Part shown: in pieces, positions 1-64,000 of the stretch
How the letters are laid out: every line of letters begins with the position of its first letter
Position numbering within the stretch: position 1 is the first letter of the stretch
Assembly: GCA_021234155.1 (NCBI GenBank)
Contig: JAJEKV010000033.1
Coordinates: 9,147,641 to 9,211,640 of the forward strand
DNA length: 64,000 bases
Direction of reading: 5' to 3'
Source: Isoetes taiwanensis
Taxonomy: Eukaryota; Streptophyta; Lycopodiopsida; Isoetales; Isoetaceae
The notes under the pieces: generated by a model
What the model saw: only the letters and a program-made list of their open reading frames with translations
What the model was told of the DNA's origin: nothing
The model's database searches: none
Made by a program: the position numbers and the translations under genes

Positions 1-1706
1 TTGGAAACATCTTAATTAACATGTATGCTAAATGTTGCACCATAGAAGATGCCCATAAAGTGTTTGACAGGATGGTTGTGCGTAATTTGTTTACATGGAC
101 TGCAATAGTCGTCGGTTATGCACAACAGGGACATGGAAAAGAGGCCTTGCATCTTTTTGAGAAGATGTTGTTTGAAGGTCTGAAGCCAGACAAGGTCATT
201 TTTTCTAGTATCTTAAGTGCGTGTACCAGCATAGGCACCTTGCAACATGGCAAGTTATTACATGCCAGTATTACAAATAATGGATGGGATGTAGATCTCA
301 TTGTTGGAAGCGCCCTTATTAACATGTATGCTAAGTGTGGGAATATTAGAGAGGCCCACCAAGTGTTTGATAAAATGCCTATACAAAATGTTGTTTCCTG
401 GTCTGCACTGATTGCAGGATATGCTGACCATGGGAACATAACTGAGGCATATGGTTGTTTCCATGAAATGCAGCAAGGCAATGTGAAGCCAAATAAGGTC
501 ACATTTTTGAACCTTCTGAAGGCCTGTACTTATATTGCATCCCTAGACCAAGGAAAACGTTTCCATGCTTACATTGTTAAAGCTGGGTGCGAGTTGGATG
601 CTGTGGTAGGAAGTGCCCTTATTGGCATGTATTCTAAGTCTGGATGCCCTAAAGATGCCTACCGTATGTTCAGCAGGTTGCCTTTGCGGAATGTCTGCTC
701 ATGGACTGCAATACTTTCTGCGCATTTATGGTACGAGAATAATGGCAAGTATCTCATGCATTTTCAGAAAATGGAATTAGAAGGCGTGGTGCCAAATATT
801 GTCACCTTCATTGCTGTTCTCAGTGAATGTGCAAGGATGCAAGTTCTGTATCAGGGAAAGCTAGTGCATTCCAAACTATTAAAGTCTGGATGTCATGTGG
901 ATGTTGTAGCTTGTAATGTCTTGATCGACATGTATGCTAAATGTGACTGCATGAATGATGCTTGTGAAATCTTTGATTGTATGTGTATTCGGGACACTAT
1001 ATCATGGAATAAAATGATTTCAGGCTACATACACGAGGGAAATGGTGAAGGTGCACTTGCATTCTTAAAAGGAATGAAGCTAGAACATTTGGAACCTGAT
1101 GAGGCCACTTATATTAATGTTTTCAGTGGAACCGCTGGAATGATAGCCCTGGAACAGGCAAAAATAATCCATTCCCAGTTTTTGAAATCTGGATGCTGCT
1201 TCCAAAATGTCATCAATAATGTTCTCATAGACATGTATGCAAATTGTGGCTGTATAAATCACGCTATTCTAGTCTTTGAGAAGATGCAAGCAAGAGATAT
1301 AGTATGCTGGAATACAGTGATACAAAGCTATGCTCAGTATGGAAATGGCAATGATGCCCTGAAAATTTTTAAGGAAGTCCATCAGTTAGGCATAAATCTG
1401 GACTCAGTCACTTACCTTTCCTTTTTCATGGCATGCAGTCATGCCTGCATGGTTGATCAAGCCTGGCATTATTTTTATTCCATGAACCTTGGAAGTGGCA
1501 TCACACCAACAATTCAACATTATGTCTGCCTGGCCAATCTTCTTTGTCATGTAGGTCATATAGATGAGACAGGAGATTTTATTATGTCCATGCCAATAGG
1601 CGCAAATATTGTAATGTGGATGGCTTTTCTCAACGCTTGTAAAATATATGGGAGTATCCAGTGGTCGGAACGTATAATCGAAAGTTTGTTAAACTCAGGT
1701 TTCTAA
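1..1706 (+). CDS. PLS-class pentatricopeptide repeat (PPR) protein, 5' end outside window
   Basis: The reading frame is open from base 3 (codons reading GNILIN) into the first visible methionine at 21, so the true start lies upstream and the gene is truncated by the window. At least five P-L-S triplets of about 100 residues are visible, with repeated signatures such as MYAKCG, AHQVFDKMP, VVSWSALIAGYA and LLKACT. The last part (VMWMAFLNACKIYGS) looks like the start of an E1 motif, but a stop follows at 1704-1706, so there is no E2, E+ or DYW domain. Members of this family bind organellar RNA and support C-to-U editing or RNA processing in plastids or mitochondria. No frameshift is seen over 561 codons, so the gene may be functional. 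A 29-bp tandem duplication sits exactly over the stop codon, and a copia element begins about 110 bp downstream. The exact RNA target cannot be read here. Confidence 0.9.
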   Translation, partial: GNILINMYAKCCTIEDAHKVFDRMVVRNLFTWTAIVVGYAQQGHGKEALHLFEKMLFEGLKPDKVIFSSILSACTSIGTLQHGKLLHASITNNGWDVDLIVGSALINMYAKCGNIREAHQVFDKMPIQNVVSWSALIAGYADHGNITEAYGCFHEMQQGNVKPNKVTFLNLLKACTYIASLDQGKRFHAYIVKAGCELDAVVGSALIGMYSKSGCPKDAYRMFSRLPLRNVCSWTAILSAHLWYENNGKYLMHFQKMELEGVVPNIVTFIAVLSECARMQVLYQGKLVHSKLLKSGCHVDVVACNVLIDMYAKCDCMNDACEIFDCMCIRDTISWNKMISGYIHEGNGEGALAFLKGMKLEHLEPDEATYINVFSGTAGMIALEQAKIIHSQFLKSGCCFQNVINNVLIDMYANCGCINHAILVFEKMQARDIVCWNTVIQSYAQYGNGNDALKIFKEVHQLGINLDSVTYLSFFMACSHACMVDQAWHYFYSMNLGSGITPTIQHYVCLANLLCHVGHIDETGDFIMSMPIGANIVMWMAFLNACKIYGSIQWSERIIESLLNSGF

Positions 1707-1733
1707 TCGAAAGTTTGTTAAACTCAGGTTTCT
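1676..1733 (+). repeat. 29-bp perfect tandem duplication across the PPR stop codon
   Basis: Bases 1676-1704 and 1705-1733 are identical 29-mers beginning AATCGAAAG and ending GGTTTCT. The TAA stop is formed at the junction (T of copy 1, AA of copy 2). Without the duplication the frame would meet TGA at the same codon, so the protein end is unchanged. Confidence 0.95.
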
Positions 1734-1815
1734 GAAAACCATTAACATGCATCCAATACAGCATAAATGTAGGGCCTTTTAAGTATGTTGAAGAAGTGAA
1801 TGGAGGAACCACTAA

Positions 1816-2286
1816 TGATGGAATTACAGCCTGTACACTGTACACGTGTCATGGCATGATTGTGCCCCCCACACACACTTTGGGTGAAGATAATAAAAGG
1901 GAGAGATTGAATCCGATGCAAACTAACGGAGAAGTGGAGCCGAATCGTGACTTATAGGAAGGAGGCCGGATTGTTGTTTAGTGGCCGGTTGCTCAGCGCA
2001 GGAGGAGGAGGCGAACAGATCGGCTGCAGTTTGGGAAGAACACAGTCTGGATCTTTCATTTACCGGCTGTGTGTTTGCAGTTTGCAGAAGACTTTGCAGA
2101 AGACTGCTTGGCTTTATCCAGGCGATTGAAGTGAGCTGTTACATCAATCTGGGTGTTTGCAGCAGGTGAGGCTATTAACAGAGAAGCTTGGGCTGTCGGA
2201 GCAGCCACAAGAGGGGCCTTGTTCAGAGGCCAGTTTAGATTGTCGGAGAAGTTATAGAAGGAGCCCTATCTTCCAAATTCTTATCA
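1816..2286 (+). repeat. copia-1 5' LTR
   Basis: 471 bp, starting TGATGGAATTAC and ending TTCTTATCA (TG...CA). It is near-identical to 6564-7030. It carries a palindromic TACACTGTACACGTG stretch near its start, and a TTTGCAGAAGACT duplication not present in the 3' LTR. Confidence 0.93.
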
Positions 2287-2287
2287 G

Positions 2288-2300
2288 TGGTATCAGAGCC
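2288..2300 (+). other. copia-1 primer-binding site
   Basis: TGGTATCAGAGCC lies one base after the 5' LTR. This is the typical plant copia tRNA-Met(i) primer-binding sequence. Confidence 0.9.
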
Positions 2301-2306
2301 AGATTC

Positions 2307-3030
2307 ATGGCCAGCAGGCTTGCCTTAACATATCTAAGTAACACCAAAGTTTTTGAAGGAGATGAAGCTGGTTTTCAGCTCTGGAAAGTCATGATCACAC
2401 AGGCCCTCAAGGTGGATAAATTATGGGAGCTCGTATCCAAGGGAAAATCGGCTGTGACACCAATCAAAATAAAGAAAGAAGCCTCTGGATCGGAAGAAGG
2501 GAAGAGAGAAGAGATACCTGAAGATGAGAAGGAAGAGATTGCTAAGGCGATTATCATGGCAAAATTGGGAGGAGACATAGTGCTTGAAATTCAGCACAAG
2601 ACTCCTGCCGAGATGTGGGAATACCTTCTTGAAAGGTATGAAGCGAAGACTTCTTTACAAATTGAAGTGCTGGAGATGCAGGTACGCAGCTTGCAATTTG
2701 AGAAGGGTGGTGACGTGACGAGTTTAATAAGGCGTCTACGCTTGTTATTCCACGATTTAGAGGGAGCCGGAGTAAAATATTCCGAGCAACAGAAGGTATT
2801 AGTTTTAACAAGAGCTTTTCATGATTCTTACAAGGATTTAGCTGTGTTGGTTAGGGGCACTGTGTTGGTTAGGGGCACTTCGCCTACGTTTGATAAAGCT
2901 GTGGAGGCAATTAGAACGGAAATGGAGCATGAAAAAATTGCAGCAGCAAGTGTGGGAGAAATCTGTCCGTACGGAAGAACATCCAACTGTTTTATATACA
3001 GGGGAAAGAGGTCGGGGACGAGGTAGAAGC
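2307..3030 (+). pseudogene. copia-1 gag (capsid) region
   Basis: The frame starts at ATG 2307 (MASRLALTYLSN), directly downstream of the primer-binding site. It shows the copia gag pattern: FQLWKVMITQALKV, later EMWEYLLERYE and LRLLFHDLEGAG (the UBN2-type gag fold). A short in-frame duplication repeats VLVRGT near 2845-2878. A frame change near 2990-3010 separates it from the zinc-knuckle part. It would form the capsid that packages element RNA. The product is broken here. Confidence 0.85.
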
Positions 3031-3540
3031 CGAGGAAGAGGAAGAGCACAAATCCAGTGTTACGGTTGTGAGGAGTTCGGCCACATAAAAGCAGAGTGCC
3101 CAAATCGAGAAAGATCGGGTCGTGGGCGAGGAGCATATTCACGAGGAAGGGGTCGAGTATCATCTGTGGCAACTGTAAGTGAACTTGATGATAGCAATGA
3201 CAAATTGGCAACAGTGGGAGTGCTTAGTGAGGATAAGGTAAAGAAATTAAATTCTAAAGATGTAGTGTCAAATGTTACTCTCAGAAATGGTTTGGATAAA
3301 ATTGATTTGGGGGCTGAAGTCTCCATAGTCAATTCACCTGGTTTGTTGAATAAGGTTGAGCTAAGTAAGGGTAATTCGAGGGTGCAAATGGGAAATGGCG
3401 CAACACAAAAGGTGCGTGGAAAGGGGGAGTTGCGGGTATCAAGAGAAGGCAAGGAAATTTTAAGATTGCCAGATACTTTATTTGCTCCAGAAATGTTGTT
3501 TAACTTGGTCTCGGTTGCAAATCTTGTTGATAATGGTTAA
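3005..3540 (+). pseudogene. copia-1 zinc knuckle and aspartic protease
   Basis: An Arg/Gly-rich stretch leads into a CCHC zinc knuckle (CYGCEEFGHIKAEC) around 3058. The protease follows, with the catalytic motif reading DLGAEVS where active copies have D-S/T-G-A, so the active-site Ser/Thr is lost. The segment FNLVSVANLVDNG is the end of the protease domain, and a stop follows at 3538-3540. The changed active site means it would not cleave the polyprotein even if expressed. Confidence 0.85.
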
Positions 3541-4557
3541 TGATTTGGTGTTTCATAAGCATGGATGCAAATTTATTAAAGATGGTGTGAAGTTATTTGA
3601 TGCTGATAGAAGAGGAAATTTGTTTGAGTTTGACATCAAAACAATCAATAAAATATCTCCCATAGATAAACTGCATACTTGGCATTTGAGGTTGGCGCAT
3701 ACAAATCATAATAATATTAAAATTGCAGAAAAGCACAATTTTTTGGATGACTTGATGTGTGAGCATGAAAGTAGGGAAGCAAAGTAGATTGCCTTTTAGA
3801 AATAAAGGCAAGAGAGCACACAAATTACTTGAGTTAGTTCATTCAGATGTTTGTGGTCCAATGCAAGTTCAAAGTCTAGGGTCAAAATTTTACTTTGCAT
3901 CATTTATTGATGACTATAGCAGAAGGACTAAGTGTTATTTTTTGAGGTCCAAAGACCAAGTGTTCGATGCTTTTAGGCTCTATGTTGCGGAGGTTGAAAG
4001 GGAAACATCGTTAAAGGTTAAATGCTTGAGATCCGATCTTGGAGGAGAATATAGATCGGGTGAATTTTGCAGGTTTTGTCAGGAGCATGGGATTAAAAGA
4101 CAGTATACATGTCGGTATACGCCACAACAAAATGGTGTAGCAGAACGAAAGAATCGCACCGTCATGAATGCAGCAAGGTCTATGCTTAAGCATGCGGGCC
4201 TACCCAACAGCTTATGGGCAGAAGCAATGGCGGCCGCTTGTCACATTCAAAACAGGTTGCCTAGTGTTGCAAGTTAAAAGAGGCAAGCATCGCAACAGGT
4301 TTGACCGGACAAAGACAACTGCAGGAAGCGCTTTTAGAGTGTACGGGTGTCTAGCCTATATGTTGGTTCCGGAAGAACTCAGGAGGAAGTTGGATGATAG
4401 AAGCATATGCACTTTTCTGGTTGGCTACGATGAAGAAACGAATGGTTACAGGTTATATGATCCAAACACTCGCAGCATACATATTAGCAGAGATGTGGTA
4501 TTTAACAAAAACATCCTATACAAAGATAGGAAGCTGCTTAGCAAGCCGGAGATGTGA
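3540..4557 (+). pseudogene. copia-1 GAG-pre-integrase and integrase
   Basis: The segment HTWHLRLAH is a GAG-pre-integrase domain with the HHCC zinc region. The integrase core follows in another frame, with HSDVCGPM (first Asp), LRSDLGGEY (second Asp) and PQQNGVAERKNR (Glu), the D-D-35-E triad. After a further frame change near 4270 come the conserved FRVYGCLAYM and FLVGYDEETNGYRLYDP segments. At least three frame breaks are present, so no functional integrase is made. Confidence 0.88.
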
Positions 4558-4889
4558 GTAATGGGTGCCGAGAATATTTGGAAAATGATTCAGGGGTAAA
4601 TAAAGAAGCAATGCACAATTTTAGGGAGACAATAAGTTTACCCATGGAAGATGAAATTGACCTTGAAGATGATGAAATTGAGGATACAAGTGAGCAAAAA
4701 GACACAGAACCAGATGTGGTGCATGAGGTCGCAGAAACTGATAGTGCACTGCATACTGAGCCAGAGGATGTGCATGAAGTCTTAGAGGCTGATAGTGCAC
4801 CGGAAACCGGACACCGTGAGGAGGAGGCCGGTGTGAAGCCAGAATTGAAGAAACCGGGGGAGTACAAGCGTGACTGGACTCGCAGTTGA
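4554..4889 (+). pseudogene. copia-1 acidic linker between integrase and reverse transcriptase
   Basis: An acidic, repetitive segment with internal repeats of the type VHEVxExDSAxxTE. This variable linker is normal in copia polyproteins at this position. No enzymatic motif is seen. Confidence 0.6.
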
Positions 4890-5045
4890 AGTTGAACGCC
4901 CTCAAATCTCAGCTCCGCTTGATACAAAAGGATTTGGCGAAAAGAAAGTGGTAAGACAACAAGACCGAAAAGCCTAAGATCGTGTCTTGTACTTTTTAGA
5001 ACCGTAAACTGTGGGAAGAAGCAAAAGAACGAGGCCGATGCGCAT

Positions 5046-5751
5046 ATGTGGAAAGAAGCAATGAGGAATGATTTAGATTCATTCAAACAAACTGGAATCT
5101 ATGATTTGGTGCCGAGACCAAATGGCAAGAATGTTGTCGGTAGTAAGTGGATTATTAAGATTAAAAGAAAGGCAGATGGGTCTGTCGAGAGTTACAAGGC
5201 TCGCTTGGTTGCCAAGGGATATACACAGCTAGGAGGAGTAGATTTTAAGGACACATTCTCACCTATTATTAAGATGACTAGTTTGAGAGCGCTCATAGCC
5301 TGACATGGAATTGGGTCATACGGATGTCAAGACTGCGTTCTTGAATGGAGACTTAGAAGAAGAAATCTATATGGAGCGGCCTCATGGATACGAGCAGGGT
5401 AGTAATATGGTGTGCAAATTAAAAAAGGCTATTTATGGATTGAGACAGGCATCTAGACAATGATACTTATGCATGAACAAGTTTTTAATTGACAGTGGAT
5501 TCATTAAATTAAAAACAGGTAATCTTTACATGAAAAGGGAAGGAGATAAATGCCTGATAATGGCTTTATATGTCGGGGCTTTATATGTCGATGATTGTGT
5601 CATAGCCAGTAATGACAAAGCCTTGCTGGACAAGTGTAAACTATTATTGAGAAGCCGTTTTCAAATGACTGATCTTGGAGATCTTAAAAAACTGTTGGGA
5701 ATGGAAGTAAGAAGAGATAGGGCACGGGGTGTGTTGTACCTCACTCAATAA
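5046..5751 (+). pseudogene. copia-1 reverse transcriptase
   Basis: It starts with [13 protein letters not shown] and [13 protein letters not shown], the standard copia RT opening, and [13 protein letters not shown] stop and frame change follow RALIA near 5301, where the sequence continues as a mis-framed version of the next palm segment. The catalytic YVDD box is visible near 5585-5600 inside a duplicated ALYVGALYVDD. It copies element RNA into DNA in the family; here it is broken. Confidence 0.88.
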
Positions 5752-5859
5752 CAATATATCAAGAAAATGCTAGTCAAGTTCAGAATGCTTGATTGTAGCG
5801 AAGACACCATTGGCGCCAGGAGTAAAATTGTCGGGAAAAATGTGTCCACAAACACCTAA

Positions 5860-6554
5860 AGAGGAGGAAGATGAAAGGTAGACCCTATAGGTCGTTAGTT
5901 GGCAGCCTGTTGTACACTGCAAATAGCACAAGGCCAGATATTACTTATGTTATTAATCTTCTCAGCAGGTTTTTAAATAAACCAGGAAGGGAGCACTGGA
6001 TAGCCGCAAAAGGGTCCTCAGGTATCTAAAGGGTACCTCAACTCATGGGCTATATTTTGAAAGGGGCATAAAAGATAATCTAGTTGGATATGCAGATGCA
6101 GACTGGGGAGGAGATACTGATGATATAAAGTCCACTTCTGGATATCTTTGTAAGTTTGGGAGTGTGGCAATATCATGGGTCAGTAAAAAAACAAGAGTGT
6201 GTTGCAAAATCCAGTGCAGAAGCAGAATATGTGGCAGTGTCTTTGGCAGCATCGGAGATCATTTGGTTGCGAAGGATGCTCAAGGAATTAGGGAAGTCAT
6301 GCACAGGTACAACAACAATTTATTGTGACAACAAAAGCGGGATAGCGATGAGCAAAAATCCAGTTTGTCATTCACGAACTAAGCACATAGAGGTTCATCA
6401 CCATTTCATTCGAGATGAAGTAGAAAGGGGTGAAATAAATGTGGAATATATTCCTACTGCATTGCAGCAGGCAGATATGTTGACTAAGGTTCTTACTGAA
6501 CCAAAACTTCATGTTGCAAAAGAACAAGTAGGAATTATGAGCTGTAGAGGCTGA
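5860..6554 (+). pseudogene. copia-1 RNase H region
   Basis: Frames here read GYADADWGGD, then KKQECVAKSSAEAEYVAVSLAASEIIWLRRML, IYCDNKSGIAMSKNPVCHSRTKHI, and QQADMLTKVL. These are the signature blocks of the copia RNase H (catalytic D, E and D visible). The final part from 6156 to 6554 is a clean 132-codon frame; the part before is frame-shifted. The stop is followed directly by the polypurine tract. Confidence 0.88.
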
Positions 6555-6563
6555 GGGGGAGAA

Positions 6564-7030
6564 TGATGGAATTACAGCTTATACACTGTACACGTGTCAT
6601 GGCATGATTGCGCCACACACACACGCTTTGGAAAGCGGCGGTTTAGATGAAGATAATAAAAGGGAGAGATTGAATCCGATGCAAACTAACAGAGAAGTGG
6701 AGCCGAATCGTGACTTACAGGAAGGAGGCCGGATTGTTGTTTAATGGCCGGTTGCTCAGCGCAGGAGGAGGAGGCGAACAGATCGGCTGCAGTTTGGGAA
6801 GAACACAGTCCGGATCTTTCATTTACCGGCTGTGTGTTTGCAGGAGACTGCTTGGCTTTATCCAGGCGATTGAAGTGAGCTCTTACATCAATCTGGGTGT
6901 TTGCAGCAGGTGAGGCTATTAACAGAGAAGCTTGGGCTGTCGGAGCAGCCACAGGAGGGGCCTTGTTCAGAGGCCAGTTTAGGTTGTCAGAGAAGTTACA
7001 GAAGGAGCCCTATCTTCCAAATTCTTATCG
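6564..7030 (+). repeat. copia-1 3' LTR
   Basis: 467 bp, starting TGATGGAATTAC and ending TTCTTATCG, where the consensus ends CA. It retains the AAAGCGGCGG segment that the 5' LTR lacks. It is followed by ACTAA, the right copy of the target duplication. Confidence 0.93.
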
Positions 7031-7431
7031 ACTAACAAGTCTAATTCCAGCACGCACTTGTTTTGTTTCTATAAATTTTGGGATATGCTATTAGTATAAT
7101 TCGTGCTGTACAAATTCGCTAGTACAAATTCACCACCACTAATACAATGCTAGTCCTTATTTGGTTACTGCTAAAATGACTTCTTACGTGGTGTTTCAGG
7201 CTTCCTAAGAAGATTTTAATAATTTTATTTCAGGAGTCCCACGTTGAGACAAGGAGTAAGACATGTTAAGAAAAATGAAATTAAATTCTAAATGGATTTA
7301 AAGTGCTCTAATAGTACCTAAATGAAATTAAGTTCTAAATGGATTTAAATGGGTAGTTGACAGTTGATGCGAACCAACATTTAAAGGTGTTACATTGTTG
7401 GTGACATCAGTCATGAGATGTAGCAAAAGAG

Positions 7432-7569
7432 TGGTTTTCAAAGACCATAGTAATATCATTGTAGCTAGTGATATACAAGATACCCAAGGAGGATTAGTGA
7501 TGGTTTTTAAAGACCATAGTAATATCGTTCTAGCTAGTGATATACAAGTTACCCAAGGAGGATTAGTGA
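7432..7569 (+). repeat. Two 69-bp tandem copies
   Basis: 7432-7500 and 7501-7569 share TGGTTTT-AAAGACCATAG and end CCCAAGGAGGATTAGTGA, with a handful of substitutions. The unit is a multiple of three (23 codons) and the plus frame stays open, but no known protein family is recognised, so I treat it as a local duplication. Confidence 0.9.
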
Positions 7570-7991
7570 TAATCCAACATCCTTTCTTGTTACTTTCTTC
7601 TTTGATTAAACCAAACAAGTACATATATATTTTTCGTAGTTCGTGAATCATTGGTTTATTGGTTCAGCATCATACTTAAGTATACTTTAAACAAACAGAT
7701 CTTGTTATTAGGCTTTGAAAATCCACTCATTTTAGTGAACATATCTTTAGGTTGAGTTGCTTTGGAATAATCAAACCGACATACAAAAATCAATGAATAT
7801 CATCTTTTATAATAGAAACTTTCCTGACTTGTTTTTCTTGGATTGCATTCACATTTGGGATGAGATGAAGTTGCTGGAGGCCTTCTTTCTGTGAATATTC
7901 CTCTGAGATGGCTCCTTTAACTAAGTATATGAGTGCTTTCTTGCAAGATGTTAGTTTCAAAAGTAAAATCTCTTACAATATGGATAATATT

Positions 7992-8240
7992 TTATTCAAC
8001 AAAATGAACTAGGTGAGTGAGGGCTTTGCATTTAAGCCTTTCTAATCTTTGTTTTTCGTGTTTATCCTCCTGTTTGCACACAAGTAGAGAACCTCCTCCT
8101 ATGGCTTTTACTTCTCCTATACATACAAGCAATGCATGATATTCGCCAGCATTAGAAGTCAAAGTGGAATGTATTCTACCAATCTTAACCATAGTTTTAA
8201 AATTTGCATCCTTGAGGATAGCTCCTACTACTGCCATCAC
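7992..8240 (-). pseudogene. RNase H-like (retroelement or RNase HI type) fragment
   Basis: The minus-strand frame includes GAILKD, then AGEYHALLVCIGEVKAIGGGSLLV. This resembles the block around the second catalytic acid of plant RNase H domains (consensus NEAEYEAL..GL..A...G...L.V). The first and last catalytic blocks are not found next to it, so it is a fragment of about 80 residues. It could come from a non-LTR element or from an RNase H-domain host gene. The assignment is tentative. Confidence 0.45.
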
Positions 8241-9690
8241 ATGAAAAATGTCCTCTTATTTGTTTAACATGAGACAATGGAGCTTCATATATCAATGGTA
8301 TATCTCCTCTTTAATATTAGTTTGTGTGCCAAGGTTATAGAATTCAGACCTTCTGTATTACTTAGTGCTAGTAATGGTAGTTGGTAAGGTTGTATTAATA
8401 GGACTTTGGTTTTGTGCAGATATCAATACAAAATCCAAACTAGATATTCGCATTTGTAGACACATGTACTTGATTGGTCCAGCAATGCTCACGCATTAAT
8501 AGACATCGATGCATGCAAGAGATGATAAATTCATCTCATGCTTAATTTTGTTGTAAAAGTTGTCTTAGATGAGAGTTAACGTGATTGATTACTATTTCTC
8601 TTATAATGTCCTTTTTGTGGAAAATTCATTGAATCAAATGATTCATAAAACAAACAACCACCTCAAAACTTAACATTTAGGGTTTAGGCATTTGGTATGG
8701 GTGAGAAATTATATTGTATATAAAGTTTGATTGTACACTGTACACGACTTATTTTCATATGTTTAAATAGTTTTGCGGGAAATCGTTTATTTTCAAATTT
8801 GAAATAAATGCTTTTTTGTTGGAATATTACTATTTCCAACTTGCATGATTTAGTATATCTATGTCTTAAAAATATTATCTCTAATAATAGAATCTGGCAA
8901 GTCAATCCTTTAGAATTGTTTCCTAGTTTGAATTCTATAAATTTATTGCGGAAGTCTTTACTCCATATCTAAAGTCATCCAGTTTTAGTAACAAGCATTA
9001 GGAAAGAAATAACGGTGGCATGTTGGCATGGTTATGCATCATTGCTGGTTCGATTCATGAGTTGCATGTTTTATTCTCTCGATGTTAGGATTCATGATAA
9101 GCCCTAAAAACCTAAATCATAAACATGTAAACTCTAAATCCTGACCCTAATCTTGACCCCAAATGAGAAACCAAGATAAGACATGCCACATCCACCATTA
9201 TTAGGAGGAGGAAGAATTCGATATTTCTTATTTGTCTGCACAAATTTGTGATAGTGATGGAAATCCAATTTGACAATTATTATCAACATTGTGAGTGTTT
9301 GCCAATGATGTTGACCAATAAGTTCAAATGGCAAACGTTCATGTGTGTGAAAATTGGTGTGATTCATTGCTTCATTAATGTTAACTTTATCGTAGAGGGG
9401 GCATTGAACATAAAGAGGGCGAATCATTGTATTAAGTTATTCGGCAAACAAAGAGTGATAAACTTTAGGTTTAACCATTTTTAGTGAGTGTGTAAGATTC
9501 AAGCATTTTTAGTGAATTTGTAGTTAATTCTTTATACATTGTTATTTTAAAATAAAGCCTAGATCATATACCTTGAACTCTTAAATCCTAAACCAACCTT
9601 AAGCATTAGTGGTTTTCTATGGCTTGGTCGTTACTTTGACAATAAATATGGCTTGGTTGTTACTTTGACAATGACCAGCTTACTCAACAC
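8241..9690. other. No gene recognised
   Basis: AT-rich sequence with only short open frames. No conserved protein motif, RNA gene or transposon terminus is seen. Confidence 0.6.
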
Positions 9691-10249
9691 AACATCCAAC
9701 ATATAAAAATTAAATCCCCCAACACATAACAACCATTGACATTAACAACCAACACATAACTACCATTGACATTAATTAACACAACCATTGGGTCCAACAC
9801 ATTTAAATTAAAATCCCCCTTAAACCCCCTTTGGTTTGGGTGCATATTCACACGGGGGGTGACACCGGGCAACGAGAGCTGTTGGATAGGCATATTCACC
9901 CCTTATTCCTTAATCTACACCGTACGTAAAGTTCCTCGTTTGTGGGGTATGCAAGTACAAAAATTGCTATACTGTATAACAAGATTCGCAAAATACTATA
10001 AGATTTCAAGCGGAATACTATATGATGTTGATTTCGTACGTGCAAAATACAATTATGAGGGCTCTCGCTGCCCTACGTCATCCCCCGTGTGAATATGCAC
10101 CCAAATCAAAGGGGGTTTAAGGGGGATTTTAATTTAAATGTGTTGGACCCAATGGTTGTGTTAATTAATGTCAATGGTAGTTATGTGTTGGTTGTTAATG
10201 TCAATGGTTGTTATGTGTTGGGGGATTTAATTTTTATATGTTGGATGTT
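9691..10249. mobile_element. Foldback element with about 189-bp inverted arms
   Basis: Left arm 9691-9879 and right arm 10061-10249 are reverse complements, with about 173 bp nearly perfect (9691-9863 against 10077-10249). The core between the arms is about 180 bp. The arms start AACATCCAACATATAAAA at the left outer end and carry internal near-repeats (AACCATTGACATTAA). The inner ends carry C/G runs (CACGGGGGGTGAC and GTCATCCCCCGTG). The structure fits a foldback or MITE-like non-autonomous DNA transposon or an inverted duplication. No clear target duplication was found. Confidence 0.85.
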
Positions 10250-10900
10250 AATGGTTTGTGAAAAAAAAAAATGGTTCCAGGGCCTTAGGGACGTCACCCC
10301 CCCTCCCCCCGGTGTGACAAAAATTTTAATTCATTTGAGGCTTTCATCACCTGTAGCTTTTGAATTTCATCACAATAAAACAAATAGAACATAAGTAAAA
10401 GTTACCATAAAGATAGAGCAGATTGATCCCATTATTCTGAAAGTCATAAAGTTTGCAACACCCATACACAAACATTTTTCAACTGGAATTTAACAGCAGC
10501 CTTTGGCCTCCATGGATTCTTGTGGTGAGAAACCAAAGTGGGAAACTTCTCGCTTGTTAGTGACAAGGATCTAAAAGCCTTGAATTTGCTTAATAACCGC
10601 CTCAAAATCTAAAAAATACATGGTAATCTTTTGCAAGCTTCATTGGAATGAGCCATAAAACAATATCAATAGCGCAATCTCAGATTAATCACCGGGTAGG
10701 ATGTGAAAGCCTACCAGACCCGGCCGAAAAAAATTGCTGTTTTAGCGTAGATAACTTAACCAAACATATCCATATCATACACTATCAAAAAGATCTCGAG
10801 AGAGCTTTCCAACATAATAAAAATTATCTCAAAGCGAGCTCGGATCAAAAGTTATGATAAGAAATGTGTTGTTGCGGGAAACCGCACTACATGCGCCCTT

Positions 10901-11165
10901 CAAGCCCTTCATGTGCCCATTATGCACCACACACAAAAAAAGAGGACTTTTGTTGTGAGCCATTGGTTGTTGACCATTATGCACACACACACACAAAAAT
11001 AGGGCTTTTTTGTGAGCCATTGGTTTTCAAGCCCTTCATGTGCCCATTATGCACCACACACACAAAAAGAGGGCTTTTGTTATGAGCCATTAGTTGTTGA
11101 CCATTATGCACACACGCACAAAAAAAAGGGCTTTTGTTGTGAGCCATTGGTTGTTGATCATTGAA
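10901..11165 (+). repeat. Two tandem copies of a 127-bp unit with an internal half-repeat
   Basis: CAAGCCCTTCATGTGCCC recurs at 10901 and 11028. Each unit contains two related halves of the form ATTATGCACCACACACAAA...GGGCTTTTGTTGTGAGCCATTGGTTGT. Short frames on both strands here are repeat translations. Confidence 0.85.
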
Positions 11166-11310
11166 AAAAAAGGCTAAAATCAATGGCTCAGAAATGGTGC
11201 ACTCTAGATGTACGCATTAGTACATCCATTTGAATACATCACGAAATCATAGGAAAACCTTAGTGAAAAGCGTACAAAAACACAAAGAAAACCCCCTGTT
11301 ATTATGCTAC
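11165..11310 (-). repeat. Copy of a dispersed element terminus, shared with 63770-63950
   Basis: The stretch around GCACTCTAGA, GAAATCATAGGAAAACC, AAAAGCGTACAAAA and TGTTATTATGCTACATATT matches the reverse complement of 63770-63950 at roughly 80% by eye. Because the right-hand copy follows a possible Harbinger second ORF, this may be the terminal part of a Harbinger-type element, but that is inferred. Confidence 0.65.
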
Positions 11311-11319
11311 ATATTTGAT

Positions 11320-11545
11320 ACGTTGGATAGTTTACTTAAATCATGACCAGCAAACATGGATAGGGATCAGCTTATATAGAAACAAACGATGGTCATATGA
11401 AAGAGTTGCTTACTCAATCGTTGCTTATTCAATCGTTAATTAATTGATACATTGGATAGGAAAGCATTACTTCAACTCAGTCGTTGCTTACTCAATCATT
11501 AATTAATTGATATGTTGGATAGTCTTTACTTAAATCATGAGCATA
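11320..11545 (+). repeat. Short imperfect direct repeats
   Basis: Three related blocks of TTGATACRTTGGATAG with TTACTTAAATCATGA, and of GTTGCTTACTCAATCRTTAATTAATTGATA, occur between 11320 and 11545. The unit is not strictly tandem. Confidence 0.6.
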
Positions 11546-11573
11546 TGTCATCGAGTAAGTACTTTGCCACTTC

Positions 11574-12519
11574 ATGATCGTGTATGTAGGGGGTGAAGTG
11601 TTTTTGAAGATCGTGGAAACCAAAATCGACCAGGTGACAGGAGATTGTATTTTTCAGAAGACAAAGGTTGCGCTAGAGAGCTTTGGACCAAAGAGAATCT
11701 TTCAGGTCGTAATGGATAATTCATCTAATTGTAAGCTAGCAGGTGATTTGTTAGAGTCAGAATTTCTAGGATTGCACGCCACCAACTGCCAATGCCACTG
11801 TCTAAACCTGTTGCTAAAGGATACATCACACTTGGTTTAGAGATCCCATTCAAAAAGTGTGTCATCTTGTGAAGTTCATTGCCAAAAAGCTGGCAATTTA
11901 TGCCATATACAAGTCATTGCGTCTGAAGGCACTAGCACTCATGAATCCTGTTTAGACCCGATTTAGTTTCAATTACATTTGTCTTGAAAGAGTGCTTAGG
12001 TATTGTGATAGGATTATCTCCACCTTCAATCACACAGACTTCTTTGAATGGGAGAGAAGGCAGAAGGGCAAGAATGTATCCAAACACTGATAGCAAGCCG
12101 CTGCCCTTTGTGATGGGCAGGAGACATTTGGAAAGGCATAAAGAATATTGTGAGGTGCATGCAACCTATTTGTTAGCCTAGGACAAACTCTCATATCCAA
12201 ACACGTATGTTTGTTAGCCTAGGACATTACTCTCGTATCCAAACATGTTAGCCTAGGACAACCTGCATGTATCCAAACACTGACAGCAAGCCGCTTCCCT
12301 TTGAGATGGGCAGGAGACATTTGGAAAGGCATAAAGAATGTTGTGAGGTGTATGCAACCTGTTTGTCACACCATCAAAACCGTTGATTCTTTGAAGGCAA
12401 GCAGTAGTAAGGTCTGGAGGTGTTGGCACTCGATTCAACCATTCTTAGAATGTGACGGGCCCAATGCGCCCTTTGATAATGCCAAGCATGCAGCACTATT
12501 CAAGGACTTCATTGTATGA
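11574..12519 (+). pseudogene. hAT-like transposase fragment (DUF659 type)
   Basis: At 11574-11840 the frame reads FQVVMDNSSNCKLAGDLLE, then LHATNCQCHCLNLLLKD. This is the DUF659 pattern of plant hAT-related transposases (V..DN..NC..AG..L......W..C.AHCL.L...D), including the catalytic-region Asp. Later, 12301-12519 reads AGDIWKGIKNVV and FDNAKHAALFKDFIV, plausibly further transposase sequence. Stops and a 193-bp-offset duplication break it. It would cut and paste hAT ends in active relatives; this copy is dead. Confidence 0.5.
12074..12366 (+). repeat. 100-bp direct duplication, 193 bp apart
   Basis: 12074-12173 and 12267-12366 share ATGTATCCAAACACTGA, AGCAAGCCGCT, ATGGGCAGGAGACATTTGGA and AAGGCATAAAGAAT. 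The spacer contains three more partial copies of GTTAGCCTAGGACA with TATCCAAACA. Confidence 0.88.
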
Positions 12520-12860
12520 TGGAAGAAGTCGTACAAAGAACTTCATGGCGCCGCACATGCCTTAGACCTGCACAACCATAACATGGACCAACATACAGAT
12601 AAAAAAATTATGGGTTCGTTAACCTTTATAAAAGGCGCATCTCTAGGGTACTTACGTGTTTGGCAACAAGCATTTTATAGCCTTTTATGTATTTTAACAT
12701 AGGGCATTCTAATGTATAGCAAAGAATGACACAGAACCTAGTGAGAAGTCTATACATGTGACATGGGAAGATCATGCCTACCTCTGATTTTAATATAAGA
12801 GAAAGATTGTTGAAGACTATGAAGAATGGATAGAAACTGCTGCTATGTTAAAAGACTTAC

Positions 12861-13270
12861 CTTAAGTAAAATATCTTCATACGTGACATTTCCATAGATC
12901 AAGTAAACCTTAGTCTTATCTCTGGGATTTTCAAGGATAGCTTGTGTGACCTGCACCATACCTAGAACATTTCAAGGATAATTTAAGTGACTATACCTGG
13001 AACATTGGAGTCAAGAACCACCAGCAAGCATTCCAAATGCCCTTGTCTAGTTTAGCTTGTGTTGAAAATGTCCCTATGGCATAGAGCTTCAATGGTAACC
13101 AGATAGTACAAAATAATGTAAAACAATAAGAAATTCGAAACTATGATGCAATATGTGCATAACTGTATACATCTTTGGACCTTTGGCATGCAAGATCTTT
13201 GAAAGAATGTCAAACAATATCAGTCTCATCCTGCGGTTTGATGGACAAGCTATCACTAACACAACCTTGG
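12861..13270 (-). pseudogene. NADH-cytochrome b5 reductase fragment
   Basis: On the minus strand, 12950 to 12861 encodes VTQAILENPRDKTKVYLIYG and then NVTYEDILLK, ending at a good donor (AAG|GTAAGT). This is the diagnostic NAD-binding segment of plant NADH-cytochrome b5 reductase. Upstream, 13036-12998 reads FGMLAGGS, followed after a 4-base deletion by TPMFQ, the preceding GGxGxTPM nucleotide-binding motif. The gap between the two pieces is only about 47 bp, with GT...AG ends. Further upstream, 13260-13160 gives disordered matches to the GRMSxHF...AKGPK region. The enzyme passes electrons from NADH to cytochrome b5 on endoplasmic reticulum or mitochondrial membranes. Frame breaks and missing ends make this a pseudogene or captured fragment. 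Confidence 0.7.
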
Positions 13271-16251
13271 AGCTAGCCATCTATATCTTATACTAGACAT
13301 TTGAAACCTGAGAAAAGCCAAAATTTCTCTATGGCTAGGTAAATTTACCAGGATCAAATCTGCATAACCTTTATGAGCAAATCTATAGCTGGGCCGAAAA
13401 GCCGTAGAGTAATTGGTAGATACTCCAAGTGAATTGCTGGAGATTTATTTATACCAAATAGACTCTCATCATTGTCCTCATTAGGCAATGAAGCAATTCT
13501 AATAATGCCATCAAAAGTATTATTTGATTTCAGAGACTTTCAGAGGTGCAGAAACTGCAGAAAAGTACAAAATCCATGTTTTATTATTAGTCCTCCTAAT
13601 TTTATGTTTGGTGCCATCTGAATCTGCCTAGAAAGTGGCAAGTAAGGTTTCTGAAAGAAATAATATTGCGGAGGAACAGAAATGTGCCACGTGGCACAAC
13701 ATGATAAGCGAATAGGGCTGAATTGTACCTATCTATTTTTTACGACATTAGACAGGCATTTTAATTGCCCTCACCTAGCTATAGAGATATACGGTCTGTA
13801 CCTAGACCATATACTCTATTATGGGTAATATTACTATAGGGTAGATGTCCCATTGTTGGAACGAGCTCCATTTTTTGGTCCGCATGTTGCTCGATGACAT
13901 GGTCGTGATCTACTTTAAAGCCGTTTGCCACTTTCCCATACCATAAAAGAGCGCAACCTGAATCTAAAACAAGCCGAGCCCTAATTTGAAATCTTTTCTT
14001 GCCGTTGATGATTCGCCTTGTCTGCAAGCTGCCAGTGGTTCATCAATAAATCCTTCTGTAGTTCTTGCTTGGCCCTTAAATGCCGCACTTATTGTCTACT
14101 TTGATCCGTTGGTTACCCATTAATGGAGCACAGGTAGAGGCTTTTTGATCCATTCCTTGTTGATTCCATGCCAAAGGTTATGATTCTAACCTATTCCTTT
14201 TGTTGTTCTTGATTTTTTCGAAAGTTCAAAGGTTATATATATGATTCAACTTCTATTTGGGGTTTTAGAGGGCAGTTCTTGAAGGTGTAATGGTCTGCTT
14301 ATGGATTTTCCCTCCATGAGATACATTTAAGAATTTTCCCTCCACATGCAGCTTGTTTCCCTCCATAGCATCTTGGAATCGATGGTTTTCCTTATGCCAG
14401 CTCCTTGGTATATATTTTTTGACTGGGATTGCTCTAATGGAAGCATCATAGCCTTTGAATCTCTTATAAAAAGCCTTCTAGCTCGTCCTTGCCTTTTTTC
14501 CCCTTCCATTCATTTGTTTTCTCTATGTTCATGGCTAGAACAAGATCCTATAATTTGCAACCACAGCAAATACTTCTGCTAAAGTTCTTGGAGGAATTAG
14601 CAGGCAACCATTTGATGGCTCTATTTTTCTTATTGAAGTTCTTCCTCAATGGTCAAGGAACTATAGAAGTTTTAGAGTAAATGCCTTTGCCCCTGATCAA
14701 TTCCCTAGTTTATAAGCTTCTGGACCTCATCAATCCAAGAGACATTAACAAAAGGAAAAAAAAAGGGAAGATAAGAAAAGAATCAGGGAGAGCATAAGGA
14801 CGAAGGGACTTACACTGTTTGGGCCATGGAATCACCCATCTATTGAGGCAAGGCAAGCTAGGATTGAAGCCATGACACGGTGAAAGACAAAGAGAGCAAA
14901 GAGATTGGCAGAATAGGTTAGTCCTTCATTTACTTCGCTTCATTGTCTTTCATTTACTTTGCTTCTGTATTTTGATTTCTCATTGAAAGCTAAATGATTT
15001 TCATCTATTTAAATGTAGGAAGTACGTTCTAGTGATGAAGATTGTAGAGAATGTGAAGATGAAGATGCTTTTGCTGATGCACGTGTATTTTGTAGGTTTT
15101 CTTCTTTGAAAAGGCAATTCCTTTTTGTCTTCTCTCAACGGTTGACTATTTTATTTTTTGGATTAAGCAGGATGGATGTATGTAAGATGATTAAGGAACA
15201 CCAAACTGGAACGTGGTATTGACCATTGAACCTGATATTTAATTACCAGAAATTGCAAGCCATATTTGCTGCAACCTTGAGGGCACTCATGAAACTTTCC
15301 ATGAATACAATTTTGGAAACCGAACTTCGAATTCGAATCCGTCATTTCTTTGTACTCTGTGGATTCATTAGATGTTAATAGAGCTTTTGCAGAAAAGAGG
15401 ACCTCAAATGAGATTTGTTATTTCTCTACAGAAGCATATTATGTGACTTGATCAGGTAGATTTTGACCTTGATAAAACAGGTCTGTTGCTGCAGTCAATA
15501 TTTTAGCCTCCTTGTTACTAACAATTTGAAGTTTGCATATGTGCAGATGAGAAAAATGGTAATAGAGGGTTCAATTTTTTCATTTTTTTGAATTTTTTAA
15601 GCAGTGATGCAGTTCTTGTGAAAAATTACAAGCTGCAGAGAACTGTTTACGGTCATTTTATAATGTTAATTGAGGCAAGCATCTGAACTATGTATGGTCT
15701 TGGCGTGTACCGATTCTGGATGGGATCTGAACCATTTGTAGAGAATACATGAACCGGTTGCAAACATTAGGTGCACCAAATTAGGACACAACCATGTCCA
15801 TACAATATTTTAAATCCCCTTCTGTTTGATCTGCTACAACTTTAAAGAAAGTCAATTATTTTCTTAAAACAAAATGCCACAGCATTGTTCACCTCTCATG
15901 CTGGGTTCACATGGACGAAGTGCGAAGGGTTGGCTTAAAAGCTACTGAACTTGGGCTGAGGCAAAAAATTTCAGCCCCGTTTTGGAAAATCAGCCCTGCA
16001 AGATCCAACTTGTATAGTTGATGTAGCGCTGAATTTTTTTATCAGTGCTGATTCCGCTAGAACTCAACACATGGCCTTCTCTTCTCCATGTGAATCACCC
16101 ATCAACCTTTTAACTGAAGTAGATTTCATGGTTAATTGATGGTCATGTGGTCCAAATGAGAGCTGTAAATCTTAAATGAATCATTCATGGGCACCCCACC
16201 CCTATTAATGGGTATTATTACAGAGCACGTTTTCTTTCTGGCATTGGACAG
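13271..16251. other. No gene recognised
   Basis: Short frames only. A possible exon with an acidic stretch lies near 15019-15090 (EVRSSDEDCRECEDEDAFADA after TGTAG), but no family is recognised. No clear repeat structure was seen. Confidence 0.5.
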
Positions 16252-17369
16252 GCATGCAAACAAATTTTATTGGAAACACTAATGTGGATAGTCTCTTGGA
16301 ATTCTCCAATGGAAAGAGAAGGCTACAAACATACTGTGAAATGGTTGTTGGATGAAGGTGCATTTGTTAAATATAGAGATAAATTGGATAATACCCCTTG
16401 CATTGGGCTGCAAGAAACGGATCCATTGACATGCTAAAAATTCTTATAGAATGAGGCTCCCAGGTTTGTGCAACTAATAAGGATGGAGAATTTCCACTTG
16501 ATTTGGTCGATAAAGTATCTCTTAGATCTGCCATTCTATGCATTTCTAAAGCCTTGCATGCACAAGAAAACCATGATACTGCAGATCTGTTGGCAACCAA
16601 TGGTGACATTGTTACAATTCTTCATTATGTAGCTGCTTATGGGACAAGCGAAAATATTGATTGCGTAGCTGCTAAGCTTGCTTCCGACCAGATGTCAGTT
16701 CTAGTAAACATGAGAGATAGACTTGGCAGAAACCCAATGCATTGGGCGGCATAGAAGGATAATACTGAAGTTCTACAAACTCTTGAAAGATTTAAAGTGG
16801 ATATAAAAGCTGAAGATACTGATAAGTTGACACCATTGACTCTGGCTTTGCTTTGCAAACACATTCCATTTGCAAAAGAGCTCATAAACTTTTCAGGTAC
16901 GAGCTTGAGCTATGAGGAGTGGGTGCAAAATTGGGCAGCTAAAATAAAAGCAGTCTTGAAATCTAATGTTGGGGACATAGGCCTATTCGATTGCCTATGG
17001 AGGAGGGGCACAATCAGGAGGGATTTGCAGCGGACTTTAAGCTCACCGAGTCAGCGGCGTCGAATCATCAATCAAGGGCGAAGAATCGATGAATCCCTTC
17101 TAGATGGAATGCCCCTATTATGGCTAGCTTTTTTTATCGACTAACTTTTGCAGAGTTGTAATAGGGAGGGATGCAATGAATGAAAAAGAGGGGAAGACGG
17201 GAATGACTACTTTGCATTGGGCAGTATTATTAAATCAAAGAAAAGCTATACATATCTTGTGCACCAACAGAGAGTTCGAGAAGGAGATTATAGCAAATGC
17301 ACAAGATACATTTGGCAAAACTGCATTAGAATATGCAATGGAAATTGATAACGAAGATATCATAAAAAA
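16252..17369 (+). pseudogene. Ankyrin-repeat part of an ankyrin-PGG protein, split by element A
   Basis: After a likely acceptor (TTGGACAG|GCATGC) the frame reads WLLDEGAFVKYRDKLDNTP, then after a one-base loss LHWAARNGSIDMLKILIE, RNPMHWAA, LTPLTLALLCKH, and MTTLHWAVLLNQRKAIHILC. These are ankyrin repeats (consensus TPLHxAAxxG). In-frame stops occur after KILIE near 16454, at 16752-16754, and at 17142-17144, plus a frame change near 17150. The last host codons before the transposon read NEDIIK. The membrane PGG half resumes at 31309, beyond element A. Proteins of this class are plasma-membrane ankyrin proteins linked to stress and defence signalling in plants. Confidence 0.85.
17363..17369. 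other. Left target-site duplication of element A
   Basis: TAAAAAA (17363-17369) corresponds to TAAAAGA at 31309-31315, a 7-bp duplication with one difference. Removing the element and one copy restores the ankyrin-PGG reading frame from NEDII into KELLQIRNV. Confidence 0.8.
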
Positions 17370-17393
17370 AGCACGATTTAATTAATTAGAGAA
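17370..17393 (+). repeat. Element A left terminal inverted repeat
   Basis: 24 bp beginning AGCACGATTT, with two mismatches against the right end. A small palindrome GAGAATTTCGGAATTCTC overlaps its inner edge at 17389-17406. Confidence 0.85.
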
Positions 17394-17407
17394 TTTCGGA
17401 ATTCTCG

Positions 17408-18329
17408 TTTAGCATGAAATAGGTTCTTGGTTGTCTATAAAACACCGTAAATGGTTGCAGCAGAGTAAAAGTTGACGTTTTTCCCGCTGTTTTTTTGGTC
17501 ACAACCAGCGATGTATCCGACTTTGACATGTATAAGGCTATCCCAAGCTCCTTTGTGAGTAAGAGCGGTCCACAAGAAAGAGTGAAAATACTCAGCAGGA
17601 TCGCCACGGCGAAGATTTGAAGCTGCCTAGCTAGCCCATGGATGTAATATCACAAGTCCGTTAAGCTCTACACATGGATAAAAAGAAATGAAATTGATAA
17701 TGAGGATCGCGGCGGCGAACATTTTGAGCTGTTAAGGTACCCACATTCTGCCAATAATTCTAAGAAAGTGCTAGCAAATGTCGTGTCAAGGAAAGTTTAG
17801 ACAAGAAACAAAACTCAAATAGTAAGAAAACTCAAAGATATGGAAAACTTCAAAGCATTGTAATTTATATTCCTCAAACATTTCAATGTACATTACTTTG
17901 CCATGGGGCGAAATTAGTCCATCCGGGTTTCCGACATCGACTTCGTGGTACAACACCTATCTCGCCAGCCTATCCTAGCTACATGTTCCCCGCCCCTTTG
18001 TAGAAGATCCGCTGTGTTCCCGGCCCGGCAAGGACTTGGACATGTGGATCCGGGCCTCGGGTCTCAAGATCCATGGCATCGCCTTCGACAGATGCGCCAC
18101 TGCCAAAGACAAAGGCGCATCGGGTGCATGGAAGAGTTTGTTTTTTTTTCTTGGTCGGAACTCCCGATGCTCCCTGCGGTACCGATGGCTCACCCTCTTG
18201 ATCCGCAGGGTCCACGCCCATGCCTACGTATTCGAAACTCGACCTACCGTCAAGAAAGGCATGTAGGCATCATTTTTTTGTTTAAAGCCCCAATTTTTGA
18301 AACACGGGCTTTAGCTAATAATACCTTTC
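17408..18329. other. Element A left subterminal region
   Basis: No confident coding sequence. Two loose palindromic sites of the element's own type occur (GGATCGCCACGGCGAAGAT near 17598 and GGATCGCGGCGGCGAA near 17704). The GC-richer block at 17945-18260 has overlapping open frames on both strands, but none is recognised. Confidence 0.5.
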
Positions 18330-21176
18330 TCAAGAGCCTCGTAAGTCTTTTCGTTTCCCCGTGATTCTTTCCTCATAGCTTTTCTCATCCATTTGATCCA
18401 AGATTGTATCAATGTTAGATATATCTGTTCTCTGGGTAATGTTTAAATTGATCGCGTCAGGATCATTCACGTGCTCAGCTTTATCCTCTTCAACTGCCTC
18501 CCCAAATACCGTCCAACCAGCTTTTTCGAGCTTATCCAGAAAGCCCTCGAATCTAAGATACTTTACCTTGGCTTTCGAAGCAATACTTTTCTTTCCCCGC
18601 AGAAATATGGACACGAAGCAAGACTACTGCCGAGAAGAAATCAAGAACACAACCATCCTTGGGCACAAGCTTGTCAACTAGGTAGTAAGCATATGATGTC
18701 TTCAACTGACACTTCAGCACGTGGTCACCTTCCATTCCGACAAACTTGTACTTGGGTTTACCCGTGAAATAAGTCTGCCATTTTTTCTTCATTTTCTCAT
18801 CAGTATCTTCGTCACCACTTACAGGCATTGGTGGCAAGGGCGTGTTCTTTGGTGCAAGGTTTCACCGTGGTCAAACGAAGCTCCAGCTCCCAAGATTATC
18901 GCGTTGACCTCGAGTCGCTTCGTTAATGCACATATGGGTGATGTAATATCGATATTCCTTCACCCTTTTCTTGTTCACCCATCCTCGCTCGTCATATGTG
19001 CCTACAGAAATATGGGACCCGCCTTTGAATCTTTTTTGTCCGCAAGCAACCGCAAGTTCACGTGCATCGTATCGTAATCACAAGGTGATAAATGTTAGCG
19101 TTGTCATGCCGGATATTCTTGTGAAGAGTTCCATGTATTTTTTTGCACGTCCATAATGCAGAGAATCCTCTAATGTTCCGCGGAAAGCAGGAAATTCAGA
19201 AAGCAATTCTTCCTAAAAAGTGTATTCTTTCTGAAGCAGCGTGGAGGCGTATGACAAAATCTCTTTCCGCATGAAGCTCGGGCTTCTAATATCAATGGCT
19301 ACCGCTTGCAATCAAACCCGCCATGATATCCGCCTTTGCACCTTAATGTATGTCTTTCCTTCCAAAATCTCATCGAGAAGTCGGAGAAACCTCTCAGATT
19401 AGACATGCCTCAAGGTATCTTAACCGTGTTTTGTTGAAGAAGTCCTTCGAGGGCTTATCGGGGAAAATCTCCATGTTCATCACGCATTTTTTGTTGACCC
19501 ATCTGTTGGCCACTTCCATTAACTTTCTCGAACACCCGCTCCTCCATAAAAATAAATTGCTTTCGCCCTTTAGCTCCTTCACCTTCAATGTTGTGGTAGC
19601 TATCTCGTGGAAGTCCTATAAAACAAATGGTCAGGGAAATTGCGGCCGCGATGTCATTGAGCTAAGATAATAAAAATACCTTCCATGCTAAGGTGGTGGC
19701 AGTACCAATGGGACCTTGCGAAGGACATCCATACGCTTTATGTTGATGCCGCAGCTGTTGAAGCTTCTCTAACAATGGCTCTCTATATACAGTGTTAGCG
19801 ATGACTTCATTGCACTGAATGCTCAACTCAATATATTCTCTATCTGTCAAGTTTCCATTAAGCACTCTTGTTCTTCTCCTCGCGTACAATTGAGCTGCAC
19901 ATATACTGTGGTTACCAGATATTATCCAAAATTTCTTGCCTTTCAAGTCAGCCCTCGTATCTACGTGATCTTTTTCCCCGGAAATAATGTGCACTTGTAA
20001 GTTAGGAAGCCACAAACCGTAAATCATGAACAATAACAATCACTTGGTAATGGGGTCGAAGGGGACAACATCGGCCTACGGTGAGCACCTCCGTAGGATA
20101 CGCCTTGAAACTCTTCACGCAGAGTCCCAGACATGGTCGTTTGAACGCATTCGATGCGTGAGGTTAGCAGAGCTGGCTCGCAATCGCCGCGAATCAAATA
20201 TGGAGACCTTCATAAACCAGCCACACCAAGCCGGATAGAACCGCTTGAATTGTTCAAGCTTCGTAGTTTGTTCGCCAATTTATGCGTTCTTTCTCGTGGA
20301 TTGAATTTGAGCTCTACGGCAGTTCGAAAGCAAGGGGAAATGCTAAGCTCTTGGACGATGAAACACCCGAGACGGAAGGGTGGGTGTGGAAGAAGAAGGT
20401 TCTCTATCGCTATCGGTAAGTAGTGAGTTTCTGAGGTTGATTGTGAACCGATATCTTGTTTGGGACAATAGTATCTTTCAAGCATAATAGGGGAGCACAA
20501 ATAGCCAAAGGCGAGCGGGATCTATAATAGCAGAAGGTTGGCAAGTTGGAAAATGGCTCCACGCATGTGGCCGGGTCGGGTAGAGTCCTCTCGCTAAAGA
20601 TACGGGCTTCACATGCTTTTCTTCGCCCGAGCTCTTAACCGCTTAGTCCATTACTAAGGCATCTTCTCATCTCGCTTAGATTTCAATGCAATGCTGGGTG
20701 GTTTCTTATCTGCCTGCAAACCTTTTCTGCATGTCGAGAAGCCAGACAATATATCCCTATTGCCAGTTATTCCGGACAGAGACAGAGATTCATAGGACTG
20801 CAGGTTCTACCGTATCCTTTTCGACCGGTCGGAACATTCTTTCCTCGCGGGGCGGCTTGTTTAACTTGCTATTCGTCATGAGCTTAGGGATCATAGTTTG
20901 TCCATTTAAGGACGTACTCAATGAATCGCAAATTTTGTGTGTCCTCGCGACGCGCATATAATAGCCGCCTTGGACATTGTTTTTTGTTCCTTCCCACATA
21001 GCAATTACAATTCCTATCCGTTGTATGTCATCGGCTTTCTTGCCAGTCTTGAGGAACAAGCAGAGGTCTTTACGGCGGTCGCCTTTCGTCTGTGGAATTG
21101 CTTGTGCAATTTCAATGCACCACTTCCTTTCATTGGAAGGTGTGATGATCTTAGTAGGCTCAACATCCGACCGCTA
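18330..21176 (-). pseudogene. Element A ParB-like / N6-N4-type DNA methyltransferase gene, broken
   Basis: Read 5' to 3' on the minus strand, the first visible exon begins after TTTTAG near 21176: PTKIITPSNERKWCIEIAQA, then GKKADDIQRIGIVIAMWEGT and GGYYMRVART. Next, 20039-19662 carries a ParB/sulfiredoxin-like core (KFWIISGNHSICAAQLYARR, then LTDREYIELSIQCNEVIANT), with the GNHxxxAA signature. A middle region follows (KGESNLFLWRSGCSRKLMEV, then GTLEDSLHYGRAKKYMELF). The end (18837-18553) reads YYLVDKLVPKDGCVLDFFS, which resembles the SAM-binding motif I of class-beta N6/N4 methyltransferases, where it follows the catalytic motif. No DPPY box was found here, so this copy is divergent or damaged. 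Frame breaks occur throughout. Catalytic function is inferred from the better-preserved relative in element B. Confidence 0.6.
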
Positions 21177-21254
21177 AAACAAATTCGTGAGAGTCAAAAA
21201 GCAAGAGGTGTATCGGTATTCCCTAATGCACATATTCTTCCCAGAAGTCAACAA

Positions 21255-21479
21255 GATCGCTGTCGCGATCTTCATGAGAAGTTCGACGATGATCGCGACC
21301 GCGATCTTCTTGAGTGTCGCGACAAGATCGGGCCACAAGACGCCGTGAGTTTCATGAAGATCGCGACCGCGATGTCGCTTGAGCACTCAACAGATCGCAG
21401 TCTCGCGATGCTACCGAAAGCGCCGCCAGATCACGTCAGCGATCCGCCGGAAAGCACTCGCCAGATTGCGTCGCCGATC
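21255..21479. repeat. Element A iteron array: seven 33-36-bp units with 16-bp palindromes
   Basis: Units start at 21255, 21291, 21325, 21359, 21393, 21429 and 21464. The best unit core is GATCGCGACCGCGATC, a perfect 7-2-7 palindrome (21291-21306); others are GATCGCTGTCGCGATC and GATCACGTCAGCGATC. A second palindrome TGTCGCGACA occurs at 21315-21324. The array lies about 80 bp upstream of the first visible exon of the ParB-like/methyltransferase gene. It looks like a protein-binding array in a divergent promoter. An Arg/Asp-rich frame across it is only the translation of the repeat. Confidence 0.85.
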
Positions 21480-21489
21480 CCGCGTTGAG

Positions 21490-22917
21490 TTCCGCACTGC
21501 TGATGACTACATTACGGTAAAAGTGAACAACGTAATTAAACATGCATTATCGAAGAAATCAAGGCCGCGATCTTCTTTGAGCCGAGGGGCTAGAACTAAC
21601 ATTCTCTCGAGATGGGCTTTGGTGCCATGGATCGCGGGCGGAAGAATTCGAAAAAAGGGTTTTGACGACCGCCGAGAGAGAAAAGGCTGGAGAATCGCTG
21701 AAAAGGCGCCGTCGGGCCGGGCGAAAGAAATTCTAATCAGCGAAAAAAATATCGCTATCCAAGCCGGATTAACTTAATACGGCATGTGCGGGACCTTCCG
21801 CGTCATAAATGCCTGCCATTAATACGGCCGGCATTCATAATTACACATCATTAATGCAGCCGCCCTTATTTATGGAGACCCAACAACTTTTATTTTAAAT
21901 GTGGCATTTTCCTGACAAGAGATACTTTTTGACGTGGACCTCTAAATTCAAAATGTGTACGTAGAGTGAGAGATATAACCTTCCCCCCATACCAACACAT
22001 CGCGCAATAAAAGCCCCACGGAACCAAAATGTACACGCCTCTGGAGCGCGGTTGAAGGACTGAAAAAGACAACTGAATTTAAATTTTGAGCCTGAATTTC
22101 GCGTTCGATCTTGAAGGCGGGATTTCCGGCTTGTAATCGGCGGTGGTGTTCGAAGGCGCCATTCTTCTTGTCGGGCGCCGCTCGCTCCTCGAGGTGCTCG
22201 ACCGTTTCTTCGAGGCTCTAGGTCTCATCTTGAAGGTGCTCGCCTAACTTAAGCTACCGGGGTACAAAATCCTAATGCCTTATCGTTTTTATCCGCCTAG
22301 AAATTATCCAATTAGTAAGTGATTTTCGATTTGTTGTTTATGTATAGGTTATAATAGTGTTTTCACAACCATAATGTAATTTCCATCGTATTGGCACCAT
22401 CTCTTTCTTGGTATATGCCGCTCACCGGACCAGTATAATCGGGTAAGCGAGGCCCAAATCAATTGTTTATTTCTGACTAATTGATAGTGAGGGGATATCA
22501 CAAGAACATAATGGTTCCGCTAATGGTTCTCGCCTCCCAAAGTTGACAATTCACCTACGCATCTCCATTGTAATTAACAAAAGGCAAAGAATCGCTGTGG
22601 AAATAACAATTTTGCAATTAGTATTCACGTAAACATTTGATTTGGCGAGAGTTACTCAAATATCTATTTGTTGCTCGGGCTTGCACCAGTTCGGATCTCG
22701 CTTAAAAGAATCGCGCGATCGCTGCTCATCCGAGCATAGCACTTATAACGTGGACGCGAGCTTACATCAATTAATTAGTGACATTGCGATCTTGTCGAGG
22801 TAAATCCAAAGAGGGAAAGTGTTTTTAAATGGTCGAGAAAATAGTTTGAGTTGAAGAAGGTTAGTTAGATTAGAGAAAGATTCTAGGTAGATTTGAAGGA
22901 TTCAAGATGTCCACCGA
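21490..22917. other. Element A central region without recognised gene
   Basis: This would lie between the two divergent genes. Short frames only; no family recognised. The segment 22090-22250 has several GAAGGCG and TCTTGAAGG repeats of unknown meaning. Confidence 0.5.
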
Positions 22918-23103
22918 GAGGTCCAAAGGATCGCCAGCGCGATCTCCCGGCCCCTCCGTGGTGTCTTGTGCTTGTTTGATTCATACCTATGTGGTCCAGA
23001 GGACGCCTTCGCGATCTTCCCCGAGGTATTATGTCGTCCCCTTGGGGCCTTGAGTAATTTGCATTTTTCTACTAATGAGGTCCAAATGATCACCATCGCG
23101 ATG
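22918..23103. repeat. Element A second palindrome cluster
   Basis: Three copies of GAGGTCCAAAGGATCGCC followed by a GCGATC half site: 22918-22944 (core GATCGCCAGCGCGATC), 22991-23016 (GGACGCCTTCGCGATC) and 23077-23103 (GATCACCATCGCGATG). The spacing is about 75-85 bp. An isolated ATCGCGCGAT palindrome lies at 22710-22719. Confidence 0.8.
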
Positions 23104-23256
23104 TTGACGAAAGCGGTGTTGACTTTCTTTTAGGATGGAACCTCTACGCCTTTCACCTGTTTGGGGAAGAAGGTGGTCGAGGGCGAGTGCATAACTTCAA
23201 AAATCACCACAACGCCCCGGGTGCGCATTTAATTGATAGTAGTTTTCGCTTGTCGT

Positions 23257-23602
23257 TGTTGCATATATAGCCTTTACACATGTCATGTAGAAGCAAAGAT
23301 GAAGCAACAAATGGGGAAACCATGCATGCGGGCATGGCATGCGGAATAGTTGTACGCGGGCATGGCGTGATAGTATAAGAGGAGACCTACCCGAAGCCGA
23401 AGAGGGTGGAGAGAAGCAAGGAAGGTGCATCCGGGTGGAACAATCCAGTTGATTGGATTGAAGGTGAAGTGGCTGAATTGCGTGTGGCTTTAGGTGGAGT
23501 CTTGTTTATGCTTGAAGGGATAGAGCTTGGGCCTCTACCGGTACATACGCCAGTAAAGAGTGCTGCGTGGCAACAAGCCGTAGTACCGCTAAGAATCGAA
23601 CA
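23257..23602 (+). repeat. copia-2 5' LTR
   Basis: 346 bp, TGTTGC to AATCGAACA. Compared with the 3' LTR it differs by many one- and two-base indels, several of them CG dinucleotides. Confidence 0.9.
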
Positions 23603-23829
23603 GCTGGTATCGAGAAACACAAGAACACTTCCGGTCATCTTCACAGATTGTCCAAGACCCGGAGGATTGTTTTGTTACCCCGGTTTCAAGGAGGACATGG
23701 CAAGCATCTGAGTAGCTTGTTAATGTGTAAGGGAGACTAGGTGGATCCCGCTTATGGATGGGCGGAGATGGTTGAATTCAATAGAAAACTTGCAATTGAG
23801 AAAGAGAACACGGGAATGATTGGAGCAAT

Positions 23830-26330
23830 TGCAAAATGTGTGAGAGGAGAACTCATGTATTGACCATCGACTCGAGCGTAAGTTTGATGGTAAGCTCACC
23901 AAGATCTTTGCGTCATGTTAAAACCAATGAAAAGCATGTAGTCAAGATGGGAAATGGAGTTCTTCGTGGTGTACATGGGCACGGGAATCTAGAATTGACA
24001 AGGGAAGGTAAACTATTCTTAATGTGCCGAGCATTATATGTCCGGGTATGTTGTTCAATCGGGTTTCAGAAAGGGCATTTAGTAGATGATGGTTATGAAT
24101 TAAGATTTCATAAGACTGGGTGCAAGTTCATAAAAGATGGTGTGAAAACCTTTGAGGCACAAAGGAACGGAAAGTCGTTTGAATTGGATGCGAGGTTATC
24201 AATAAAGTTTCGTTATGGATGATGCATACATGGCATCTTAGAATGGGGCATGTCAATTATAACAAGATTAAAATTGCACGTAAAACATAAGTTGTTAGAT
24301 GGGTTGATATGTAATGATGAAGATCATGGCGTGTGTGAGGCATGTATGCTTGGAAAGCAAGCTAGACTTCCCTTTAAAAATAAAGGACTACGAAAGCAAC
24401 CGAAGTTGCTTGAATTAGTGCATTCGACGTGTGTGGACCTATGCAAACACAGAGCCTTGGGGAAAATCATATTTTGCCACTTTTATAGATGATTGTAGCA
24501 GACGCACCAAATGTTATTATCTTCGCACAAAAGATCAAGTATATGATGCTTTTCGGCTTTATGTCGCAGAGAGGTAGAGCGAGAAACATCCAAACGTGTA
24601 AAATCGTTGAGGTCGATCCTGGAGGAGAATACAGTCGAAAGTGAATTCACAAAGTTCTCACATGTGCGTGGTATTAGAAGACAAGATACATGTCGATATA
24701 CACCCCGCCAGAACCGGGTAGCGTGAACGCAAGAACCCCGCACCATAATGGATGCGGCTAGATGCATGTTGAAACATGCGGGATTGCCTAACTTTTATGG
24801 GGAGAAGCAAGAGTCGCTGACTTGCTATGTGCGTAATGTGCCGCGGGTTGCCACCGCATTGAAGGGAGCGCCTCGAGGAGAAGTGGTCCGGAAGAAGGCA
24901 ACCGGCCGATCGATTGAGGGTCTACGGATGTTTAGCGTGCATATGCTCGCGCCGCAGGAGCCTGCGGAGGAAGTTAGATGATCGGGTATCCCCACTTTTC
25001 TAGTAGGGTATGATGAGGAGGCAAACGGCTATAGGCTATATGAACCTCGCGGACCCATAAAGTTTATGTTAGGTGGATGTTGAATTTGATGAAAGAATAC
25101 TTTATAAGGATAGGAAATCTTGACAAAGGCAGAAGCGTGGAATGGATACCAATAGACTAAGACGCATCTAGAGAAGGATGCGCAGAAGATCAAGGAGACA
25201 AAAGAGCGGAACCGGATGTAGTAATAAGTGATGACTCGGATGATGAGCGGATGGGGTGCATGAGACCATAGAGGTCAACAAGGCACCACATACACCGGAG
25301 GCGAGCACAAGGAGGTGCATGAGGCTCTTGGAGCTGATAGTGTGCCGATGTGCAAGAAGAAGTGCATGAAGGAAGGCAAGAAGACATTGAAAGTAGAACA
25401 ACCACACGCCGCGTAGAGGTGGAACAGCTTAAGGCGTAACTTCCTTTGATGCGATGCTTATGGCAGACAAAGCGAAGTTCCAAAACCCAAGATAATATCT
25501 TGTGTGGTGGAGCCCAAGACAGTAGAACAAGCTGTGATGGGAGCTGATTCCCTCAAATGGAAGGAGGCTATGGAGAGTGAGTTGAAATCATTTGAAGAAA
25601 CTGGAACATATGAATTGGTGTCACGTCCGAGGAGCAAAAATGTGGTTGGCAGTAAGTGGCTCTTTAAAATAAAGAGAAATGCTGATGGATCAGTAGAAAG
25701 GTATAAAGCTCGGCTAGTAGCAAAAGGATACACTCAGGAAGAAGGAGTAGACTATACAGATACTTTTTCACCCATAGTCAAGGTGACTAGTCTAAGGACC
25801 CTGATAGCATTGGCGCCCGTAATGATATGGAGATAGAGCATATGGACGTGAAGACGGCTTTCTTAAATGGAGAACTAGAAGAAGAGATCTATATGGAGCA
25901 GCCTGAAGGATATGAGCAGAGTGAAGAAAATGGTTTAACAGGTTATGCCGATGCAGACTGGGGAGGAGATCCGGATGACAGTGAAGTCAACTTCGTGTTA
26001 TGTGTGCAAATTAGGTATCTTTGCTATATCTTGGGGTGTAAGAAGCGTGAATGTGTAGCCAAATCTAAGCGCGGAAGCAGAATATCATGTAGAGCAGCAT
26101 CACAGCGTCCTCAAAATAATTTGGTTACGTGAGAATGCTCAAGGAGTTGGGATGTTTGTTGCCGAGTGCTACCAAGCTATACTTGTGATAACAAGAGCGG
26201 AGTGGCAATGACTAAAAATCCAGTTCATCATTCGTACCAAACACATTGAAATACACCATCACTTCATACCGGGATGAAAAAAAGGGAGATCGATGTGACT
26301 TATATCCCCACAAAATTGCAAAGAAAGGAG
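23830..26330 (+). pseudogene. copia-2 polyprotein remnants (protease to RNase H)
   Basis: Pieces in several frames: protease TIDSSVSLMVS and MGNGVLRGVHGHGNLELTRE, GAG-pre-integrase HGVCEACMLGKQARLPFKNK, integrase pieces near 24500-24830, and RT at 25504-25836 ([47 protein letters not shown]). The RT then jumps at about 25925 straight into the RNase H segment TGYADADWGGDPDDS, so the palm with the YVDD box is deleted. Confidence 0.85.
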
Positions 26331-26418
26331 GACATGCTCACTAAGGCTCTATCCGAACCTAAGTTGATAGATGCTAAAACCCAGTTGGAGTTGTGGAGTG
26401 TAAAGGCTAAGGGGAGTA

Positions 26419-26760
26419 TGTTGCATATATAGCCTTTACACATGTCATGTAGAAGCGCAAAGATGAAGCAACAAATGGGAAACCATGCATGCGGGCATGG
26501 CATGGAATAGTTGCATCGCGGGCATGGCGAGATAGTATAAGAGGAGACTACCGGAAGCGGAAGAGGGTGGAGAGAAGCAAGGAAGCGGTGCATCTCGGGT
26601 GGAACAATCCAAGTGATTGGATTGAAGGTGAAGTGGTGAATTGCAGGTGGCTTTAGGTGGAGTCTTGTTTATGCTTGAAGGGATAGAGCTTGGGCTCTCT
26701 ACCGCATATCTGCCGAAGAGTCTTGGTGGCAACAAGCCGAAACCGCTAAGAATCGAAACA
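26419..26760 (+). repeat. copia-2 3' LTR
   Basis: 342 bp, TGTTGC to AATCGAAACA, followed by GTCGT, the right target duplication. Confidence 0.9.
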
Positions 26761-27199
26761 GTCGTTGTCTTTGATGGGCGGATACCACCGCCGTTTTCCG
26801 CAAACTGAATTGAACCAGCTAGGGAAGCTATCGGTAGCTTCGTTCTTTGGTCCAAAAGCGGCGTTCAAAATGAAATCACGCCAGACCCGATGTTAGCACA
26901 CCACCGGGTCGGATCAAACGGATAAATTGGCAAGTCCCAAAGAAATGCTTGTGAAGAAAAACAAGAAACCAATTGAATTGCGGGGATTTGCGGGGATAAA
27001 CTAGTGGAAAAGACATGTGAGTTCTTGCGACGAAAGTGCCGCGAACCGCCTTTATGCTGTGTGTCATCGCCTTCAGATCCAAACGATGCCGTGTCCGACA
27101 TGAAGTTGGGTGAAACATGGATAGGGGTTTGTTATGAATTTGTTGCCCATGCCCAAAAAAATTTCTATGCTGTCACAAGCTTGTGCGTAAAATGCCACA

Positions 27200-29774
27200 G
27201 TGCATGATTTGGGAGATGGCCAATAGCATTGGTTCTCGTGAGACGATTCCAATTTCAAGTCTAGTTATGGCCGCGGAAGGAGACCAGAGGTCGAGAAGGA
27301 AGCTTATGCCATCAGGCGGAGGCTGGAGTAACAAAAAGACAAAGGCCACATGGTGAAGAGGAAGGCGAGGAGGACGCCGACCCCAAACAAAGGTGAAAGG
27401 AAAACCACGCCCGAAGCTCTCTTGCGATTCAGTCCTCGATGTGCCGCTTGAAGAGATGTTGTGCTAATTTCACGCTTAAAGAGGTATCCGCCATGAGGAC
27501 CTTTTGCTGGAACATGAAAAGCTCGAACGTGACGACTTTTTGGCGCACAACATGCTAGTAGATCTTTGTTCGTGAGAATGGAAGTGTGAAAAAGCTAATG
27601 CCGAACAACAAGCAAGTCCGGTGGTGAAGGCATGGCATAGTGCTTACGGTGATACCGTTTCTACATTTTACAAATGGAGGAAGCTTTTTTGAACGGGGCA
27701 GGATTGCGGAGCACTTAAACTCCGGGTCCATGAAGCCAAGATCTCATACATCGGCCGGGAGTCGTGCTATCTATGTACATAGATGAAAATGCTGAAACTA
27801 TGCCCACACCGCCAAAAGGTTACGAAAGTGGGGGGGCACTAGAGAAAGTGTGAAGAGATTACCTTCCATCTTGACTAAAAAAGGACATACATCAAGAGGT
27901 AGATATAACCGTTCACGAGATGACAGGAAAACATGTTTCTCCGTCGTCCTTCTTGTCAACGTGGAAGGAGAACCACTATGAGGTAGCAATCGCCAAAATG
28001 ATAGCATTTTCTAAGTGTAATACCTGTATTGTGATAAAGGAGAAGCTTGCCAAGACTAGAGATCCAAGAGAAAGAAGAGAGCTTGCCGTGGAAAGGAAAT
28101 CTCACATGACAGCCCAACTTTCCTGCAGGAGTCTCTACTAGTCATGGAAAGCTTTGTCTCATCGATCTCCTGAACATGCCTTAAACATTATACATGATAA
28201 AATGGATCAGAATAAGACGATGGTTCCTCGTCTGGAGAAGCTAGCAAAATCTGTATGGAGGGGTGAAGCGGTTGAAGGTGAGTCTTCTTCGGGTGCTCTC
28301 ATGCATGGGCATGGTGTAGGTGCCTTGGGCCACTTCCATTTGGACCTCGGCCCGATGATTCAATTTTCATGTGGGATCTTTAAATCATACCTTGAAAACA
28401 CTAGAGAATCAATCGAGGACAACCGGGTCATTTGAGAAATACAGATTTTCCAGGAAGCTGCTGGGGTGGAGCAATTTTGAACACGGAAGCCCTTAGGACA
28501 AAAATGGTGAATGACACTAGAAATGATTTTATGCCTCCTATCAAGGGCCCTCACGACACAGAAGAAGTTGCGTAGGAGGCTTTTTACTTGTAGCTAGACA
28601 ATTGCTCGGGACAAAATAAGAACGTATCTTTTCTCTTACTTGTCATACTTGGTGCGGTTAGGTGTCTTCGATCAGGTGCATTTGGGATTCATGATGGTTG
28701 GACACACCCGCGATGACATAGATGCCCTCTTTGGAAACTACTCTACTCTATTGAGAAGATCAGATGCATTGACTATTCCGACTTATGCAACTCTTCAGGC
28801 AAGGTGTAGTTCAAAGTCTCCTACACCCTACCTTGTGTCTGCGAGGTTCCCAACCTGGAAAGAATTAAGTGAAAGGTTTTATCCACGATAAGAAGGATCA
28901 ATTTATGTGGTCATTTGGAACCTCTACTCTTCAAGTTTTGCATGAAGGATGGATGGCCACTAATGTTCTACAAGATGAGGCCAGGGCATAGGGAGTGGCT
29001 ACCTGAAAAGGGAATCAAAATGTGGAAGGAGGATGCCCAAGGCTTACCTATGATTCCTAGAGGGTCACCTAAGGTCGTGCAGACCATATGAGAGCTTGAC
29101 GATATAGGTGCCTTGAGAGCTTCAATTGCCAAGTACATGATGCCTTTGGGCAGCTATTTCTAGAGCCAGTGATAACTCATGGTCTAAAATATATGAATGA
29201 AGTTATTGACTACTGGTCCACCTTGTTGCGAGTGCTTAGGGACGTTCAGCCTGGTAGAACTGTCATTCAGGATTTCTGGCCCAGCACGAGACAAATTGCA
29301 TTAGAAGAACCCGACAACTTATTGGTGGATGAACACATCGGTGCATCTCATTATGTCGGACCTTTCTCTAGTAGACCCAAGAACCTGTTTGAAATATCGA
29401 CCCCTACCAAGATGTCAAGAAAGGAATGCTCTTCTAGCGTCGGGCCACATGATAAGCGGCGTGGATGGCCTTTGCGAAGAAGGACCCAAGAGAGGACCCT
29501 AATCTCCCTCACTATGAAGAGGTGTTTGTCTCTTGGTTTGAGTCTGTTGCGCGGAAAAGGGTACCTCATATGCAATGCAAGTATAGGGATTCTTTGGAGC
29601 AAGAATTGGAGACCGAATCCTAATGACCCGGCCACGCTACCAACATTTGAAAACAATAGACTATGGTTGGGCCGTGAGAGACCAGGCCATTGTCGTGGTG
29701 ATCCCGATAATGTGGGGGCTCGGTTGCAAGAATTAGTGGCTAAAAAGCTAACGCACGAAGATGAGAACTCTTGA
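27200..29774 (+). pseudogene. Element A transposase candidate (VGHTRDDID family), broken
   Basis: Coding pieces in order: LLLEHEKLERDDFLAHNML (27490-27560, a likely Zn-binding N-terminal region), SPSSFLSTWKENHYEVAIAK and FSKCNTCIVIKEKLAKTRDP (27940-28080), IIHDKMDQNKTMVPRL (28185), GALGHFHLDLGPMIQFSCGI (28320), LDNCSGQNKN (28595), RLGVFDQVHLGFMMVGHTRD followed by DIDALFG (28650-28730), then MFYKMRPGHREWLPEKGIKM (28960). A C-terminal part is open from 29169 to 29774. The order D-G/K-MDQxKT, LDNxxxxNKN, VGHTxxxID is the signature of a family of repeat-encoded plant and animal proteins that I believe is Pfam DUF7869. The transposase role is inferred from its place in a TIR element. Stops and frame changes occur near 28140, 28435, 28570, 28890, 29070 and 29160. 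Confidence 0.7.
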
Positions 29775-30151
29775 GGTATGCAATGCTCTTTTACATAATT
29801 ACTATATCATACATGACATGCAACTTACAATAGACTAGTTATTATTCATTCGCTCTGCGTTTTCATCTCAACACAAGAGCTCTTACACTATACAATGCCA
29901 AGCGGGTGATTCATTCATCTTCGGGGATCTGTAGTAGTGATCCACGATATCTCATAGCTCATGCGCTCGGGAAGCCAAATCAGATGGATCATAACACTTT
30001 AATTGGCGAGGGCAATGAATCTCGGCGCCAAAAGCTTTTCTTCCAGCGGTAGGGATCAAGAAGAAGATGCCTGTCTAGGCAACCAACAAGATCAGAGTGG
30101 CTCATTGAGCACTTGATCGCCTCAATGTGGTGAACTGAAGAAGGCGAAAAA

Positions 30152-31190
30152 TCCATGGGAGATGAATGAAATTTAGCCCCGAAGGGTGAAAGCATGTTAG
30201 GGCCTACATAAAAAATTACCAAAAAGGTACTTTTCTGTGTACTTCTGTGCAAGTACATAATTGTATTTTAAAGTACCTAGACTACAAGATTGACTAAAAG
30301 AAATTGTGTTATGTTCAAGAGTAGTAGTACATACATGTTGTAAGGTACTTTGTGATGTCAAGAAGATGTTAAGAACTCAAATATATCATCATCTTTGACT
30401 ACCCAGAGTATTTTCCAGGTAGTTTCCAAAACATGTAGGCCCTAACATGCTCTTACCCCGAAGTGAGAAGCTTTTATAGTGAAGTGGAATGATTGAGGTG
30501 AATTATTGGGGTAGACTTTACCACTATTATTGAGCGTGTATCAGACTGTTGTATACGTACAAGAATAATACATATTTCATACTAATATGCGTATGTTTGA
30601 AAACATGTTTGCTTGACGAATTTAGCTATGATTGAATTCAATGACAGCTTGCAGAAAAAGTGGAGGTGGGATAGCACATCGTTACAATATACTCAGTTAA
30701 GGTACATGATATTACATCCTTAATCAGAATGCTATTACATCCTTACTTAGTTATTAGGTACCCATGTCATTATTACATTATTAGAAGGGTGCGTATTCAC
30801 TCATCATCAACACCAAAGCTCGTGATGCTATTCAGCTCATAGATCTCCGATCGGGGAAGCGGTAAATGTGCACCACAACACGAGTGAGCTTCACGCAAGC
30901 ACTAAGCGGAGGTCCATCAACTTTTAGATAGGAGCCATGGATCAAGATTAGCGCCATTTCTAAGCGTATTCGCCCGATCGTTGTAGCTCAAGTGATGTGC
31001 TGCGGGCCGAGGCATCGAGGGAAGCCATGGAAGATGAATGACCTCCGCCTCGAAGTCAAGCCCGCTTTTATAGTGAAGTAAAATTATTGATGTGAATTAT
31101 TGGTGTACAATGTAGGGCCATTATTGAGCTTCTACGAGTGTCATGTACACGTACAAGTATAACACATAATTTGTATGTATATGTGTATGT
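30152..31190. repeat. Element A right subterminal direct repeat
   Basis: Two related copies, 30152-30590 (interrupted by the MITE) and 31025-31190, share CCATGGRAGATGAATGA, CTTTTATAGTGAAGT, GTGAATTATTGGKGTA, ATTATTGAGC and GTACAAG-ATAA. A small minus-strand gene duplicated here is possible, but no family is recognised. Confidence 0.6.
30191..30451. mobile_element. 261-bp MITE nested in element A
   Basis: Perfect 19-bp terminal inverted repeats AGCATGTTAGGGCCTACAT (30191-30209) and its complement (30433-30451). The interior has no coding sequence. The flanks repeat CCCCGAAG on both sides (ending 30184 on the left, from 30456 on the right), but an exact target duplication is not clear. Confidence 0.85.
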
Positions 31191-31284
31191 TAATTACCTC
31201 ATGTTTCTTGTGCTCGAGAAGTAGGTGAAAGTATTCGTGCTAGAGCAAATTAGGTGTGTTTAAAATTCTCAAAATTGGCTTATT

Positions 31285-31308
31285 TTCTCCAATTAATGAA
31301 ATCGTGCT
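31285..31308 (-). repeat. Element A right terminal inverted repeat
   Basis: 24 bp ending AAATCGTGCT on the plus strand, the complement of the left terminus with two mismatches. It is followed by TAAAAGA. Confidence 0.85.
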
Positions 31309-31893
31309 TAAAAGAATTGCTGCAGATAAGAAATGTGAAATCTTGGTTGGATCGATTATATCAGGATCGTCAGATATATGTAGATGGGGCAAATGCAATC
31401 TTGGTAGGTGCTGCATTAATTGTGAGTGTCACATTTGCTGGGTTTATACAACCACCGTTAAACAATACAGATCAGACTTATCCTAGACACGTAGCACTAC
31501 GTGTGTTTTGGGCCTTCAATAGCCTTTCATTTTCTTTGCAATTGCAACAGTGCTTGTGGGAGCTGGCACTAACAGACCAATGTCAGAAAGTTATATCCTA
31601 AAGTTGTTTCCATCATGAGGCTCAGCTTGTTCTGTGCATCTATTTTATTTGTAATCTCTATTATATGTGTTATAGGGGCATTTGCAACAGCTAGCTTTAC
31701 AGTCTTGCGTTCTCTACTCAGATATCGACTTAATTTGATAGTGACAGTACTGATCGGTGGAATACCTTATCTCATTTTTCTCGGTTGGTTCTTCTTCAGA
31801 CTATGCATGGGAAGGCCTAGATGGTTTATAGGAATTCAGGAGTTACTATTTACGTTTAATCGGGACTCTCAACATTTTTCCAATATCCTTTAA
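31309..31893 (+). pseudogene. PGG membrane half of the split ankyrin-PGG gene
   Basis: The frame resumes with KELLQIRNVKSWLDRLYQDR, then YVDGANAILVGAALIVSVTF and FIQPPLNNTDQTYP, the PGG domain, whose first membrane helix is visible. A one-base frame change near 31530 leads into FNSLSFFFAIATVLVGAGTN and two further strongly hydrophobic segments (LFCASILFVISIICVIGAFA and LIVTVLIGGIPYLIFLGWFF) before the stop at 31891-31893. This is the normal C-terminal end of plant ankyrin-PGG membrane proteins. It joins in frame to the 16252-17369 segment when element A is removed, which shows the two halves are one gene. Confidence 0.85.
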
Positions 31894-32149
31894 GCACGAC
31901 ATGGTCCTCATCTAGACTTTCAAGAAGAAAAAAGGTATCATCTTGTGCAAATGTACCATCCAAATGATTTGTCTTAAGTTATTGCTATGGTACTTCAATT
32001 GCTAGTTCAAGATTTGTCCTAATCTAAAGCTTCTTATGTTAAATGTTTTTAATGATATGTTTAAATTCACACATCTTATTATGTCCAAAGTATAAAAATG
32101 TAGTATCATATTACTTAAAGGAATAGATAAAATTTTATAATATAGCATG

Positions 32150-32753
32150 ATATCATTCTGTTTTGCACATGAGCAGCTGCAACAATCGCATCAGCCCAAA
32201 AATATTTTGGCAAATGACTTTCAACAAGCATAATTCTAGCCGCATTGCACAAAGTGCAGTTCTTCCTCTCCGCAATACCATTGTTTTGAGGAGTAGTCTT
32301 TGTTGTGTATTAACGCTGAATCCCTGCCTGGTTACATATATCGTGGAAGAGGTCACTAAGGTACTCCCCACCGCCATCAATACACAATTGCTTTATTTTC
32401 TCCCTTATCTGATTTTCTGCACATGCTTTATACAATTTAAAAGGCCCAAGAGCATCACTTTTCTTGATTAGAAAATAGACAATTGTTTTCTGGCTAAAAT
32501 CATCACTAAACGTGATGAAGTAAACTGCCTTACCAAAGCGCGCAGACACCTTTGTTGATTCACAAAGATCTGGATGGACAAGCTCTAGTACTTGCTTAGC
32601 TATGCTGCCTACACTGGCAAATGATCTACGGGGGTGCTTACCAAGGATGCATGCTTCACAAAGATCCAGGTCTGCTTTCATGGCTATCTTCATACCATCA
32701 ATTATGTTCTTCTGCTGCAATAATTTCAAGGCTTGAACATTAGCATGACCATA
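32150..32753 (-). pseudogene. copia-3 integrase fragment (left half of a split element)
   Basis: The minus strand reads HANVQALKLLQQKNIIDGMK, then LCEACILGKHPRRSF (zinc region), LELVHPDLC (first Asp), LCIDGGGEYLSDLF (second Asp) and, after a frame change, TPQNNGIAERKN (Glu). No reverse transcriptase follows at lower coordinates, so the element is truncated. Its upstream part lies at 35063-35520. Confidence 0.85.
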
Positions 32754-35062
32754 ATTTCAAAGCCTTTTGGCGTAGAGTGCTGTATAAGAGGTATCAACCA
32801 CCTGGCAATGTTACCTCAGACCAGTGGAGACAATGGTTGGAGGAGTTGTATGACCCCCCCAGGAGCAATCGCTGACGTACCAGATCAGCTAGGAGAAACA
32901 CTACAACTTTCAGAGGAGGACATCCACCAGGGTCTTAGGCAACTTGCTAATGGTAAAGCAAAGGACTTGCAGGGACTTCAGGCCGAGCTGTTGAAATGGG
33001 GTGGGCCAGCTTTGCTCGGGCCTTTGACAGGGATAATCAATCAGGCCATCAGAGAGGGCCTCCCACAGGAATGGATGGTTAGCAAGGTCACCCCTATTCA
33101 TAAGACAGGAAGTAGGGATGACTCCACCAACTACCGTATGATCATGGTGAGCCCGTTACTCGCAAAACTTCTAGCAGGTGTGTTGGAGAAGAAGTTAATG
33201 CAATGGGCGGAGGAAGGCGGAATGCGTCGCGATTGGCGGATAGGTTTTTCGCCACGCCCACTCCACAGTGATCATATTTTACTCGGAATCCTTATGGAAG
33301 CTAGCCGCAATGCACCCACGTGACTTGTATTCTTTGTTTTTCGTGGATTTTAAGATGACATATGATCACGGTCCCTAAGGACTTTGTTGGCAACGCTTCG
33401 CGGGAGCTACATGTCCCACAGGATTTGCAGAATGCCATCTACCGGCTCTATGACGGAATATATGCCACTTTGCCTGCGTCATATCACTGGGTGAACAACA
33501 CCATAGGTGTTAAACAGGGATGCCCGTTATCTCCAATGCTTTTTGGACTCTATATTGACAAGTTGGAGACCAGCATGCAAGAACATGGAGGTGGTGGCCC
33601 ACAGTTGCCAGAGGCATATACAGTAAAACAATTGCTCTATGCAGACGATCTGGGCTTATTGTCCCATACAACTAGGAGTATGCAGGAACATTTGGATGCT
33701 CTCAGTCAATTCTGTGACATAGCAGGAATGACCGTCAACCAGCAGAAAACCAAGCTGTTGCCAATCCTATCTGCACAGTATGATATCCCAGACTTCTATT
33801 AGATAGGACAAAGGATGGAAGTTGTAAGGACCTTTAAGTACCTAGGAATCGATTTCTCTGCTAACATGCTATGGGATGACTATGTAGAAAGAAGGGTCAG
33901 CGCGGGATGGAAAGCCCTGTATGCAATGCAGAATAGATGTTATAGAATAGATCTCTGCGATTGGGCACGCAAAGCACACCTGTTCCGAGCACTCGTGGAA
34001 CCAATATTCTTTGTATGGGGTAGAGGTCGGGGGCCGGTGATTTAGCAAAGGGTACTTGTGATAAGCTAGAGAGGGTCTGAAGGCTTTTCGGCGACGCACC
34101 TAGGCGTCAAGGACGAGTGCCTTATCCGATTTTTCTTCAGTATGGGATCGGCTTTTTGGCCCCTCGCGGCGATACGCTATGCATAGGCACCTTGGCGCGT
34201 ATTTCCATAAGGTGGACAAAATGGATGCACAACGTCTTCCTCCCCGGGCTCTATTATTGGCACAAGGGCCACAACGTCCCGAAGAGAGTGTGGCGGGGGA
34301 GCATTGTAGGGGATGGTTCGCAAGATGGTCCATAGACTATCAACAGATTATGGATATGTGGGATATCGGCGGGCGGGGAGCTGCATTTGAATGGAGCTTT
34401 GCTAACTCTCCGTGGGGATCGCCCACTCTTGCAAAGCCCAAAAGCGAGCACTACCACCGCCAGTTAATCCAGGTACGCTTGAACATGGCCCCACCCGATT
34501 ATTTGAAGGCACACATCTCTACCAAGAAGCGAGAGTTATAGGCTGCAATAAGGGGATGGTCCCACCATCTCGGAATTTGAGACAAAGCATGGGGTACGAA
34601 TGGAGGGCGGGGAATCCCACGACATGAGAGATTATGCCAGTCTTTGTCACATGCAGAATAGTAGAAGATGAACACCATGCTCTACTGAGGAATGTCAGGC
34701 ATATGCACACATCCGAGCAAAGCCATGCCGATCTCGGATGCCTCCTCGAGATAGCAATTTATCAACCGCCGGGGCTTCGCCAATGGTTGCATCGCCTCTC
34801 TGGCCCTACATTACCGCAAATCTCCACCGTCCGGAGTCCCTCAAAGACTACGGGGAATTTGGCCGAGATAGGGCCTCTGAACGCCTACTACAAGGGTTTT
34901 TCCTTCCACATGGGGAGGGGTTTTTCGTCCCAGAGACACATTGTACAGGGTTTCTGTGGTTTTCTTTTGTGTTTGGATACTTTCCGATATATTGTATTTT
35001 CACCGTCTCATAGGCCAGTTGGCCTCCGTGGTCGTTAAAATATACTCCCTTCCTTCCTTCCT
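32754..35062 (+). mobile_element. 5'-truncated non-LTR retrotransposon inserted in copia-3
   Basis: Plus-strand pieces: LQGLQAELLKWGGPALLGPL, TGIINQAIREGLPQEW, VTPIHKTGSRDDSTNYRMI (33000-33140), the palm NTIGVKQGCPLSPMLFGLYI (33500-33550), LLYADDLGLLS (33630-33660) and thumb VVRTFKYLGIDFS (33815-33855). Near 34670 a zinc-type tail EDEHHALL follows. Several stops and frame changes make it inactive. The 3' end is a short CTTCC repeat (35049-35061). A 5-bp CCATA occurs at both edges (32749-32753 and 35063-35067). It splits the copia-3 reading frame exactly between KRYG and HANV. Confidence 0.82.
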
Positions 35063-35520
35063 CCATATCTTTTATGCCAAAATAGCACTGTCTCCTTTTC
35101 TTTAGCCGATACAACGAGGGCCTGATTTGGATCAGAAACTTCTAGCTCATACAGATTACCATCTCGTCAGCCTCTAGCCACTATATCTCCTTCAATCCGT
35201 GCATTTTTCAAGAAAAGAACTTGCTGATCATCAAAGAAAACTTGCAGACCAGCATCTACTGCACATGCAGCTGACAAAAGATTTTTGCACAGTTCAGAGA
35301 CATGTAAAGCTTCTAGAAGCATTGTACTTTCCCCATTCAATAGCATGAAATGGTATTGCCACCTCCTTGCACCTGGATTTCATTATGATTTTCCAATTGG
35401 ACCAGACTTCCGTCATTTTGATAACTTGAGAATAGATCCCTATCCTTCAACATCACTGACGTGCATGCAGAATCCACTGTGTAAACCTTCTTTCTGGTAG
35501 TACTACGTTCTGCTTACCTC
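35063..35520 (-). pseudogene. copia-3 protease to GAG-pre-integrase fragment (right half)
   Basis: The minus strand reads YTVDSACTSVMLKDRDLFSS (protease active-site region, normally D-S-G/A-C/A), then GSLVQLENHNEIQVQGGGNT, a degraded segment, NLYELEVSDPNQALVVSAKE and ETVLFWHKRYG, where it is cut by the non-LTR insertion. Joined with 32150-32753 it forms one continuous copia region. Confidence 0.82.
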
Positions 35521-36424
35521 TGGAACTCCTCGCCTCCCCCTCTTTTATATGATGCAAGGACAATCCAGAAACTTCTGGAATAGCGGGCTTATGCTCCAGT
35601 GTCTACAGCCTGAAACTTCAATAAACTTCTAGAGACACCACTATGTGTCAACATCTGAAAGGTTTAATCTCCACCCTAATATTTTAGAGGTCTACATGTG
35701 GACAATGTATGATCTTTGTAGTTTGTAGACGAGGCGGACGCAATAGCCAGGTCAAACTATGGGATATGAACCCTATTAATTGCCCTTTTCAAAATACATA
35801 GACCTTATTGGCCATACTATAGATAGACTACCATTGATCTCATACATGAGCATTCAAGTTCCTTCAAAAGATCTGTACCCTTAAATTCGGTGTGCAACGC
35901 CCTTGAAGGGAAAAAAGAAAGGGTGTTGAAGTTCCTATAGCTTGTGTCAACTCCAAATAATAAAAAAACAGAATTTGTGCTTTAGATTTAATCTAAGCAT
36001 AATTTAATCGAAATATAAGACCTTGCTAATTGCATCTACGGAAGAGTTTACACATAAAATCATCTTTTTATGTACAGATTTCACAGCCCAAGAGGCCAAT
36101 GGAGATATAGGAGCCGAACCATGTCTAGAAGGAGACACATTAATATGCAAAACAGACAACGTAAATAAGAATACAAGATGGATCAGATCCCTGAAAAAAC
36201 CAACAGTTCCAGCGGAAAGGAAGAAGACCAAATGGTTTTTTTGGAGAATTTCCACGGTGGAAGTGGCAGAGGCAATTTTCAAGATTTCTAATTTTCATAG
36301 TTGTTGATGGCATAGAATGAATGATCTTGATGTGTACAGTTACGTGGAGAAGCTAAAATTGTAGGAATTGTTGTAGGGTAGAATAGGCAAGCCTACTAAG
36401 AAGATAAAAGATAAAGTTTACGTC
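35521..36424. other. No gene recognised
   Basis: May contain remains of copia-3 gag on the minus strand near 35521-35600, but no clear motif. The rest has short frames only. Confidence 0.5.
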
Positions 36425-36915
36425 ATGCCACATTGGCAGCATCCGATTGAAGATGCCGCACCCACTACACTAGTATTAGCATCCGATTGGACATGCCACA
36501 TTGGCAAAATTTGATTGGACATATGATGCACACAAAATACTAAATTAGCATCTGATTTGTTCATGCCACATTAACAACATCTGATTGAACTTACGATGCA
36601 CGTACACCACATCAACATTAGCATCCAATTGGAAATGCCATATTGACAGCATTCGAAACTTATGACACACACATTACACACCAACATTAATATCTGATTG
36701 GATATGCCACATTGGCAGCATGCGGTTGGACATATGATGCACACACCACATCAACATTAGCATCCGATTGGACATGCCACATTCATAGCATTCAATTGAG
36801 CATACAAAGCACGTATCACACCAACATTAGCATCCGATTGGTCATGCCACATTGGCATTATTCCATGGAACTTATAATGCACACACCACACCAACGTTAG
36901 CATCCGATATATATG
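36425..36915 (+). repeat. Minisatellite of about 70 bp, seven copies
   Basis: ATGCCAC/T recurs at 36425, 36493, 36563, 36635, 36703, 36773 and 36844. The unit is roughly ATGCCACATTGGCAGCAT, then TYGATTGGACATATGATGCA, CACACCACACCAACATTAGC and ATCCGATTGGAC. Copies are 10-25% divergent. Confidence 0.92.
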
Positions 36916-37433
36916 ATGCACAAACCATATCACCCAAATCAACTTGTATTGATTGTCACTTTAGGCAGCCTCGAGCTCGAAACATATATATTCTATGACT
37001 ACTGTATTACCATTGGACATAACTCCATAAGTTGTGCAAGTATAGAGGGTGCAAGATTTTCACGCGGCATGCATTCGTGGACGTGAAAAATCTATCTATC
37101 TATTATAGTAACACCACTAGAGAAATCTAGTTATAAGAATTAATAGGTAGATAACTTTGTAAGTGGATATCTTTGTTTCTTATTTTCTTGGGAACATCCA
37201 CAAAAATATATGAGAATTGAATTGAATGACTTTTATCACCTGGAGAAGAAGAAACTAAATTTCACACGGATACTAAACATTTTATGAGAGAAATTTTACA
37301 AGGGTCTTGAATACTATGGCTTCAAAGTGTGCTACATTAGTTCCTAGAGGAAATGTTGAATACGTGTCGTCTCTAATAAAAATCTCCTAAGAGAACAAAA
37401 CTATACATTGCAAGATGTGTCTTTGAGACATGT

Positions 37434-38370
37434 GGCTCTAAAATTTCATTCTAATTCTTGAGGACATAATATGTGAAAGAGGGAGTGGCTCTCATGCAAA
37501 AAATCTTGAGGAGAAAGTACGCCTCATGTTCTCCGTGGACGATAAAATCATATTCTATTCTATTCTATTCTCATCGTTGACACGACTAAAAATTTCCCAC
37601 AAAGGAGACATGTTTTTAGTTGATGTGTTTTTAGTTTATTAATACCTCATAAACATGATATATATTTGAGGTCACGCCTGAAGATAGATAATAGATAGTA
37701 TTTCTTACGTCATAGCACATGGCAATAGTTAGGGTACATAAAGAGTAGTTAGAGCACATCTAAGCTGTTTCAGCAGCTGCTTTTGCACATCACATAAGCT
37801 AGTGATGGAAAACCATAGGTATTAATGTAGAAAAGAGCAAGAAATCATGCAACCACAAGATTTGCACAAACATCGCCAATGGAACAAGTTGAGAGACCAT
37901 GAGTGATCGAAGACCTTTCAACCATAAAAGAGTATAGAGCTCTAAAATTTCATCCCAATTTTTGGGGACATAATATGTGAAAAAAGGAAGTGGCTGTCAT
38001 GAAATGAATCTTGAGGAGAAACTACGCCTCAAATTCAACTTCGACATGGCTAAAAATCTCCCACAAAGAAGGAGGCATGTTTTTAGGATGATATGGTTTT
38101 AGTTTGTCATTATCTATGTGCTGGGATACGAGGAACGTGATGATATATTTGAGGCCATGCTTTAAGGAGTAGTTAGAGAGCAGATATAAGATGTTTCAGC
38201 AGCACCTTTTGTACAGGAGATAAGGCATAGAGATGGAGAGCCATAGGTATTAATGTAGGAGAGTGCAAGGAACCATGCCACCACAAGATTTGAACCAACA
38301 GGGCCAATCAATCAAGTTGAGGGAGACCAGAATCATCGAAGACCTTTCAACCATATAAGGGTAAGGCAAA
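37434..38370 (+). repeat. 505-bp direct tandem duplication
   Basis: GCTCTAAAATTTCAT starts at 37434 and again at 37939. Both copies share GGACATAATATGTGAAA, CTTGAGGAGAAA-TACGCCTCA, GGTATTAATGTAG and GAAGACCTTTCAACCATA. No coding sequence recognised. Confidence 0.85.
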
Positions 38371-38682
38371 GACATGCAAACTGTGGGTAGAGATATATCC
38401 TCCAAGCAATAAGAATGGATGAGGCAAGACTATTATCTGGCTAAAATTGGAAGATGATAAATTTGAAAATACTTCAAACCTCACGCACACTTGGGCCCCT
38501 TGCAACTACTACATTTCTTAAAAACCAACTTGCTATGTTTTAAAATAAAAAAAAGTGCGTAATGTTAATAAACTGCTATTACCGTAATGTGAATATTCTT
38601 AAAATCGACATTTAGCTATTTAAAACTGTACACGAAGCAATATGCGTCTTTTGTGCACCCTTCACGCCCGTCAAATGACTGC

Positions 38683-38728
38683 CACGTATAATCCACGTAG
38701 GACCAAATTTGACACGTCATGCCCACGT
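38683..38728 (+). promoter_or_regulatory. Cluster of four CACGT boxes upstream of the P-protein gene
   Basis: CACGT occurs at 38683, 38694, 38713 and 38724, in two pairs with 11-bp internal spacing, about 190-230 bp before the start codon. Such ACGT-core (G-box/ABRE-like) elements bind bZIP and bHLH factors and are common in light-regulated plant promoters, which suits a photorespiratory gene. The function here is inferred. Confidence 0.6.
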
Positions 38729-38913
38729 AGGCCGTTTGTAGCCTCGTATATGCTCTTCACAAGAAGAAGAACCTCGGCTGGTTTTATTCATTCCAATCCA
38801 GGATTGGATCCACGGATCAGCCTGCGCCCGGATTCCAAACAAGGGCGCATTGATCCGGTGCTGCGAATTTTTGTACCAGATCTAGAATCTGGTCTTTTTT
38901 GCGGTTCAAATCC

Positions 38914-41900
38914 ATGGAGCGGGCAGTAGTTTCTGTTGCCAGATCCATAGCTCGCCGTTTGCAGCAGCAGCGGAGGGCATGTCGTCGTATTCATTCTTTT
39001 TCCAAAGCAAGCTCTGCCTCTTATCGCCAGGTAACGGATTCGGCTATGGTGTCCCCTTCTTTGTCTTCTATTAGAGGCATTAGCCCGCTTTTATTACCCT
39101 GGGGAGCAAGAAGCATTTCCGTTGAGGCCCTTAAGCCCACTGATACATTTGCTAGAAGGCATAATAGTGCTAGCCCTGAAGAGCAGAAAATAATGGCAGA
39201 GCTCTGTGGATTTTCTAGTATTGATGATCTTGTAGAAGCCACAGTTCCTAAAGCAATAAAACGGCCGCCAATGGTTCTGAACAAATTCAATGAAGGGCTT
39301 ACTGAGACCCAGATGGTGGAGCATATGAAGGGCCTGGCCGCCAAGAATAAGCTGCTTAAATCCTACATTGGAATGGGATATTATAATACCATTGTTCCTC
39401 CGGTCATATTACGTAATATAATGGAGAATCCAGGATGGTATACTCAGTATACTCCTTATCAAGCTGAAATTGCACAAGGCCGACTTGAGTCTCTTCTTAA
39501 TTATCAAACTATGATAGCAGATCTTACAGCTTTGCCCATGTCTAATGCTTCACTCTTAGATGAAGGAACAGCTGCAGCAGAGGCTATGTCTATGTGCTTT
39601 AACATTGCCAGAAGCAAGAAGCCAAAATTTCTAATCGCCAGCAGCTGCCATCCACAGACAATTGATATCTGCGTTACTCGGGCAGATGGGTTTGGGATCA
39701 AAGTTACGGTGGGAGATCCCAAGGATTTTGATTACAGCGGAAATGATGTTTGTGGAATATTAGTGCAGTATCCAGGTACTGATGGGCAGGTTGTGGATTA
39801 CTCAGATGTAATTGCCAATGCCCATAAACATGGTGCGAAGGTGGTGATGGCAACGGACCTGTTGGCCCTTACGGTTTTGAGACCCCCTGGTGAATTGGGT
39901 GCAGATATGGCTGTGGGTTCTGCACAGAGGTTTGGAGTCCCAATGGGATATGGAGGACCACATGCAGCTTTTCTCGCTACGTCTCAAGATTACAAAAGGC
40001 TCATGCCGGGCCGCATAATTGGAATAAGTATCGATTCGGCAGGAAAGCCTGCTTTGCGTATGGCTATGCAGACTCGAGAACAACATATTCGGCGTGACAA
40101 AGCAACGAGCAACATCTGCACTGCTCAGGTACGAATTTCCTCACGCTTTTTGTGCTCGTATCCTTACGATATCTGTAATTTGGTGTAATTCTATGTGCAG
40201 GCTTTGTTAGCAAACATGGCAGCCATGTATGCAGTATATCACGGCCCTGATGGATTAAAAGCCATAGCAGATCGTGTACATGGTTTAGCGGCTGTCTTTG
40301 CTGCTGGCATTGGAAATCTTGGGGGTTACCAGGTTGCTCATGAATCCTTCTTCGACACTGTTAAGGTTGTGACTGCTAAGGGAGGAGCCCAAAAGATAAT
40401 AGATGCTGCCGTGAAGCAGGGAGTAAACCTGCGCTTATTTGACTCAGACTCGGTGAGTTGCCTAATCATCTAGACCAATATTAGCAGACCTCACACCTGA
40501 TGACATAGAAAATGGTCAAGTGCCATTCCATGCAACAGTTAGATCTCAGGCGTATCAACTGTTGCTACACTTTATTTTTCTTTTTAATACTGCAAGAGAA
40601 GAGCTGTGGTTTTCCATTATAATGTTGGGATCAATATCCATTTTATGCAGATCACGGTTGCTATGGATGAAACAACTACTTTGGAAGATGTTAATCAATT
40701 GCTGACAATCTTTGCACTTGGAAAGCCGGTATACAATGTTTATTCTTGTGCCTATGCAATTTTTTGTCTTTGGTAGAGGATACTGAGTTCTTGCACCATA
40801 ATGTGCAGGTCAAGTCTACAGTGGAATCTTTTGCAGAAAGCATCGAGCCTTCACTTCCTAAATCTTTGATTCGTCAGAGCAGCTATCTTGCCCATCCTAT
40901 CTTCAATATGTAAGTTACCTTGGATTGATATCTCTAGTTTGTAATCCTAGAATTATGAAAAGCACGAGTGATGGGTTTCTCAATTCTTCCATGCAGGTAC
41001 CATTCAGAGCATGAGTTGCTTCGCTATATTCACAGGCTGCAGGCCAGAGATTTATCTCTCGTCCATAGTATGATTCCCTTAGGCTCTTGCACGATGAAGC
41101 TCAATGCCACCGTAGAAATGATGCCTGTTACGTGGCCTGAGTTTGCCAACCTCCATCCTTTCACTCCAGTTAGTCAGACAGCTGGATATCAGGTATCGTG
41201 CAGATTAAGTATGTCAGGATATTTTTGCCGGTTGGCTCTGAAGAGATGCTGAACTCATAATTATTGCAGGAGATGTTCAAGAACTTGGGTGAACTCCTTT
41301 GTGAGATCACAGGATTTGATTCTATTTCCTTACAACCAAATGCTGGTGCTGCAGGAGAATATGCCGGGTTAATGGTCATTCGCGCATATCATCATGTATG
41401 CTCAATCATTTAATTGACTAGATAGTTTGTTTGGATCAATTGACTAGATAGTTTGTTTGGATTATTATGATAATGATTTCTTGACAGGCACGAGGAGATA
41501 AACACAGGGATGTTTGCATCATTCCAGTCTCAGCACATGGTACTAATCCTGCCAGTGCTGCTATGTGTGGAATGAAAATTGTAGCTGTTGGCACAGATGC
41601 CAAGGGAAATGTAGATATAGAAGCACTGAAACATGCTGCCGAGACTCACAAAGATAACCTTGCAGCTCTTATGGTACTTATTTGTTTACATTGAAAGACG
41701 TCAACTTGTCTTTGGAATTTTAACAATTTCGTATTTGCTCATGTGATTAGGTAACATATCCTTCAACACATGGTGTCTATGAAGATGGTATAGATGAAAT
41801 TTGTAACATCATTCACAAGTATGGTGGTCAAGTGTACATGGATGGAGCAAACATGAATGCACAAGTATTGCCACAACCTTCTTTTGTGTTACTTGTTTCT

Positions 41901-43361
41901 TGTTATACATTATCCCTCTGGGGCCCGATTTTCTTTCCATGCAATTCATATGGATGAACTCCATCAACCTGATGTCGCATGTTTATTTTAACCGACGACA
42001 TTTCATTGTGGCAGGTTGGCTTGACTAGCCCAGGACAAATTGGTGCAGATGTTTGCCACTTGAATTTGCACAAGACATTTTGTATTCCTCATGGAGGCGG
42101 TGGTCCTGGAATGGGTCCAATTGGAGTGAAGAAGCACCTAGCACCTTTTCTGCCATCCCATCCTGTGGTATGTCACTTCTCAAAGCCAGGCATTGTTGAA
42201 AGACAAGAATTTCCTGCGAACATTTGACAGATTTTGAATTTTGAGATTCGTTTGGCTAATTATTTGGAATTATTAGGTTCCTATGACGGGCATACCAGCA
42301 CCAGAAGAAGTGCATCCACTTGGATCCATCTCTGCTGCTCCTTGGGGATCAGCCCTTATCTTGCCAATATCATATACGTATATTGCTATGATGGGATCAG
42401 CAGGCCTCACAGCTGCTTCAAAGCTTGCCATTTTGAATGCAAACTACATGGCAAAGCGCCTAGAGGTATGTTTATATATTGTTTCATAAGCAACAGAGTG
42501 TTTTTTGTTTCTCACATTTGGAAACTTGATGTCAGAATCATTACCATGTTCTTTTCCGCGGTGTGAATGGCACATGTGCTCATGAGTTTATCATTGATCT
42601 GAGAGGATTCAAGGTTAGTATAATTTGCAAATGCATTCTTGACATCTAGCCGCAAACAATAGTCAATAAAATTCTTATTTAATGAGGAAGATTTTCTTGA
42701 TGTTTACAGACAACAGCTGGTATTGAAGCTGAAGATGTGGCAAAACGACTTATTGACTATGGTTTCCATGCTCCTACAATGTCTTGGCCTGTTCCAGGCA
42801 CTTTGATGATTGAGCCTACAGAAAGTGAAAGCAAGGTGCATTTCTGCCACTGAACATCCCCGTCTACATTTGCTCTGTGAAAACAATTTCTTTCTTCATT
42901 TCAGGCTGAACTAGACCGCTTCTGTGATGCCATGATCTCAATAAGAGGAGAGATACGTGAAATAGAGGACGGCATTGCAAACCGTGATGTTAATCTTTTG
43001 AAGGTGATTCAAATATAAAATCAATATATAAATTTTCATTCCTTTGCTTGATGCTTGTTATCCATGATTCAGGGTGCTCCACATCCTGCTTCCATTGTAT
43101 TGGCGGATAAATGGGAGAGACCTTACTCTCGTGAGACTGCTGCTTTCCCTGCATCTTGGGTGCAGGCTTCGAAGTTCTGGCCTTCAACAGGTACTAAGAT
43201 ATTGGACATACAAGTTTTCTTTAGACCTCCAATCAAGCTTCCTGTACTTATGTATTTAACATGCTTCAGGGCGTGTGGACAATGTGTATGGTGACCGAAA
43301 CCTTGTCTGCACACTTCCGCCAGCAGATGTTCCAGTCGAAGAGCGGGTTGCTGCTGCTTAA
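38914..43361 (+). CDS. GLDP: Glycine dehydrogenase (decarboxylating) P-protein, mitochondrial, 15 exons
   Basis: P-protein of the glycine cleavage complex: it decarboxylates glycine with pyridoxal phosphate and passes the aminomethyl group to H-protein lipoate in the mitochondrial matrix, the main step of photorespiration. Exons with GT...AG borders and matching phases: 38914-40128, 40201-40452, 40651-40728, 40809-40909, 40997-41192, 41270-41395, 41488-41673, 41751-41864, 42015-42167, 42277-42465, 42536-42613, 42710-42835, 42905-43003, 43073-43190, 43270-43361. They give 1040 residues, about the family length. The start [15 protein letters not shown] gives an Arg/Ser-rich transit peptide; an in-frame ATG five codons earlier (38899) has a weaker context. 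The PLP lysine is in [18 protein letters not shown], about residue 776. The C-terminus [14 protein letters not shown] is typical. No frame break is seen, so this is a live host gene. Confidence 0.97.
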
Positions 43362-45717
43362 TTCCTTCAATTGCCATGTAGTAAGCTTTTCTTCATGACC
43401 ACCTCAAACAATAGGGTGTTTTAACGAGGAAAAGGTTTGATGGCTATGTGCTGTACATATCTTTAAAGAATTTCTGCAGCTGCTCGCTGCTGGGATCCTA
43501 AGACAGTGTAACATACGCATTCTTATGTACTGGATCATCAAAGTCCACCAGAGCTTGTTTATGTCAATTTAAAATAGAAAATTTGCTCCTTTTGATGATT
43601 TCTTCAAGTCCTTGTCAGAATAATTTCTTTTTAGGGGCACATCAATTATGTTGGGGTTACTCCTGCTGCGGATATTTTATTATGGGCAAGTGTTTGTAAT
43701 GTTTTTGACTTTTTGACGTTCAATTCTTGGAACTTAATCGTCTTTTGCCACGTAGCCAATGTTCTTTACCATGTCACAAAGCGGAATTTGCGTATTTTTT
43801 AGCCCTTTGTTCATAACATAAACTTTGTGGAATTTTCATATTTTTTAGCCTTTTGTTCAAAACATAAACCATCTTGGTCGAGAGCTCAGGCGACGCCACC
43901 AGAGCTCTGCCAAGAAACCTCTAGAAGGTTTTCTAATTTCCACTCGCTATTCCATTCTAGTTTGTTTTGCTTTGCAAAGCTCTGGCTATGGAGGTCGGTT
44001 TGTGTTTAAACCTTTGTACTTTATGTTTTCCATAGCTCCGCCATACTTATTCTTCCCACAGAAGATAGAAAATTCGCCACAGTCGGATCTTACACCAAAA
44101 CATGATCGGATCTAAGGCTTCAAAACCTAGGTGGCGAAATCTGTGAGCAACATTTTCCCTTTGTTGGTCTGCAGGGCTAATGCTGGATTCACATGAGGCC
44201 TGCAGTTTCTCTTCCTATTGTTTCCTTTTTTCGATAAGTTCGTGTCTTGGCTGCACTATGGATAATTTTGGTGGCATTTCTTGCACTCTCACTCATATGG
44301 TGTTTACAAAAGGTTCTTATGAAAGGGAAGATTTACTAGCCCATACTCAATACTATTTTGGCTCAGAGCTATGGTTGATTAATAATTCTATGAGTTCTGT
44401 CATATAGACATGCTTTAAGTTTTATCTGGCCAGCATTTTGTGGTGACAACTCTGCACATACGACTATAATGACAGAGTTCTACATATTTAAATGTTTTAC
44501 CTTTCTGTACTGAATGAATCCACTATTTTCCTTACAGCAGACTATGCAGTCTTATCATTTGTCATGGTATTTTATAATGAAATAAGGCCGATGCCGAGAA
44601 CTGTTATTCAGATATATCATGACTAGATAGGCTGACCATAGTGGTCTCAATACATCAATATATCAGGGATTGTGGTTTAGCTGGAATATTCCATAATATA
44701 TTTCAAGTAATGAAATGACGTGCAGGATACTAGATGTGTTCTATTCCATGGTTTAAATGCATAAATATTGTGTATGTTTAGTTAAACAATATATTGACAT
44801 ACAATATTTAATAGTCAATGAACGTGGCGGTATATATAAGCTGGGAGCTAAAATGCTGCTTTATAATTGGTGTCTACACATGTACGGGCATAATCACTTG
44901 CATGCATAGGCTAAGAATGGCATGCATGCATAGGCTGAGAATGGCACAGTGTGACATAAAATTGGCATAACAAATGGTGAACTGTTGCTGTCTAAACATG
45001 CATGTGGCCTAAAGACTAGCATGCATGGTCAAATGTTTAAAGTTGCTTTATTTAACGACTATAGTCTACACGAACTTGTGTTTGAAAATTAACTTTAGTA
45101 GAAAATGAAAGATGACTTTTGCATATACCTTAAAATCTTCTACTTTTATGGAAGTAAGATGGCCAAAATTTACATGGTCTTATGGATCTGCATAATCCTA
45201 AGTTTCCACATTGGCTTTTTGCATAGGATTAATTAGCATACATGGTTTCATGTGGCACTGGCTGTCTGTTATTACCTTGTTATACCAGTTGCAAAAGATA
45301 TAGATGGATTTTGACTCTGTTTATGTACTTGTATTTTCCACTAAGAGTAGACCAATGGCCTTGTGACCTGTTTATTCTTTATCTGGACTATAGTATGGAT
45401 AATTTAGTGTTTTGAACTAAATACTTGATATTCCATGGCGGATAGTGTCATCATGGATCTTGATCCTAGTATGAACTGATAAGACTACATAAGGGATTGA
45501 CCTGTGTTGATGTTACGACTAGTTGTTTGATGCCATGGCTAGTGTGGACTGGATTTTTTTTTTTGGCGGAAAACCTGTGGCAGTGCAGCAGGCTGCAAAC
45601 CCTATTCACATGGGTTTAGGGTTCAGCGGCAGAATTATGGGCTTTTTTTAACTGGCTGTTTTGGAGAAGAGCAATTCAGGCATGTCCTTCACCTTCTCAT
45701 ACAAATAGTAGCCTGGA
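43362..45717. other. Intergenic, no gene recognised
   Basis: Downstream of the P-protein stop. A 46-bp tandem pair (43783-43828 and 43829-43875, GGAATTT-C-TATTTTTTAGCC) and a GGCATGCATGCATAGGCT repeat near 44905-44945 are visible. No coding or RNA gene was recognised. Confidence 0.6.
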
Positions 45718-46894
45718 TTGCATAATTTTCTTTTCCATGGTATGGATTGCTTGCTCTTTCATGCTGCCATACTATCCGACGATGAAGAAGATATGGATTG
45801 TTTGCATAACATCTCGGATTTTGAAGAAGTATTTGAATTCATCATGAATCTCTGCATTCATTTTCTACTCCTGCTGATGCTCCAACCAAGAAATAAACCA
45901 CGAGAGTATTGGATCTATGCCAGGCAGATCACATTTTGGAACAAGGTGAGCAACACATTGTGGCTGGAATCCGACATTTGTGATGAGTATAAATTTCGTT
46001 CGTTTTATAGGATGGGTGCACATTCATGTAAGAAGTTACTGCAATTGGTTATTCCACATATTCCACAAGCAGATCTTGAAACTATGGTCAGGGAGCCAAT
46101 AGAGAAGATTAAAGCAGTTGCAGTAGTACTATTTAGGCTTGCACACAATAAAAAATGCTTTATTTGTGCAGAGCAATTTGGCTTGGGTGCTAGCACAGTA
46201 CACAAGTACACAAGAATTGTTGTCAGCATTATTTCTACGCAGCTCAGGCCCATGTTCATCATGACTCCCACTGGGGAGAGGCTTAGAGAAATTATGCAAG
46301 CCTTTGAGGCTATATCTGGTGTGCCCCAGGTTGCTGGAGTTATAGATGGCATGCGCATTCCCTTCAGAGTTGCTCCTGAAAGGAAATTTGGTGTTGCTGA
46401 TTATTGGTGCAGGCATGATTTTTTCTCCATATTGTTGCAAGCAGTTTGTGATCCTAATTTGATTTTTTGGGATGTTTGCTGTGATGCACCAGGAGGTGCT
46501 CATGACACGAGTCACTTCTACAAGTCTCCTCTATATGCCAAATTGTCTAGGAGACGGATCTTGAGTGGTCCTTCGAGGCGTTTGCATGGCAGATTCGGGA
46601 TATCCCACCTCAGAGTACATGCTCGTTGTAAAGAAGAAGAAAAGAAGTGATCCCCGAGATCAGGTAGTCTATTCTAAGCACTTGTCTCAGGCTAGAGTTG
46701 TTATTGAGAATGCCTTTGCTTTGTTAAAAGGACGATGGAACATATTGAAAGACTTACATGTTCGCATGCCCCATGCTCCTAAAAAATCATTCTTATGCTT
46801 ATTCTTATTCCTAAAGTGGTCATTGCCTATATTGTGTACTGCACAACTCACGTGTCTCTGTTTTTTCTCCCTGAACACTTTTCATGGATTTTAA
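45718..46894 (+). pseudogene. PIF/Harbinger transposase (DDE_Tnp_4 type), one frame break
   Basis: After a poorly conserved start, the frame contains RSFYRMGAHSCKKLLQLVIP, IKAVAVVLFRLAHNKKCFIC (helix-turn-helix-like region), the first catalytic Asp in GVIDGMRIPF, the second in GGAHDTSHFYKSPLYAKL, then, after a frame change near 46565-46590, DSGYPTSEYML and the Glu in ARVVIENAFALLKGRW. The order and spacing are those of PIF/Harbinger transposases and of domesticated HARBI1/ALP1-like genes. The 310-codon first frame is clean, so decay is slight. A possible partner (Myb-like) reading frame lies beyond the LINE at 63590. Confidence 0.85.
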
Positions 46895-48240
46895 AGGCAA
46901 TTTCAGCCCTAAATTCCTTGCCTTCCTCCACGAGTTTGCCCATCTAGGTGACTCTGAGCGCCCGGTTTTGCTTCATCAGTTAAGACTTCTTCAAGAAAAT
47001 CAAAAAAATTGTCTGCTCTTTGGTAATTTTTCTAATCTTCTTTCTGACAAGCAGATCATGCATCCTAGAACTCATCATGTTCCAGTTTGGGATAACCTCT
47101 CAAAAGATCCTGATCTTCATGGTCAGCTACCATTGCTTCATCCCTCTACTCAAATTCCCGCGCCATATGGGTACCAAAACACATGAGGAGATATTCGGTG
47201 ATAATGCTTTGGATCTTTGCTCTGGCGGAGGCCGAGTTGGTGAAGGGAACAAACAAGCTTTATATCATGGTATTTCTTTAAATATCCATACATTTCATTC
47301 CAAGGTGTCAACTCTGAAAGATACAGCTGTTCTTGTCAAGGTTAATAGATGTGGAATTAATCTTGGTAAATTGTGGACCTTCTGCCAAAACCTTCAAAAA
47401 GGTGTTCTCATCAAAGCTATGTATTGGCTAAACTATCCATTCTAATGATTGAATGTGAAACCTCGAGCGACAAATTTCCTTCTAAATCGAGGTGTCGACT
47501 TTTGAAAGCTTTCATATAAGCTTCCTTAAATGGAATCCCAAGTTAGACATATCCTCTTTAGATTCCTTGTGTATAGCCTCTACCACTTCTGAGGGGGCTT
47601 AGTCAATCTACGGAATGAGGATTGCTTCAAATTACTTTTAACTCTATTGGCACATATATCTCTCCTTTGAATACTCCACTGAGGAGACCTCCTAGAGCCT
47701 TCATTCAAATTGATCTCACTAAATTTTTGTACCCACCACATTACCCTTCTCACGAAGCTTTTGGACAGAAATCACTCCTATCACTAAGATGGTGGGGTCT
47801 ACCTCCTCTTTTGCCAGGCTGTGATTCTGAGGGCATTTGTGGTATGAAAATTGTAAAATATCTTCTACCAAACAAGCGGGATATCATTGAGATTGAAAAT
47901 CCATCAAAGGAATCAAATGTGGCAACCAAAATGCAAAATTCTTTGAAACAATGTCAAACAAGAGCAACAGTCCACAAGTTCTACAAGGGCCAACTTCATT
48001 GGAAGATCCAAGTAAAACTAATAATTTTGCTTGGAAAAAGTGAATGGATCCCAAAGAAGAATTAGGAAAAATAGACTTGAGCAAAAATAGTTCACAAGGG
48101 CTGCTTATCTCGAGAATTGACATCAAGCGAGAATTTCTCAAAAGGATGGCAACCAAATCAAAATAATTGCGGAATCAAAGTCATCCAAAATATGGTGAAT
48201 TCAACCATAAAACACCAAGTTTCTAAAATAAGCCTTTTTG
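46884..48240 (+). pseudogene. LINE ORF1, 5' part (DUF4283-like)
   Basis: Pieces in shifting frames: NLSKDPDLHGQLPLLHPS, STLKDTAVLVKVNRCGINLG and KLWTFCQNLQKGVLIKAMYW (47310-47430), then FLKWNPKLDISSLDSL (47519-47565) and NSIGTYISPLNTP and RRPPRAFIQIDLTKFL (47630-47730). FLxxWNPxxDxSSLDSL and RRPPRxxIQIDLTK are hallmarks of the plant L1 ORF1 nucleic-acid-binding region. Several stops are present. Confidence 0.7.
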
Positions 48241-48497
48241 ATAGTTGTTAAAATTTCTAGAGGTTTGCATTTTTTCATGCCATTTTGGCCCATTATTAGG
48301 CGAAAACTTTGTACTTATGAAACACAAATCATAAAAATAGCAAAATTTAGGCATAGACTTGAAGAGGCTGAAAGCATTACAAAAACAAGCACCAGGAATA
48401 GAAAGGAAAAAAAAAAAGTACTATGTTTTTAATAAATTGTTGTACATCAATATTGAAGATTCATTGTAATAAATAATGATAATTTTAATATCGATAG

Positions 48498-51400
48498 TCA
48501 AAGATCTACATCATAGTCCTCCTCATTCTTTTTCTGCTCTCTCGCCATCTCGTCCTTACGTTTCTATCTGCTCCTTTCTTTGGAGACTTGAGTTTTGTAT
48601 CCTCCTTGTTCTCGGAATGGTAGCTAAAGCTACTTCTTTAAGCTCTGCAAAGGTTGCCTCATCGTCTAGTAATTTTGGAGAATGGGTACGTATCTCTCGA
48701 GGGCGTTAGTTTAGCATAATCGGATGAAGACTTGGCCCCTAACTCTGATTTTCATCGGTAAAAGTAGGTAAAGGCGGCGGTCTCATCTTCACAAAATGCT
48801 GACCTCCTTATCAATATCCACGGCTACGGTTTGCGGCCCTTCTTAAGTGCACATGCGATAGTAGTACGAGAACGGAGAAAGCATCAAGTACCCAATCTCA
48901 CGGGCCGAGAACATGTCGAGGAGATGGTTGATGAGCTTTTTGTGGTTTACGGTAGTGATTCACAATCTGCCTTGTGCACTTGGGTCCTGCAATTTACGTA
49001 AAGGCTGCTGGAAACTCTAGGGCGTTTGAAAAGTTTTGGCCGGTGGCGGTGTTAAAGTGATCCATGGTCCTCTTCCCATCAAAACTCCAATAAGCTACAT
49101 GAAGGTACTCTACCTTCTTTGAGCAACCTTGGTCCTCCACCATGGTAGTTGATGTTAGTTTTGTACCTAGTGAAGCATTTAAAGTGATATTAGCAAAAAC
49201 AAAGAAAACACTTGAAAACCCGAAGCGAGGAAATACTATTAGGAATACACACTACGTAATTAAAAAGAAAAGTAATTGTATACGGAATAAGACTTCTGGA
49301 ACAAGGTTTTCATATCACACTGGCCCGGAGAACCAAAGTGATTTTTGAAAGCCCCTGATTCCACCAAGCCCCGGTGCATGCTTTCGAATGGAGCGTAACT
49401 AAGCGCCAATGTTTGGCCGTTGAGATCTGCTTAATTCCTTCAATAAAAGCATTAAACTCACGAAAATTTGAAGGGGGCTGGTCGTCGTATCTGCTGTCTT
49501 TAAGCTTAAACCCATAGGGAAGATCAGCAATAACCAAAGTAAAGTCCTGTGGCTTAACCGTTCCGACAAGGTTCGTGCAATCACCATGAATGATTGAATA
49601 TAAATTGTTTTGATCAAACATGCGAGAATCTCTCGTAGTCGGATGGTTACGGCTCTTGTTCTTCTTTCGACTAACGACCTCTCTTCGTCTTTGTTCTAAC
49701 CAAATTCATAAAGCCCTCGGGTAGGTCTTTATTTTTCTTTTTGCTCTAAAGAAAAACAAAACAACAACTGTCAAGAGATCGTTTGTGCAGAGAGAAGGAA
49801 TTCTAAGTGTAATTACCTGACCCTCAAAATTTGGTGAATATTGGACAATCATTTCGTCGGATGTGGCAATTGGGTAGAGTTCCTTGCACCTTTCCCATGT
49901 GTCGGCGTTTAGGCTGCTCCATCAAACATGTTTGACATGTTATGGCGTTTTTTGGCTGCAAGGCGTTAAAGGAAACAATGAGTTTAAGCGAAAGAATGAA
50001 GGCAGCGTAAAAAGAAAAACAAATACAAGTCAAGCTAATTGTGATACGGAATACAAACCCGGTTAACTTGTGATGCTACCTCGAAACAATATGCGAGAAA
50101 ATAGTTCTACTACGGGACAAACACATTGCTTCTCTAAAGGAGGCATGCGTATTCGAGAATACGGGCCAACATTGAGGAGGAGCAATGTGTATTCCGAATA
50201 CACATGCCTTCCTTCACCGCGGGCAATGTGTATTAGGAATACCAATGCCTTTCTAGAGACAAGCAATGTGTATTCAGGAATACACATTGCCGTAAAGAAA
50301 GGCATGTGTATTCGGAATACACTAACCACGCCGATGTTTTTGGGAATCTAACATGCAATAACTAATGTTTGTGTCGGAGAACTTACTTGTGTAATTCCTT
50401 TGACATTTCTTCTAGGCTAAACTCCTTATCAACAACTTTTTGGGGCTGCTCGAGAAGCTCAGGTGTCGGAGAAACCCTGCATTTCCTTGGGCCGGTAATG
50501 GTCATTTCTTTTTAGATGCGTCGAGCTTTTTTTTTTCTTATTTGTCTCCTTTCCCTTGCTCTTTAACTCCCCTAATTTCGAACATTGTAAATATCTCGGT
50601 CACGGGTTCCCAAATCTGTTCAAGAAGATTCACGTTAAATAGTTGATTTGCTATTACGGAATACATTTTGTGCTTACCTTGCCATCTCTAAAAGCTAAGC
50701 TGGAACCGGTTGTCGTGGCCAATGAGAGGCGCCTTTTGTTGGCCTCGTCATATTTCGAGGCGGCATTCAATGGCACCACGCCTCCTTAAGCTCAAGGAAA
50801 ATCTTTGGCTTCTTGAGGTCCTCACCGTACTTTTCCTTGAATATTACGTACTCCACATTGCATGAACCGGATCTTGTCGGTGAAGCTCATCTTTAGTTTA
50901 TATTAGATTTGTCGGCATTGTGGGTGTTGGCAGCGATTTTCGCTTCTTCATCGGTAAGACCACGATGTGGCCTTGAGGAAGGGGCGGAGAGGTACCTCGG
51001 GTTCTTCTTCTCTTTATAAAGTTGCCTTCTTGCCTTAAAGGCGTGATTGCCTCCCAAGGCGTAGTGAGTGTAGGTCTGCGTTTTTCTGTCATAGTCTGGG
51101 GGTTTTGCACTCTTCCCTGTCAACAAGGACAACTATTGGGGCCACATGAGCATTTGGATTGCTCCTTATTACGTCTTTCGGGTTCCTTAAGTGATCGGCA
51201 TAATTTTTTGCGAACACTGAAGTGGCCTTTCACCGACTTCATTTTTTATTGGAAGCTTCATTGAAGTGGCCCGGCAAATAAATTACACCTTGCACAAACT
51301 TGTGCGGGTTAATCTCTTCCATCTTTTAAATTTGTCTTGTCAACTTTTTTTTCCTTTATAGCAACACCGGTGCTTTACCCTTCCCCTTCTTCTTCTTAGG

Positions 51401-51990
51401 TTCCTCGGAAATATCCTCTGCTTTGCAATTAAGGCCGTCGCTTTTTTTAGGCTCTTTAGCGACAATTGTGTAATCCTGGCGCTTCTTTGGTGGTGGTGGC
51501 GGTGGCCTTTCGCGGTTGTGATGGACTCAGTTGTGATGAGGCTGCTTTCGGGCTCGGTTGCTCATCCTCTTCCCTCGGTGACCGGACTCATTTGTAGGGG
51601 AAGTCTTAAGCTCGTTATTGCCGAACATAGTTGATGATGGCGCGGCGACCTCTTCTTGATGTAGTGAGCAACATACTTATCTACGGAGGGCGAGGATTTA
51701 CTTTCACCACTCTAAAATAGGATTCATCAACATGAATAAAGCCTTGGGATGTGCGAAAAAGGCGGTCTCCCTCATTTGGCGGACTCCCGGCTACTTCACT
51801 CCGCAATTTGGATGGTGCCCATGCAAACAAATTCCCTCTCATCATTACCTTTTTGCTCCGGCACTCAAAGCGGACATGTAGGAAAGTAAGTGTCTTTGTA
51901 CTTTCGAAGTACCCCTTGTAAAAAAAACCATTGAGTTTGAAAGTTTTCGTAGATGGCGGTATGAGATGTCTCCTCAACCCCTTCTCGTGG
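48498..51990 (-). pseudogene. Element B ParB-like / N6-N4-type DNA methyltransferase gene, broken
   Basis: Minus strand, in order: an N-terminal region TKTFKLNGFFYKGYFESTKT (51977-51681); a Lys/Pro-rich linker (51660-51320); NPHKFVQGVIYLPGHFNEA; HLRNPKDVIRSNPNAHVAPI and VVLVDREECK; after a frame change, YTHYALGGNHAFKARRQLYK and RGLTDEEAKIAANTHNADKS, a ParB/sulfiredoxin-like core with GGNHxxxARR; YVIFKEKYGEDLKKPKIFLE. Then 49621-49310 has IIHGDCTNLVGTVKPQDFTL and VIADLPYGFKLKDSRYDD, the catalytic DPPY-type motif. After an intron come KKVEYLHVAYWSFDGKR and, frame-shifted, VLDAFSGSGTTIACALKKGR with VAVDIDK (48890-48800), the SAM-binding motif. Catalytic motif before SAM motif is the class-beta N6/N4 (N6_N4_Mtase) order. 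It ends EDYDVDL and TGA at 48498. Substrate base is unknown. Confidence 0.75.
50147..50322. repeat. Element B palindrome cluster 2, five sites at about 40-bp spacing
   Basis: Sites at 50147, 50187 (GTGTATTCCGAATACAC), 50228, 50268 and 50306 (GTGTATTCGGAATACAC). The site at 50268 extends to a 28-bp palindrome with outer arms GCAATGTGTATTC and GAATACACATTGC. The cluster lies between coding pieces of the methyltransferase gene, probably in an intron. Isolated half sites occur near 49228, 50051 and 50655. Confidence 0.88.
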
Positions 51991-52274
51991 GGTGCGGTTT
52001 TCGTTGGGATTTTAACGGTCCTCTTGTGTTGTTTCTTGCTGCCTTCTTATGCATTGCAAATTGTGTGTAAAACACGATCTTGTTAGAAAGCGGTGGCAAA
52101 AACTATTCGAATACAAAATGTCTTGCGAAAAGGAAAAACAAAAGGGCAAAAAGAGGACCAAAATGCCAAAACAACAACGCAATCTTGACAAAAACAGGTC
52201 TAAACAAGTTTTAAAAGCGGAAAAAACACCTAAAGTCACTACGGAAAAACAAACTTACAAAACAAAAGAACAAT

Positions 52275-52554
52275 GTGTAAAATACACTTTAAGCCGAAGC
52301 GTGTATTAGGAATACACTTTCAAAGGCGAAGTGTATTAGGAATACACTTTTAGCCTTCCTCAAGCGAAAGTGTATTAGGAATACACTTCGCCTTCCTCCT
52401 CAAAGGCGAAAGTGTATTCGGAATACACTTACGCCCTTCCCTCGAAAGTGTATTACGGAATACACTTTCGCCGTAAAGGAAATACACTTTAGCCGAGGAA
52501 TAATGTGTTTAGGAATACACTTTAAGAGAAAGCGTAAATGTATTCGGAATAAAG
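52275..52554. repeat. Element B palindrome cluster 1, eight to nine sites in the divergent intergenic region
   Basis: Sites at 52275, 52301, 52331, 52370 (three copies of GTGTATTAGGAATACAC), 52412 (GTGTATTCGGAATACAC), 52448 (GTGTATTACGGAATACAC, with outer arms extended to CGAAAGTG and CACTTTCG), a half site near 52478, 52505 and 52539. Spacing is 26-42 bp. The cluster sits between the 5' end of the methyltransferase gene and the start of the plus-strand gene, the expected place for a shared promoter or transposase/ParB-like binding region. Confidence 0.92.
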
Positions 52555-52919
52555 CGGACACACAAATGATTGTACCTTGTACTTTCTTACTCACCTCTCC
52601 ATGTTTTCTCTATGAGTATCGAATCTGACTCACGAATATTATATTCAGAAAGTATTTGGCGACTTCATTTCGAGAGGCTGGAATCACATGGCGGAAGGCG
52701 CCAAAATTTCCTTTTAAAGGTGTCCATTCCGTCTTGCTTTCGTTTTTCTATGTGAAGTGGAATCGTTTGGCCTTCTTTGTTACGCTCTAGTGTATTCGGG
52801 GAATAGCTTTTAGTTTGCCTTTAAACTTAATTGTTGCGGGAAGTTCTACTTTTAGTAGGCGGGCTTGTGATACGGAATAAGAAAAGCTCTGCGATGAGAA
52901 ACATTATCTAAACTCTGCT

Positions 52920-55900
52920 TTGTTTTTTGCGGTTCTTAAGATGACAAAACGCCGTCAACAAACTTCCACCACCTTTTCGTTGTCTCAAGCTCGTGCGGTT
53001 ACGAGGACACGCTTGGGACCAACGTCGTTCTCTTCGAAGGCCAGGCATTCTCAGGCTCCTACCTACGCTTCATCGTTCTTGCTTTCGAAGACACAGGAGT
53101 CCGGCCGCGTAACGGACTTCCACCACCCTTCCAACCCGTCACCAAGTCACGTAGGCTGACTGCTGGCATCTCCTTCCAAAAGAATCACCACTAGTTGGGG
53201 CGGGCTGCCACCACCCTTTGTTCCATCCCGGGACTGCGGAAGCTCCACAACAAAGGGTGCTGCAAGAACAAGCTACCCCCCTTTTGTAGTTTCGCCTCCT
53301 TCGTTGCAAACATACAAGGAACCACGAAAAAACACGAAGGCTTGTGAGATTCACTACAATTTCTCTCACGGGGACTTCACTACAAATGAGGATGAAGCTC
53401 CGGCATGCACTCCTCTTCACACAACAAGGGTTGTGACACATGGATTTTGCGAGAATTCGGTCCGCTCTAAAGGAGATGTTTGCAAGAACTCCTTTTCAAG
53501 ATGGTACAAAACGGTGATGCCACAACCTCTTATGGGCCATCACCACCCTTTAACTTTTTGTACCCGCCTATTAGGGAACAACTTCCGTGGTCTGTTTTTC
53601 CTCTACAAGCACACCACTCGGGACAGAGGAAGTCACCCCGAGTAGAAGTTTCATCGAGGAAGATGAAGACACCAACGAGGAACAAAGAGATTACATGTTC
53701 TCAAGCCAATCTTCAAAGAAATTCAAGGTGGATTTTGGTTTGAGGGCTTGCTCCTCTGCAAGAAGAAGAAATCTTATGGATGAACAGAAAATGAGGAGAC
53801 TTTTGAGAACTAAATGCTGCTCATTGGGTTGCATCAACAGACTTAACATGGCTAAATTACGAGCAGTTAGAGACAACTTCTGAGTTCCATGACATTGGCG
53901 GACGGAATGCCTACTTAGCTTATCATGTAAGACCAGACCGCAACACCTTCTTGCACTACATTAACCCGTCAAAGTTTGCGAAATGTTTTATGGTTGTCCA
54001 CCGTTTAGGGTCCACAAGAATGTCTAGAATACACAAAAGACTGGACAAAAATCCAGCAATCGATGATCATTGTGGACCAAGAAGAGTTGTAACCATGCAT
54101 GCCCTTGCTGCTGTGTCATGGATGGAGAAATATTTTAGAGAAACATGTGAGAAGCTACCTAACGACAACATGTATCATTTTAGCGATAACATCACAAAAA
54201 GATGTTTTTAATGAGTACAAAGAGACTTGCACTCGGCTTGACACATCTCTTACTCACACTTCACCCGGTTGTGGAAAAGTGAATTCGGTCTTGTGAAAAT
54301 TCCTAGAAAACATAGAATGTACATTTTGCTTTCGAGGTGTGCGAGAATTAAAGAGTCAGAAGCTGCAAAGGCAGAGGTCGAAAGAAGTAAGTTCATGTTC
54401 TCCAATCTCTCACTTGTTTTAGAGAAAATGCTTTGACCTGATTTCTTCTACGGATATTGTACAATGAGAACCTTGCCGGACATCGTGAACAACAACAAGC
54501 GAGAGAGAGAAGAAAGCTTGCCAAGCATAGAAAAAAAGCTCTTGAGCGTCCCTTTGCAATACATATGCATTTGTGATTGATGGAATGGACCAAAAAAAAA
54601 ACAACTCTACCACATTTCTTGAACATTCCTAAAGATGTGCGGAGGAATGTTTTGTTAAGGTCCACCTTGTAGGAGCTATGGTCTTCAAAGGAAGTCTAAG
54701 GTGCAAAGTTTTTTTTGGCGTATCAAACTTGCATGGTGACCCGAACCTCACAATTACAATTCTTAACAAGGTCTGTGTGCGAGCAAGAGCAATTACCACG
54801 GTGCTTTATACGCAACTTGACAATACTACAAGGAGAACAAGAATCAAACACTCTTTGCGCGTCTTTGTGCCATGTTAGTGGAGCTAGGGATCTTTAGAAA
54901 AGTGAAGCTCGGTTTCTTACTTGTAGGCCACACTCATGATCAGATTGACCAAATGTTATTGATTTTTAAATAGCCTTAGAAGGAAGAAGGCTTTTACATC
55001 TTCCTTCTTTAGTTAATTATTGAAGATTCTTACACTCCTACTCCGATTGGTCGATCTTCTTAAAAGGCTGCTGATTTGAGAGAGTTTGTTTTCTCTCAGC
55101 GTTCAAGCGAGAGAACACAATTTTGTGAACAAGTTGAATGATCTCACCTTTCAACATCATATCAAGTTCTACTTGAAGGATGGCCAAAGCTTCTTCTGAG
55201 GGAAGAAGTATACCACAACTAAATTTGGAGTCCGCCCGGAGGATGCAGCTTCCTTAAATATATTCGGACACTTCCTTCATAGAGCGTCTTTGAGCAACTT
55301 CCTCTCAAAAATCCTAAGGAGTCCAAGCGGGAAGAAAAGTACCCCGAGTCATCCTTAAAAGCCATTGAAAATGGAATTTCCTCGGGGCTTTAAGTACTTC
55401 TTAGAAGAAGATCGGATGTGGTGGAGTAATTTCTTTCTCGAGCAGAAAAATTGTTGTACAAAACATAGCTCTAAGGCAGTTGCAAGAACCATTTCAATGG
55501 CCTAACACCTTCCATCAACCCGGCACCAAGCGAGGTCCAAGCGGTGCTACATTTGCACTGAAGTAGAAGGCGAGGAGGACCGGAGTCATGTACCTCGGAC
55601 CAAAGGCGCGGGAATGAGCCCCAAGGTAATATCCACGAAATTACCAAAGGTATGCTAATTGCTCTTCCGGCGAGGAGGATGACAAAGGTCGGCCGGATTA
55701 CGGATAGCAAAAGTGCTTGACCACGGTCAAGGAGGAAGGCTTAGTCACTAAACTCAAGATTCATTGGCTTGCAACACGCTTTCGAGAAAATGCTTTTGAA
55801 GGTAGATATGAGTTAGAAATGAGAAGCCAAGGAAAAGGGAGAAAGTCCAAGAAGGTGGGTTGTAGGGGCGAAAGCTGAACCTTAATGGCGTGACTATATT

Positions 55901-56180
55901 GTGCTATGATTTTAAATTGAAATCGACAATCGTCACTTGAGAAGACTATCAATTTGCTTAAAAAGCTTGTAATTATGAAGAAGATGATGAAGAAGGTGGT
56001 GACAATGCTTCACAGATGCGTTGATAGTGATGAGGAAGATAACTCAAGCACTTCCTCGGTGGTGATGAAAGAAGTGAAGGTGATGGCGATGGCATAAATG
56101 AACATGAGGGCGTCTGGATCCCCTCTCATCCTCCTCACACTTTTGCACATAAGCGGAGTCTTAGAAAAAGGCATGTAAAT
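52920..56180 (+). pseudogene. Element B transposase candidate (VGHTHDQID family), broken
   Basis: It starts with a Ser/Thr-rich low-complexity region (MTKRRQQTSTTFSLSQARAV at 52941). Then come MRRLLRTKCCSLGCINRLNM and KLRAVRDNF (53790-53880, a Cys-rich likely zinc site), RNAYLAYHVRPDRNTFLHYI, ALAAVSWMEKYFRETCEKLP (54105), SHFTRLWKSEFGLVKIPRKH and RCARIKESEAAKAEVER (54250-54390), IPKDVRRNVLLRSTLVGAMV (54627), HGDPNLTITILNKV (54733), LYTQLDNTT, ENKNQTLFARLCAMLVELGI (54843) and KVKLGFLLVGHTHDQIDQML (54902). A tail with HKRSLRKRHVNF follows to 56180. The block order matches element A's gene, and the family (which I believe is DUF7869) recurs in repeats of plants and animals. Many frame changes. 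The transposase role is inferred. Confidence 0.7.
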
Positions 56181-56486
56181 TTTGATGTGAATATGAAGAT
56201 TCTATCTTCAAATTTTGAGAATACTGAGTTTCAATTCTGGACTTACTTCAATTTTTTGTTAAATATTTTATCCTCACGAAATTAGAGTTTCTCTCTTAAA
56301 ACATACTTTAAGAACATTCTTTTTGCTAAGAAAAGTGACACTTTAAAAAAGTCAATTCCTTCGTTAAAAAAAAAAATTTAGTCATTTCGGGGGTCAAAAT
56401 AGAATTTCATGCATCTTTTTTTTTTTTTTTAACCTCATTTTACCCCTTTTTAAAAAAAAAAGGGAATCTTTCTTGGAATATTCCTT
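56181..56486. other. AT-rich right flank of element B
   Basis: Long A and T runs; no coding sequence. The right end of element B should lie here, but no TIR was identified. Confidence 0.6.
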
Positions 56487-57341
56487 TTGCTCTCGTTTTC
56501 AATGATTTGCTCCCGTTTAATACGCAACTTTGTTAATGTTAAAAAAGCTGAAAAGGAGGATAAGGTTCTCTGCTACAACCATTTCCAGGTACTTGCAGAT
56601 AATAATACTAATCATGATTCTAGTAATTTCTTGAATTCTGAAAATCATGACCATTTGATTGATCATTCTCATTTCAACCCTCATCCAACTCACTGCCAGA
56701 CTTTTCTTCCAAACCATCTCCCTCAATTCCACTATCGGTTTGAACCCTTATTAATTTGGACATAAATTTGCCTTCTGTGAACCATGGCTGCCAGTCCATC
56801 TCTATAGATGTTGAGAAGCAGTTGGCTACCCTTCAAGAAGGTATATGGCACATGAGTTGGTCGGTGTTTTCTGACTCAAACTCGAGATCGGTGATCTGAG
56901 ACCAAATTAAAGAAATTGAGGAAGAAAAGGATGTGGTACTTGATACACCTGACAGACAATGTTCTCAAAGTGACAAAGCAGACCCTCAAAGCCTCAGCCC
57001 TGAGATTGTCTTCAACACTCAAGACATAGAGAAAGATGCCCAACTTTCCAGGCAAGTCCCTTTTCATAATAGTTCTAAGAAATGTCTGTTTAATAACCCT
57101 ACAAATAGTATGTTTGAGTTCATCCCAGGTGGTATTTCTGACAGTGAAGATGAGATTGACTCTAGTAAGGAGAACTAGGAGAATGCTAAATGGGGAGATG
57201 ATGAGCTGTTAAGGGATACCTATCTGAACACTAAACCTCCATCTAAACCTTTGTCTATTCTAAAGGACTCTAATACTCCTGCTAATAATACAAGAAGTAG
57301 AAAACAAAATCAAGTCTCTAAGAGGGCTAAAAAAAAGAAGT
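56487..57341 (+). pseudogene. LINE ORF1, 3' part
   Basis: Reading AEKEDKVLCYNHFQVLADNN, then, after a stop and again near 56900 and 57177, DNTNHDSS, EIVFNTQDIEKDAQLSRQVP, FIPGGISDSEDEIDSSKEN, ending KQNQVSKRAKKKK and stop just before ORF2. The Lys-rich end and acidic stretch are usual for L1 ORF1 tails. Confidence 0.65.
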
Positions 57342-57343
57342 GA

Positions 57344-58066
57344 GTGTGGTCTTTCCTTCTCTCTGCTTCTGATTATCTTTTTTCTATAAGGATAATTAGT
57401 TGGAATTTAAGAGGGATTAAGGGGCCCCTAAAGAGAAGGAGGGCAATTGCTCAACTCAGACAATATAATGCTGACATTATAATGCTGCAAGAACTGAAGC
57501 TCCCCAAATTCGAGGCATCTAATTTGGGTGACTGGATCTACCCTGGGGCTTCCTCCATATGGATGGAAGCAAATGGAACTAAAGGTGGAATGTGTATTAT
57601 CTGGAAAAATCTCCATCATATCTCCTTCTGCAATAGCATTTCCAAAATGTGGCAAGCTGTAACTTTCTCATTAAATAACTCCACCTTTGGTGTTATTAAT
57701 ATTTATGCTTCTACTTGCCCCAAAGATAGAAAAAAGCTCTGGCCTGAACTTAGCTCTTGGATCATTAGCAACTCATCTATAGATTGGATTATGGGAGGGG
57801 ACTTCAATAATACTCCAGCTTGGGACTTGAAATTGGGGAATAAAATAAACATGTCTTTAACTGAAAAAAGGAACTGGGATAATTTTATGGCTGACTCCTC
57901 CCTAATTCATATTCCATCTTCCACCTCTATATTCACTTGGTCCAATAAGCAGAAAGATCAAGTTAGAGTCTATTGTGCTTTAGATAGATTTTATATCTCC
58001 AATCCAAATTCAGATTTCTGGGATAATTGCTTTGTAACAAGTGATGAAGGTACATCCATCTCGGAT
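57344..58066 (+). pseudogene. LINE ORF2 AP-endonuclease domain, interrupted
   Basis: Reads IRIISWNLRGIKGPLKRRRA, DIIMLQELKL, GGMCIIWKN, FGVINIYAST, WIMGGDFNNTPAWDLK and LDRFYISN, the exonuclease/endonuclease/phosphatase fold of L1 with catalytic N, E, D and N positions visible. It is cut at ISD by the hAT-type insertion and resumes as HQPQF at 60442. It nicks target DNA for target-primed reverse transcription in active copies. Confidence 0.88.
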
Positions 58067-60432
58067 CAGGGTAAATTTTAAGGGAATTAAATTTTTATCA
58101 ACAAAATTATAGTTGGCTAAGCCAACAAGAAAAACAAAAATATGTATTTTTTGTTTGGCTAAATTTGCTTACAAGTAATATTGAATTTATATTGCAGTTG
58201 GCTAAATTTGACTTTTCTTAATTCTAATGACAGGCTTACTTGGCGATTTCATGGATGTAGATTTATAAGATATCCAATTATTAAATCCACAAGATAATTT
58301 CAAGATTTGACTAAGTAATCATGTAAGAGACAGATTATTAGCTATTAAACAACTTCGGTAACAAATAATATCATATCCTTTCTTTCTAGCAACATCTTTC
58401 AACAATGTCAACCTTCTTAATGTAACATGTCTAATAAAAAATTGGCATGGTAAATCATATTTCAATATCAAACTGCAATAATTTTACAAGTAGTTACATT
58501 TATATCATGTTGACATTAAAACTTGTAGTCTTAAGCTTGCAAATGGTAAAGTCGTGAAGAGGTGAGCATTTACCTGTCGCAAGTTCTTGAACCCTGTATT
58601 ACAGTCAACTAAACTCTGTATAAGCAACATAAATTTGATTAAACCATGAAACCTAAATAGCTACTAGGTATGATCGAAAGCTTTGTAGAAAAGCTGCAAG
58701 TAAAACCTGCAAATCAAACGAGAGCAGTTACATCAAGGCAACCAAGCATCTACCATGTGTTTAACATTCTATCTGATATTCTTCAGATTGATGTTACAGA
58801 GAAAATGCATTCGCTTAAAATTACAACCTGACCATTAAGGACGTAGTTAGACCTTCGATTGTGGAGCACATTTCTAACTAAAGCTTTCAGAAATCTCTCT
58901 CATGTTAAACATCAAATCAAGCTCAGAATTATTGAATAGGTATCAACATAAGTAAGTTTGTAACATGAACAAGAAAATAAAAGTTATCAATACACAAAAT
59001 TGAAGTTGAGCCGAATGCAAACCTGTTACATCAGTAAAATCTCAAATTTACAAATGACAATGACTTGCTTGGAGGACTACAGTAATCACATGTATCTACT
59101 CTCTTATGATGAATATGCAGGCATTTATCATAGAGAAATACAGGAACGAAACAGGTTATGATGTAGAAACAGAGATAAATAAAGGATAATAGTTAGTGAA
59201 ATTAACCTATGATGAATATGGAATAAGGTATGCATTTCTGGTAGAGAAACACCGGAGTGAAGTGAGAAATAAGGTTATGAGCAGGCAGGAAAACTGTAAC
59301 AAGGGGGTAGAACAAAAAACAGAGTTGTTAATAAACTCTGCAAAATATGCAAAAGGTCAAATGGCATCGAGAAGGAAAAGAAGTTGATGATATGTTCAAC
59401 AAGAACCATTTCTCACTGTTCAAATCTATAAGATTCAAATGTGTAGTATCCTCTATAGGTCATGCCAGTCTGTTCATGGGCATTTGTTTATGAAGTTGAT
59501 GCAGCTTTGGAGATTCTTGTAATATTCATCTACTATCAGCAAATTCTGGAATTCAGCTCAGACATGAAATAGTACCTTTGAGATACCTTTAAACGTGTCA
59601 TGCGATTGTCCATGCAAATTCTAGCTTAGAAAGTCCACAGAACATGGATGCTGGTATAAGAGGCTGTAGTATCTGATTACAACGGAAGAGCAGCCATGGA
59701 GAAAAATCTGGTTCTACAACTAGCACCATCACTTACAAAAGCAAGCAAAATAGAACAATATAACAACAAGGTCATCTTTAAAATTTGCTACAGATTACTG
59801 TGTGAGAAAGTAGGGCTTACAATATTGTGAAGCTGATCTGTTGTTGTCTTCTCATATGAAGGGTGCCAGAACCATATATAAGAGGTTCAATAAATAAAAG
59901 GCCTTCATGTACCCGACGAAGCATAGACGAACATGCAATTGCGTTCCCTTGAATGCAAGAGTTTAGCATTTACAAAAGGCACCAACAGAGCTAAGTCGTA
60001 CTCTTGATAATTGTGTATTACCTTTTTCAGATGCAGCATCAACATGTGGCTGGTAGACTGGCTCCTACAACTCAACAGAATTCTACGACATGGCCATTTA
60101 CCATTTAACAGCGCCTCTGCTTGTAAAGAGCTTTTAACATCCCAAAGGCAACTATAAGTGGCGATTTTTACACCAGATGAATCTATGGATTGGCGAGACA
60201 TGGCTAATTCTTCATTTTAGGAACATCGATTCCTGTATGGAGACGGCAATTCTGCTCACTGACCGGCCCAAAAGCTCGGCGAAACTTAGGGTGCTACGAA
60301 ATTTACCCCTTTTTAAATGGCTAATTATTTTTTCCTACGAAAAATCATCCTCAATAAAGTTTCGCCACTTTTTCTACAGATAACCCTAAAAAATCGCCTT
60401 TTGGCGATTAATCGCCTCTCTTTGATACCCTG
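58067..60432. mobile_element. 2.4-kb hAT-type non-autonomous element in LINE ORF2
   Basis: The ends read CAGGGTA and TACCCTG, the short CAGGG termini usual for hAT elements. A 9-bp repeat ATCTCGGAT flanks it (58058-58066 and 60433-60441), close to the usual 8-bp hAT duplication. The interior has no recognised transposase; it includes several repeats of TTGGCTAA near the left end and GGCGATTAATCGCC (palindrome) near the right end. Confidence 0.88.
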
Positions 60433-60441
60433 ATCTCGGAT

Positions 60442-61770
60442 CACCAACCTCAATTTATCAGTACCAAGCATCTTCTGAATTCTCCAAGAGATGGTAATAT
60501 TCCCTTTAAGTTGAATTGCTCTCTGCTGCAGAATAGCTCATTCCAACAGGAGTTCTCTCAGTTCTATCAATCTATTGAGTCTATGCATCCAAATCATTCC
60601 ATGAAACACTTCTACCACAAGATTACAAAATCTAAGGAATGGATTAAGAGCTGGGCTAAAAACAAGCATATGGCCAAAGTGCAAGAGAAGGAAAATCTAA
60701 TGAATAAAATGAAGGAGATAAGATCTCTGCTCCAGATTGACCCTTTGAACTCTAATCTTCATGTTGGTGAGGAGCTCCTTGAGAGGCATCTGAAAAGTAT
60801 AGAAGAGAGAGAAGCCAAATTCTCTGCCATTAAATGCAAGATTAAATATAATAGTGAGCTAGACTATGGCAGCTCAAAATTTTTCTTCAGAGTGGCTAAA
60901 AATAGGCTTTTAAAAAATTCTATAAATCAAGTAAACAATGGCTCTGGCTCTATGCTCACCTCGACCTCTGAGATCAAAAATTTCTTCCATGATAGTTACT
61001 CTTCTCTTTTTAAGAAGACTGAGCTTAATGCAAATGAGATTTTAGCCAAAGATAAATTTTTGGCAGATTTAAATGCAGTATTGCCAAATTCCATTGATAG
61101 CATGGATATATCCTTTACCTCAATACCTACTGAAGATGAGATTTACAAGACTCTGCAGAGTTTCTCTATAAACAAATCTCCTGGCCCTGATGGATTTCCT
61201 CCAGAATTTTTCATAAAATTCTGGGAAATTATGAAATTCGACATTATTGGTATTGTGCATGGTTTTTGGGCCTCTGGTAACTTGCACTCTTCTATCTCTG
61301 CTGGTTTCATTACCTTAGTGCCAAAAGTAGATAATCCTACATCTTTTGCTGAATGGAGGCCAATATCTTTAACAAATTCTTCCTATAAACTATGTGCTAA
61401 AATAATTGCCGTAATTCGGGCTTATTTCTGTAAAAATATCAGTGTCAACCAATCTGCCTTTCTACCCAACAGATTTATTCTAGATAACTACATCAGTGCA
61501 ATGGAAGGTCTCCACTGGAATAGGATATCAAATCAGTCTTGCATTCTTCTAAAATTGGACTTCAAGAGAGCATTTGACACTGTTGATTGGAACTTCATTG
61601 ACTTGGCTTTAAATAAAATGGGTTTCCATCCTAAACTCATTACTCTTATTCATGGTCTGAATTCCATGTCCAATTCTGCTATTCTAATAAATGGATCTCC
61701 CTCCAAATTTTTCCTTTGGCCAAAAGGAGTAAGGCAAAGGCTGCCCTTTAGCTCCATATATCTTTCTCAT
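60442..61770 (+). pseudogene. LINE ORF2 reverse transcriptase, N-terminal and palm part
   Basis: Contains INKSPGPDGFPPEFFIKFWE, GFITLVPKVDNPTSFAEWRP, ISLTNSSYKLCAKIIA, NQSAFLPNRFILDNYI, and CILLKLDFKRAFDTVDW (first catalytic Asp). A frame change at about 61735-61760 falls in the GCP(L/F) motif that precedes the YADD box. Confidence 0.9.
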
Positions 61771-61771
61771 T

Positions 61772-63394
61772 GTGGCTGAGATGCTCACGAGATGTGTAGT
61801 CAGTATGCAAAATTCTGGATCTTTAATTGGTCTCAAGCTTCCAAATAACTTAGACATGCTCACTATATCTCAATATGCTGATGATACGTTTGCCTTCCTA
61901 GATTCCAATCCTGCCAATGTGAGTAGATTTTTGGATCTCGTTAGAAATTTCTCAGCTGCCTCAGGGGTCCACTTAAACCTTGACAAAAGCAAAATCATTG
62001 GTGATGTAGACCATTCTTCCATATGTGGAATTTCTGTTCTAAGTTGCAATCAAGCCTCGAATCTCTTAGGTATGCCTCTCTCTCTAAATCCAAATCTGAG
62101 AGGTCTCTAGGATCCTATTCTGCAGCGGATAAAGAGAAAATTAAATAATTTCAGGAATTGTCTTTCCTTTGCAGGTAGAACAATTATTGCAAATTCAGTG
62201 CTAGCATCTTTCCATGTTTATTTCTCATCTGCCCTTGTAGCACCTAAAGCTATTTACTCTGAATTGGAGAAAACTATCAGAAACTTCATCTGGAATGGAT
62301 CTCACCTAGTTAACTGGAAGTCAATTGCTAGACCAAAGACCTTTGGAGGTCTAGGCTGCAAGAATCTCTACCTGCAAGCTTGCTCCCTTGCAGGAAAATA
62401 CATATGGAGATCAATTAGAGGTGATTGCTCCCCTGCCTCTCAATTTGTAACTCATTGGTTAAAAGCTTCATATCCTACAGGGCATCCAAGTATTAAAAGT
62501 TCCCTTCCTGAATTTGCCTTTGTTGAGCTTCATCCTGCTCCAAATACCTCCCCCTTAATGAGGAATTTAATTAAGGCCTGGAATCTGATCCATCCCGTGC
62601 TTCAGAAAAATGATCTCTCATCTGCCACCATGAACACAAGCTTGTTTTGGTCTCCAATTTTTTCGGATCATAACTCTAAAGTAATGGCCATAAAGCATCC
62701 AAGGATTTACAGTAAATGGTCTAATATTGGAATATCTACTATCAAAGATCTTTACAAGAATAATAACTCTATTTTATCTTGGACTGCTGTGAAGCTTGCT
62801 CTTAAAGGAACTTCCACTGATAAAAAGATCTACCATCACTTCAAATCTATTTTGGCTAACTTCAATAAGTTTAATGACTACATCAGATCTATTGGTTGTT
62901 CTATAAATGGGAGGTTGAATTATAAGGTCAAAGATATTTACAATCTGCTAAATGTCAATGATTCTCCAATAAAGGCTAGTGAGAAATGGAATTTGAATCA
63001 AAATCAGACTTTGGATTTGTTTAAAAATATCTGGGAATCTTACTGCTCTCCAAAGATTTGTTTTTTTATTTGGTTGATAGCTCACAAAAGCCTCACGAAT
63101 TTGGTCTCTCTCTCCAAAAGATGTACTGTTTCCACTGTGTGTCACTCTGGTTGTCTCCAGGATGAAACTTTAGAACATATTTTTCTTTGTCCTAAATTGA
63201 GCCCTTTCTGGACTTGGTTTTTTAACAAACTTGGCAATCATCTCAAGAACAGAAACATCAACTCTATCATTGATTTCATTCAACAAGGAGACATTATAGC
63301 CAATACTTTGGTCCACACTGCCTTGTGGAATATATGGAAGTCCAGAAATAGAATTCTTTATTCTTCTAAACATATGTCTGTTTTTTTAGATTAA
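61772..63394 (+). pseudogene. LINE ORF2 reverse transcriptase thumb and zinc finger
   Basis: Begins VAEMLTRCVVSM, with catalytic ISQYADDTFAFLDS and GVHLNLDKSKI. One stop (62108-62110) interrupts an otherwise single frame that goes on with LASFHVYFSSALVAPKAIYS and ARPKTFGGLGCKNLYLQACS. The zf-RVT region follows: ICFFIWLIAHKSLTNLVSLS, CHSGCLQDETLEHIFLCP. Only one frame change and one stop in ORF2 suggest the LINE decayed less than elements A and B. Confidence 0.9.
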
Positions 63395-63589
63395 AATGCA
63401 TTTCCAATTTGATGTTGAGGCAATGGCTACATGTCATAAGAGGAAACATGGAGACAACTACAACTCCAGCTGGAACTCATTGGGGTTTTTCAGGGGCCAA
63501 TTTGACTTATTTGTTTCTAAATTTAATGTTGTGGATTCTAATGTTCTTTTTCTGATTCTGACACCTCGAAGGTGCTACAAAGTTGGATA

Positions 63590-63788
63590 CTGATAACTAT
63601 GAGATCACTTTGCATCAGAGTCAGCCAACTAAGAAGAGGAAATTGACCCTGAAAGAATTGTGTGACATGACTGATGAGTTCATCTAGGAAGTAGAAAGTT
63701 CAAGAAAAAGGGAAGCTCTTTGGGCAGAGATATTCACGAGAGAATTCATGCAAATGCACATTATGTTTGAGTTCATCTTCAATATGTA
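63590..63788 (+). pseudogene. Possible Harbinger second ORF (Myb-like protein) tail
   Basis: The frame reads DNYEITLHQSQPTKKRKLTL, then KELCDMTDEFI, stop, EVESSRKREALWAEIFTREF and MQMHIMFEFIFNM. It resembles the C-terminal coiled-coil part of the Myb/SANT-like partner protein of PIF/Harbinger elements, but no Myb domain is in view. If correct, the LINE inserted between the two Harbinger genes. Confidence 0.35.
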
Positions 63789-63950
63789 GCATTATAACAG
63801 GGGTTTTTTTTTTGTGATTTTGTACGCTTTTTGGCATGGTTTTCCTATGATTTCAGTGCTGTATTCATTGGGCCATACTAAATAGTATTTCTAGAGTGCG
63901 GCTTTTCTGGAGCGTTGATGTGGATTAGCTTTAACAATCTAACGGTTCTT
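63770..63950 (+). repeat. Element terminus shared with 11165-11310
   Basis: The reverse complement of this stretch matches 11165-11310 across GCACTCTAGA, GAAATCATAGGAAAACC, AAAAGCGTACAAAA and TGTTATAATGCTACATATT. Probably the end of a dispersed DNA transposon. Confidence 0.65.
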
Positions 63951-64000
63951 ATTTTGAGCTCCTCATTCATATGCATTAACCCAGCAAAGCTCTGTTCTCT

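Follow-up and report, generated by a model that had tools for sequence, protein, structure and literature searches.

A decayed, provisionally Sola-type transposon of Isoetes taiwanensis and its sister families: a DUF7869 transposase gene, a divergent ParB-like/methyltransferase-like gene and family-specific palindromic iterons

In this work, we analyzed a 64,000-nt stretch of the Isoetes taiwanensis genome (contig JAJEKV010000033.1, positions 9,147,641-9,211,640, forward strand; hereafter the window), which contains one decayed copy of an abundant, high-copy transposon that we call family A1. We directly observed its ends, its target-site duplications, its divergent gene pair, the state of the catalytic motifs and, in families A, B and C of the same genome, palindromic iterons specific to each family, which are new here. 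The explanation that we favor, and hold to be fairly probable, is that of a cut-and-paste transposon of Sola type, with a ParB-like protein that would bind the iterons and, in families B and C, would also methylate DNA.

Ends, copies and insertion site

The A1 copy spans 17369..31309, as delimited by its terminal inverted repeat (TIR) pair, an exact 4-bp flank repeat and uninterrupted paralogues. It measures 13,941 bp, or 10,432 bp without a nested Copia element and its duplication, and this Copia-free length of 10.43 kb resembles that of its genomic siblings. The left TIR (17369..17393, plus strand; inverted-pair match and genome pattern count) and the right TIR (31285..31309, minus strand; inverted-pair match and comparison with other copies) are 92% complementary over 25 bp; the initial annotation had recognized the inverted pair at a length of 24 bp, and each end extends one base beyond the position first given. 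The pair is beyond chance because the TIR pattern, allowing up to three mismatches, gave 1007+1047 matches genome-wide against 10+10 for the reversed control; this count also covers subfamily A2, whose ends deviate from the pattern at one or two positions. The 100 exact ends listed included 35 adjacent plus-then-minus pairs at most 30 kb apart, 27 of them with a spacing of 9.5-11 kb, and each consisted of one left and one right variant; the differences between left-end and right-end TIRs are likewise retained in the other copies listed.

Flank comparison revealed the target-site duplication AAAA at 17365..17368 and 31310..31313. All 12 A1 copies examined (11 picked for perfect TIR pairs, two short derivatives among them, plus the window copy) and both A2 copies had an exact 4-bp duplication; it was legible as AATA in L025, a deletion derivative, and was found, as judged by eye, in all three family-B copies with both ends. 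The A1 duplications show no TTAA specificity. The 7-bp duplication with one difference that had been read at this insertion was therefore ruled out, the 4-bp reading being exact in every copy checked, and a genome search with the termini, which had been recommended as a check, did recover other copies, flanked by duplications of 4 bp and not of 7 bp. An Rfam search at gathering scores returned no matches.

The element had been described as complete, which holds for its ends and not for its content, as both genes are broken and a Copia element is inserted. The latter is itself decayed (23257..26760, plus strand; LTRs about 90% identical), carries an RVT_2 remnant at 25450-25833 (Pfam-type domain match), is flanked by the 5-bp duplication GTCGT (23252-23256 and 26761-26765) and splits the transposase gene. 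On the host side, ankyrin-type coding sequence precedes the transposon (16755..17368, plus strand; Pfam Ank_2, 1.1e-6) and PGG-type coding sequence follows it (31314..31598, plus strand; 2.2e-4, under the Pfam cut-off), in agreement with the annotated ankyrin-PGG gene. Removal of the element, assuming a 4-bp duplication, restores the host frame except for one surplus A in the left-flank A run, which is absent from all three uninterrupted paralogues; the rejoining is thus not exact, contrary to the earlier claim.

Two divergent genes in families A, B and C

Inside the TIRs lie two divergent genes, as originally reported. The plus-strand gene (23079..29771), traced by tblastn with frames left open in C919a, C919b and C79, is broken and Copia-interrupted, and its piece with VGHTRDDID (28598..28888, plus strand) matched DUF7869 (Pfam PF25273, 2.1e-17), which bears out the earlier guess. 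This gene is most likely the transposase rather than a passenger. The motifs D.MDQ.KT, LQLDN and GHTHD.ID are conserved in families A, B and C, and three such acidic motifs are what would be expected of a DDD enzyme. Around LDN...GHTHD, the transposases of A and B share 56% identity over 62 amino acids. A PDB profile search with the transposase gave nothing useful, scanned viral contigs held no relatives of the family-B transposase, and the term DUF7869 was not mentioned in the literature searched.

The minus-strand accessory gene (18033..21209; tblastn with C919a open frames) consists of several exons with frameshifts. That it and the DUF7869 gene might never share one TIR pair had been named as the outcome that would speak against the annotation; in other copies, they do lie together within one pair. 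In the window copy, an open piece with a ParB-like GNHS segment (19665..20039, minus strand) was recognized by segment comparison with family B, a degenerate SAM-binding motif I region (LDFFS...; 18559..18705, minus strand) by motif comparison, and a degenerate motif IV region (19034..19177, minus strand) by reading NIRG where other copies have IDFRG or IDIRG. Across family A, motif IV reads IDFRG or IDIRG (IDIRG or IDMR in A2), and motif I mostly FFSAGTAS or FFSPVIAS, also FFFRGQTS or decayed forms, as against FSGSGTT. No family-A copy examined that covers the sites has a canonical DPPY-type or SAM motif, and family A thus lacks the combination of DPPY-type motif IV and FxGxG motif I that marks beta-class N6/N4 methyltransferases. 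When A1 copies are compared with L025, a copy of A2 type, however, the accessory protein shows a pN of 0.08-0.17 with saturated synonymous sites, and to judge from these values the protein is conserved between subfamilies although both catalytic motifs are lost. L025 is therefore a mosaic, since its transposase segment lies close to A1 (pS 0.18) and its accessory gene much farther away.

Sister families B and C carry, on the evidence of their sequences, a ParB-like/N6-N4 methyltransferase gene, the ParB label being provisional. A family-B copy, the second element in the window (48532..56534; tblastn and TIR), has its methyltransferase and ParB-like gene at 48532-51998 (minus strand) and its transposase at 52976-55872 (plus strand); its right TIR ends at 56534, and its left end was looked for and not found. 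Both families retain the motifs ADLPY (B) or ADIPY (C) together with FSGSGTT, a site damaged in one of the two C copies, and hence show the beta-class combination of DPPY-type motif IV and FxGxG motif I. The C-terminal half of the family-B protein matched Pfam N6_N4_Mtase (about 2e-17), and its C-terminal exon matched the structures of CcrM (6pbd, 2.6e-9), MboIIA (1g60, 2e-8) and RsrI (1eg2, 1.4e-6), bacterial beta-class enzymes whose motifs are absent in family A. Among 150 + 150 matches listed for the sister family, methyltransferase and DUF7869 genes were divergent in 22 of 24 close pairs, against a mean of 0.4 and a maximum of 3 in the shifted control. Evidence for the ParB-like part comes from DUF6551, which we take to be ParB-like (sub-threshold in five of five B/C members, best 0.0023), and from phrog_723, also ParB-like (0.018 in one of two family-B members scanned). 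ParB_N had no match across the genome, the N-terminal exon of the family-B methyltransferase had none in Pfam, and PDB profile searches with the ParB-like part of B, or of B and C together, returned no ParB structure. Besides, the viral contigs scanned held no relatives of the family-B methyltransferase, tblastn of its ParB-like part against phages gave no match, and four phage methylases checked showed no ParB domain at E 0.01.

Provisionally, then, the family-A minus-strand gene would be a distant, decayed relative of the B/C gene. That it is instead an unrelated gene at the same position seems improbable to us. Such a reading could draw on the weak profile-profile scores (0.0054 for the ParB-like segment, trimmed after its GNHS likeness had been noticed, and 0.036 for the methyltransferase), which together with gene position form the basis of the homology; on the family-A pieces, which gave nothing above cut-off in Pfam (no match for 19665..20039) or NCBIfam and weak PHROG matches at most. 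Against it, position and orientation are identical to those of the B/C gene, the motif I- and IV-like segments come in the same order with the LD.FS core kept, and the GNHS-type segments of A and B, trimmed for the comparison as MAFFT misaligned the whole pieces, scored 19.3, above all 100 column shuffles (highest 15.7). AlphaFold2 models of two window ParB-like pieces, one of them 19665..20039, were uninformative (mean pLDDT 39). Still less probable is a family-A methyltransferase active through altered motifs. Copies L002, L004, L009, L011 and L023 read LDFFSAGTAS, mostly followed by IAFES, which preserves the F..GT core and the acidic residue after strand 2, and the protein appears to have been under purifying selection; however, the DPPY proline and the aromatic residue are absent in each A copy examined that covers the site. 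We accordingly reject methylation by family A's own enzyme, and the proposal that the window element marks itself with its own methyltransferase is not supported; self-marking by methylation is possible in families B and C. Of the annotated ParB-like/methyltransferase gene, the minus-strand gene itself stands, its catalytic motifs do not, and its ParB-like portion shows a weak likeness in sequence.

Family-specific palindromic iterons

The palindromic iteron is ATCGCGRYCGCGAT in family A, GTATTCCGGAATAC in family B and GTATAAATTTATAC in family C. Iterons sit in the non-coding DNA between the two genes and in an intron of the accessory gene, most of them internally and not near the ends. In the window A1 copy, cluster 1 (21256..21571; sites 21256, 21292, 21360, 21430 and 21558) lies upstream of the accessory gene and cluster 2 (22930..23102; sites 22930 and 23089) upstream of the transposase gene, one site (19639..19652) falls between accessory-gene exons, and two weaker sites (17600 and 17706, within 17600..17719) follow the left end at distances of 231 and 337 bp, with matching element positions in several other A copies; clusters and left-end sites have at most three mismatches to ATCGCGRYCGCGAT. 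Spacing is regular (34 bp and 41-42 bp). At locus L036, 12 of 15 iterons lie between the genes, and at L033, 8 of 14 (3974-4661) lie between the methyltransferase and ParB-like exons; many family-B iterons are intronic, which slightly lowers our confidence in the favored explanation. Intronic iterons suit a pure promoter-operator role less well.

With up to two mismatches, loci contain 3-13 sites of their own palindrome in A (12 loci), 4-15 in B (5) and 10 in C (2), and zero or one site of another family's. Genome-wide, the A iteron gave 2581 matches against 25 for the reversed control, and the B iteron 5786 against 0. The palindromes were derived from loci in which they were then counted, so independent evidence comes only from the near-empty counts for other families' palindromes, from A2 copies, from the family-B copy of the window and from the genome-wide counts; family-A copies have common ancestry, and the two C loci represent one family. 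In an unbiased palindrome search of 5 A, 5 B and 2 C loci, both window copies and the A copy C113 had four sites each, no better than the best control stretch (an AT-rich word with four sites). For family A, block-shuffle controls covered 3 of 10 copies, and one window control stretch held one B-type site. A 606-bp mini-element considered as proof that iterons are dispensable was dropped: among 40 candidates scored out of 2088, the sole match over 1-604 was the mini-element itself, which makes it uninformative on mobility.

Bacterial ParB-parS partition systems have clustered palindromic sites next to a ParB-like gene. Palindromic sites are likewise clustered beside a ParB-like gene here, with a putative cognate pairing; the difference is that ParB homology is sub-threshold. 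We know of no partition role in any transposon.

Superfamily, possible function and significance

The superfamily, left unclear in the initial annotation, can provisionally be narrowed to Sola-type on the basis of the 4-bp duplications and the published Sola-1 gene pair. Plant Sola transposons, reported in moss, have TIRs (11-1124 bp), 4-bp duplications and a DDD transposase (PMC10741241), and the window element, with its 25-bp TIRs, resembles them in repeats, duplication length and size range, its transposase being a candidate DDD enzyme; unlike it, they have no accessory methyltransferase mentioned in the portion of that source available. Ectocarpus already provides a published Sola-1 transposon with a ParB-methyltransferase: in Sola1-1_Ec32, the transposase and a gene for a ParB-like plus N4mC/N6mA methyltransferase occupy opposite strands, and the protein is proposed to bind and mark its own element (PMC12477816, in the part available). 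The present elements share this gene pair on opposite strands, as likened by description; Sola1-1_Ec32 is from a brown alga and 21.5 kb long, with no iterons mentioned in that part, whereas the window family has lost the catalytic motifs. The same kind of protein was found in transposons of other host lineages by a 2011 study and by Petroll et al. 2025, as cited there (refs 50, 51). LTR retrotransposons with captured methyltransferases (PMC5890265, as far as its available text goes) are also mobile elements with a DNA methyltransferase, but of the cytosine C5-type and in retrotransposons.

Within this framework, we infer superfamily, binding, methylation and regulation as follows. The DUF7869 transposase would act on the 25-bp TIRs, leaving 4-bp duplications; the divergent accessory gene would encode a ParB-like plus methyltransferase-like protein binding its own element's palindromic iterons, and this binding may regulate both genes and mark or organize the element's DNA. 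In B and C, the protein would also methylate adenine-N6 or cytosine-N4, whereas in family A, since the catalytic motifs are gone, the binding role alone would remain. It counts against this explanation that the transposase, or some host factor, might be what binds the iterons.

Two alternatives touch its core, and we consider both unlikely. Subterminal motifs are transposase sites in Ac/Ds and En/Spm, and the iterons might likewise serve the transposase as operators or enhancers, with the ParB/methyltransferase gene a mere passenger; the transposase also varies by family, as the A/B identity near the active site illustrates, so that iterons could track it, and the two weaker sites near the left end recur in several A copies. 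However, sites are mostly internal, regularly spaced palindromes fit a dimeric operator or partition-type protein, and the gene pair is retained in all three families examined. The element could also belong to another superfamily, as 4-bp duplications occur beyond Sola, for instance in Chapaev and Ginger. Kolobok duplicates TTAA (PMC9587614, in the portion available), a specificity lacking here, and Sola-1 is the sole transposon with the gene pair on opposite strands found in the literature, as far as the available texts go.

A bolder extension of the preferred explanation, which we put forward tentatively and regard as possible rather than probable, is that ParB-like protein and private iteron co-evolve within each family as a parS-like address, the protein loading on its own family only, spreading and marking it. 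Marking would consist of N6/N4 methylation in B and C and of binding alone in A, and may control transposition or host silencing. If true, a private iteron code would explain how numerous related families coexist without cross-regulation. Altogether, our results suggest that relatives of the algal ParB-methyltransferase transposons are very abundant in a land plant, and the idea of binding and marking one's own sequence gains a concrete DNA target, with three palindromic iterons in three families. With catalytic motifs present in B and C but lost from A, the families offer a natural contrast for asking whether such a transposon needs methylation or binding.

Ends, length and age of the window element

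The 24-bp terminal inverted pair reported in the initial annotation is real, although its boundaries had to be corrected. We aligned the ends of the window copy with those of 11 genomic copies chosen for their perfect TIR pairs, two of them short derivatives, and obtained the boundary sequence AAGCACG...CGTGCTT, which places the element at 17369-31309 instead of 17370-31308. All 12 copies carry an exact 4-bp flank repeat, which replaces the proposed 7-bp duplication. Three uninterrupted paralogues of the PGG-type host gene match the joined flanks; compared with them, the left flank in the window carries one extra A within an A run, and this accounts for the apparent frame restoration by another duplication length. 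This PGG-type gene and a PPR gene adjoining one copy of the sister family B suggest that the host is a land plant.

Without the nested Copia element (23257-26760, duplication GTCGT), which lies inside the transposase gene, and without the Copia duplication, the window element measures 10,432 bp. Of the 35 exact-TIR pairs among the matches listed, 27 have a length of 9.5-11 kb. Pairwise identities among ten full-length family-A copies, window included, were 83.4-94.4% (45 comparisons), so family A is not young. Full-length family-A copies also keep a stretch of ~1.3 kb adjoining the right end (about 29,800-31,280 in the window), and no open frame of at least 150 aa was listed in this part of family-A copies. 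In the same genome (G000), locus L021 (C952:12216870-12217473) is a mini-element of 606 bp. Its A1 TIRs are perfect, its duplication is TAAA and it lacks GATCGC/GCGATC sites; it was the sole whole-length match to itself among the candidates scored. In addition, C996:11128045-11142805 holds six A2-type end sequences, all in the same orientation, as three pairs ~0.73 kb apart that recur with a 7-kb period, which may reflect element ends amplified in tandem.

The divergent gene pair in families A, B and C

The plus-strand gene of the window element encodes DUF7869 (E 5.2e-38 in a better-preserved copy), and an open frame of 987 aa was found for this gene in one family-B copy. Its acidic motifs D.MDQ.KT, LQLDN and GHTHD.ID are all kept in the A, B and C relatives, and we take the product as the transposase. 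Genome profile searches, with 150 matches scored of 1444 candidates for Pfam N6_N4_Mtase and of 9910 for DUF7869, gave 24 pairs at most 15 kb apart between the two lists, 22 of them divergent, versus a mean of 0.4 and a maximum of 3 with shifted positions. The four pairs fetched all belong to family B, whose TIRs begin AACAAGATTGC and whose three copies with both ends show 4-bp duplications. Their methyltransferase is CcrM-like, with motifs DLPY and FSGSGTT and a Pfam match confined to the C-terminal half. Family C (L045 and L046) shares this layout; its motifs are DIPY and FSGSGTT, the second of which is damaged in one of the two copies. The window itself contains a decayed head-to-head family-B copy at about 48.5-56.5 kb (48532-56534), with its right TIR at 56534 and its own iterons, e.g. 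at 50149, 50270 and 52450; its left end was looked for and not found.

In family A, the minus-strand accessory gene of the window copy has several exons and is broken. Pieces from three copies matched no Pfam family and gave weak matches only to NCBIfam and PHROG families. The segment corresponding to DLPY/DIPY reads IDFRG or IDIRG in A1 (NIRG in the window copy), and that corresponding to FSGSGTT is FFSAGTAS, FFSPVIAS or a decayed version of the motif. In A2 copies the two segments are IDMR (IDIRG in locus L025) and FFFRGQTS or FSAGQPS. Profile comparison of A with B was weak for both the trimmed GNHS segment (E 0.0054, scoring above 100 of 100 column shuffles) and the methyltransferase part (E 0.036), and the proposed homology therefore rests on position, order and motif segments taken together. 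Comparison of A1 copies with L025, which is of A2 type, gave a non-synonymous divergence of 0.08-0.17 with saturated synonymous sites (pS 0.75-0.99), which indicates that the A accessory protein was under purifying selection, even though the canonical motifs are missing in A1 and L025. L025 itself (C1042, 2398-7750) is a deletion derivative of 5.35 kb; its ends are of A2 type and its duplication is AATA. Its accessory gene is far diverged from A1, whereas its transposase segment is near A1 (pS 0.18), and on this sequence comparison it is a mosaic, which suggests exchange between subfamilies.

Family-specific iterons

The repeats first noticed in the window are palindromic iterons. The family-A iteron, ATCGCGRYCGCGAT, occurs at 4-19 sites per copy in ten copies with up to three mismatches (10 in the window copy), against an average of 0.8-1.0 and a maximum of 5 in block shuffles of three copies. 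The most frequent spacing is 34 bp (18 gaps over 9 copies). Most sites flank the stretch between the two genes, at element positions of about 4.1-4.6 and 5.5-5.95 kb. Several copies have one more site near position 337 and another at about 2.5 kb, within an intron. Besides, the A2 copies L047-L048 (C218) and L049 (C712) carry a second repeated palindrome, GCATGTTAAGATGC, with 5 and 4 sites around 5.3 and 5.7 kb, beside the A iteron.

Family B has a different iteron, GTATTCCGGAATAC, and each of the four two-gene loci fetched has 12-15 sites, often spaced 41-42 bp. In L036, 12 of 15 sites fall in the interval from position 5296, where the ParB-like open frame has its 5' end, to position 6184, the Met assumed to start the transposase; in L033, the intron separating the methyltransferase and ParB-like exons holds 8 of the 14 sites (3974-4661). 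The family-C iteron, GTATAAATTTATAC, has 10 sites in each of two loci, between the genes and adjacent to the ParB-like exon. The cross-table of palindromes versus families was diagonal, with 0-1 sites per locus for another family's palindrome. Genome-wide, with at most one mismatch, the A iteron was found at 2581 places (25 for the reversed control) and the B iteron at 5786 (0 for the reversed control). On the 19 contigs listed for the B iteron, five of the six methyltransferase or DUF7869 matches listed have an exact site no more than about 2.1 kb away, the exception being on C29.

Proposed role of the accessory protein

The pair of ParB-like methyltransferase and transposase genes is already known from a Sola-1 transposon of the brown alga Ectocarpus (PMC12477816); the word "palindromic" is absent from that paper. 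Sola elements, as summarized in a plant review (PMC10741241), combine 4-bp duplications with a DDD transposase and have been reported in moss. Among the papers listed by searches of an open-licence library, judged by titles and the beginnings of abstracts, no description of iterons in a eukaryotic transposon was found. On the basis of this search, both the iterons with family-specific sequence and the family-A lineage, which has lost the catalytic motifs, seem to be novel.

Judging from the anatomy of the elements, the DUF7869 transposase most likely acts on the TIRs by cut-and-paste. The strongest rival explanation for the iterons is that they serve this transposase. We favor the accessory gene product instead: the ParB-like protein would recognize the palindromes of its own family as putative binding sites; it might load onto the DNA of the element and either repress the two genes or tune them. 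In families B and C, the fused methyltransferase is predicted to then methylate nearby A or C residues. In family A, this methylation step would have been lost, leaving a putative DNA-binding protein that selection nevertheless maintained.
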